From: Syntrophaceae bacterium
GTDB lineage: Bacteria; Desulfobacterota; Syntrophia; Syntrophales; Smithellaceae
DNA length: 39,279 bases
Direction: 5' to 3'
Assembly: GCA_009773315.1 (NCBI GenBank)
Contig: WRPE01000027.1
Span: forward strand, 1-39,279
Position 1 is the stretch's first letter, and every line of letters begins with the position of its first letter. The notes under the pieces were generated by a model. That model was not told the DNA's origin, searched no databases, and was given only the letters and a program-made list of their open reading frames with translations. Below are positions 1 through 39,279 of this stretch, piece by piece. Made by a program: the position numbers and the translations under genes.

Positions 1-46
1 CTCATCATCCCGGATGCCTAAATGACTTTAACCGATTATCCCGGGA

Positions 47-157
47 TCAGCAAGTTAGTCTACAACAAAGCTCCACCCGCGTGGAGTGATCCGCTATTGA
101 CTTAGCTCTTTTGATAAGATCTTTGGGCAGGGCGAGCGTTATGTTTTGCCGTTCCAT
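47..157 (-). pseudogene. Remnant of a ribbon-helix-helix antitoxin-like gene
   Basis: A 36-codon reading frame on the minus strand begins ATG at 157 after a good ribosome binding site (AGGGAG). It translates as MERQNITLALPKDLIKRAK, then loses resemblance and stops. The first 19 residues look like the beta strand and first helix of small ribbon-helix-helix proteins, often antitoxins. The second helix and the rest are missing, so I read it as a decayed gene, not a working 36-residue protein. No toxin partner is visible up to the window edge. The hairpin CTCCAC-CCGC-GTGGAG (71-86) and the palindrome ATCCCGGGAT (38-47) lie in its degenerate 3' part. The family assignment rests on a short stretch. 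Confidence 0.45.
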
Positions 158-209
158 TTCATTCTCCCTTCAGTCGGTTCAGCCTTGCGCCCCTTTACAG
201 GGGCTCAGC

Positions 210-1286
210 CTACTTCAACCACTTCATAAGTGCTGGCTTTTCCTTTTCCGCCCAGTCCGTGGAAAAACGAATTGCCAGGAATGACTTGAAGAGCTCATCG
301 ATAGTCTTGACGGCGTTTTCTATCAGATAAATGCGCTCCAAAAGGCTTGCGGACGGGTCTTCCGGGGCTTCCTGCCAGTCCACCACCGGCATTTTCAGAG
401 ATTGAAAGTAGAATGTGTCGGCTTTAAAATTAAACTCCCATTCGTTTTGATCGCGGTGAAGTTTCATGCCCGTCTCTTTTACTTTTTTCCCTTGCCGAAT
501 GGCTTCCTTGCCTTCTTTAAGCTCGGCGTGTAGTCCGGAACAGACCACGCCCTGCGAATATTCTCCTTCACCCGCTTCCAGTGCGATCCGTTTGAGCAGA
601 TGCAATTCCACCTCTTCAGTTTTGGTGAGCGCAATGCGGCCGTTTCGTTCTTCGGATTTAAACCACAGCCAGGTAAGGAACTCGCGTCCGATCAATGAAA
701 TGTCCTCAGCGGCGACATCGCCTTCGGTTTTGTTTTTCAGCGCCAGCGGATGTTCCTGCGGCAGGATGCGTTTCAGACCCAGCGAAAAAGTCTTTTTGAA
801 TAAATCTACAAAATCATCCGCGACTTTGTCGGATAGAGATGAAAAATAAACTCTGTTTTGTCCAACCGCCCATAAGACGTCATAAAAAGAAGGTACGGGG
901 TCGCTTTTGGTCATAAGCTCTAGCTTGACCTTGTCTTTGAGTCCTTCATTCATGGCCTTGCCGATACGGGTTTGTCCGTGTTCAGCCAGAAATCTTCTCT
1001 GCTCTTCCATGAAACGAATTTTCATCAGTTTGGGGGAAATCAATTTGCGGTCGATCCGCAACGAAAAAATCAGATAATCGCCCAGCGCATAGTTGGCTTT
1101 TTCAAAGTCGGCATCCAGGATATCCGTAAGTGATACCCAGCCCATCCGCTTTTCTTCCGTGGAATTGCGCGCCTCCCGAAACGAGTTGCCTTTGATCCGG
1201 TTGTTGATAAAAGTGGTAAAAGCCTGCGGCAACCGGCCTTCCACTGAAAACTGCATAAAAGAGAAATTGCCCTTGATCAAACCCAT
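210..1286 (-). CDS. rdgC: RdgC-like recombination-associated protein
   Basis: A 358-residue protein resembling RdgC, a ring-shaped DNA-binding protein that in other proteobacteria restrains RecA-mediated recombination. What is seen: an N-terminal segment around KRMGWVSLTD, then a strand DYLIFSLRIDRK followed by a charged helix, then GLKDKVKLEL and WAVGQNRVYF. This order of motifs matches RdgC. The C-terminal half (EEVELHLLKRIALEAGEGE) fits the RdgC central region more loosely. The protein is somewhat longer than the roughly 300 residues of E. coli RdgC. An upstream in-frame GTG at 1310 is possible, but the ATG at 1286 sits 6 nt after GAGGTG and gives a natural start. It is transcribed divergently from nadK. 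A hairpin GCCCCT-TTAC-AGGGGC lies just past the stop. The identification is by pattern and not certain. Confidence 0.68.
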   Translation of the reverse strand: MGLIKGNFSFMQFSVEGRLPQAFTTFINNRIKGNSFREARNSTEEKRMGWVSLTDILDADFEKANYALGDYLIFSLRIDRKLISPKLMKIRFMEEQRRFLAEHGQTRIGKAMNEGLKDKVKLELMTKSDPVPSFYDVLWAVGQNRVYFSSLSDKVADDFVDLFKKTFSLGLKRILPQEHPLALKNKTEGDVAAEDISLIGREFLTWLWFKSEERNGRIALTKTEEVELHLLKRIALEAGEGEYSQGVVCSGLHAELKEGKEAIRQGKKVKETGMKLHRDQNEWEFNFKADTFYFQSLKMPVVDWQEAPEDPSASLLERIYLIENAVKTIDELFKSFLAIRFSTDWAEKEKPALMKWLK

Positions 1287-1463
1287 ATTCATCACCTCAC
1301 AGGCGCGCACCGTATCTTATCGGAAGCGATCCTGTCAAGGATTTATGTTCTTAAAATGCCTTTATAAATCATAGAGTTTTCAACGGTGTCCGGAAAATAT
1401 TTATCCATAGACAGCGTCTTTTTTTTATGTTACGAAACGACGTCCTTTTTGGAGCTAATCATC

Positions 1464-2357
1464 ATGAAAATTAAGAAAGTCGGCATTATTGCCAACATTG
1501 AAAAAGAAAATATTGCCGGATTTGCCGGTGCGTTGAAAAAATGGCTGGAAGACAGGAGCATTAAAGTCTCGCTGGAGGCGAACATCGCCGCCGCCATCGG
1601 CGGCAGCGGAGGATTCAAACTCGAAGACCTGGCGTCCAAAGTGGATTTGATTGCCGTCCTCGGCGGAGACGGCACGATGCTGCGCACCGCCCGCTATGTC
1701 GCCCAGCGCCCGGTGCCCATTGTCGGCATCAATATGGGGACGTTTGGCTATCTCACGGAAGTCAATTTAAACGAAACCTATGTGGCCCTTGAACTGATTC
1801 TAAAAGGCGATTTTCTAACGGAAAAAAGGATGATGCTGGATGTGAAAATCCGCCGGGGCAAAAAAATCATCGGTTCGGGCATTGTATTGAACGACGTGGT
1901 CATCAACCGTGGCAATCTCTCCCGCATTGTGGAGCTGGAAACGGTCATTAATAATCAATATTTGACCACCTATAAATCTGACGGTCTCATTATTTCCACA
2001 CCCACAGGATCGACGGCCTATTCGCTTTCGGCCGGCGGCCCGATTGTTTTTCCGGGCAAAGATTTGATCATTATCAATCCGATCTGTCCACACACGCTGA
2101 CGAACCGGCCGATTATTTTCCCCGAAAATTCCGACTTACAAATCACGTTGTGGTCGAAAGAAAGCGGCGCGACGGTGACCCTGGACGGCCAGGAATCCTA
2201 CCGGATCAGTTCCGGCGATGTCATGATGATACGAAAATCAAAACATTATACAAGACTGGTTCTTTCACCGCACCGAAGCTACGGAGAGATATTGCGTTCC
2301 AAACTGGGTTGGGGCAGTTTACCAACAGGGACTGGAAAAAGAAAAAATGCTTCATGA
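1464..2357 (+). CDS. nadK: NAD kinase
   Basis: ATP (or polyphosphate)-dependent NAD kinase, a cytoplasmic enzyme making NADP from NAD. It is 297 residues, normal for the family. The nucleotide/catalytic motif GGDGTMLR is at residues 67-74, with Asp69 as the family's catalytic aspartate. The conserved TPTGSTAYSLSAGGPIV segment and the late LDGQ motif are present, so the fold looks complete. A longer in-frame start exists at 1386. The ATG at 1464 is preferred because GGAG stands 9 nt upstream and MKIKKVGII matches the usual N-terminus. The 3' end overlaps recN by 11 bases, the common nadK-recN arrangement, which implies translational coupling. Confidence 0.95.
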   Translation: MKIKKVGIIANIEKENIAGFAGALKKWLEDRSIKVSLEANIAAAIGGSGGFKLEDLASKVDLIAVLGGDGTMLRTARYVAQRPVPIVGINMGTFGYLTEVNLNETYVALELILKGDFLTEKRMMLDVKIRRGKKIIGSGIVLNDVVINRGNLSRIVELETVINNQYLTTYKSDGLIISTPTGSTAYSLSAGGPIVFPGKDLIIINPICPHTLTNRPIIFPENSDLQITLWSKESGATVTLDGQESYRISSGDVMMIRKSKHYTRLVLSPHRSYGEILRSKLGWGSLPTGTGKRKNAS

Positions 2358-4083
2358 ACTGAGCATTACCAACTTTGCCATCATTGACGAGCTTCATGTT
2401 TCATTTGATGAAGGCTTGAATATCATTTCGGGAGAAACCGGCGCCGGAAAGTCGATTCTGATCGGCGCGGTCAGCCTCCTTCTGGGTGATCGGGCCACGG
2501 CGGAAATGATTCGGACGCAGACGGATACCGCCACCGTGGAAGCGCTCTTTAACATCAGAAACGATAACCTGCTCCAGGAAAAACTGGTCGAAATGGGATT
2601 TGCAGCAGGCGAGGAACTGGTCATCCGCCGGGTGATTTCGCGCACCGGTAAAAACAGGGCGCAAATCAACGGGCAGATGGCCACCCTGGCGAATCTGGCT
2701 ACGATCAGTGAATCTCTTATCAATATATGCGGACAGCATGAACACCAGCTTATTCTATGCGCCGAAAACCACATCGACATTCTCGATGAATTCGGCGGTT
2801 GCCTCACGGTGCGCAAGACCTATGAAAACGTCTATTCCCTGTATCAGCAAATTCTGAACCGGATGGAAAAACTGGAAAATATGCGCCGTCATCGCGCGGA
2901 AAAAATAGACCTGATACAATTTCAGCTCAAAGAAATTGCAGACCTCAATCTCCGTGCGGGAGAAGACGCGGCGCTGGCCGATGAAAAGAAGCTAATGGTT
3001 AACGCCCAAAAGCTTGCAGATTATGCCAACCGCGCCTACGCGTTGCTTTACGCCGAGAACCGTTGCGTAAGCGATCAGCTCAAAGAGGTTCTGACGCAGA
3101 TTAAGGAAATACAGAAGATTGATCCGGGCTTGAATCTGTCGCAAGCCGATGTGGAGGGCAGTTTCATCGTTTTGCAGGAGGCGGCGCGCACGTTGCGTGA
3201 TTACGGCAAAACACTGGTTTTCGATCCGGAAAGGCTCGCGACGATTGACGAACGCCTGGATGCGATCAGCCGGCTCAAGCGGAAACACGGCGCATCCCTT
3301 GACGCAGTGCTGGTTAGAAAACGGGAGATGGAGGAAGAGTTACAGTGCGTCGAAAGCGTGGAAGAAGAGCTGGATAAGCTGACAAAAGAAAAAATCGCAA
3401 TCGCGGGCGAGCTGTGCGAAAAAGCGCTGGCGCTCTCGGAGCTGCGACAACAGACAGCCGTTTTGTTGAAAGAGGCGATCGATGCGGCAATGCATGATTT
3501 AAACATGCCGCACGCTTACTTCTTTGTTCAGTTCCACCGGCGTTGTTCCGAAACAGGTAAGGACTTCGGGCCGAAAGGCGGCGATGACCTGGAGTTTTAT
3601 CTGGCGGCGAACGCCGGAGAAGAGCCGAAGCCCTTAAATAAAATCGCTTCCGGCGGCGAATTATCCCGGATTGTTCTCGCGCTGAAAAATGTTTTATCGC
3701 AGACCGGATCGGTGGCCACAGTGGTATTTGATGAAGTGGACAGCGGTATTGGCGGTGCCACGGCGGAAATCGTCGGGCGAAAGTTAAAGGAAGTATCGGT
3801 CCATCACCAGGTCATCTGTATTACGCATCTGCCGCAAATTGCCAGTTTCGGCGGTCACCATCTACGCGTGGCCAAAAAAGTGGCCGAAGGCCGGACCAAG
3901 ACGATGGTGGAACAACTTGATCGGCAACAAAAGATAGAAGAGATCAGCCGGATGCTGGGCGGCGTGGATGTGACCGAAACGGCGCGAGACCACGCCCGCG
4001 AGATGCTCGGCGCCGCCAGCAAGACGCTTGTTGCGGCTGATACGGGAAGGAGCAAGCATGCTAAGAAAAGCGCGCATCGGTGA
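2347..4083 (+). CDS. recN: DNA repair protein RecN
   Basis: An SMC-like ATPase that acts at DNA double-strand breaks in the RecA recombination pathway. It is 578 residues, close to the family norm. Walker A GETGAGKS is at residues 29-36, the ABC signature ASGGELSR at 434-441 and Walker B VVFDEVDSGIGG at 459-470. Between them lies a long Lys/Glu-rich stretch that should form the arm coiled coil. The gene starts at ATG 2347, inside the end of nadK, and ends inside the start of argA (26-base overlap), so the four-gene run looks like one transcription unit. No LexA-type operator was recognised upstream of nadK. Confidence 0.96.
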   Translation: MLHELSITNFAIIDELHVSFDEGLNIISGETGAGKSILIGAVSLLLGDRATAEMIRTQTDTATVEALFNIRNDNLLQEKLVEMGFAAGEELVIRRVISRTGKNRAQINGQMATLANLATISESLINICGQHEHQLILCAENHIDILDEFGGCLTVRKTYENVYSLYQQILNRMEKLENMRRHRAEKIDLIQFQLKEIADLNLRAGEDAALADEKKLMVNAQKLADYANRAYALLYAENRCVSDQLKEVLTQIKEIQKIDPGLNLSQADVEGSFIVLQEAARTLRDYGKTLVFDPERLATIDERLDAISRLKRKHGASLDAVLVRKREMEEELQCVESVEEELDKLTKEKIAIAGELCEKALALSELRQQTAVLLKEAIDAAMHDLNMPHAYFFVQFHRRCSETGKDFGPKGGDDLEFYLAANAGEEPKPLNKIASGGELSRIVLALKNVLSQTGSVATVVFDEVDSGIGGATAEIVGRKLKEVSVHHQVICITHLPQIASFGGHHLRVAKKVAEGRTKTMVEQLDRQQKIEEISRMLGGVDVTETARDHAREMLGAASKTLVAADTGRSKHAKKSAHR

Positions 4084-4516
4084 TGTCAAGACCATTCACC
4101 GTTTAATCAATTTGTCGGCGGGGAAGGGGGAGATGCTGCCGCGTTCCTTGATGGATATATATAATTCCGTGCGGGATTTTATTGTCTATTTCGACGAGGA
4201 TGAACAGCGAATTGTCGGCGTTTGCGCCATGAACATTATTTGGGAAAATCTGGCCGAAATCCGTTCTCTTTATGTGGACGACGCTTACCGGAAAAAAGGC
4301 ATCGGTCGGAAACTGGTTGAATTTTGTATTTCCGAGGCTATTACATTAGAGCTGTTTCGAATATTTTCTCTCACCTATAAGAAGGAATTCTTCGCCCGAC
4401 TCAATTTCAAGGAGGTGGACCGTTCCACACTGCCGGAAAAAATATGGGCGGACTGTTTCCGCTGCTCCAAATATCCCGATTACTGCGACGAAGTCGCGAT
4501 GATTATCGAACTATGA
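4058..4516 (+). CDS. argA: N-acetylglutamate synthase, short GNAT form
   Basis: A 152-residue GNAT acetyltransferase that resembles the short stand-alone N-acetylglutamate synthases of deltaproteobacteria, which start arginine synthesis by acetylating glutamate from acetyl-CoA. The N-terminus IRKAR-like (MLRKARIGDVKTIHRL), GEMLPRS at 25-31, the acetyl-CoA loop RKKGIGRK at 78-85 and the C-terminal cysteine pair in ADCFRCSKYPDYC all fit that subgroup. It lacks the amino-acid-kinase domain of long ArgA. The ATG at 4058 is chosen over the upstream in-frame start because GGAAGGAG precedes it. It overlaps recN at the 5' end and mltA at the 3' end (ATGA). Substrate is inferred from family resemblance. 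Confidence 0.8.
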   Translation: MLRKARIGDVKTIHRLINLSAGKGEMLPRSLMDIYNSVRDFIVYFDEDEQRIVGVCAMNIIWENLAEIRSLYVDDAYRKKGIGRKLVEFCISEAITLELFRIFSLTYKKEFFARLNFKEVDRSTLPEKIWADCFRCSKYPDYCDEVAMIIEL

Positions 4517-5796
4517 AATACGCGCTAAACGTTTTCCTCCTGCTGTTGATGGTCGTTGTTGCTTTAAATGGTTGTACGCGAAAAGCAACGCATAAACCCG
4601 AAGCACCGCTGCCCGACCGCGTACTTACAGAAGCAACGCATAAGCCCGGAGCACCGCTGCCCGACCGCGTACTTACAGAAGCAACGCATAAGCCCGGAGC
4701 ACCGCCGCCCGACCGCGTACTTACAGAAGTGGATGCGGAGAATCTGGACTTTGATGATGATCTGGAGACCGCGTCGCTCATTCTGGCCATTGACCGCAGT
4801 CTTAACTATTACGACGGCGCCGGACGCGATCGGATGTTCCCCATCGCGAACAGACTGGTCGGCGCAAAACAGATGAAGGAATCGCTGATAGCTTTTCGCA
4901 AAATCCTTCAGTCCAACACAAGTCTTGAACAGAAGAAAAAACAGATTGCCGCGGAATTTCTGCTGCTCCGTGCGCCGGGAGAAAATGGCGATGGCGCAAT
5001 CCTGTTTACCGGCTATTATGAACCATTGCTTGCAGGGTCGCTGACTCGGACAGATAAATATCAATATCCTCTTTACCGGCCGCCGCCGGACATTGTGACG
5101 GAAAAAGTGTCCAAAAATGAAACGAAGATTAGCCGGAAGGCAAACGGCCTGACTGTTCCCTATTACACGCGCCGCGAAATTGATGTGGATGGTGTGCTAC
5201 GAGGCAAAGGTCTAGAACTGATCTGGGTGTCGGATCCCGTCGAATTGAATTCTCTGCACATCCAGGGATCGGGAAAAATCGAGCTGGAAGACGGGAAAAT
5301 GCTTTCAGTAAGTTATGCGCAGAACAATGGTTGGCCTTTCCGCTCCATCACCAGGAACATGTTGGATCAAAACAAAATCGAACGGAGTGATTCATCCTAC
5401 CGCAATTTTAAAATCTGGTTGAAAGGCAAAAACGAGCAGGAGCTTTTTGAGATTCTCAGTTACAATGAGCGATATATATTCTTCCGATTTGTGGACAGCG
5501 AACCGGTTGGATCGCTTGGCCAGCCGGTCACGCCGGACCGGTCGATTGCCACCGATCCGGATTATTTTCCTGAGGGCGCGCTGGCGTATATCCGTTTACG
5601 TAAACCTGTCCTGGATGATGAAAATAATGTGACAAAACGAATTAGTTTTTCACGTTTTGTTCTGAATCAGGATAAAGGCTCGGCTATCAAAGGTCCCGGC
5701 CGGGTCGATCTGTTCTGCGGTTTCGGCCCGAAAGCGCAGGCCACCGCCGGCTCCCTGAAAGAAAAAGGAGAACTGTATTTTCTGCTTCTTAAATGA
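4513..5796 (+). CDS. mltA: MltA-type lytic transglycosylase lipoprotein
   Basis: A membrane-anchored lytic transglycosylase that cleaves peptidoglycan to anhydromuropeptides. The 427-residue protein starts with a signal peptide ending in the lipobox LNGC, so it should be a lipoprotein on the periplasmic side. Next comes a Pro-rich linker of three 16-residue repeats. The MltA domain then shows FTGYYEPLL, LYRPPP, DPVELNSLHIQGSG and PDYFPEGALAYI. The C-terminal 3D domain has NQDKGSAIKGPGRVDLF, which carries the conserved aspartates including the presumed catalytic one. The ATG at 4513 overlaps the argA stop (ATGA). Last gene of the nadK operon; no convincing terminator follows. Confidence 0.92.
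   Translation: MKYALNVFLLLLMVVVALNGCTRKATHKPEAPLPDRVLTEATHKPGAPLPDRVLTEATHKPGAPPPDRVLTEVDAENLDFDDDLETASLILAIDRSLNYYDGAGRDRMFPIANRLVGAKQMKESLIAFRKILQSNTSLEQKKKQIAAEFLLLRAPGENGDGAILFTGYYEPLLAGSLTRTDKYQYPLYRPPPDIVTEKVSKNETKISRKANGLTVPYYTRREIDVDGVLRGKGLELIWVSDPVELNSLHIQGSGKIELEDGKMLSVSYAQNNGWPFRSITRNMLDQNKIERSDSSYRNFKIWLKGKNEQELFEILSYNERYIFFRFVDSEPVGSLGQPVTPDRSIATDPDYFPEGALAYIRLRKPVLDDENNVTKRISFSRFVLNQDKGSAIKGPGRVDLFCGFGPKAQATAGSLKEKGELYFLLLK
4585..4728 (+). repeat. Three tandem 48-bp repeats inside mltA
   Basis: Three head-to-tail copies of a 48-bp unit (4585-4632, 4633-4680, 4681-4728) encode the 16-residue peptide ATHKPGAPLPDRVLTE with minor changes. Copies 1 and 2 differ at two bases, copies 2 and 3 at one. 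The unit is a multiple of three, so copy-number change would lengthen or shorten the lipoprotein tether without breaking the frame. Near identity at silent positions points to recent duplication. Confidence 0.97.
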
Positions 5797-5864
5797 CGAA
5801 AAACGGACTCCTTTTATTCATTCACTGTATCCATTTTCACCCGGTGTTGTTTTGTGCTGTTCTA

Positions 5865-5894
5865 TTGCTTAGAAAAAGTGAAATAGTTTATGAT
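5865..5894 (+). promoter_or_regulatory. Likely sigma-70 promoter for the antitoxin gene
   Basis: TTGCTT (5865-5870) and TATGAT (5889-5894) are separated by 18 bp, in the AT-rich gap between mltA and the antitoxin gene. The ribosome binding site AGGAGA follows about 50 bp downstream. Assigned by consensus match only. Confidence 0.5.
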
Positions 5895-5954
5895 AATATA
5901 AACAAAGCGTTGCAGGATGAAAGGTCAAGTAAGGATAAATAGGAGATATAAGCC

Positions 5955-6188
5955 ATGAATACATCTGTGGCAGAAACCATGATTAAGATGCTTGAGGCTG
6001 TGCCGGATCAGCTTCAGGAAAATGTTGTCGAGCATATGCGCGACTATATCGAGGATATCCGGGATGAAGCCAAATGGAATACATCGTTTTCACGAACCCA
6101 GGATAAGCTTGTCGCAGCGGCACAGCAAGCCCGCCAACAGATTGCCGGGGGGGGGCAGAGTAGCCCGCTGGATGTCGAAAAGCTGTGA
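5955..6188 (+). CDS. Small antitoxin-like protein
   Basis: A 77-residue acidic, helical protein. The pattern (short N-terminus, LEAVPDQLQENVVEHMRDYIED, then a KLVAAAQQARQQIAGG helix and a final LDVEKL) resembles small antitoxin-like proteins commonly encoded directly upstream of a RelE/ParE-type toxin. A clear ribosome binding site (AGGAGATA) precedes the ATG. Its stop overlaps a GTG start (GTGA at 6185) for a stub that resembles such a toxin's N-terminus, supporting the family call by context. No separate DNA-binding motif was recognised. A run of eight or more G bases at about 6147 makes the 3' part prone to slippage. Antitoxin function is inferred. Confidence 0.6.
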   Translation: MNTSVAETMIKMLEAVPDQLQENVVEHMRDYIEDIRDEAKWNTSFSRTQDKLVAAAQQARQQIAGGGQSSPLDVEKL

Positions 6189-6235
6189 AATCAGCGACGC
6201 TGCCGTCTTTCTGTGAATATTACAGCAATGAGTAA
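6185..6235 (+). pseudogene. Truncated RelE/ParE-type toxin stub
   Basis: A 16-codon frame beginning GTG at 6185, overlapping the antitoxin stop by 4 bases, reads VKSATLPSFCEYYSNE and then stops. The opening KSATLPSF-x-E resembles the N-terminus of a small RelE-like toxin normally about 70-90 residues long. The rest of the toxin is not found in any frame of the following 115 bases. The toxin therefore appears deleted, leaving an orphan antitoxin. The match covers few residues; the coupled position strengthens it. Confidence 0.5.
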
Positions 6236-6350
6236 AGGGGATGTCCATTTATTTCCGCACCTGGTTCCCTAAAACAGAACCGTCTCATTTATCTCTCATG
6301 CGGACTATTGCACATCTAAAACTAAATCAAATATTGCAGAGGAAGAGTTT

Positions 6351-8567
6351 ATGAAATTGACATTGGTCGAACTGCTTAAAGACAGTGCTTACAAGCTCAC
6401 ACAATTCAGACCTGCTCAAATTCAAGCATTAGAAGCGCGCATTACGATGAAGGATTCGGGGAAGAATCCCACACCTTATGTTTCTTGCTTAGTGCGAGGC
6501 AAACCGATCAAGCTCACACCAGAAGAAGCTATTCGCCAGTTGTATGTGATGGTGCTCAAAGACGATCTGGGCTATCCCGTGGGCCGCATGGAATTGGAAT
6601 ACGGCGTCACGTTTGGCCGCGAAAAAAAACGCGCTGATATTTGCGTATTTGATGCTGACAAAACCACCACGCCGTATATCCTGGTAGAACTGAAAAAGCC
6701 CAAGCTTAAAGACGGCAAAGAACAGTTGAAATCATATTGCAACGCCACGGGCGCACCGATGGGTGTCTGGAGCAACGGCGACAGCATTTCGTACTATCAC
6801 CGCAAAGATCCAAACTACTTTGAAGACATCCCGGCCATTCCTTCAGCACATGAAAAACTTTCTGACATCCTGACCGCCAGGTGGACGATTGACGATCTTG
6901 TCAAAATGGACAAGCTTGTTAATCAGAAGAAATCACTCAAAGACTTAATTCTGGAAATGGAGGACGAAGTTTTAGCCAACGCTGGAGTAGATGTCTTTGA
7001 AGAGCTGTTCAAACTCGTTTTCACCAAGCTATATGACGAAATGGAAAGCGGACGGGACAAGAAACGACACCTTGTCTTCAAAAACTACGGGGACACCGAA
7101 ACCGAACTCAAGGCAAAAATTCAAGAGTTGTTCGACAAAGCGCGCGCCAAGTGGGACGGGGTATTCCCCGATGGCGCAAAAATTGATCTTACACCCAGCC
7201 ACCTGGCCGTGTGCGTATCGTCACTGGAAGGGGTAAAGCTGTTTAACTCCAACCTGGAAGTGGTGGATGAAGCTTTCGAGTATCTCATTAATAAAAGCAG
7301 CAAGGGAGAGAAAGGCCAGTATTTCACCCCGCGCTACGTAATTGATATGTGCGTAAAAATGCTCAACCCCCAGGAGCATGAAACCATGATCGACACCGCC
7401 GCCGGTAGCTGCGGTTTTCCTGTTCACACTATTTTCCATGTCTGGGAACAGATCATGAAAGACGAGGGGCTCGGTAAAAGCCACCTTTTTACTACCGAAA
7501 AGAAACCAGTCCGTTGTGAGACCTATGTGCAGCAAAAGGTATTTGCCCTCGACTTTGATGAAAAAGCAGTCCGCGTGGGCCGAACTCTGAACCTGATTGC
7601 GGGCGACGGGCAAACCAACGTGCTGCACCTCAACACGCTGGATTATGAACGCTGGGACGAGAAAACAAAAGATGAAGAATGGACGGATATCTATGGCGAA
7701 GGCTGGAAAAATCTTCGCAAACTGCGTGCGGCCAAGGATCAAAACCGCGATTTCTGTTTCGATATCCTCATGGCTAACCCGCCCTTTGCCGGTGACATCA
7801 AAGAGACCCGCATTCTTGCCAAATATGAACTGGCCCGCTCTGTTAGTCTGGACAAAATCAATAAAGTTGATGAGAACGACCCGAACATCGAGGATGTGAC
7901 CCGGCGCACACCGACCTTTCCGGAGTTCCTACGGGTCAGCCATGAGACAATCTTTAAAATGGCTGACGGCACGTTCCGCAAGGTTAAAATAAAAGACCAA
8001 AATACCGTCGGGCGCGATATCCTGTTTATCGAACGCAACCTGAGCTTCATCAAACCGGGCGGACGCATGGCTATTGTGTTGCCGCAAGGCCGTTTTAACA
8101 ATTCCAGCGATAAAGACATCCGCGAATATCTGGCTGACCATTGCCGCATCCTGGCCGTTGTGGGGTTGCACGGCAATGTGTTCAAGCCGCACGCCGGCAT
8201 CAAGACCAGTGTGATGTTTGTGCAAAAATGGGACGATAAGCTTTGCCCGAAAGTGGAAGACTACCCGATCTTTTTTGCCACCATGCAGGAACCAAGCAAG
8301 GACAATAGTGGTGATAAGATATATCTGAAACGCAAGGACGTGCAGCAAGCGGGCTGTATGGGAAACACGTCAGGCAAAAACGGTATTGCCGAAGTGGTTA
8401 ATCATTATGAAACCACGCCGCAAGACCTAAATGACTATGTACTGGACGACCACGAACACCTGATCGTCAAGCACGATCTGTTTAATCATCACGGTTTAAC
8501 AAAGGATGGCATTGCCGAGGCGTTTATTGAGTTTGCAAAAAAAGAAAGACTAAGTTTTTTTCTCTAG
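6351..8567 (+). CDS. Nuclease-methylase fusion of a restriction-modification system
   Basis: A 738-residue protein joining an HsdR_N-like nuclease domain to an HsdM-type adenine N6-methyltransferase. The PD-(D/E)xK pattern is Asp96 in RADICVF and Glu113-x-Lys115 in LVELKKPK. After a linker, the methylase has KGQYFTPRYV near 321-330, SAM motif I DTAAGSCGF at 348-356 and catalytic NPPF at 476-479. No DEAD-box translocase is present here or nearby, so this is not a classical type I HsdM. The layout recalls type IIB/IIG enzymes such as BcgI, where cleavage and methylation share one chain and a partner gives specificity. GAGGAAG precedes the ATG. The reading frame ends at TAG 8565, three bases after a T7 run; the next gene continues in the -1 frame. 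Activity and recognition site are not deducible. Confidence 0.85.
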   Translation: MKLTLVELLKDSAYKLTQFRPAQIQALEARITMKDSGKNPTPYVSCLVRGKPIKLTPEEAIRQLYVMVLKDDLGYPVGRMELEYGVTFGREKKRADICVFDADKTTTPYILVELKKPKLKDGKEQLKSYCNATGAPMGVWSNGDSISYYHRKDPNYFEDIPAIPSAHEKLSDILTARWTIDDLVKMDKLVNQKKSLKDLILEMEDEVLANAGVDVFEELFKLVFTKLYDEMESGRDKKRHLVFKNYGDTETELKAKIQELFDKARAKWDGVFPDGAKIDLTPSHLAVCVSSLEGVKLFNSNLEVVDEAFEYLINKSSKGEKGQYFTPRYVIDMCVKMLNPQEHETMIDTAAGSCGFPVHTIFHVWEQIMKDEGLGKSHLFTTEKKPVRCETYVQQKVFALDFDEKAVRVGRTLNLIAGDGQTNVLHLNTLDYERWDEKTKDEEWTDIYGEGWKNLRKLRAAKDQNRDFCFDILMANPPFAGDIKETRILAKYELARSVSLDKINKVDENDPNIEDVTRRTPTFPEFLRVSHETIFKMADGTFRKVKIKDQNTVGRDILFIERNLSFIKPGGRMAIVLPQGRFNNSSDKDIREYLADHCRILAVVGLHGNVFKPHAGIKTSVMFVQKWDDKLCPKVEDYPIFFATMQEPSKDNSGDKIYLKRKDVQQAGCMGNTSGKNGIAEVVNHYETTPQDLNDYVLDDHEHLIVKHDLFNHHGLTKDGIAEAFIEFAKKERLSFFL
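8555..8561 (+). promoter_or_regulatory. T7 run, possible -1 frameshift site
   Basis: Seven T bases are read as part of AGT TTT TTT CTC TAG in the methylase frame. Slipping back one base (T TTT TTT) would bypass the stop and continue as ...FFSLGPFDEARYRALLEG into the specificity gene. The heptamer fits the slippery pattern used for programmed -1 frameshifts. It is equally the kind of homopolymer where an indel mutation or sequencing error occurs. Confidence 0.4.
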
Positions 8568-8596
8568 GCCCTTTCGATGAAGCCCGGTATCGGGCG

Positions 8597-10030
8597 TTGT
8601 TGGAAGGGCTGGAAGCGAATGAAGTGTCGCTATCTGAAATGTATTCAGCAGCACGTATGGACTCAGGGTTTGCTGCTTTCCCTGAGAGACATTATTTAGA
8701 GAAAATTCTGAACCATAAAGATATCAAGCCAATTAGTATGATTTCAAAATATATCAGTTCTGGCCATACACCATACCTTCACAACGTAAAAGAAGGCAAA
8801 GCTGGTGATGTAGATTTTGTTACTGTTGAGTGCATTAGCGATTTGATGCTTCACAAAGATAAGTTAAAGAAGATTACAGCAAAGCAATTTGAAGAAGAGT
8901 TTAAAAGAAATCGTTTGCAAATCGGCGCAGTGCTATGCACAATTAAACGCCGAATTTGTAAAGCGTTTCCTATAACAAAGAATTATGGTGATGTTGCATT
9001 TAACCAAGACATTGCCTTCATTATTCCTACGCACGAGGTCAGCACCGTATATCTGGCAACATATTTGTGCTCTAGGGTTGGTCAGCTGTTTGCAAAACGA
9101 CAAATGACTGAGCAAATGAATCCATACATCAGTGTGGAAAATTTATTGGGATTGCCAATAGTTATTGCCAGCAAGAACTTTCAGAACAAAGTAGAATTGA
9201 TTTTTGAGCTAGCCGATAAATGTCGAACCAAGTCAATTTTTGAATATGCCGCTGCTGAAACACTGCTACTTAAAACGCTAGACATGACAAACTTTTCACC
9301 AAGTACAGAAGGAATTAATATCAAGACATTCAAAGATTCCTTTGCAGAAACAGGGCGTTTGGATGCGGAGTACTACCAACTGAAGTATGAAGAGACGATG
9401 GACAAGGTTAGGTCACAACCAAATGCGCGACTTATTGAATTGGCGAGTATCCAAAAATCCATCGAACCAGGAACGGAGGCATATAGTGACGATGAGAGTG
9501 GATTGCCATTTCTGCGCGTTGCCGATTACAGCAAGCATGGGATAACCAAGCCGCAAAAGTGCCTGAACGCAGCCTTTGTTGCTGAAAATTGTGACAAACT
9601 TGACGCATTGAAACCAAAGAAAAACACTATTCTGTTTTCAAAAGATGGCAGCGTGGGAGAAGCATACTGCTTGCGGGAAGATGCCAACTTCGTGACATCG
9701 GGGGCAATTTTACACCTTATGGTACGAAACACGGATGAGGTATTACCTGACTACTTAACCCTCGCTCTCAATTCCAAGTTGGTGAGAATACAAGCTGAAC
9801 GCGACGCAGGTGGTTCAGTTATCCTTCACTGGCGTGTTGATGAAATTCAAAATGTTATTGTGCCTTTGGTGGACATGTCCACACAAGAAGAAATTGCCGC
9901 TATGTTTCAAGAAAGTTTTGCCCTCAAAGCTGAAAGCGAACGATTGCTTGATATTGCCAAACGCGCTGTAGAGATTGCCATTGAGCAAGATGAAAATGCG
10001 GGCATGGCATACATTGAGATGAATTCATGA
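8597..10030 (+). CDS. Specificity (HsdS-like) protein with two recognition domains
   Basis: A 477-residue DNA-recognition protein for the adjacent nuclease-methylase. It shows two target-recognition modules in tandem. The first spans roughly residues 35-210 and the second roughly 250-460, introduced by GRLDAEYYQ, a phrase typical of HsdS repeats. Helical conserved regions lie between and after them. The frame is open upstream to 8531. Its upstream part (SLGPFDEARYRAL) reads as real protein, yet has no ATG and no clear ribosome binding site; TTG at 8597 is only the first available start. Translation therefore probably depends on the methylase gene, by coupling or by -1 frameshift. Base composition is more AT-rich than the methylase gene, common for exchanged specificity genes. 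Confidence 0.8.
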   Translation: MLEGLEANEVSLSEMYSAARMDSGFAAFPERHYLEKILNHKDIKPISMISKYISSGHTPYLHNVKEGKAGDVDFVTVECISDLMLHKDKLKKITAKQFEEEFKRNRLQIGAVLCTIKRRICKAFPITKNYGDVAFNQDIAFIIPTHEVSTVYLATYLCSRVGQLFAKRQMTEQMNPYISVENLLGLPIVIASKNFQNKVELIFELADKCRTKSIFEYAAAETLLLKTLDMTNFSPSTEGINIKTFKDSFAETGRLDAEYYQLKYEETMDKVRSQPNARLIELASIQKSIEPGTEAYSDDESGLPFLRVADYSKHGITKPQKCLNAAFVAENCDKLDALKPKKNTILFSKDGSVGEAYCLREDANFVTSGAILHLMVRNTDEVLPDYLTLALNSKLVRIQAERDAGGSVILHWRVDEIQNVIVPLVDMSTQEEIAAMFQESFALKAESERLLDIAKRAVEIAIEQDENAGMAYIEMNS

Positions 10031-10040
10031 GGCTCATGAA

Positions 10041-10796
10041 ATGACGGATGAAGAAACGGTTGATGAAATTCTGCAGGGAAGCCTGAGAATCCGCCAGAGC
10101 AAACGCGGTTACCGTTTTAATCTGGATTCACTCATTCTGGCGCATTTTGTTTCCTTGAAGTCTCGTTCCGTCAATATGGATCTGGGTTGCGGCAACGGCA
10201 TCATCGCGCTGGTTTTGGCCAGACGCTATCCCTCAACGCACTGGACAGGCCTGGAAATTCAAGAAGGGCAGGCATCTCTTTCGTGTCGGAATGTCGAGCT
10301 CAATGGTTTGGAAAAAAGAGTGAGTATTATTCTCGGCGATGCCAGGGAAGTCAAAAGAAATTTTACAGCAAATTCGTTTGATAATGTTATCTTCAACCCG
10401 CCCTATCGGAAATTGTCGTCCGGCCGGATTAATCCTCTTTTGGAAAAAGCGGTCGCACGTCACGAGATCAAAGGATCACTTTCGGATTTTCTGGCGGCGT
10501 CTAAATCTCTTCTCAAGGCCACAGGCCGGGTTTTTACCATTTATCCGGCGAAGCGATTGGTGGAATTGATTGTCTTGTTTCGTAAAAACGATATTGAACC
10601 CAAAAGAATGAAGCTGGTATTTTCCGATGCCGCATCCGATGCGGAGTTTGTTCTGGTGGAGGGACGAAGCGGCTCGCGCGAAGAACTGAAAATGGAGTCG
10701 CCGCTTTATATTTACGAAGAACCCAAAAAATACACGCAAGACATGAAAAAAATATTCAGCGAGCTTGCTTCTCCTCCCGCAGCCTGCGGCGGCTGA
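10041..10796 (+). CDS. trmN6: TrmN6-like tRNA adenine N6-methyltransferase
   Basis: A 251-residue SAM-dependent methyltransferase of the YfiC/TrmN6 type, which methylates N6 of A37 in tRNA-Val. SAM motif I DLGCGNGI is at 47-54 and the N6-adenine motif NPPY at 119-122. The N-terminal GYRFNLDSLILAHF is characteristic of this subgroup. GAGG precedes the ATG by 8 bases, just after the hsdS stop. The 3' end overlaps the convergent dciA gene by 41 bases. The tRNA substrate is inferred from the family. Confidence 0.82.
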   Translation: MTDEETVDEILQGSLRIRQSKRGYRFNLDSLILAHFVSLKSRSVNMDLGCGNGIIALVLARRYPSTHWTGLEIQEGQASLSCRNVELNGLEKRVSIILGDAREVKRNFTANSFDNVIFNPPYRKLSSGRINPLLEKAVARHEIKGSLSDFLAASKSLLKATGRVFTIYPAKRLVELIVLFRKNDIEPKRMKLVFSDAASDAEFVLVEGRSGSREELKMESPLYIYEEPKKYTQDMKKIFSELASPPAACGG

Positions 10797-11256
10797 TTTC
10801 CGTTTTCATGACCCGCTGCACTATCTCGGCTAACTCCCGATCCGCCAGCCCTTCCGTACATTCGGCAATCATCTTTTTATCTCTTTCCTTGAGGACAATC
10901 TTTTCTACGTCTGCGGCATTGTACCCGGAATTTTTGGGAGCAGGTCTGTATCCGACGGTGAAGTGAATCTCCTTGACGGGTGTCTTTCCGGCAAGTTCGT
11001 TGATTTTTTGCCGGATGTCTTCTTTCATGAAATGCAGTTGCTGCACCCAGACGGAGGAGGTTGTTTTAACAAACAGGGTTCCCGCACGCCAGCCGTCAGG
11101 TTGGGTTTGTGCGGCAATCTGCGCGCCCACCGCTTTCGGCCAGAGTTTGAACAGGACGTTTTCTTCCAACTTGGCGGCCATGCCTCTTTTCTTAAAAGTG
11201 GAAAACAAAATTTCGCCAATGGATTGTAAACGTGCCTGGAATTGTTTTTTTCTCAT
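10756..11256 (-). CDS. dciA: DUF721 / DciA-like protein
   Basis: A 166-residue DUF721 protein; members called DciA help load the replicative helicase DnaB in bacteria lacking DnaC. The recognisable core is KLWPKAVGAQIAAQT followed by GTLFVKTTSSVWVQQL and a helix FMKEDIRQKINEL, then a basic C-terminal tail. The start is taken at ATG 11256 (MRKKQFQARLQ) instead of the in-frame start at 11301, because the family begins about here; neither start has a strong ribosome binding site. It lies downstream of gpmI on the same strand with a 138-base gap, and its 3' end overlaps trmN6. Confidence 0.82.
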   Translation of the reverse strand: MRKKQFQARLQSIGEILFSTFKKRGMAAKLEENVLFKLWPKAVGAQIAAQTQPDGWRAGTLFVKTTSSVWVQQLHFMKEDIRQKINELAGKTPVKEIHFTVGYRPAPKNSGYNAADVEKIVLKERDKKMIAECTEGLADRELAEIVQRVMKTEISRRRLREEKQAR

Positions 11257-11394
11257 GGCTTTAATGTGACACAATTTGACGGGATGATCAAGGTGAATCA
11301 AAAATCAGCAGAGGCACTTGCGCGGATTATTCTTTTTTTAGTTCTTGCGCAAAAATGTCAAAGGTTCGTTGATTAAACGTGGCCTGCATTTTCC

Positions 11395-12978
11395 TTACTC
11401 CGCGAAGATTTTATCTCCTTCTCCATAAACCAGCATCCGGTAGGTTTTTTCAATCCGGTCCCAGTTTTCTTCGCGATCCATCGACCAGTAGCGTCCGATG
11501 ACGGATGCCACCCTTCCCAGTTGCAAAGCCAGACATTTTTCTTCCACCTGTTGAATATAGCGGGCGCCGCTTTCCGGCAGTTCGCCGCGTCTGCCCAGCA
11601 TTCCATGAATAAAGAGGCGGGAGATGCCTTGTTGTTTGGCCATGTCCATTAAGGCGAAAAGGTGTTCAATGGAACCGTGCGAGCTGAAAAAAGAGACAAT
11701 TCCCATCACATGCAGCGCCGTGCCTTTTTGTTTAGCCATCCTCATGACGTTGATGAAAGCCTGGTTTCTGTAAAAGTCACGGCTAAGGATAGCCTGATCA
11801 ATATTGAGGCGGTCGGAATAAATCCGGCGGCCCGCGCCGATGTGTAAATGCCCCGCCTCGGAATTGCCCACGGTTTGTGGCGGCAGTCCTACGGCGACGC
11901 CTGATGCGGCAAGCTTTGCCAGGGGATAGGTCTTGATCAATCTGTCCATAACCGGCGTTACGGCGCGCGCGATCAGATTGCCGTTTTCGGCATCGCTCAG
12001 TCCCCAGCCGTCCAGTATCATCAGCAATAAGCGTTTAACGGGTGCGAAGGAATGTCTATTTTGTTCGATGAGCGAAAACCCGGTCATGGAGGTGGGTACA
12101 GGCAAGCCGAGAATATCCATTGCCGTCGGAGCGATGTCGGTCAGCGCTCCCTGGGGTTTCAGGGTCAATATTTGATCCGCGTGCAGTAAGATAAAGGGCA
12201 CGGGGCTATCCGTATGACCGGTATCAACACCGCCGTCGGGGTAAAGCCATTTTTCAACCGTGCCGTGATCGGCTGTGACCATCACGGCGATTTTCTGCCG
12301 CAGCGCCTCCTCAATGAGAAGGCCCGCATTCTGATCTACCGCCTGAATCGCACGGAGCACCGCCGGCTCATTTTCGATATGACCGACAACATCCACATTC
12401 GGGTAATTCACAACGATAAAATTGCAGCATGGATCTTTAATCTTGGCGAGGGCTGCGTCAGTGATTTCCCCGATGGACATTTCCGGGGCTTCATCAAACA
12501 GCCTGACATCTTTGCGTGTCGGGATGACGATTCTTTCTTCACCAGGCAGCGGGTCCGATTTCTTGCCGTTGAAAAAGAAGCTGACATGAACGGCTTTTTC
12601 TGCTTCCGTTATTTTGGCCTGGGTTAAGCCCTGCATGGCGATGACATCGCTTAATGTGTCGGAAAGAATGCCCTGAGGCTTAAAAGCGACCTCAACGTTT
12701 AACCCTTTCTGATACTCAATCATGGTTGCAAAGTTGACGTTGATGCTTTTATCGATTGGGAATTCACGGAAACTTTGTTCCGTAAGACTGCGAGTTAATT
12801 CAATTTCACGTTCACCGCGAATATTATAGAAAATAACCGAATCGCCCGCACGGATTCTTCCCACGGGTTCATTTTGATGGTTGACCAACACCAGTGGGAG
12901 AAGGGTTTCGTCTTCCTTACCCTGATCGTAGGCGTTGCGGACTGCTTGGGACATGGGGAATTTGATTTCAGGGCACAT
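11395..12978 (-). CDS. gpmI: Circularly permuted cofactor-independent phosphoglycerate mutase
   Basis: A 527-residue protein with all blocks of 2,3-bisphosphoglycerate-independent phosphoglycerate mutase (3-PG to 2-PG), but in permuted order. Residues 10-305 correspond to the usual C-terminal part: AGDSVIFYNIRGER (Arg54, Arg57), ITEAEKAVHVSFFFNG (Lys128), NYPNVDVVGH (Asp196, His200), TADHG (Asp237, His238), GHTDSPVPF (His255) and MTGFSLI. A short linker leads to the usual N-terminal part: LLLMILDGWG (Asp323), GNSEAGHLHIGAG (nucleophile Ser373), His434, IGRYWSMDRE (Arg496, Arg502) and YRMLVYGEG at the end. Metal ligands and most substrate residues are kept. The substrate loop usually DGRD reads GRRG (462-465), losing the two aspartates. 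New termini fall inside the transferase domain. Start ATG 12978, or Met9, without a strong ribosome binding site. Whether it is active is unknown. Confidence 0.93.
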   Translation of the reverse strand: MCPEIKFPMSQAVRNAYDQGKEDETLLPLVLVNHQNEPVGRIRAGDSVIFYNIRGEREIELTRSLTEQSFREFPIDKSINVNFATMIEYQKGLNVEVAFKPQGILSDTLSDVIAMQGLTQAKITEAEKAVHVSFFFNGKKSDPLPGEERIVIPTRKDVRLFDEAPEMSIGEITDAALAKIKDPCCNFIVVNYPNVDVVGHIENEPAVLRAIQAVDQNAGLLIEEALRQKIAVMVTADHGTVEKWLYPDGGVDTGHTDSPVPFILLHADQILTLKPQGALTDIAPTAMDILGLPVPTSMTGFSLIEQNRHSFAPVKRLLLMILDGWGLSDAENGNLIARAVTPVMDRLIKTYPLAKLAASGVAVGLPPQTVGNSEAGHLHIGAGRRIYSDRLNIDQAILSRDFYRNQAFINVMRMAKQKGTALHVMGIVSFFSSHGSIEHLFALMDMAKQQGISRLFIHGMLGRRGELPESGARYIQQVEEKCLALQLGRVASVIGRYWSMDREENWDRIEKTYRMLVYGEGDKIFAE

Positions 12979-13093
12979 AGAAATACCAGCTTATTCATTG
13001 GAGATGTTAACAGGGATGTCTATTTAACGAAAGAATCCCAAGCTGTAAAGGAAAATATTTCGCCCTGTTTGCAAAGCCTTTTTAACTTGAAAA

Positions 13094-13105
13094 TTAAGCG
13101 CTTAA
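13094..13105. repeat. 12-bp palindrome TTAAGCGCTTAA
   Basis: A perfect palindrome lies in the divergent gap between gpmI and the small gene at 13146, about 40 bases before that gene. It could be an operator, but nothing else ties it to a regulator. Confidence 0.3.
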
Positions 13106-13145
13106 ATGATAAATGCCGCAAAAGTATTCAAGGATAGGTTTTATT

Positions 13146-13538
13146 ATGCAGGCTATGCTACCGGGAAAAGAAAATAAGCACGAGAGTTTGTGCGAAGAAC
13201 TATTGCGGGAACGAGCGGCTGTTTTGAGCCGGGCCGGTTTTGCCGTGGAAGATGCGCTGGAAGTGCTCATAAAGATCAACCGGCAGATTGAACAAAAGGT
13301 CGAGCATCTGCGAATGGTTCAAAACCCTGGCTCCGGTCAGGGAAATATGAATAATAAACAGTCGATATTTGAAGAAATTAATATGATTATCGATCAATTT
13401 AATGCAGCATGTCAAAAAGCCGAAATCCAATATTATTATTTGATTGTGACTCGTGAAGCCCTGGGGCTCAGAAGGCATGAAACGGTTCGGCAGCTCTACC
13501 AGATTCCTTCGAAAAAGAAAAAGATGCAGGCTATTTGA
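13146..13538 (+). CDS. Unrecognised small coiled-coil-like protein
   Basis: A 130-residue protein I do not recognise. It is hydrophilic and mostly helical: a Glu/Arg-rich N-terminal helix (ESLCEELLRERAAVLSRAG), a second helix with ALEVLIKINRQIEQKVEHL, a glycine-asparagine linker, then an Ile/Tyr-rich helix and a basic C-terminal tail (PSKKKKMQ). There is no signal peptide, cysteine motif or enzyme motif. The ATG at 13146 follows AAGGATAGG by 7 bases. Its stop overlaps the pcm start by one base (TGATG), so the two are probably co-transcribed. It occupies the place surE has in the enterobacterial surE-pcm-nlpD order, but does not look like SurE. Confidence 0.65.
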   Translation: MQAMLPGKENKHESLCEELLRERAAVLSRAGFAVEDALEVLIKINRQIEQKVEHLRMVQNPGSGQGNMNNKQSIFEEINMIIDQFNAACQKAEIQYYYLIVTREALGLRRHETVRQLYQIPSKKKKMQAI

Positions 13539-14191
13539 TGGACAGATACAAAAAGCAGCGCACACGGATGGTGGAGACGCAGATTCGGGCCCGTTCAATA
13601 AGCGATGCCTATGTATTGAAAGTGATGGAAACTATCCCGCGTCATCTTTTCGTGGATGAAGGTTTGATTGATCAGGCATACAGCGACAACCCGTTGCCCA
13701 TCGGAGAAAAACAAACCATATCTCAACCGTATATTGTCGCTTTGATGACGCAGGCTCTGGAATTAAAAGGCGGGGAGCGTATCCTGGAAATCGGGACAGG
13801 GTCGGGTTATCAGACAGCGATTTTAGCTAAGCTGGCTGATCGAGTTTTTTCTATCGAACGGGTGGCCACCCTTGCAACACGTGCGCGAAAGATTTTGGAC
13901 AGGCTTAACTGTTATAATGTTGCCATTCGTGTCGGCGACGGCTCTTACGGCTGGAAAGAGGAAGCGCCGTTCGATGCGATTATTACGACAGCCGCCGCCC
14001 CGCGGATTCCACAATATTTGGTCGAGCAGCTTGCCCCGGGGGGCAGACTTGTTGTTCCGGTTGGCAGCCGCGAGGTGCAGACTTTGTATAAATTAGCCCG
14101 CTCTGTGGAAAATCCAGCTGAAATAAAGAAAGAAGACCTGGGTGGCTGCCGTTTTGTCAGTCTGATTGGGGAGAGTGGATGGAAAGAATGA
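13538..14191 (+). CDS. pcm: Protein-L-isoaspartate O-methyltransferase
   Basis: A 217-residue SAM-dependent enzyme that methylates abnormal isoaspartyl residues and starts their repair. The SAM motif LEIGTGSGYQTA is at residues 83-94. The family motif GEKQTISQPYIVALM is at 57-71 and TTAAAPRIPQ appears in the middle region. Length and ending (RFVSLIGESGW) are normal. The ATG at 13538 overlaps the upstream stop; a TTG one codon earlier is less likely. Its 3' end overlaps the nlpD-like gene, keeping the widespread pcm-nlpD neighbourhood. Confidence 0.95.
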   Translation: MDRYKKQRTRMVETQIRARSISDAYVLKVMETIPRHLFVDEGLIDQAYSDNPLPIGEKQTISQPYIVALMTQALELKGGERILEIGTGSGYQTAILAKLADRVFSIERVATLATRARKILDRLNCYNVAIRVGDGSYGWKEEAPFDAIITTAAAPRIPQYLVEQLAPGGRLVVPVGSREVQTLYKLARSVENPAEIKKEDLGGCRFVSLIGESGWKE

Positions 14192-15114
14192 TCCGGCATG
14201 TCGGTTTTCGTAGAGGCCGATATATTTTTACATGCTTTCTCCTGATACTCTTTCCTTTGCTTTTGATGATTTCCTGCTCCGGGCCTCAGGTGCAGAAAAA
14301 AAGTCAGGCAAAGGGTGTTTATCATATCGTCAAGAAGGGTGAAACGGCTTACAAGATTGCCCGTGCTTATTCGATCAGTTTGCAGGATTTGGCAGAAGTC
14401 AATAACATTATGGATGTTTCCAGTATCCAAGAAGGTTCAGTCATCTTTATCCCGGAGGCAGATCAGGCAATCGACGACGTGATGGCTCACGCCAAGGCGT
14501 CCCGCTCTGATGCAAAACGAGAAACCGGCTCAACGGATAAGAAGCTTCCTGAGCTTGCAAAATCGTCTAAACCGGTTGATCTGCCGCCCGCTGCGGAGAA
14601 AACGCCTCTTCCCCAACCTTTATCTCCCGAAGTAGTCGCCGCAACCGCCGGCATGACTGAGGCTGCGGCTGAAAAAAATAAACCGGGAATAGAAGAAAAA
14701 CCGCCGATAGCGGAAAAGAAAGATGAAATAAGGCTGGGGAAAAGCATGTTTATCTGGCCCGTCAAGGGAACCGTCAAAACCCCTTTCGGGATTCAACCAA
14801 ACAAAACATACCACAACTGGATTAAAATTGTGTGCCCTGTGGGAACACAGGTTAAGGCTGCAGCTTCCGGAACCGTCATATTTTCTTCAAGCTTACCACC
14901 CTTCGGGGAAACGATTATCATTCGTCATCCGACTGATTTTGCGACAGTATATACCCACCTCAAGAAAAGATCCGTCAAGGCGGATCAGAAAATTAAAAGA
15001 GGCGAAGTCATTGCTTTAGCCGGAGAAAAAGACGACATTGGAGATACGTATATCAATTTTGAAATCCGCCTCAAAGGTAATAAACCGCGCAATCCCTTAT
15101 TTTACCTGCCATAA
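14179..15114 (+). CDS. nlpD: NlpD-like LysM/M23 lipoprotein with a degenerate active site
   Basis: A 311-residue envelope protein: basic N-terminus, hydrophobic segment and lipobox ending at Cys33 (LMISC), then a LysM peptidoglycan-binding domain (about 47-92, YHIVKKGETAYKIARAYSIS). A Pro/Ala/Glu-rich linker follows, then an M23 domain (about 190-311). Active M23 enzymes need H-x3-D and HLH. Here the first His is kept (His212), the Asp is Lys216, YTHL keeps His260, and HLHFE has become YINFE. The zinc site is therefore lost, as in NlpD and EnvC, which activate amidases instead of cutting. The start overlaps pcm; ATG 14188 (ATGA) is an alternative. Confidence 0.88.
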   Translation: MERMIRHVGFRRGRYIFTCFLLILFPLLLMISCSGPQVQKKSQAKGVYHIVKKGETAYKIARAYSISLQDLAEVNNIMDVSSIQEGSVIFIPEADQAIDDVMAHAKASRSDAKRETGSTDKKLPELAKSSKPVDLPPAAEKTPLPQPLSPEVVAATAGMTEAAAEKNKPGIEEKPPIAEKKDEIRLGKSMFIWPVKGTVKTPFGIQPNKTYHNWIKIVCPVGTQVKAAASGTVIFSSSLPPFGETIIIRHPTDFATVYTHLKKRSVKADQKIKRGEVIALAGEKDDIGDTYINFEIRLKGNKPRNPLFYLP

Positions 15115-15201
15115 GTAGCTGTTTCCTTGTCAACAAATAAATTTGCACGCATGGACATTGATTTTGTATTTCCCAAGTATTTCAGTAAATTGTATTAATC
15201 A

Positions 15202-15230
15202 TTGACTAAATACATAATAAGTGCTATCCT
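15202..15230 (+). promoter_or_regulatory. Sigma-70 promoter of carD
   Basis: TTGACT (15202-15207) and TATCCT (15225-15230) with exactly 17 bp between them, about 35 bp upstream of the carD ATG. The -10 overlaps an inverted repeat. Confidence 0.7.
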
Positions 15231-15235
15231 AGCAC
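15221..15235. promoter_or_regulatory. Inverted repeat over the carD -10 element
   Basis: GTGCTA-TCC-TAGCAC is a perfect 6-bp inverted repeat with a 3-base spacer, covering the -10 hexamer and running to about the expected start site. Placement suits a repressor operator. The regulator is unknown. Confidence 0.45.
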
Positions 15236-15264
15236 CTTATTATAGAAAGGCAGGGAAATATACA

Positions 15265-15750
15265 ATGTTTAAAGTAGGGGATTTGGCGGTATATCCGGCG
15301 CAAGGTGTCGGTGTCATTGAAGCTATTGAAAATAGAGAGGTTATGGGAAAGAAGCAGCCTTTTTATGTAATGAAAATTATGGGTAACGGCATGAAGATCA
15401 TGATCCCGACGACATCGGCCAAGGCTGTGGGGCTTCGTGAGGTCATTCTGGAGAAGGAAATACCCAGAGTGTATGAAATTTTGCGCAATAAAGATGTCAC
15501 CATCGATAAGCAAACCTGGAACAAGCGCTATCGTGAATACCTGGAGAAGATCAAAACCGGTTCTGTGTTCGAAATTGCCAGTGTTTTGCGGGATTTGTTT
15601 ATCTTAAAAAGTGATAAGAATCTTTCCTTCGGAGAGCGAAAAATGATGGATACCGCTAAAAATTTGCTGGTTAAAGAAATATCTGTGGCCACTAATGCGC
15701 AGGAAGCGAAAGTCGAACACGATTTACAGATGATTTTTACGGTACAATAG
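15265..15750 (+). CDS. carD: CarD/CdnL-family RNA polymerase-binding regulator
   Basis: A 161-residue transcription factor of the CarD/CdnL/TRCF family that binds the RNA polymerase beta subunit and stabilises open promoter complexes, often at rRNA promoters. The N-terminal Tudor-like domain (FKVGDLAVYPAQGVGVIEAI, then FYVMKIMGNGMKIMIP) is intact. The rest is helical, with KQTWNKRYREYLEKI and ELKS-like LSFGERKMMDTAKNLL, matching the DNA-contacting part. The start at ATG 15265 follows AGGCAGGG; the longer frame from 15202 would include the promoter and is rejected. A single-gene unit seems likely, since the next gene has its own promoter. Confidence 0.92.
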   Translation: MFKVGDLAVYPAQGVGVIEAIENREVMGKKQPFYVMKIMGNGMKIMIPTTSAKAVGLREVILEKEIPRVYEILRNKDVTIDKQTWNKRYREYLEKIKTGSVFEIASVLRDLFILKSDKNLSFGERKMMDTAKNLLVKEISVATNAQEAKVEHDLQMIFTVQ

Positions 15751-15873
15751 CAGTCTATAACTTGTTCAATAATATCATGCTCTTTGAAAAATAAAAATAG
15801 GACGGGATCAGCTTTCCTTGATCATGGAAAAAATGAGGCCTCCATATTATTTAAGAAGTATTTTAGGTGTTTA

Positions 15874-15902
15874 TTGATGTATATATATGACATTTATATA
15901 AT
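15874..15902 (+). promoter_or_regulatory. Sigma-70 promoter of the PIN-TRAM gene
   Basis: TTGATG (15874-15879), 17 bp of AT-rich DNA, and a consensus TATAAT (15897-15902). The strong ribosome binding site lies about 10 bases downstream, so the 5' leader would be very short. Confidence 0.65.
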
Positions 15903-15925
15903 TTTATAGAAAGGAGGTGACGCAG

Positions 15926-16942
15926 TTGATCGTAAGAGCAATATTAGTTTTAGCCTGTTCGATTAGCGGTTATTTTATCGCTTATTATATGCTGGCAGCG
16001 ACAAACTCGTATGCTATTTTTCAGGCAGTTATCGGATTTATTATAGGTTTAATAGTTGCGCTGCTGGTCATCAGGGTTGAAAAGGATATCCGCAAGCTAT
16101 CTCTGAGAATAATCGCAGGCGGTGTTATCGGTATGGTCATCGGTTTGCTGATTGCGTTAATTCTTGGTTTTGGGTTGAATATGGTCATCAAGATCACACA
16201 GAATCAGCAGGTTGTTCCCTGGATTTATCTGCTTCTGACCGGTATATTAGGTTACCTTGGATTAGTTCTCGGGTCAAAAAAAGTGGAAGAGTTCAATTTT
16301 CGTGGGGCGGAAGGCAAGAATTGTGTTGACAACCGCTTGCTGGATACCAGCGTTATCATTGATGGAAGAATTGCAGATATTTGCGATACCGGTTTTATGG
16401 ATGGAGAACTGATTGTTCCGCGTTTTGTTCTCAATGAATTGCAGTTTATTGCGGACTCGTCTGATTCGATGAAGCGGTCAAGAGGCCGTCGGGGATTGGA
16501 TATTCTCAATCGCATGCAGAAAAGCTCCGCAATAAATATTGAAATCGTTGAACAGGATTTCCCGAAAATAAAAGGCGTGGACGGCAAACTCGTGGCCCTG
16601 GCCCAGAAAATAAATGCCAAACTCATGACTAACGACTATAATCTTAATAAAATTGCAGAGTTGCAGGGTGTGCGGGTGCTGAATGTCAATGAACTGGCCA
16701 ATGCAATGAAACCGGTGGTTTTACCCGGAGAGCAAATGCTGGTCAAGATTATCCGGGAAGGCAAGGAACAGGGGCAGGGGGTCGGTTATCTGGATGACGG
16801 AACCATGATTATCGTGGATAGCGCGCAGAAAATGATTAATATGAATGTTGAGGTTGTTGTCACAAGTGTGCTGCAAACAACGGCCGGCCGGATGATTTTC
16901 ACAGAATTGAAAGAAGCCGTTGAAAAGAAGAGTATTAATTAA
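15926..16942 (+). CDS. PIN-TRAM domain membrane protein (YacL-like)
   Basis: A 338-residue protein with about four N-terminal transmembrane segments (residues 1-120), a PIN nuclease domain ([35 protein letters not shown]) and a C-terminal TRAM RNA-binding domain ([14 protein letters not shown]). Such proteins are presumed membrane-tethered ribonucleases; their substrates are not settled. The acidic PIN residues are present. The start is TTG at 15926, placed 8 bases after AAAGGAGGTGA, which matches the 16S rRNA 3' end perfectly. The alternative GTG at 15917 lies inside that site and can be excluded. It sits between carD and ispDF, an order common in deltaproteobacteria. Confidence 0.88.
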
Positions 16943-16992
16943 TAAAACATATTTCTGTCGTCTTTTTTGGTCGGAAAGAAGTACCTTTGGCG

Positions 16993-17034
16993 AACGGGCC
17001 CGGGAAAATAGTTTTCCGGGCCCGTTTTTGTTTT
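16993..17034 (+). terminator. Strong intrinsic terminator or attenuator
   Basis: A 13-bp hairpin with one bulge (left arm CGGGCCCGGGAAAA at 16995-17008, loop TAG, right arm TTTTCCGGGCCCG at 17012-17024) is followed by TTTTTGTTTT. It ends the PIN-TRAM transcript. The ispDF ribosome binding site GGAG starts directly after the T tract, leaving no space for a promoter in between. Confidence 0.9.
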
Positions 17035-17043
17035 GGAGTTGTT

Positions 17044-18231
17044 ATGAATACAGTAGCGATCATTCCCGCCGGTGGTACCGGCAAAAGATTGGGTGCCGAC
17101 GTCGCCAAGCAATACCTTTCCCTGAGCTCCCTGCCTTTGCTGGTTCATACACTCCATGTATTTCAGAAATCCGGGATCACTGATGATGTTATCCTGGTTG
17201 TGCCGCAAGATGACATGGTATTCGTCCGGAAACAGATTGTTGAAAAATACGGTTTGACAAAAGTATCCACCGTTGTAAAAGGAGGCTCTCAGCGTCAGGA
17301 TTCGGTTCGTAATGGTCTTCAAGCTATCGCGAAGCCATGCGATGTTGTGATCGTCCATGACGGCGTGCGTCCGTTTGTAACGGAAGAAATGATTGTTCGG
17401 GTTGTGAAGGTGGCGGCCCAAGAGGGAGCCGCGTCCATCGGGGTTGCGGCTAAAGATACCATCAAGGAAACAACCGGTGAAAACATCGTGTTGGCAACAT
17501 TGCCTCGCCAGAATTTATGGCAGACGCAAACGCCCCAGGCTTTTCGGTATGACCTTTTATGCCGGGCATATGCAGCAGCGGAAAAAGGTCATTATTATGG
17601 AACCGATGATGCGTCTTTAGTTGAGCGAATAGGTGTGAAAGTCCGGATGATTGCCGGTTCATATGAAAACATAAAAATTACGACACCGGAAGATTTAATT
17701 ATAGCAGAAGCTTTAATGAAAGAAAAAATGAAAGAAAAGATCATTTATCGGAGCGGGCTGGGTTATGACAGCCATCGATTCGTTCCGGACAGGAAACTGA
17801 TCCTGGGCGGCGTTGAAATTCCCTTTGACCGGGGATTGCTGGGGCATTCCGACGCCGATGCGCTCCTGCACGCTGTCTGTGACGCACTTTTAGGCATGGC
17901 CGGTTGTGGAGACATTGGCAGGCATTTTCCCGACAACGACGAGGCTTACAAAAACATATCCAGCCTCATTCTTTTAGAACGGGTGAAACGAATCATCGAG
18001 GCCAAAGGAATGATCATCCATAACATTGACGTCACGGTCATGATGGAAAAGCCCAAGCTCGCTACACATGTCGGAGCGATGGCAGCCCATATTGCGATGG
18101 CTTTGAATATTTCAGAGACAGCTGTCAACATCAAAGCCAAAACCAATGAAGGCATGGGTTTTGTTGGCCGCGAGGAAGGCGTTGCCGTGCTGGCCATCGC
18201 CAATGGTATGGAAAGGATCAAGAATGGTTGA
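17044..18231 (+). CDS. ispDF: Bifunctional IspD-IspF isoprenoid enzyme
   Basis: A 395-residue fusion of two MEP-pathway enzymes. Residues 1 to about 232 are IspD (2-C-methyl-D-erythritol 4-phosphate cytidylyltransferase): IIPAGGTGKRLG at 6-17, QRQDSVRNG at 83-91, HDGVRPF at 105-111. Residues from about 234 are IspF (2,4-cyclodiphosphate synthase): GLGYDSHRF with metal ligands Asp242 and His244, LGHSDADALLHA with His276, and the late KAKTNEGMGFVGRE. The ATG at 17044 follows GGAG by 5 bases; a longer frame from 16987 runs through the terminator hairpin and is rejected. It overlaps gltX by 8 bases. IspE and other MEP genes are not in the window. Confidence 0.96.
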   Translation: MNTVAIIPAGGTGKRLGADVAKQYLSLSSLPLLVHTLHVFQKSGITDDVILVVPQDDMVFVRKQIVEKYGLTKVSTVVKGGSQRQDSVRNGLQAIAKPCDVVIVHDGVRPFVTEEMIVRVVKVAAQEGAASIGVAAKDTIKETTGENIVLATLPRQNLWQTQTPQAFRYDLLCRAYAAAEKGHYYGTDDASLVERIGVKVRMIAGSYENIKITTPEDLIIAEALMKEKMKEKIIYRSGLGYDSHRFVPDRKLILGGVEIPFDRGLLGHSDADALLHAVCDALLGMAGCGDIGRHFPDNDEAYKNISSLILLERVKRIIEAKGMIIHNIDVTVMMEKPKLATHVGAMAAHIAMALNISETAVNIKAKTNEGMGFVGREEGVAVLAIANGMERIKNG

Positions 18232-19687
18232 CAAGCCAAGAGTTCGATTTGCACCGTCACCCACCGGCGAACTGCATGTGGGCAATGCGCGCACCGCTTT
18301 ATTCAACTGGATGCTGGCCCGTCATCACGGCGGCAGTTTTGTCTTGCGGATAGAAGATACGGACGAATCCCGCAGCGCTCTTTCCTATCAGATCAACCTG
18401 CTCGATGATTTGAAATGGCTGGGACTTACCTGGGATGAAGGGCCGGGGAAAGACGGCGCTTATGGGCCCTACAAGCAGAGTGAGCGACTGGGTATATATG
18501 CGGATCATCTGAAAAAGCTGATTGCCGCGGATCTCGTGTACCCTTGCTACTGCACGGAGGAAGAACTCGAAGAGGAACGTCAGGCGCTGATTCTGAGCAA
18601 ACGCATGCCGCGTTACATGGGGAAATGCCGCAATCTGAACTCTCAGCAGCGCGAGGTGCATGCGGCGCAGGGCCGAAAACCATCCTACCGTTTTAAAGTA
18701 CCGCAGGTCCCTATCGAATTTAACGATCTGATTCGCGGGACGATCAAATTTGAGGGTGAATCCATTGGCGATTTTATCATCGTCCGTTCCAATGGTATGC
18801 CCGCCTACAATTTCGCGGTGGTGATTGACGATCATTTGATGGCGATTACGCATGTTGTCCGCGGCGAAGACCATCTTTCCAACACAGCCTTGCAGATGAT
18901 GCTTTATCGGGCTTTCGGGTTTGAACCGCCGGCTTTCGCCCACCATTGCCTGATCCTGGGCAAAGACCACGCCAAGCTCAGCAAGCGTCACGGTTCCGTG
19001 TCCGTGGGTGAATTCCGCAAACAGGGATTTTTACCCGAAGCTCTTATCAATTATTTAGGGCTGCTGGGAAGCTCTTTTACCGGTGGGCGGGAAGTTCTCT
19101 CGCAAATGGAGATGGTTGAAGCATTTTCACTGGAACGCGCTTCCAGAAGCGGCGCGGTCTTTGATGAAGAAAAGCTCCGCTGGCTCAACGCCATTTATAT
19201 TAGAAGCCTGAATGCTAATGATTTAATAATGAGACTTCATCCGTTTTTGCTCGAGTCTGGTTATCTGCCGGAAACACTGGATTCTCAGTGGTTTAAGAAT
19301 GTGATCGAAACAGTTCAAGATGAATTGACAACACTGGCTGACATTGGCGAACACATCGATTTGTTTTTTGATGACCGTTATGAAATTACGTCTGACGCAA
19401 AACAGATTCTTGATGCCGAAAACGCGCGGAAAGTGATCAGGTCTTTTGGCGAATATCTGGAGCACGCTTCAGGTTCTTCGCAGGAAATATATGCCGCGGC
19501 GATAGAACACGCCAAAGAAAAATCCGGCGGCAAAGGCAGAAATTTGTTTATGCCTGTCCGGGTAGCTCTCACCGGTAAAGTCAAAGGCCCGGAACTGGAT
19601 AAGGTCTTTGCAATCCTGGGTAAGGATTCCGCTTGTAAAAGGTTGAAGCGGGCGGATCAGTGGATTTTCAAAAACATGGAGGGATGA
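18224..19687 (+). CDS. gltX: Glutamyl-tRNA synthetase
   Basis: A 487-residue class I aminoacyl-tRNA synthetase charging tRNA-Glu. The HIGH-type motif lies in APSPTGELHVGNAR near the N-terminus, and the KMSKS-type motif is KLSKRHG at 251-257. RVEDTDESRS-like (RIEDTDESRS) and VVRGEDHLSNT are also typical. A cluster C-Y-C-T-E (PCYCTEEEL) lies in the connective domain. Length is normal and the C-terminal anticodon-binding region is helical and complete. The ATG at 18224 overlaps the ispDF stop and is preceded by AAGGA. Whether it also mischarges tRNA-Gln cannot be judged, since gatCAB genes are outside the window. Confidence 0.95.
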   Translation: MVDKPRVRFAPSPTGELHVGNARTALFNWMLARHHGGSFVLRIEDTDESRSALSYQINLLDDLKWLGLTWDEGPGKDGAYGPYKQSERLGIYADHLKKLIAADLVYPCYCTEEELEEERQALILSKRMPRYMGKCRNLNSQQREVHAAQGRKPSYRFKVPQVPIEFNDLIRGTIKFEGESIGDFIIVRSNGMPAYNFAVVIDDHLMAITHVVRGEDHLSNTALQMMLYRAFGFEPPAFAHHCLILGKDHAKLSKRHGSVSVGEFRKQGFLPEALINYLGLLGSSFTGGREVLSQMEMVEAFSLERASRSGAVFDEEKLRWLNAIYIRSLNANDLIMRLHPFLLESGYLPETLDSQWFKNVIETVQDELTTLADIGEHIDLFFDDRYEITSDAKQILDAENARKVIRSFGEYLEHASGSSQEIYAAAIEHAKEKSGGKGRNLFMPVRVALTGKVKGPELDKVFAILGKDSACKRLKRADQWIFKNMEG

Positions 19688-20670
19688 AAACGCCTATTAG
19701 CCTGTTTGACGTTGGTAAATTATTTTTGTTTAGGATGATATTCAAGTACAAGGAAACAGCCCTGTGCTTTTGTCTGGTTTTTTCTGTTTTTGGGGGTTTA
19801 TGTTTGTCTTCTGCGGTTTGGGCCGCCGATCAACCGTCGCAGGAGTTGAGGAAATTCTTCGGGACTCTGGAGCAACAGAACGTGCGGTATGGCTGGCAGG
19901 ATATTAAACCCGACAGGATCCCCTGGGAATATCACCGGACATCAAAAAATAATCATCCCCTGATTTTTGCGCATTTCGGCAAACCGTCGGGCAATTGTAT
20001 TTTATTTTTAGGCGGGGTGCATGGTGATGAATTGCCAGCAGTTTATCTTATGTTTAAGCTGGCGCATTATATTAAAGATCATCCCGAAATTGTGCAGGAT
20101 AAATGTATCGTGATTGCACCGCTCGTGAATCCTGATGGATATTTGGCGCCATTGCCCACAAGAGTTAATGCCGCTGGTGTGGACATCAATCGAAATTTCC
20201 CCACAAAACGTTGGCATCCCGACGCTCATCGCCAGTGGCTGGAGAAAGGCAAGAATAATCGGCGTTACTATCCGGGGCCCAAAGCGGCCTCCGAGCAGGA
20301 AACGCTCTTTCAGGTTGCGCTCATCAAACGATTTAAACCGCAGAAAATTTTGAGCGCTCATTCCCCTCTGAATTTTTTTGATTATGACGGGCCGTCGTCC
20401 AACCTGAATTCTTTTGAACAGTGGATGGAAAAAATATCTAAAGAAGCCAATCATCCACTGAAAAAGTTCGGCTACTATCCCGGCTCCCTGGGGAACTATG
20501 CCGGACATGAACGCAATATTTTTACGCTCACGCTGGAGCTGCCCACGTCCGATCCAAAACTGGGCGGTGAGTATTTCCGTAAATTCCAACCCGCATTTCT
20601 GAAGTTCATCAATTTGCCGGTCACAGGAACGCCACCTTTTACAAGATTACTGAAAAGTGATAAGAGTTAA
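19684..20670 (+). CDS. Exported M14 zinc carboxypeptidase (MpaA-like)
   Basis: An M14-family metallocarboxypeptidase resembling murein-peptide amidases. Zinc ligands are seen in GGVHGDE (His and Glu) and in LSAHSPL (His). NPDGY, VDINRNFPT (substrate Arg) and the catalytic Glu in LTLELPTSD follow the family order. A signal peptide ending VWA-AD is clear, so it acts in the periplasm. The ATG at 19684 overlaps the gltX stop (ATGA) but would leave a long leader before the hydrophobic core. ATG 19735 (MIFKYKETALCF) gives a more normal signal peptide, so the start is uncertain. Peptidoglycan-peptide recycling is inferred from the family and from export. Confidence 0.85.
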   Translation: MKTPISLFDVGKLFLFRMIFKYKETALCFCLVFSVFGGLCLSSAVWAADQPSQELRKFFGTLEQQNVRYGWQDIKPDRIPWEYHRTSKNNHPLIFAHFGKPSGNCILFLGGVHGDELPAVYLMFKLAHYIKDHPEIVQDKCIVIAPLVNPDGYLAPLPTRVNAAGVDINRNFPTKRWHPDAHRQWLEKGKNNRRYYPGPKAASEQETLFQVALIKRFKPQKILSAHSPLNFFDYDGPSSNLNSFEQWMEKISKEANHPLKKFGYYPGSLGNYAGHERNIFTLTLELPTSDPKLGGEYFRKFQPAFLKFINLPVTGTPPFTRLLKSDKS

Positions 20671-20756
20671 TCAAAATGGCACAACTTTAAAACAGTGTAA
20701 TGCGGAAGTAGAAAATCGCATAGTCATGAGTGCCAAACTCGTGTATGATATTATAC

Positions 20757-22229
20757 ATGAAAAGAGGAAGCGGTATATTGCTGGGCATATCTTCGCTGCC
20801 CGGTCGGTTTGGCATCGGAACACTCGGGCAGGGTGCGCGTGAATTTGTAGACAGGCTGCAAATGAGCGCGCAGACTTACTGGCAGGTTCTGCCCATTTCG
20901 CCAACGGGATTTGGGGATTCACCGTATCAGACTTTCAGTACCTTTGCGGGCAACCCGTATTTTATTGATTTTGACGATTTGTATTATGAAGGCCTGCTCC
21001 CCCGAGACGCACTGGATATGTGTGACAATCTTTTCACGGGTGATCCGTGTTCGGTGGATTATTACGCACAATATATCGGTAAGTCGCAAGTGCTGCATCT
21101 TGCATACCTTCATAGCGCCGCGCGTTTGACGGAACAGATCGAGGCATTTAAAAAACAGCACGAAGGCTGGATACAAGACTACGCGCTGTATATGGCGCTG
21201 AAAAGCGAAAATGAAATGACGCCTTTCCATCAGTGGCCGGAAGAGCTGGCGCAAAGACGTTGCAACGCTTTGCAAGCCGCTATGTTGCGTTTGGAAAAGG
21301 AGGTTCATTATCACATATTTGTTCAATACCTTTTTTTCAGGCAGTGGGACGTGTTACGCAAGTATGCAAACGGAAAAGGGATAAGTATTATTGGAGATAT
21401 GCCCATTTACATGGCGCCGGACAGCGCGGATGCCTGGATGGGCTGCGACATCCTTGATAAACAAGGACGCGTTGCGGGTTGTCCCCCGGATTACTTTTCG
21501 GAAACGGGGCAGCTTTGGGGAAACCCGCTCTATGACTGGGATATACTGAGGAAAACGGGTTATGCATGGTGGACTAAGCGGATCGCTCATCAAATATCCC
21601 TGTGTGATTATCTGCGCATCGACCACTTCCGCGCATTCGAATCCTACTACGCGATACCCGCTGATGCAAAGACGGCCGCAACGGGGCAATGGATTCCCGG
21701 CCCGGGGCTGGACTTTTTTTGCAAAATCAAAAATGTGCTGGGTGAACTGCCGCTGATTGCCGAGGATTTGGGCTACCTGACGCCGGAAGTCTTTGAGCTG
21801 CTCCGAGCGACGGGTTTTCCGGGCTTAAAGGTGCTTCATTTCGCTTTCTCTCCGGATGGCAGCAGCATTTACCTGCCGCACCGACATGAAAAAAACTGTG
21901 TCGTATACACAGGAACGCATGACAATGATACTACCATGGGCTGGTACAGCAGGCTTTGCTCAGCCGAACGTGCTTTTCTGGATGCCTACCTGGATGGCAT
22001 CGATGAGAAGCGTGTGCACTGGCAGTTGATCCGGCTCGCCATAGGTTCTGTTGCGGATGTGTGCATCATCCCGATGCAGGATATCCTCGGGCTGACCTCG
22101 TCTGCACGCATGAACCGACCGCAGACATCGCAGGGAAACTGGCAGTGGCGGCTGTTGCCGGGCCAATTTGATGACGGAGCCATACAGAAGTTGGCGAATG
22201 TGACCAAGCTGTTTGGCCGTTTGGGATGA
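20757..22229 (+). CDS. malQ: 4-alpha-glucanotransferase (amylomaltase)
   Basis: A 490-residue GH77 enzyme that moves maltodextrin segments between chains. The N-terminus KRGSGILLGISSLPG is the family signature. Catalytic residues: nucleophile Asp289 in LRIDHFR, acid/base Glu336 in IAEDLG, and Asp389 in GTHDND. The ending NWQWRL is typical. The start at ATG 20757 matches the family; in-frame GTG 20730 and ATG 20745 lie upstream, and none has a strong ribosome binding site. First gene of the glycogen cluster. With GlgP it would process the outer chains released during glycogen breakdown. Confidence 0.95.
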   Translation: MKRGSGILLGISSLPGRFGIGTLGQGAREFVDRLQMSAQTYWQVLPISPTGFGDSPYQTFSTFAGNPYFIDFDDLYYEGLLPRDALDMCDNLFTGDPCSVDYYAQYIGKSQVLHLAYLHSAARLTEQIEAFKKQHEGWIQDYALYMALKSENEMTPFHQWPEELAQRRCNALQAAMLRLEKEVHYHIFVQYLFFRQWDVLRKYANGKGISIIGDMPIYMAPDSADAWMGCDILDKQGRVAGCPPDYFSETGQLWGNPLYDWDILRKTGYAWWTKRIAHQISLCDYLRIDHFRAFESYYAIPADAKTAATGQWIPGPGLDFFCKIKNVLGELPLIAEDLGYLTPEVFELLRATGFPGLKVLHFAFSPDGSSIYLPHRHEKNCVVYTGTHDNDTTMGWYSRLCSAERAFLDAYLDGIDEKRVHWQLIRLAIGSVADVCIIPMQDILGLTSSARMNRPQTSQGNWQWRLLPGQFDDGAIQKLANVTKLFGRLG

Positions 22230-22266
22230 GTAAGATAATGGCAATATGACGAATAATTAAGAATGT

Positions 22267-24177
22267 ATGCAAATGAAGGACTATCAGCAATATATCAATA
22301 CGGATGAGATTTATCTGTTCAACATCGGAGAGGCGCAGCAGGCTTATGCCACCTTCGGTTGTCACCCGGTGGATGAACTCGGCATGCACCGCTTTCTGGT
22401 ATGGGCGCCCAATGCGCGGGATGTCAGCGTTGTGGGGAATTTCAATGGCTGGGATGCTTCAAAAAACCGGATGGAACGGCTCAATACCGGCGTGTTTGTC
22501 GCGTTTGTGCCGGGTCTTCGGAACGGCGACTGTTATAAGTATGAAATAAAAGGCTACGACGGCCGAATTGTGCTCAAGGCGGACCCGTTCGCCTTTCACG
22601 CCGAGGTTCGCCCGGCGACCGCCTCGAAGGTCTGGCGCCTGGGCGGCTACCATTGGCGCGATGCGGAATTTCTGCAGCGGCGCTCGGAAGAAAACGCTCT
22701 CGGCCGGCCCATGACCATCTACGAAATGCACATCGGCTCATGGCGCACACGCGAAGGGTATCACTTTGCGAATCTGCGGGATGTGGCCGATGAGCTTTCT
22801 GAATATCTTGTTGAGATGGGATTTACGCACGTGGAGATCATGCCCGTTACCGAATACCCGTTAGACGATTCATGGGGATATCAGGTTACCGGCTATTACG
22901 CGGTGACAAGCCGTTTCGGTACACCACAGGATTTTATGTATTTTGTGGATACGATGCACGCAAAAGGCATCGGGGTCATTATGGACTGGGTGCCTGCCCA
23001 TTTTCCCAAGGATGCACACGGCCTTGCCCGGTTCGACGGCACATGCCTTTATGAACATCAAAACCCGATGCAGGCCAATCACCCGCAATGGGGCACACTA
23101 ATATTCAACTATGGCCGCCCCGAGGTTGTCAGTTTCCTGGTTTCCAGCGCCATGTATTTCTTTGACGTTTACCACATCGACGGCATTCGCGTCGATGCGG
23201 TCACGTCGATGCTCTATCTGGATTATGCCCGCAATGAAGGCGAATATGTGCCCAACGAGGATGGGGGCAATATTGACCATTCCGCGGTGGCTTTTCTGCA
23301 AAAACTGAATTCCGTGATATTGACCAGGTATCCCGGCACGCTCACCATTGCGGAAGAATCGACGTCGTATCCGCTGATGACCAAGCCGCCCTATAACGGG
23401 GGACTCGGCTTTGTATTCAAGTGGAATATGGGTTTTATGCATGATACGCTCAAGTATATGTCGATGGATCCCTTTTTCCGTCATGATCATCATGACAAAC
23501 TGACGTTTTCGATGTGCTATGCCTTTACTGAAAACTTTATTCTGCCTTATTCGCATGACGAGGTTGTCCACGGCAAGAAATCTCTACTCAATAAGATGTA
23601 TGGCACTTATGATGAGAAGTTCGCGTCCATGCGTGCCTTACTCGGTTTTATGTATGCGCATCCCGGGAAAAAACTGTTGTTTATGGGAAGCGAGTTCGGG
23701 CAGTTCATCGAATGGGATCATCAAAAGCCGCTCGACTGGTTTCTGCTTACGCATGAAAGGCACCGCCAGATGCAACAATATGTGAAGGCGCTCAATGCTT
23801 TTTACACCGCATGCCCCGCCCTTTATCAGATCGAAGATAATTGGGGGGGATTTACCTGGCTGAATGTGGACGAAGCGCAGCACAGCGCGATCAGCTTTAT
23901 GCGCCGCGGCGACGGGCCCGGTGACGTCTGTATTTGCGCTTTCAACTTCACGCCGGTGCCGGTGGAACATTTTGTGATCGCGCTGCCGGGCCATGGGCGG
24001 CTGCGAGAGACGTTCAGCAGCGATAATGTGTTGTTTGGCGGAAGCGGTCATCATCACAAGGCGATCATCACGGCATCCCACGAAGGATTTGCCGGACAGC
24101 CTTACAGAGCTGCGATTAATCTGCCGCCGCTTACGGCCGTATATTTTGATTATGATGAAAAGGGATCGGTAGGGTGA
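22267..24177 (+). CDS. glgB: 1,4-alpha-glucan branching enzyme
   Basis: A 636-residue GH13 branching enzyme that makes alpha-1,6 branches in glycogen. A CBM48 domain (about 35-120, FLVWAPNARDVSVVGNFNGW) precedes the barrel. Catalytic residues: Asp310 in DGIRVDAV, Glu363 in IAEESTSYP and Asp431 in YSHDEVVHGK. The C-terminal beta domain is complete. It is of the short form without an extra N-terminal module. It starts 37 bases after malQ and its stop is one base before the glgA start, so malQ-glgB-glgA are likely co-transcribed. Confidence 0.96.
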   Translation: MQMKDYQQYINTDEIYLFNIGEAQQAYATFGCHPVDELGMHRFLVWAPNARDVSVVGNFNGWDASKNRMERLNTGVFVAFVPGLRNGDCYKYEIKGYDGRIVLKADPFAFHAEVRPATASKVWRLGGYHWRDAEFLQRRSEENALGRPMTIYEMHIGSWRTREGYHFANLRDVADELSEYLVEMGFTHVEIMPVTEYPLDDSWGYQVTGYYAVTSRFGTPQDFMYFVDTMHAKGIGVIMDWVPAHFPKDAHGLARFDGTCLYEHQNPMQANHPQWGTLIFNYGRPEVVSFLVSSAMYFFDVYHIDGIRVDAVTSMLYLDYARNEGEYVPNEDGGNIDHSAVAFLQKLNSVILTRYPGTLTIAEESTSYPLMTKPPYNGGLGFVFKWNMGFMHDTLKYMSMDPFFRHDHHDKLTFSMCYAFTENFILPYSHDEVVHGKKSLLNKMYGTYDEKFASMRALLGFMYAHPGKKLLFMGSEFGQFIEWDHQKPLDWFLLTHERHRQMQQYVKALNAFYTACPALYQIEDNWGGFTWLNVDEAQHSAISFMRRGDGPGDVCICAFNFTPVPVEHFVIALPGHGRLRETFSSDNVLFGGSGHHHKAIITASHEGFAGQPYRAAINLPPLTAVYFDYDEKGSVG

Positions 24178-24178
24178 C

Positions 24179-25660
24179 ATGAACAAAGAACTGCAAATAA
24201 TCATGGCGGAAAAAAATAGGGAAGTTCTGCCCGGGATCCTTATGACCGGAGCGGAATGTGCGCCGTTTGCTAAAACGGGAGGGCTGGCGGATGTGATCGG
24301 AACGTTGGCGAGAGAGCTGAAAGCACTGGGATTCGATATCCGCCTGATGCTGCCGTTTCATCGCGTCATCAAGGACCAATACCGGGAGCGTGTACGGCAC
24401 ATTGTCAGCTTCAGCGTGGATATCGGCCGGCATTCTGAATACGTGGGTGTTGAACAGTACGACTGGGATGGCATACCGGTTTACTTTATCGACAATGAAC
24501 ATTACTTCGGTCACACCATCTACTGCGGCGGCAATTTCGAGGGCGAACAGTATGCGTACTTTTCCCGCGCGGTTATCGAAGCGATACCTGTAATTGGTTT
24601 TGATCCGGATATTATCCATGTCAATGACTGGCACACGGCGATGATCCCCATGCTGCTTAAGACCCAATACGATTTGCATCCGCAGGGGAGGTGCAAGACC
24701 GTTTTGTCGATCCATAACCTGGGTTATCAGGGGCGCTTTGATTTTGGTTACACGTCGTATCTGCTGGATATCGAGGGCCGATATGATCATTCGGACTATA
24801 TCGAGTTTCATGGCGGCGCTAATTATTTGAAGGCCGGTATCGTTTTTGCGGACAAGCTGGTCACCGTCAGCCCGACATACGCGCAGGAGATACGGACGCC
24901 GCATTATGGTGAGGGGCTGGACGGGATACTGGAAACACGCGCGGACGACCTGATCGGCATCCTCAACGGCATTGACACCATAGCCTTTAATCCGGCAGCC
25001 GACCCGCTGATCCCCTATCCGTTCGACGCCGCATCGCTTTCGGGAAAGCAGAAAAACAAAGAGGCCCTGATTGCCGAACTCGGGCTCAAGATCGGCCCTG
25101 CTATGCCGGTAATCGGAATGGTGACCCGATTGACAAAACAAAAAGGGATTGATCTCGTGCTGAGCGTATTCGACGAGATGATGGACGCGAGTCCGGGTTT
25201 TGTGCTGATCGGGACGGGGGATAAGGAATATGAACATTTCTTCCAAGGGGTTGCCCATCGGACGGACAACCGGGCGATAGGCCTGATGGAGTTTAACGAC
25301 CCGCTTGCTCATCGCATATATGCGGGAAGCGATTTCTTCCTGATGCCTTCCATGTTTGAACCTTGCGGCCTCTCTCAGATGATCGCTCTCCGATACGGCA
25401 CACTGCCAGTTGTTCGCGCGACGGGCGGACTGAAGGATACGGTTGCTCCCTATAACGAATATACGGACGAAGGCAACGGGTTTTCTTTTGAAAACTATAA
25501 CGCACACGATATGCTCCATACCGTGCGGTACGCACTCAATATTTATTCGAACAAAGAGCGCATGAACTCGCTTCGAAAGCGGGCCATGAACCAGAATTTG
25601 AGTTTTCAAAAGAGCGCGCTGGCCTATGCGAAACTGTATCTTTTGACGACCGGACAATGA
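24179..25660 (+). CDS. glgA: Glycogen synthase, ADP-glucose type
   Basis: A 493-residue GT5 glycogen synthase transferring glucose from ADP-glucose to the growing chain. The ADP-glucose site KTGGL is at 32-36 in AECAPFAKTGGLADV. The C-terminal Rossmann half carries GMVTRLTKQKG and MPSMFEPCGLSQMIALRYG, where the Glu is the conserved GT-B residue. The ATG at 24179 lies directly after the glgB stop, with a weak GTAGGG ribosome binding site. A long open frame on the opposite strand here is a codon-bias shadow. It works with GlgC (33282, minus strand) and GlgB. Confidence 0.96.
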   Translation: MNKELQIIMAEKNREVLPGILMTGAECAPFAKTGGLADVIGTLARELKALGFDIRLMLPFHRVIKDQYRERVRHIVSFSVDIGRHSEYVGVEQYDWDGIPVYFIDNEHYFGHTIYCGGNFEGEQYAYFSRAVIEAIPVIGFDPDIIHVNDWHTAMIPMLLKTQYDLHPQGRCKTVLSIHNLGYQGRFDFGYTSYLLDIEGRYDHSDYIEFHGGANYLKAGIVFADKLVTVSPTYAQEIRTPHYGEGLDGILETRADDLIGILNGIDTIAFNPAADPLIPYPFDAASLSGKQKNKEALIAELGLKIGPAMPVIGMVTRLTKQKGIDLVLSVFDEMMDASPGFVLIGTGDKEYEHFFQGVAHRTDNRAIGLMEFNDPLAHRIYAGSDFFLMPSMFEPCGLSQMIALRYGTLPVVRATGGLKDTVAPYNEYTDEGNGFSFENYNAHDMLHTVRYALNIYSNKERMNSLRKRAMNQNLSFQKSALAYAKLYLLTTGQ

Positions 25661-25762
25661 GCAGCATGATTTTCGTTGACAGGCGTTTCGTCGTCACATA
25701 AAGAGTCAGCCATTGCAGCGGGAGATTCGGATATTCCCAATTTTGCAATCGAAGGAATACGT

Positions 25763-28198
25763 GTGAAAAACGGAATTTCAAAAATTAAGGGAATCATCGA
25801 GGGCAAATTAAAACGATATTACGGCCGCTCGCTCGAGAATGCCTCGGATGAGGAAATGTTCCAGGCGGTGGCGATGAGTATTCGCGACATCATCCTCGAG
25901 CGGGGGGTCAAGGCCAACGAAGATATTGAAAAGAAGGGGCTCAAAAAACTCTGTTATCTTTCGGCCGAGTTTTTGATGGGCCGGGCGCTCATCAATAATA
26001 TGATCAATCTCGGTTTGCTTGAAGATTACCGGGCTGTCATGACGGAGATCGGTTACCCCTTTGAAAAGCTTGAAGAGCAGGAAAATGAAGCGGCTCTCGG
26101 CAACGGAGGCCTCGGCCGGCTGGCCGCGTGTTTTCTTGATTCGCTTTCGACGCTGAACCTGCCTGTAACGGGCTACGGCATCCGCTACGAATATGGTATG
26201 TTCTGCCAGCGCATCGTAGACGGTAAACAGACGGAAGTGCCGGACGACTGGACGGCAAAAGGGGATATCTGGGAAATCGAGCGGCGCGAAGAACAGATGG
26301 AAGTGCGTTTTGAGGGCACGGTTGAAGAAGTCTGGACGGACGACGGCCTGACGATCGCGCATAAAAACTATCAGACGGTGATTGCGGTGCCTTACGATAT
26401 GCCGGTCATCGGCTATGAAAGTCATACACCGGCGAGGCTCCGTCTATGGCGTGCGGAATGTCCCACCGTATTTGATCTTCATTCTTTTAACAAGGGTGAC
26501 TTTGTCTACATGTTGCAGCAGAAAGAGCTTGCCGAGTCCATATCCAAAGTGCTGTACCCTAAGGACAACCATATTACCGGAAGAATGCTGCGCCTCAGAC
26601 AGTATTATTTCCTGGCCTCCGCAACGATGCAGTGCATGGTGCGCGAACATAAGAAGAACTATGGTGATGTACGCACGCTGCCCGAAAAAATCGTGATCCA
26701 GATCAATGATATGCATCCGGCGTTGGCGATCCCGGATCTGATGCGCATCCTGATCGACGAAGAAGGCCTCGGGTGGGACGACGCATACGGTATCGTGAGT
26801 CGCGTATTCAACTACACCAACCACACGGTCATGCAGGAGGCCCTGGCGGCCTGGCCCGAGCAGTTATTCAAGTCTATGCTGCCGCGTGTGTACGCGATTA
26901 TTTCCGAAATCAACGAACGCATCAACCAAAAACTCAGCAAAGCATTTCCGGAAGACCGGGACAAAATATCTCATATGTCCATTATCGCTTACGATGAGAT
27001 TCGCATGGCCAATCTGTGCGTCGCGGTATGTCATGTTGTCAACGGCGTTTCCCAGCTTCACGGCAAAATCCTGAAGACCCGCACCTTCCGCGATTTCTAT
27101 GTGATGTTCCCCGGGAAGTTTACGGCCATTACCAACGGTATTACGCAGAGACGATGGCTTGCAGCGGCCAATCCGGCCCTGTGCACGCTGATTGCCGATC
27201 ATATCGGCGATAAATTCATCCGCGACTACCACGAGTTGGTACGGTTGAAGCCGCTGGTGAATGATCAGCGCTTTCTGGCCGATTTTGCGAGTGTCAAGCA
27301 GCAAAACAAGCGACGCCTCGCCGAACATGTTTATAAAAAACAAGGAATTACACTTGATGCCGACTCGGTTTTTGATGTGCAGGCCAAGCGGTTGCACGAA
27401 TACAAGCGTCAGCTTTTAAAAGTGTTGCACATTTTATATCTGTACAATCGCTTTACCGGGAACGAGGGGTATTCTTTACCCCGGCCTGTAACGTTCCTGT
27501 TTGCCGCCAAGGCCTCGCCCGCGTATCGGAGAGCCAAGAGCATCATCCGTCTCATTAACGCGGTGTCCGCTCTTGTGGAAGCTCATCCGCGCACCAGGGA
27601 CAGCATAAGGGTTGCTTTTCTGGAGAACTACAATGTCTCTCTGGCCGAACTGCTGATTCCCGCGGCGGACATCAGCGAACAAATATCAACGGCGGGTTGC
27701 GAAGCCTCCGGAACAGGCAACATGAAATTCATGCTCAACGGCGCCGTGACGCTTGGAACGATGGATGGCGCAAACATAGAGATATTTGATGCGGTGGGAG
27801 AAGACAATATCTTTATCTTCGGCGCTCGCGCGGAGGAGATTGCCTGGATGGAGACGGAAAATCTCTATCAGCCGAAAAATTATTTTGACCGGAATGCGGA
27901 TATTCGCGACGCCGTTTCACGCCTGGTGGATGGAACGCTGCCGGGTGTCGGCAAAGACCGGTTTCAGGAAATTTACCAATCGCTGTTATTTGGAGACTAT
28001 GACCGTGCGGACAAATACTTTCTGCTCTATGATTTTGACGCTTATCGCGCCGCGTTTGAAAATATACTGGCCGCCTACACCGATACGCCCGCCTGGACGA
28101 GAAAGGCCGCGGTTAATACGGCAAGTGCGGGATACTTCAGCGTTGACCGGACGATAGACGATTATAACCGGATGATCTGGGGGTTGGATTCGATCTGA
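25763..28198 (+). CDS. glgP: Glycogen/maltodextrin phosphorylase
   Basis: A PLP-dependent GT35 phosphorylase releasing glucose-1-phosphate from glycogen or maltodextrin. It is 811 residues from the GTG at 25763. LSAEFLMGR, ALGNGGLGRLAACFLDS and FNYTNHTVM are family motifs. The PLP lysine is Lys655 in EASGTGNMKFMLNG. The frame is open back to TTG 25676, which lacks a ribosome binding site; GTG 25763 has GAAGGA 6 bases upstream and starts where the family usually does, so it is preferred. It follows glgA closely in the cluster. Its product feeds the phosphohexomutase at 30275. Confidence 0.93.
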   Translation: MKNGISKIKGIIEGKLKRYYGRSLENASDEEMFQAVAMSIRDIILERGVKANEDIEKKGLKKLCYLSAEFLMGRALINNMINLGLLEDYRAVMTEIGYPFEKLEEQENEAALGNGGLGRLAACFLDSLSTLNLPVTGYGIRYEYGMFCQRIVDGKQTEVPDDWTAKGDIWEIERREEQMEVRFEGTVEEVWTDDGLTIAHKNYQTVIAVPYDMPVIGYESHTPARLRLWRAECPTVFDLHSFNKGDFVYMLQQKELAESISKVLYPKDNHITGRMLRLRQYYFLASATMQCMVREHKKNYGDVRTLPEKIVIQINDMHPALAIPDLMRILIDEEGLGWDDAYGIVSRVFNYTNHTVMQEALAAWPEQLFKSMLPRVYAIISEINERINQKLSKAFPEDRDKISHMSIIAYDEIRMANLCVAVCHVVNGVSQLHGKILKTRTFRDFYVMFPGKFTAITNGITQRRWLAAANPALCTLIADHIGDKFIRDYHELVRLKPLVNDQRFLADFASVKQQNKRRLAEHVYKKQGITLDADSVFDVQAKRLHEYKRQLLKVLHILYLYNRFTGNEGYSLPRPVTFLFAAKASPAYRRAKSIIRLINAVSALVEAHPRTRDSIRVAFLENYNVSLAELLIPAADISEQISTAGCEASGTGNMKFMLNGAVTLGTMDGANIEIFDAVGEDNIFIFGARAEEIAWMETENLYQPKNYFDRNADIRDAVSRLVDGTLPGVGKDRFQEIYQSLLFGDYDRADKYFLLYDFDAYRAAFENILAAYTDTPAWTRKAAVNTASAGYFSVDRTIDDYNRMIWGLDSI

Positions 28199-28221
28199 AA
28201 TCTAAAAGGTTTGTGGGGGCG

Positions 28222-30219
28222 ATGTTGATCAATTACAGAAATGAAATGCTGCACGACTCGTCGCTGTATAGGTTCCGTGATCCTGTGGGGGCTTTGGCCA
28301 CCTGTACCCCTGTTACCCTGCGTATCCGGACGAGTTTGGAGAAGGTGGACAGTGTGTATCTGTGCCTGTTCAGCGAGGGATTCCGCGAGGACCATCTCAT
28401 GCGGCGGTCGGACGAATATTGGCAAATTGATATCACAGCGCCGTCGGTTCCCGATGTGTACTGGTATTATTTTACGGTCAATCTTGGAGGTAAGCTTTGC
28501 TATTACGGCGCTGGGGGAAGACGCACCGGAGGCATCGGTTGTGTCTATACCGATCCCCCCCCTGCGTATCAACTGACTGTTTACGATGCCGGTTTTACGG
28601 TACCTGAGTGGTTTCAAAAAAGCGTAATGTATCAGATATTCCCCGATCGTTTCCGACGCAGCGATGATCAGACGGCGCAGAAGGGCATGGCCTATCACCG
28701 TTCCAAAGGCCGCCGCGTCTATTATCATGAAAAGTGGGACGAAACGCCGCTTTTCACCCCGCTGCCCGGCGAAGCAGCCTATGAACCGTGCGATTACTTT
28801 GGTGGCACGCTCCAGGGCATCGAGGCGTCTCTGGACTATCTGCAAAGCCTTGGTGTGAATGTGGTCTATTTGAATCCGATATTTGAGGCGGCGTCCAACC
28901 ATCGTTACAACACCGCCGACTACTTCAGCATCGATCCGGTGCTGGGCAGAGAGGCGGATTTTGAGTCATTGTGCCGAAAGGCGGATGACCTGGGCATCCG
29001 CATCATACTGGACGGCGTGTTTTCCCACACCGGCTCTGACAGTATCTATTTTAACCGGGAGGGTGCTTATGAAAGCCAGGGTGCCGCAAATACTCAGGAT
29101 TCGCCTTATTACCCATGGTACATGTTTGAACACTATCCCGACCAATACCAATGCTGGTGGGGATTTAAATCGCTGCCTGAGATCAATGAGGGCGAACCCG
29201 GCTGGCAGCTTTTTGTCATTACGGACGAGAACAGCGTCATCCGGCACTGGCTTAAAGCGGGCGCGAAAGGATACCGTCTCGATGTGGCCGACGAATTGCC
29301 GGACGACGTGCTGGCGATGATCTATACCGCTGCGAAACAGACACAGCCCGAAGCCGTGGTGATTGGCGAGGTCTGGGAAGACGCGACAACGAAATACAGT
29401 TACGGTGTCAAGCGCCGTTATGCGCTGGGGGGCATTCTCGATTCCGTCATGAATTATCCGCTGCGCTACGCTGTGATCGGTTTTTTGAAGGGGATGTCCG
29501 ATGCCTGCGACCTGAAATATTTTTTGGTGGATCAGGCGGCGAATTACCCCGGACCCATGTACTACGCGCTGACCAATCTGCTTTCGTCCCACGATGTGGA
29601 GCGCGTGCGCACCGCCTTGAGCGCGCGCATCGATCCGCATAAAATGTCCCGGGAACAGCAGGCCTCGTTCATCCTCAGCGACAGCCAGAACAAAAAAGGT
29701 GCCAGGCGTCAGCGCCTGGCCGTGGTCCTGCAATATTGTCTTCCCGGCGTGCCCTGCGTTTATTACGGAGATGAAAAAGGTATGACCGGTTTTCTCGATC
29801 CCTTCAACAGAGGGACTTTTGCGGAAGCGCCGTATGATCTGACGCCGGATTACCGTCAATTGGCGCGGTTGCGCAAATCGGCGGACGCGCTCATGACGGG
29901 TCATGTTGTGTTCTTTGCCCCCGATGCCGATTGTCTCGGCGTCCTGCGCTACGTGGTCGGAGGGCGTGATGCCTTGGGCCGGCAGGCCGTGGATGGCGTT
30001 TATTTTGTGGCGGTCAATCGTTCGGAAACACGCAGGCTCGTCGTGTTCGATTTTTTGAGCAAAAATTCACTGTTTGCCGAGGCACATCAAAGGACCTTGC
30101 GCTCTATGTTAAACGGTTCATTCACCTGTCAACTGAGCCGGCAGCAGTACGAGCTTCGCGATGCCCTGCTGGAAATTACGCTGGAGGGTTTGAGCGCCGT
30201 GTGGCTCAAGATAGGCTGA
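28222..30219 (+). CDS. GH13 alpha-glycosidase (neopullulanase/cyclomaltodextrinase-like)
   Basis: A 665-residue alpha-amylase-family enzyme. An N-terminal beta domain (about 1-125, CBM34-like) precedes a GH13 barrel beginning SVMYQIFPDRFRR. The catalytic triad is Asp354 in GYRLDVADEL, Glu383 in VIGEVWED and Asp458 in LLSSHDVER. ILDGVFSHTG is conserved region I. It has no signal peptide, so it acts in the cytoplasm on maltodextrin, cyclodextrin or glycogen fragments. The exact substrate cannot be told from sequence. The ATG at 28222 is used; a GTG three codons earlier (28213) is possible. Confidence 0.88.
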   Translation: MLINYRNEMLHDSSLYRFRDPVGALATCTPVTLRIRTSLEKVDSVYLCLFSEGFREDHLMRRSDEYWQIDITAPSVPDVYWYYFTVNLGGKLCYYGAGGRRTGGIGCVYTDPPPAYQLTVYDAGFTVPEWFQKSVMYQIFPDRFRRSDDQTAQKGMAYHRSKGRRVYYHEKWDETPLFTPLPGEAAYEPCDYFGGTLQGIEASLDYLQSLGVNVVYLNPIFEAASNHRYNTADYFSIDPVLGREADFESLCRKADDLGIRIILDGVFSHTGSDSIYFNREGAYESQGAANTQDSPYYPWYMFEHYPDQYQCWWGFKSLPEINEGEPGWQLFVITDENSVIRHWLKAGAKGYRLDVADELPDDVLAMIYTAAKQTQPEAVVIGEVWEDATTKYSYGVKRRYALGGILDSVMNYPLRYAVIGFLKGMSDACDLKYFLVDQAANYPGPMYYALTNLLSSHDVERVRTALSARIDPHKMSREQQASFILSDSQNKKGARRQRLAVVLQYCLPGVPCVYYGDEKGMTGFLDPFNRGTFAEAPYDLTPDYRQLARLRKSADALMTGHVVFFAPDADCLGVLRYVVGGRDALGRQAVDGVYFVAVNRSETRRLVVFDFLSKNSLFAEAHQRTLRSMLNGSFTCQLSRQQYELRDALLEITLEGLSAVWLKIG

Positions 30220-30274
30220 CTAAACGGCGTAGCGTGCAGAATAGGGAAGCAGAGCAAAACCATACCGGGAGATC

Positions 30275-31969
30275 ATGATGACATACCAGGAAACATATTT
30301 ACACTGGAGAGAATCCGTCCAAGAAGAGAATCTGTTGTCCGAGTTGGAGTCCATCAAAGGGGACGACGCTCAGATTAAAGAACGTTTCATCAGTGATCTG
30401 CCATTTGGAACGGCGGGGCTTCGTGGTGTCATCGGTGCAGGCACTACCCGAATAAATCGTTACGTTGTTGGTCGTGCGACGCAAGGGCTGGCGGACTATC
30501 TGTTAGCTGACGATAAGGCTGCAACGTGTATGGTCATTGCGTATGATTCCCGGCAGTTTTCCGTCGAATTTGCCAAAGAAGCGGCATGCGTATTTGCGGG
30601 CAATGGCATTAGGGCCTGCATATTCGAGCAACTGACGAGCGTGCCCGAATTATCCTTCGCCGTGCGGCATTTAAAAGCGGACGGCGGCATCGTAATCACG
30701 GCCAGCCACAATCCCCGCCAATACAATGGATACAAAGTCTATGCCGCTTACGGCGGGCAGCTCGGTCCGGAGGAAAGCCGCGATGTGATGGCCTGCATCC
30801 GAAAGCTGGATCCGTTCAGGGATGTTAAAAGGATCGGTTATCGGGAGGGTGTTGCAAAAGGCCTTATCCTTGAAATCGGCGAAGAGATTGACCGGCTTTA
30901 TTATGAATGCATGATTGCCCTGTGCGGTGCCCAGAGCGCCGAAGACCTGAAGGTTGTCTATACACCGCTTCACGGAACGGGGCTGCGCACGGTCGAACAT
31001 GTATTTCCTGCAGCCGGGATAAAGAATCTTTTTATTGTCGAGGAGCAGAGAATGCCGGACGGCTTTTTCCCGACAGTGAATTCTCCTAATCCCGAAGATC
31101 CAGGCGCGATGAAGATGGCCATTGCGCTCGCCTCGCGCCTGGAGGCCGATCTTGCGATTGGCACGGACCCGGATGCAGACCGCATGGGCGCGGCCGTGCG
31201 CAGACCCGATGGCACATACGCTATGCTGACCGGCAATCAGATCGGATGTCTATTGATCAACTATATGCTTGAAATACGCCGCGCAGCAGGTATGCTCCGT
31301 TCGTCCGATTACATTATCAAGTCGTTTGTCTCCACCGGTATGGCGGACGCCATTGCGCGATATTATGGTGTTCATTCCTATACCGTGTTAACGGGGTTTC
31401 GTTTTATTTCTGAGCTCATTACAAAATATGAGCAGGCGGATGCTGATTTTATTTTTGGCTTTGAGGAGAGCTTTGGTTTTCTGGCCGGCACATTCGCCCG
31501 CGATAAAGACGGTGTGCTTGCGGCGCTGCTTTTGTGCAAGGCGGCTCAGTATTACAGGAGCCGGGGCCATAGTCTGCTTGAAGTGCTGGAAACGCTATAC
31601 AAGACGCATGGTTATTACCTGGAGGGTGTGAAGAATCTGGCGTTCACCGGTTTCGACGGTATGGACAAAATGAAGGAGATCATGACCCGGTTGCGTGAAA
31701 AACCAGTTGCCGCTATCGGCGATCTGGCTGTGAAATATACCGAGGACTACCTTTCGCGAACTCGCACCGATGCGGACGGCCGTGCGTCGGATATTGAACT
31801 ACCGGCAACCGACGCCGTCAAACTGAAGCTGGAACAATCTGCGTGGATTTGTATCCGTCCGTCCGGGACGGAATTAAAGATCAAGATCTACTATGCGGTA
31901 TGTGAATCCACACGGGAAGCGGCGGAAAGTCGGCTCCAGCTTATCGAAACCGGCTTTACGCAGATCTAA
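30275..31969 (+). CDS. pgcA: Phosphoglucomutase/phosphomannomutase family protein
   Basis: A 564-residue alpha-D-phosphohexomutase of the long PgcA type, interconverting glucose-1-P and glucose-6-P. FGTAGLRG opens the fold. The phosphoserine is Ser144 in TASHNPRQYNGYK. The metal loop GTDPDADRMG is at 296-305, the sugar loop GFEESFGF lies near 400, and the phosphate-binding RPSGTELKIKIYY is near the C-terminus. Met1 or Met2 may be the start; GGGAG lies 3-6 bases upstream. The stop overlaps that of the convergent glgC by 4 bases. It links GlgP and GlgC to central metabolism. Confidence 0.92.
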   Translation: MMTYQETYLHWRESVQEENLLSELESIKGDDAQIKERFISDLPFGTAGLRGVIGAGTTRINRYVVGRATQGLADYLLADDKAATCMVIAYDSRQFSVEFAKEAACVFAGNGIRACIFEQLTSVPELSFAVRHLKADGGIVITASHNPRQYNGYKVYAAYGGQLGPEESRDVMACIRKLDPFRDVKRIGYREGVAKGLILEIGEEIDRLYYECMIALCGAQSAEDLKVVYTPLHGTGLRTVEHVFPAAGIKNLFIVEEQRMPDGFFPTVNSPNPEDPGAMKMAIALASRLEADLAIGTDPDADRMGAAVRRPDGTYAMLTGNQIGCLLINYMLEIRRAAGMLRSSDYIIKSFVSTGMADAIARYYGVHSYTVLTGFRFISELITKYEQADADFIFGFEESFGFLAGTFARDKDGVLAALLLCKAAQYYRSRGHSLLEVLETLYKTHGYYLEGVKNLAFTGFDGMDKMKEIMTRLREKPVAAIGDLAVKYTEDYLSRTRTDADGRASDIELPATDAVKLKLEQSAWICIRPSGTELKIKIYYAVCESTREAAESRLQLIETGFTQI

Positions 31970-33282
31970 TAGATGGATGTGCTGCCAAACATGATATCCT
32001 GTCCCATCATCTCCGGTGTCACCAGAACGACACCCCCTTCACTGATATGAAAACGTTTTGCATCCTCGGCATGGTCTTCACCAATGACGGTATTATCAGG
32101 AATGAGCGTTCCCTTGTCGATAACGGCGTGGATAATTCGGCAGTTTTTGCCGATGTAAACCCCGGGCAATATGACGCTGTCCTTGACCAGGCTGCCGGTT
32201 TCGATACGGCTTGCAGAAAAAATGACAGAGCGCTTTACATGCGCACCGGCAATGATACAGCCGCTGCTGATCAGTGAATCGATGGCTACGCCGCGCCGCC
32301 CTTCATCATCAAAGACAAACTTCGCCGGCGGAAGTTGCACCTGGTAAGTCCAGATCGGCCAGTTTTGATTATACAGGTTCAATTCCGGCTCAATGGAACA
32401 GAGTTCGATGTTTGCCTCCCAATAGGCATCCAGAGTGCCTACGTCGCGCCAGTAGGCCATCTTGCCTTGCTCGTTACGGTAAGGATACGCTTTTGCCAGA
32501 CTGTTGGGAATGGCTCGCGGGATGATGTTCTTGCCAAAATCGTGGGAAGACATTTCATCTTTGGCATCTTCGATCAAAGTGTCGTACAGGAAACGGGTCG
32601 AGAAGACATAAATGCCCATGGAGGCCAGGGCTGTATCGGGCTTGTCGGGCATGGCTTCAGGATGGGATGGTTTCTCGGTGAAGCGGGTGATGCTCAGGTT
32701 TTCATCGACTGACATGACGCCGAACTCACGCGCTTTCTCGCGTGGGACTTCGATGCAGGCTACCGTCATGTCCGCCTTCGATCTAACGTGCTGCATCAGC
32801 ATATTCGAATAATCCATGGTGTAGATATGATCGCCGCCAAGCACCAGCACATATTTCGGCGAGTGGCGGTGAATGATATCGAGGTTCTGGTAGAGGGCGT
32901 CAGCCGTTCCGCGGTACCATTCTTTGCTCATACGCTGCTGGGCCGGAATAATCTCTACAAACTCGCCGATCTCGGCGCGCAGGAAACTCCAGGCGTGCTG
33001 TAAATGGCGGATCAGCGAATGCGATTTATACTGTGTCAGCACGCCAACACGGCGCAAGCCGGAGTTGACGCAGTTCGACAGAGTGAAATCGATCATACGG
33101 TATTTGCCTGCGAAAGGGACTGCCGGCTTGGCACGCCATTTTGTCAGTTCTCCCAGGCGGGAACCCTCGCCACCGGCCAGCAACAGCACCAGTGTCTGGC
33201 GTGTCACTTCGGTCGAAATCTTGGTTTCTATAGGGCTATAAATGTTCAGGAGATTCGACTGGCCTTCATTTCTGTTGATCAT
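31966..33282 (-). CDS. glgC: Glucose-1-phosphate adenylyltransferase
   Basis: A 438-residue ADP-glucose pyrophosphorylase, the committed step of glycogen synthesis. The nucleotide-binding and allosteric loop [24 protein letters not shown] is at about 34-57 (this motif is quoted in parts: [20 protein letters not shown]). [11 protein letters not shown] and [11 protein letters not shown] are typical, and the C-terminus is a left-handed beta-helix ([24 protein letters not shown]). GGGGGTGA lies 8 bases before the ATG. It faces the rest of the cluster and has its own strong promoter, so synthesis and the malQ-pgcA unit can be controlled separately. The usual family is regulated by sugar phosphates; effectors are unknown here. 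Confidence 0.96.
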
Positions 33283-33334
33283 GATTTTTCACCCCCTGGC
33301 AAGATTTGATAAGAGCCTGCTTGTATTCTGGGTC

Positions 33335-33364
33335 AGTATAGAGGAACCCATTTTTGTATGTCAA
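33335..33364 (-). promoter_or_regulatory. Sigma-70 promoter of glgC
   Basis: On the minus strand TTGACA (33364-33359) and TATACT (33340-33335) are 18 bp apart, about 52 bp before the glgC ATG. The -35 is a perfect consensus. Confidence 0.72.
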
Positions 33365-33508
33365 GGACAAATAGGGCACTCGCCTGCATAACAAGATAGA
33401 ATGGTTGCGCAGTAATGGCAAATTTGAGATCATGGACGATCTTACGGATGAAGGCCGCAGGAAAAACAGGCAGACAAAATTAATTCTGATCAGGAAATTA
33501 GCAAAGAA

Positions 33509-33727
33509 CTATAATTTATACTTTTCTTTAATTTCTTTTTCGGCCTGGAACCAGTCAGAGATTTCATCGCTGGAAACGCCTGATTCTATCCTCTTCTCAT
33601 AGAGTTCATATGCCTTTTTTTCAACTTCTTCCAAGAATGCTTTCAGGTCAGGCTTTTTTGTCCTCTTCGCGGTCGGCGCAACTTTTTTTGCCGTGCTTTT
33701 TCGTGTGGTTTCTTTTTTTACGGGCAT
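33509..33727 (-). CDS. DUF2934 family small protein
   Basis: A 72-residue protein with a basic, Thr/Lys/Ala-rich disordered N-terminal half and a C-terminal helix pair, KKAYELYEKR and ISDWFQAEKEIKEKY. The A-Y-x-L-x-E then D-W-x-x-A-E pattern is the DUF2934 signature; the function is unknown. The basic tail suggests nucleic-acid binding, but that is only a guess. The ATG at 33727 lies 6 bases after GGGAG, which overlaps the first in-frame ATG at 33733. It stands alone between glgC and the divergent ROK gene. Confidence 0.75.
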   Translation of the reverse strand: MPVKKETTRKSTAKKVAPTAKRTKKPDLKAFLEEVEKKAYELYEKRIESGVSSDEISDWFQAEKEIKEKYKL

Positions 33728-33750
33728 AATCATCTCCCTGGTTATTTAAT

Positions 33751-33807
33751 ATAAGCAAATGCGTTTTACAGATAACATTTTTATAAGCAAGCAGTCAATG
33801 CGTTTTA
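33751..33807. repeat. Paired direct repeats upstream of the ROK gene
   Basis: ATAAGCAA occurs at 33751 and 33783, and AATGCGTTTTA at 33758-33768 and 33797-33807. They lie in the divergent gap between the DUF2934 gene and the ROK kinase. They could be tandem operator sites; no regulator is identified. Confidence 0.4.
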
Positions 33808-33916
33808 GCTCTTGTCATAGAGTCCCATCATGTTGTACATTATGCCATCATTATGTATTCAAACGACGGGGGGAGATCATTGTGTGCCTAAATGGAGGAA
33901 ATTAAGGGAATGAAAC

Positions 33917-34912
33917 ATGATTGATGCAGTCGTTGGAATTGATATAGGAGGCACCTTTACAAAATATGGGCTTGTTGACAAAAAAGGGCAATGTCTCAGA
34001 GTGAATTTGATCAAAACAGATCAATTCGTTGATTTTAATGAATTTTCAGAACATTTGCACAAAGAAATTCAGGGTCAATGTGATTCACTGAGTGAAGAAA
34101 TAAATATTAAAGGTATCGGAGTCGGTGCGCCCAACGGAAATTACTACCGGGGTACCATAGAGCATGCGCCAAATCTGAAATGGAAAGGGATTGTGCCGTT
34201 CGTCGAAAAGTTTAAAAAATATTTCCCCGACTTACCTGTTGTGCTTACCAATGATGCCAACGCTGCTGCCATAGGCGAAATGGTTTATGGGGGCGCGAAA
34301 AACATGAAAAACTTTGTTGTCATCACTTTGGGAACAGGTCTTGGGAGTGCTTTTGTTGTGGATGGCAATCTGGTTTATGGACAAGATGGATTTGCAGGCG
34401 AACTGGGACATGTGAATGTTGAACAAAATGGTCGTATCTGCACATGCGGCAATAAGGGTTGTCTGGAAACCTATGTTTCCGCAACAGGAATCAAACGGAC
34501 CTTATTCAATATCCTTTGTACAAGATTCGAAAAAAGTGATCTAAGGAATGTAAGTTTTAGTGAGCTTACTTCAGAAATGATCTATGAGGCAGCAACAAAA
34601 GGTGATGCTATCGCAAGGGAGGCCTTTGAAATTACTGGAGAAATATTGGGGGTTAAATTATCCGATGTGGTTGCGATAACAAATCCTGAAGCAATATTTA
34701 TTTTGGGTGGACTTGCAAAAGCCGGCGAATTTATCTTTAAGCCGACTCAACTATCCATGGAAAAAAATATTTTCCCTGTTTTCCGGGGGACAGTAAAAAT
34801 TTTGCCTTCGCAGTTAAAGGGGGAAAATGCAGCAGTTCTCGGAGCCGGTGCTCTTGCCTGGAAGGAATGGAATATTCAATCTAAGCGTTACGCGCCCGGT
34901 CAGACTTCTTGA
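33917..34912 (+). CDS. ROK-family sugar kinase (glucokinase-like)
   Basis: A 331-residue ROK protein. The ATP phosphate loop GIDIGGTFTKYG is at 7-18, the catalytic Asp113 is in TNDANAAA, the sugar-binding GELGH is at 161-165, and the zinc motif C-T-C-G-x2-G-C is at 175-182. There is no N-terminal helix-turn-helix, so it is a kinase and not a ROK repressor. Glucokinase is the likely role given the glycogen cluster, but the sugar is not provable from sequence. Base composition is more AT-rich than the glg genes, hinting at separate acquisition. The last 86 bases overlap the rluA-family gene in another frame. Confidence 0.85.
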   Translation: MIDAVVGIDIGGTFTKYGLVDKKGQCLRVNLIKTDQFVDFNEFSEHLHKEIQGQCDSLSEEINIKGIGVGAPNGNYYRGTIEHAPNLKWKGIVPFVEKFKKYFPDLPVVLTNDANAAAIGEMVYGGAKNMKNFVVITLGTGLGSAFVVDGNLVYGQDGFAGELGHVNVEQNGRICTCGNKGCLETYVSATGIKRTLFNILCTRFEKSDLRNVSFSELTSEMIYEAATKGDAIAREAFEITGEILGVKLSDVVAITNPEAIFILGGLAKAGEFIFKPTQLSMEKNIFPVFRGTVKILPSQLKGENAAVLGAGALAWKEWNIQSKRYAPGQTS

Positions 34913-35735
34913 GTTTCTCTGCGAATCATTTCCTGGCCGGAGCCGGAAATCCGTAAAGGCGCTTATTGAATTAAAGCAGATCATGATTCGCGATCAGTTC
35001 GTCACTGGGTTTAATTATCAACTCGAACCGGGGATGGATGTCATCGTCCTGAAAAAGAAAACATCACAGAGCCTGACGCTCCGGAAAATGAATTTGCTCT
35101 ATGAAGATGAGCATCTTATCGTCATTGAGAAGTCGGCGGGGCTTCTTTCCGTCGCCAGTGAAAAGGGAAATGACGAAACCGCCTTCAGCATTTTAAAGAG
35201 CGCCGTGAAAAAAAACCATGACAACGCGGAACTGCATGTTGTTCATCGCCTTGATCGTGATACCTCGGGTGTCATGATGTTTGCAAAAAGCAAAGAGATT
35301 CAGCAGAAATTGCAGGACAATTGGGATGCCGTCGTTACGAAGCGGATATACTATGCTCTCGTCGAAGGATGTGTCAAAAACATGAAAGGTGAAATTGTAT
35401 CCTCTCTTAAGGAAAATAAATCATTGAAAGTGTATTCGTCAAATACGCCGGGAGATGGACAAAAAGCGATTACCCGTTACCGAGTTTTGAAAAGGAATTC
35501 CCGATATTCAATGCTGGAAGTTGAATTAAAGACGGGCAGAAAAAATCAGATACGCGTTCATCTTCAGGACATAGGTCACAGTATCGCCGGTGATAAGAAA
35601 TACGGGGCGACAACCAATCCGCTTCGTCGTCTTGCGCTGCATGCGGGAACCCTGGAGTTTACCCATCCGGCAACCGGCAAGTGTATGCATTTTGAAACGC
35701 CGATTCCTGCAATTCTGGAAACGGTGTTCAGGTAG
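34827..35735 (+). CDS. RluA-family pseudouridine synthase
   Basis: A 302-residue enzyme converting uridines in rRNA or tRNA to pseudouridine. An N-terminal S4-like RNA-binding domain (about 22-80, SRKSVKALIELKQIMI) precedes the catalytic domain. The active aspartate is Asp143 in HRLDRDTSGVMMFAK. RKNQIRVHLQDIGHSIAGD is also typical. The ATG at 34827 follows AAGGGGG closely, so translation starting inside the ROK gene is believable; the S4 domain also needs residues encoded within the overlap. Which RluA-type target it modifies cannot be told. Confidence 0.9.
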   Translation: MQQFSEPVLLPGRNGIFNLSVTRPVRLLEFLCESFPGRSRKSVKALIELKQIMIRDQFVTGFNYQLEPGMDVIVLKKKTSQSLTLRKMNLLYEDEHLIVIEKSAGLLSVASEKGNDETAFSILKSAVKKNHDNAELHVVHRLDRDTSGVMMFAKSKEIQQKLQDNWDAVVTKRIYYALVEGCVKNMKGEIVSSLKENKSLKVYSSNTPGDGQKAITRYRVLKRNSRYSMLEVELKTGRKNQIRVHLQDIGHSIAGDKKYGATTNPLRRLALHAGTLEFTHPATGKCMHFETPIPAILETVFR

Positions 35736-35777
35736 TGCGTCCCCCATGGTGCCTAGTTTTCTGTAAAGGAGGATTTT

Positions 35778-36515
35778 GTGCAACAGATATTCAGGTTTGT
35801 CTCGAAAGTCATAACCTCTGCCCTTGAGAGGTGTCGGAAGGAAGGAAAAAGTGAGGCAGGGGATATCAGGCTGGCGCTTATCGAGGCCGTCCGGTCAGGG
35901 AACAGAACGGAAGTCGCGCGCCTGCTGGTGCGGCCGGGCGCTGATGTAACTGTCCGCGACAAGGACGGAAGAACGATACTCCACAGCCTTGTTCCGGAAC
36001 TGGTAAAGCTTGCTGACTCCGAAAAGGTTCCTCTGTATGATTGCATTGTTCTTCTATTGGCCGGAGGAGCAGATATTAGCGCCGGTGACAATGACGGGAA
36101 TACTCCTCTGAACGACGCGGTGAAACTTGGTGACGTAAAGACAGTCGAGTTCCTCCTGAAAAACGGAGCCGATGTAAACGCCCGGGACAATGACGGAAAG
36201 ACACCACTGCACATAATTAATACCGTCTTGGGAGATAGGTCCACCCCCGGACAAATCGAAAAAATCACAGAAATGCTTATCCAGAGCGGGGCTGACGTGA
36301 ATGCCCGCGATAATAAGCAGCAAACACCGCTATTCTTTTCACGCATAGACTCCATGGTCGTCCTGATTGCCGGAGGGGCGGATGTCAATGCTCGAGACAA
36401 GGAAGGCAAAACACCTATCTTCTGCATCAAATCACAAAAGTGCTTGGAAACTCTAATTGAGAAAGGGGCAGACATCGAAGCTATAGATACTGAGGGCAAG
36501 AAATATTGTCAATAG
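35778..36515 (+). CDS. Ankyrin-repeat protein
   Basis: A 245-residue protein of about five ankyrin repeats. The clearest are EFLLKNGADVNARDNDGKTP, MLIQSGADVNARDNKQQTP and VLIAGGADVNARDKEGKTP. The N-terminal 30 residues are basic and helical, without a secretion signal. It starts at GTG 35778, 5 bases after a strong AAAGGAGG. Ankyrin repeats mediate protein binding; the partner is unknown. Repeat length varies (one insertion near LGDRSTPGQ), and the last repeat is incomplete before the stop, which is common for capping repeats. Confidence 0.85.
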   Translation: MQQIFRFVSKVITSALERCRKEGKSEAGDIRLALIEAVRSGNRTEVARLLVRPGADVTVRDKDGRTILHSLVPELVKLADSEKVPLYDCIVLLLAGGADISAGDNDGNTPLNDAVKLGDVKTVEFLLKNGADVNARDNDGKTPLHIINTVLGDRSTPGQIEKITEMLIQSGADVNARDNKQQTPLFFSRIDSMVVLIAGGADVNARDKEGKTPIFCIKSQKCLETLIEKGADIEAIDTEGKKYCQ

Positions 36516-36783
36516 CCGCAGACCCACTCCGGTGCATGTTGGATGCCCCGGTTCGACTGCGGTTTATTAAAGATTAATCGATACGTTCTGAGTGAATGGA
36601 CAGTAACTTACAATTTTAAGGGCATCCCCATCGATTTCTGAATCAACGCATGCGCCGGTACAAATTGCTTTTTTTCAGTCACGGTATTGTGCCGGACGGA
36701 GCAAAAGATGCTCTGGCGTTTTAAATTGAAACCCTCTTGATCAATGGTTTATGTGTCCTGCCTGCGGGCGAACTGTAAAATAA
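36516..36783. other. Intergenic region between the ankyrin and rhodanese genes
   Basis: No gene can be supported. A loose stem CCGCAG/CTGCGG (36516-36562) follows the ankyrin gene, with a short T-rich end. A small plus-strand frame ending at about 36723 (SHGIVPDGAKDALAF) reads somewhat like a protein tail, but it is too short to call. Confidence 0.5.
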
Positions 36784-37707
36784 TTACTTGTCCGCTTTCG
36801 GCGTTTTATTGTTTATGGTCACGGGCGCGCTCGTGTCCTGCGTCCATTCCTGCATGGAACCGATGTAGAGTTTTACATTCGGATAGCCCAGGACCTGCTC
36901 CATCAGATACGACCATGTCGGACAGCATTGCCCCATATCGCAGTAAGTGACGATCGCGGCGGAGCGGTTCTTGCCGACGGCTGCTTCAACGATGGCGGTA
37001 AGTTCCTCTTTTGTTTTGAAGGTTTTGTCTTCGTTGAAAGCGCAGGAGGTCGGCATATTAAACGCGCCGGGGATGTGCCCTCTCATGGGAACGCAATCCA
37101 TCTTTTTCTCACCGGTAAAAAATTCGCGCTCACGGACATCCAGAAGGATCAGTTTGCTCAGTCTTTCCTTGACATAGTTTTTGTCAGCAAATACTTCACC
37201 TGTATATTTCCCCTGGAATTTATTTGCCTTGCGTCGCTCGATCTTTGTGGACATAGGTTTCTTTTCCTTGATCCACTTGTTGATCCCGCCGTCGAGGAGT
37301 GCGACGTTTTCAATACCTGCATATTGCAACGTGCAGGCGACGCGAGCGCTCTGGTAGCTCAGGCGCGGCGTATCCATGCTGCCCATAACCACAACCCAAT
37401 TGTTAAGACCAATGCCGAAGTATCCAATGGTATCGTCAATGTCATCTTTATCCGGCAGGGATGAATACAAACCGTCTTTCATGTAGGCCCAGGCCCCGTA
37501 AAAGGCGCTGACTGCTCCTGGAATGTGGCCTTCGCGGTAATCTTCCACGCGCCGTACATCAAGGATCACCAGTTTGGGATTTTTAAGATTGGCCAGAAGC
37601 CAGTCGGTGGAAACAATTGGAGTGATGTCGCGTGCTTGAGCCATGCACGGAATAAGAAGGGCGAATAAGACGAAAGCAAGGAGTTTGGATAAAAGTCTTC
37701 TTTTCAT
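36784..37707 (-). CDS. Exported two-domain rhodanese (sulfurtransferase)
   Basis: A 307-residue thiosulfate/3-mercaptopyruvate sulfurtransferase-like protein with a signal peptide cleaved near AQA-RD (residue 25), so periplasmic. The N-terminal rhodanese domain (ILDVRRVEDYREGHIPGA) lacks a cysteine in its active loop. The C-terminal domain (LLDVREREFF, RGHIPGAFNMP) carries Cys256 in TYCDMGQCCPTW. Two more cysteines sit right beside the loop (261 and 262), which is unusual. AAGGAGG lies 8 bases before the ATG. No operon partner is obvious. The sulfur donor and acceptor are unknown. Confidence 0.88.
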   Translation of the reverse strand: MKRRLLSKLLAFVLFALLIPCMAQARDITPIVSTDWLLANLKNPKLVILDVRRVEDYREGHIPGAVSAFYGAWAYMKDGLYSSLPDKDDIDDTIGYFGIGLNNWVVVMGSMDTPRLSYQSARVACTLQYAGIENVALLDGGINKWIKEKKPMSTKIERRKANKFQGKYTGEVFADKNYVKERLSKLILLDVREREFFTGEKKMDCVPMRGHIPGAFNMPTSCAFNEDKTFKTKEELTAIVEAAVGKNRSAAIVTYCDMGQCCPTWSYLMEQVLGYPNVKLYIGSMQEWTQDTSAPVTINNKTPKADK

Positions 37708-37831
37708 GCTGCAACCTCCTTAAATGGCCTATATTATGAAATTAATGAACACCTGAAACAGTCATTTAACTTTTACGCGCTGTGCGTTGCAAACATACCA
37801 CATTCATTCTGAAAAGAGCCAGTTGAATCTT

Positions 37832-38159
37832 TCAGGCCAACCCCAAGGCCTTCAACAGTTCTCCCACGATGAAGACAGTTGTATCTGACGCGCCATCTGA
37901 TCGGGCAAAGGGATTGTATTTCATGTGCTCTCTGTTATTTCCCGCCGCGATAGACGCCGTCATAGCCGTTCGTCGATAACGTAACAGTTTTGACGGCGTT
38001 TTTCATGGCTCCCGCAATGATTTTCCCGATTAAGAGCGTATGATCGCCCGTGTTGATTACGCTTTCCAGGAAGCAATCCGGATATCCAATGCAATCGTCA
38101 AGAACGAGAAACCCGTCAGGCGATAGTGTGTGCCCGCATGCGCTGATTATTTTGTCCAA
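37832..38159 (-). pseudogene. Frameshifted remnant of a flavin-reductase-like protein
   Basis: Two protein-like stretches lie in different minus-strand frames. The first (38159-37935) reads LVLDDCIGYPDCFLESVI, then GDHTLLIGKIIAGAM and GYDGVYRGGK, resembling the C-terminal part of FMN-binding flavin reductases (the ECRV...GDHTLFIGEVV pattern). The second (37924-37832) starts MKYNPFARSDGASDTT and ends ELLKALGLA. In its frame it extends back through NNREH to the junction, so one shift near 37935 would join them. Neither piece has a family-like N-terminus before it; upstream lies the end of uppP. I read this as a truncated, frameshifted gene, with moderate doubt about the family. Confidence 0.45.
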
Positions 38160-38223
38160 TCCAAGATCTTGAATTACGTGCTCATACAGGCTGATTTTCC
38201 GGGCAGGACGTTGATGCAGAATT

Positions 38224-39024
38224 TTATAAAGCTTCCAGAAACGATTTCGATCCGCTGATCATCATATAAAGGATGAAAACAACCCCAATAACAATGCGGT
38301 AGTAGCCAAAGGCTTTGAAGCCGTGGTTTTCCACAAACCGGATAAAGACTTTTACCGCCAGCCACGCGGAAAGAAAGGCCCCGACCAAACCAATCGCCAG
38401 AAGCATCAGTCCATGCGATGAAAAGGTGGCGTCGGTCTTGAGTAGATCGTATCCCGTCGCCGCGCACATGGTGGGAACGGCCAGCAGAAAGGAAAACTCC
38501 GTGGCCTGCTTTTTGTTCAAACCATTTCCGACGCCGCCGATGATGGTTGCCGCGGCGCGCGACACGCCGGGAATCATAGACACGCACTGCGCCAGTCCAA
38601 TAAAAAAGGCGTTTTTGTAAGAGATGTCTTCGAGATCGACATATCGGCTTTCCCGGGTCACTACCCACTTGTCGATGAGAATCAAAATGACGCCGCCGAT
38701 AATCAGCGCCAGCGAAACCCCCAGCGGGTTGAACAGATAAGTTTTGATGGTTTTATAAGCCAGAAAACCGATAATAGCCGTTGGAATAAAAGCAATGAAG
38801 AGCTTGATGTAGATGTTGATGCCCTGAATGAAACGTTTGTAATAGAGCATCACAATCGCCAGAATGGCCCCGATCTGAATGGCGATTTCAAAGGTTTTCA
38901 CAAAAGCATCGTCATGAATATTCATGAGATAAGAAGCCAGAATCATGTGACCGGTGGATGAAACGGGTAAAAACTCGGTCACTCCTTCCACAATAGATAA
39001 AATGATCGCTTGAACAATGTCCAT
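38224..39024 (-). CDS. uppP: Undecaprenyl-diphosphatase
   Basis: A 266-residue integral membrane phosphatase (BacA/UppP) recycling undecaprenyl pyrophosphate to the monophosphate lipid carrier for cell-wall synthesis; it also gives bacitracin tolerance. The two signature motifs are EGVTEFLPVSSTGH at 13-26 (Glu13, Glu17, His26) and PGVSRAAATI near 150 (catalytic Arg). About eight hydrophobic segments are present. AAGGAAAA precedes the ATG by about 8 bases. It appears to be its own unit on the minus strand, with the flavin-reductase remnant downstream. Confidence 0.95.
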   Translation of the reverse strand: MDIVQAIILSIVEGVTEFLPVSSTGHMILASYLMNIHDDAFVKTFEIAIQIGAILAIVMLYYKRFIQGINIYIKLFIAFIPTAIIGFLAYKTIKTYLFNPLGVSLALIIGGVILILIDKWVVTRESRYVDLEDISYKNAFFIGLAQCVSMIPGVSRAAATIIGGVGNGLNKKQATEFSFLLAVPTMCAATGYDLLKTDATFSSHGLMLLAIGLVGAFLSAWLAVKVFIRFVENHGFKAFGYYRIVIGVVFILYMMISGSKSFLEAL

Positions 39025-39279
39025 ACTATTTTCCTTTTCCTTTCCGCGCGAAATATTTCATTGATTATGGATTGAGACAAGTATTTTTTTCTGTTATTTT
39101 GAACATATTGCGGCAGGCGCACGGCGCAAATCACCTATGAGCCATGCACTATCAACCTTAACCCATCTTTAACACGGCCTAAAAATACTTCAGTAAATAC
39201 GGCGTGATGGGAGCGATTAAAATTCCTTCTGGCACTACATTTTTGCAAAACGCAGTTTAAATAACAAGCTTTTGGATTC
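39025..39279. other. Upstream region of uppP to the window edge
   Basis: AT-rich, presumably with the uppP promoter on the minus strand, though no hexamer pair stands out. A short minus-strand frame ending at 39179 (VVPEGILIAPITPYLLKYF) looks like a protein tail but has an upstream in-frame stop, so it is not called. Confidence 0.4.

What the first reader, a model, noticed from the sequence alone, without database searches (positions are those of the whole stretch)
11395..12978. Circularly permuted cofactor-independent phosphoglycerate mutase
Seen: one uninterrupted 527-codon frame encodes the usual C-terminal blocks first (FYNIRGER, ITEAEK, NYPNVDVVGH, TADHG, GHTDSPVPF, MTGFSLI) and the usual N-terminal blocks second (LLLMILDGWG, GNSEAGHLHIGAG, IGRYWSMDRE, YRMLVYGEG). 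Known: in standard GpmI the order is the reverse, with the transferase domain inserted in the phosphatase domain. Inference: the old termini are joined by a linker of about ten residues, and new ends were made in the transferase domain, just after the YGEG helix. I know of no described permuted member of this family.
Basis: partly seen in the sequence, partly recalled or inferred. Interest (0 to 1): 0.92.

Follow-up and report, generated by a model that had tools for sequence, protein, structure and literature searches.

The report
Circularly permuted phosphoglycerate mutase enzyme family
An enzyme of the sugar-burning pathway has been cut open and re-joined by evolution so that its two halves come in the opposite order, and this rearranged form, with a consistently altered active site, is kept by bacteria of two phyla.

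Summary
Window 12978-11395 (-) is one 527-codon frame holding both halves of cofactor-independent phosphoglycerate mutase (iPGM, GpmI) in reversed order: residues 11-304 match 1ejj 218-509, residues 315-522 match 1ejj 4-211. It is no assembly artefact: I hold 63 distinct full-length permuted proteins, from the window's order, two other lineages of its phylum and the WOR-3 phylum, all cut within 15 residues of the same point. The phosphatase domain is now continuous and nested in the transferase domain. New here: all 63 keep the nucleophile, metal ligands and eight of nine phosphoglycerate contacts, but all 63 have Gly for the ninth (Asp154) and two rebuilt transferase loops; 63 of 63 unpermuted places checked in the phylum sample keep the DGRD motif of Asp154. 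ApgM is over cut-off in 32 of 35 relatives with a full permuted gene, so the permuted enzyme need not be the housekeeping mutase. A macro-domain gene follows directly in 45 of 57 loci; the window's genome has lost it by deletion. The reaction is untested. Four permutation-term paper searches found no description.

The parts
11395..12978 (-). circularly permuted iPGM (GpmI) homologue, 527 codons plus stop
12676..12978 (-). residues 1-101: second part of the transferase domain, now at the N-terminus
   Evidence: alignment to 1ejj; boundary from the structural match that begins at model residue 102 = 5vpu 311; domain limits of 1ejj recalled
12067..12675 (-). residues 102-304: larger part of the phosphatase domain, with K128 and metal ligands D196, H200, D237, H238, H255
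12037..12066 (-). residues 305-314: linker joining the old C- and N-termini
11818..12036 (-). residues 315-387: smaller part of the phosphatase domain, with D323 and nucleophile S373 (1ejj D12, S62)
   Evidence: domain limit recalled
11398..11817 (-). residues 388-527: first part of the transferase domain, now at the C-terminus, ending just after YGEG
11674..11694 (-). residues 429-435 SFFSSHG, in place of SDGGVHS (1ejj 118-124); His434 = H123 kept
11581..11595 (-). residues 462-466 GRRGE, in place of DGRD(T/V) (1ejj 151-155); Arg464 = R153 kept, Asp154 lost
11327..11389 (-). 20-codon remnant of the downstream macro-domain gene: its first codons joined to its 3' end by a 465-base in-frame deletion relative to L004
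   Evidence: full-length gene in L004, L034, L005; no macro match in G000
10756..11301 (-). neighbour: DciA-like gene (PF05258)
13113..13538 (+). neighbour: divergent gene without a Pfam match, in the same place in 17 of 39 stretches compared
13535..14191 (+). neighbour: PCMT (PF01135), start of a conserved divergent block (PCMT, M23/LysM peptidase, CarD, PIN/TRAM, IspDF)

Best explanation
This is a natural circular permutant of iPGM, kept as a working enzyme. SHOWN: the old ends are joined by a short linker, the new ends lie in the loop after the YGEG helix, and the domain nesting is inverted (phosphatase now continuous, flanked by the two transferase pieces). INFERRED: it arose once, by tandem duplication or fusion of a gpmI gene followed by trimming at both ends; both connections between the domains and all residues for phosphoryl transfer survive. 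INFERRED mechanism: as in iPGM, a small phosphorylated hydroxy-acid binds between the domains, its phosphate goes to Ser373 (= S62) between two metal ions (D196, H200, H255 and D323, S373, D237, H238), the acceptor is held by the conserved Arg/His/Lys set and takes the phosphate back. Because Asp154 is Gly in all 63 and two transferase loops are rebuilt, I think it most likely that substrate or step is shifted from plain 3-PG/2-PG interconversion, with ApgM (and at times canonical iPGM or dPGM) carrying the glycolytic flux. Permutation as such: about 0.97. An active iPGM-type phosphotransferase: about 0.8. Shifted substrate or step: about 0.5.
For: Non-collinear coverage of both halves. 63 distinct permuted full-length proteins (57, 63), all with 2-15 residues before 1ejj position 218 and 0-15 after position 211. 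Model of the full protein: mean pLDDT 90.8, pTM 0.87; residues 7-306 superpose on S. aureus iPGM 4nwj 214-505 at 1.7 A over 291 residues, Z 22.2, and 102-307 on 5vpu 311-514 at 1.6 A over 203. dN/dS 0.14-0.23 in six of six close pairs computed without gaps, one of them on the first 1500 bases only. D12, S62, H123, R153, R185, R191, R261, R264, K336, D403, H407, D444, H445, H462 in 63 of 63. Asp151 and Asp154 to Gly and residue 155 to Glu in 63 of 63, against Asp, Asp and Thr/Val in 20 of 20 canonical proteins. Of positions with at most one exception in 18 canonical proteins, 12 of 62 in the transferase but 8 of 91 in the phosphatase domain carry another residue in at least 95% of permuted proteins. 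S62, H123, R153, D154, R185, R191, R261, R264 and K336 are named as the nine substrate contacts in PMC3886921 (passage). ApgM over cut-off in 32 of 35 relatives with a full-length permuted gene and in 11 of 11 further permuted genomes.
Against: Eight of nine substrate contacts are kept, and an invariant Glu follows the lost Asp, so ordinary mutase activity may persist. 21 of 35 genomes with a full-length permuted gene have no canonical iPGM match; two of those 21 (incomplete assemblies G002, G005) have no ApgM over the cut-off, and some others (G053, G149, G441) have only a weaker ApgM match of 342-368 bits that may be a paralogue. The sequential structure aligners matched the iPGMs to the first 300 or so residues only; the second half folded alone gave a poor model (pLDDT 63.2), so the whole-fold permutation rests on sequence plus the confident full-length model. 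That Asp154 acts as acid/base is recalled; the passage read says only that it contacts the substrate.
Confidence: 0.62

Rival explanations
1. It is simply a phosphoglycerate mutase in permuted form; the loop changes are neutral or compensatory and Glu466 (one residue on) does the work of Asp154.
For: Eight of nine substrate contacts and all metal ligands in 63 of 63; TIGR01307 equivalog score well over cut-off; 21 of 35 permuted genomes without a canonical iPGM match, only four of those with a dPGM over cut-off.
Against: The ninth contact, Asp154, is lost in 63 of 63, two loops are rebuilt, and the stem of the permuted clade is long (1.45 changes per column). ApgM is over cut-off in 19 of the 21, and 14 of 35 permuted genomes keep a canonical iPGM as well.
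Confidence: 0.38
2. It has become a phosphatase or one-way transferase: it takes the phosphate onto Ser373 but cannot return it, so it removes phosphate from a small phospho-acid (metabolite clean-up).
For: The phosphatase site is intact while the changes concentrate in the transferase loops.
Against: The arginines that hold the acceptor are invariant, which a plain phosphatase would not need; no direct evidence.
Confidence: 0.1
3. Part of an ADP-ribose or NAD-linked pathway together with the downstream macro-domain protein.
For: Macro-domain gene (PF01661) directly downstream on the same strand in 45 of 57 loci, 45 of 49 if f22, f40 and WOR-3 loci are set aside; adjacent in 34 of 35 genomes with a full-length permuted gene, plus both with a cut one.
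Against: The window's genome has lost the macro gene and keeps the permuted one; ten of 22 relatives without a permuted gene keep a macro homologue at 56% identity or more; none of the eight f22, f40 and WOR-3 loci has it. Whole-block synteny explains part of the adjacency.
Confidence: 0.1
4. Assembly rearrangement or chimera of two gene pieces.
For: None found.
Against: 63 distinct copies in many assemblies, on contigs up to 354,768 bases; purifying selection; both halves give the same single clade.
Confidence: 0.005

Closest known systems
Canonical cofactor-independent phosphoglycerate mutase (GpmI, TIGR01307; B. stearothermophilus 1ejj)
   Same: Both domains over nearly their full length, 38% identity over the first half; nucleophile, metal ligands, eight of nine substrate contacts.
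   Different: Halves in reversed order, phosphatase nested inside transferase instead of the reverse, Asp151/Asp154 lost, loops 118-124 and 151-155 rebuilt.
ApgM (archaeal-type cofactor-independent PGM, TIGR00306)
   Same: Weak match of residues 174-267 (35.6 bits); same superfamily (recalled).
   Different: Far below the 320-bit cut-off; encoded by separate genes in the same genomes.
Phosphopentomutase (DeoB, for example 4n7t)
   Same: Phosphatase core matches residues 104-311, Z 11.2, 172 residues at 2.9 A.
   Different: Only the core matches; different cap domain and no permutation (recalled).
PGM3-type phosphohexomutase (circularly permuted relative of PGM1)
   Same: A phosphosugar mutase with a natural circular permutation that leaves the active site in place (passages of PMC5570346).
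   Different: Unrelated alpha-D-phosphohexomutase superfamily; only about 60 residues within domain 1 are transposed, and no domain nesting is inverted.
Other natural circular permutants (chorismate mutases, glutathione synthetases)
   Same: The kind of event; named in passages of PMC2395249 and PMC2876114.
   Different: Other proteins. The one alkaline phosphatase permutant met (a reference in PMC2395249) seems, from its title, to be engineered E. coli alkaline phosphatase.

Membership tests
iPGM (GpmI) | sequence homology over both phosphatase and transferase domains | tested here: met
iPGM (GpmI) | NCBIfam equivalog cut-off TIGR01307 | tested here: met
   469.1 bits against 330.65, window protein only
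iPGM (GpmI) | Ser nucleophile and two-metal ligand set | tested here: met
   63 of 63; ligand roles from a passage on C. elegans iPGM (PMC5382265) and recall
iPGM (GpmI) | all nine phosphoglycerate-contacting residues (list from PMC3886921) | tested here: not met
   eight of nine kept in 63 of 63; Asp154 is Gly in 63 of 63
iPGM (GpmI) | canonical order: phosphatase N-part, transferase, phosphatase C-part | tested here: not met
   reversed in 63 of 63
iPGM (GpmI) | 3-PG/2-PG mutase activity without 2,3-BPG | not testable with these tools
   needs purified protein
natural circular permutant | both halves complete, order exchanged, old termini joined, new termini neighbours in the parent chain | tested here: met
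   1ejj 218-509 then 4-211; linker 7-59 residues in 63; ends within 15 residues of the same point in 63 of 63
natural circular permutant | conserved in independent genomes under purifying selection | tested here: met
natural circular permutant | same three-dimensional fold as the parent over both halves | tested here: inconclusive
   confident full-length model; first half superposes; second half not covered by the sequential aligners and poor when modelled alone
ApgM | TIGR00306 cut-off 320 bits | tested here: not met
   35.6 bits

The most novel reading that the evidence does not exclude
A new enzyme family: an inside-out iPGM in which the phosphatase domain is nested in the transferase domain, whose permutation came with a change of reaction, so that it moves phosphate on a small phospho-acid other than 3-PG/2-PG while ApgM carries glycolysis. 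Automatic annotation hides it because it passes the GpmI equivalog cut-off.
Probability: 0.42. Interest if true: 0.85.

Novelty: new variant of a known kind. Interest (0 to 1): 0.7.

Why it matters
iPGM is a textbook enzyme whose two domains must open and close in each catalytic cycle. A natural permutant that exchanges which domain is nested in which, yet keeps both connections between them, is a test of how far chain order matters for coupled domain motion and of how domain insertions arise. The link in this sample between permutation and an active-site switch (63 of 63 permuted proteins, none of 63 canonical places checked) suggests that the rearrangement and a new function came together. 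The window protein scores as GpmI in NCBIfam, so databases may hold unseen members and may credit genomes with a mutase they do not have (inference).

Tried and rejected
Assembly artefact, frameshift or two adjacent genes: rejected. Fusion of two different iPGMs: each half alone puts the permuted proteins in one clade (SH-aLRT 100), so no sign of it, though two near-identical parents could not be told apart. An unpermuted protein with the GRRGE/SSHG loops, or a permuted one with Asp154: none among 63 distinct canonical places and 63 permuted proteins. That canonical sample is the 63 of 79 genomes, out of 395 searched in the phylum, that matched at E 1e-60 or better and are not permuted; weaker matches were not examined. 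Order in these was checked by profile: 62 of 64 loci scored canonical by script, and the two left open (L153, L174) show the canonical order in the printed ranges. Permuted gene as sole PGM, which would have argued for function: not found in a complete genome; G002, G005 and the cut copies in G042 and G017 are in incomplete assemblies.

Conserved partner outside the window's order: the neighbours looked at in f40 and f22 differ (dehydroquinase II, DctP, TetR with RND efflux, Lon; ten proteins, two without a match). WOR-3 neighbours form a block shared by several of those genomes, which I did not annotate. Gain or loss: five relatives (G028, G023, G026, G030, G050) hold the macro and PCMT block without the permuted gene, so the gene is dispensable; direction not settled. 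Plasmid search: 40 records matched; the ten listed all matched in two pieces at under 40% identity, and I did not check their order. PADLOC: no match for the permuted or macro protein. Second half modelled alone: poor, not searched further. Side chains could not be compared, because no model coordinates were among the files I could read.

Papers: four searches with permutation terms and one with the organisms gave no permuted iPGM; only open-licence PubMed Central papers are held, so this is weak evidence of absence. sought the roles of active-site residues. Seen as passages only: PMC5382265, PMC2964296, PMC8113725, PMC12077085, PMC3886921, PMC2395249, PMC2876114, PMC6957218, PMC11046441, PMC5570346, PMC9487903 (the last four, where the permutations named concern other proteins). 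Others were seen in listings only.

Full report
Observation. Window 12978-11395 (-) is a single open frame of 527 codons. Pfam finds iPGM_N and Metalloenzyme, each in two stretches. NCBIfam TIGR01307 scores 469.1 bits (cut-off 330.65) in two stretches, the best being residues 10-304 = profile 214-504. Against the crystal structure 1ejj the two hits are non-collinear: residues 315-522 = 4-211, and residues 11-304 = 218-509, which leaves only 1-3, 212-217 and 510-511 of 511 uncovered. So the whole enzyme is there, halves exchanged, old ends joined by residues 305-314, new ends in the loop between the helix that ends in YGEG and the next helix; in the model these are helix 506-518 near the C-terminus and helix 8-18 near the N-terminus.

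Architecture. In canonical iPGM the transferase domain is inserted in the phosphatase domain (1ejj about 1-76 and 311-511 around 77-310; limits recalled). Here the phosphatase domain is continuous (about residues 102-387) and is itself inserted between the two transferase pieces. Both inter-domain connections are retained; in iPGM two hinge peptides join the domains (passage of PMC5382265). The full-length model is confident (pLDDT 90.8, pTM 0.87, 55 sequences). Among iPGMs the sequential aligner matches residues 7-306 to 4nwj 214-505 (Z 22.2, 291 residues, 1.7 A) and the phosphatase part 102-307 to 5vpu 311-514 (Z 22.4, 203 residues, 1.6 A) and goes no further, as expected of a permutation. 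The second half alone models poorly (pLDDT 63.2), which fits pieces of two domains but leaves the fold of that half untested on its own.

Not an artefact. A scan of a collection of 84,980 species genomes with six peptide patterns of the window protein gave 39 loci, three of them cut (L036, L038, L042), one in a WOR-3 record; such patterns reach close relatives only. In 59 genomes (the window's own and 58 relatives) 35 carry a full-length permuted gene and two a copy cut by a contig end. That the window's order is Syntrophales, family Smithellaceae, is inferred from the record titles of the nearest loci (L034, 93% identical). In 395 genomes of the phylum 79 matched at E 1e-60 or better, 16 with the permuted form, including two families outside the order, f40 and f22; the order of f40 has it in 5 of 8 genomes, the class of f22 in 2 of 3. 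In the phylum of the WOR-3 genome it is in 7 of 147 at E 1e-70 or better. In all I hold 63 distinct full-length permuted proteins (57, 63), with 2-15 residues before 1ejj position 218, 0-15 after position 211 and a linker of 7-59 residues, median 11. dN/dS is 0.14-0.23 in the six close pairs computed. On trees of 83 rows (both halves) and 81 rows (each half; two very divergent canonical rows left out) the permuted proteins lie on one side of one branch with SH-aLRT 100; these are quick trees without bootstrap, the program warns of long branches, and the stem is long (1.45).

Active site. PMC3886921 (passage) lists nine residues of B. stearothermophilus iPGM that interact with 2-PG and 3-PG. 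In 63 of 63 permuted proteins eight are kept (S62, H123, R153, R185, R191, R261, R264, K336), as are D12, D403, H407, D444, H445, H462; the ninth, Asp154, is Gly in 63 of 63, Asp151 is Gly, and residue 155 is Glu. The 118-124 loop SDGGVHS has become SF(F/Y)SSHG: residue 120 is F in 54 and Y in nine, 121 and 122 are S and 124 is G in 63 of 63 (examples). All 20 canonical proteins in that alignment have D151 and D154. In the phylum sample, 64 loci (63 distinct places, one held twice) carry a canonical-order iPGM, 62 by script and two by the printed ranges; each has a DGRD motif and none a GRRGE or SSHG motif. Positions that are near-invariant in canonical proteins but carry another near-invariant residue in permuted ones are 12 of 62 in the transferase and 8 of 91 in the phosphatase domain. 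The permutation and the change of the acceptor side of the active site are thus fully linked in what I could sample.

Which mutase does the housekeeping? The window's genome G000 has a canonical, very divergent iPGM and an ApgM of 500.6 bits. Of 35 genomes with a full-length permuted gene, 14 also have a canonical iPGM match and 21 have none; of the 21, four have a dPGM over cut-off and 19 an ApgM over cut-off. Over all 35, ApgM is over cut-off in 32; the other three (G002, G005, G015) show broken pieces only, and the two genomes with a cut permuted gene (G042, G017) have none over cut-off. All 11 further genomes tested, each with a permuted gene, have ApgM over cut-off, though G149 and G441, like G053 before, only at 342-368 bits, which may be a paralogue. 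So the permuted enzyme seems not to be needed for glycolysis, which leaves room for another role but does not exclude a mutase.

Neighbourhood. In the window's order the gene often sits in a conserved block: divergent ORF6, PCMT, M23/LysM peptidase, CarD, PIN/TRAM and IspDF genes on one side, macro-domain and DciA genes on the other. The macro-domain gene (PF01661) follows on the same strand, its match beginning from 16 bases before to 268 bases after the end of the permuted gene, in 45 of 57 loci; the 12 without are the window's own, L024, L028, L030 and the eight of f40, f22 and WOR-3. By genome it is adjacent in 34 of 35 with a full permuted gene and in both with a cut one. Against a tight functional bond: ten of 22 relatives without the permuted gene keep a macro homologue at 56% identity or more, five inspected genomes show the block with no permuted gene, and the window's genome has lost the macro gene by a 465-base in-frame deletion with a ten-base overlap at the junction, leaving a 20-codon remnant at 11389-11327.

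Mechanism. Most likely it performs iPGM-type phosphoryl transfer through phospho-Ser373 between two metal ions, with the domains closing over a small phospho-hydroxy-acid. The chemistry of the first half-reaction is supported by invariant residues; the identity of the acceptor is not. Because one acceptor-side contact and two loops are changed in every member, I lean to a shifted substrate or step (about 0.5) over plain phosphoglycerate mutase (0.38) or phosphatase (0.1).

Novelty. Four searches of open-licence papers with permutation terms found no description of a permuted iPGM, nor did one with the organisms (listing only). A passage of a survey of bacterial PGMs (PMC2964296) reports three archaeal-type iPGMs in Syntrophus aciditrophicus, and no word beginning with 'permut' was found in its main text. 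Natural permutants are known in other folds, among them PGM3, a phosphohexomutase with about 60 transposed residues (passages of PMC5570346), chorismate mutases and glutathione synthetase (passages of PMC2395249 and PMC2876114). I rate this a new variant of a known kind.

Noticed in passing
window 11327-11389 (-): Remnant of a macro-domain gene: first codons joined to the 3' end by a 465-base in-frame deletion with a ten-base overlap at the junction; close relatives hold the full gene.
   Followed up: yes
L030 6001-7722 and G378 C36 13546-15252: Permuted iPGM with a much longer linker (59 residues in L030) between the old termini.
   Followed up: partly
G000 C23 8366-9922 (-), locus L001: The canonical iPGM of the window's genome is a very divergent type (stem of 3.09 changes per column, shared with that of G021), far from both the permuted and the other canonical proteins in the tree.
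   Followed up: partly
window 13113-13538 (+): Small protein without any Pfam match, conserved divergently beside the permuted gene in many related loci.
   Followed up: partly
window 6351-10030 (+): Type I restriction-modification methyltransferase with an HsdR_N-like N-terminal part, followed by a specificity subunit.
   Followed up: partly
window 22267-33282: Glycogen or alpha-glucan metabolism genes (branching-enzyme-like, phosphorylase, phosphohexomutase, nucleotidyltransferase with GlmU/GlgC-like domains).
   Followed up: no
L133, L135, L136, L137 (WOR-3 phylum genomes): Several WOR-3 genomes share gene neighbours of the permuted gene; not annotated and not compared protein by protein with the block of the window's order.
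   Followed up: no
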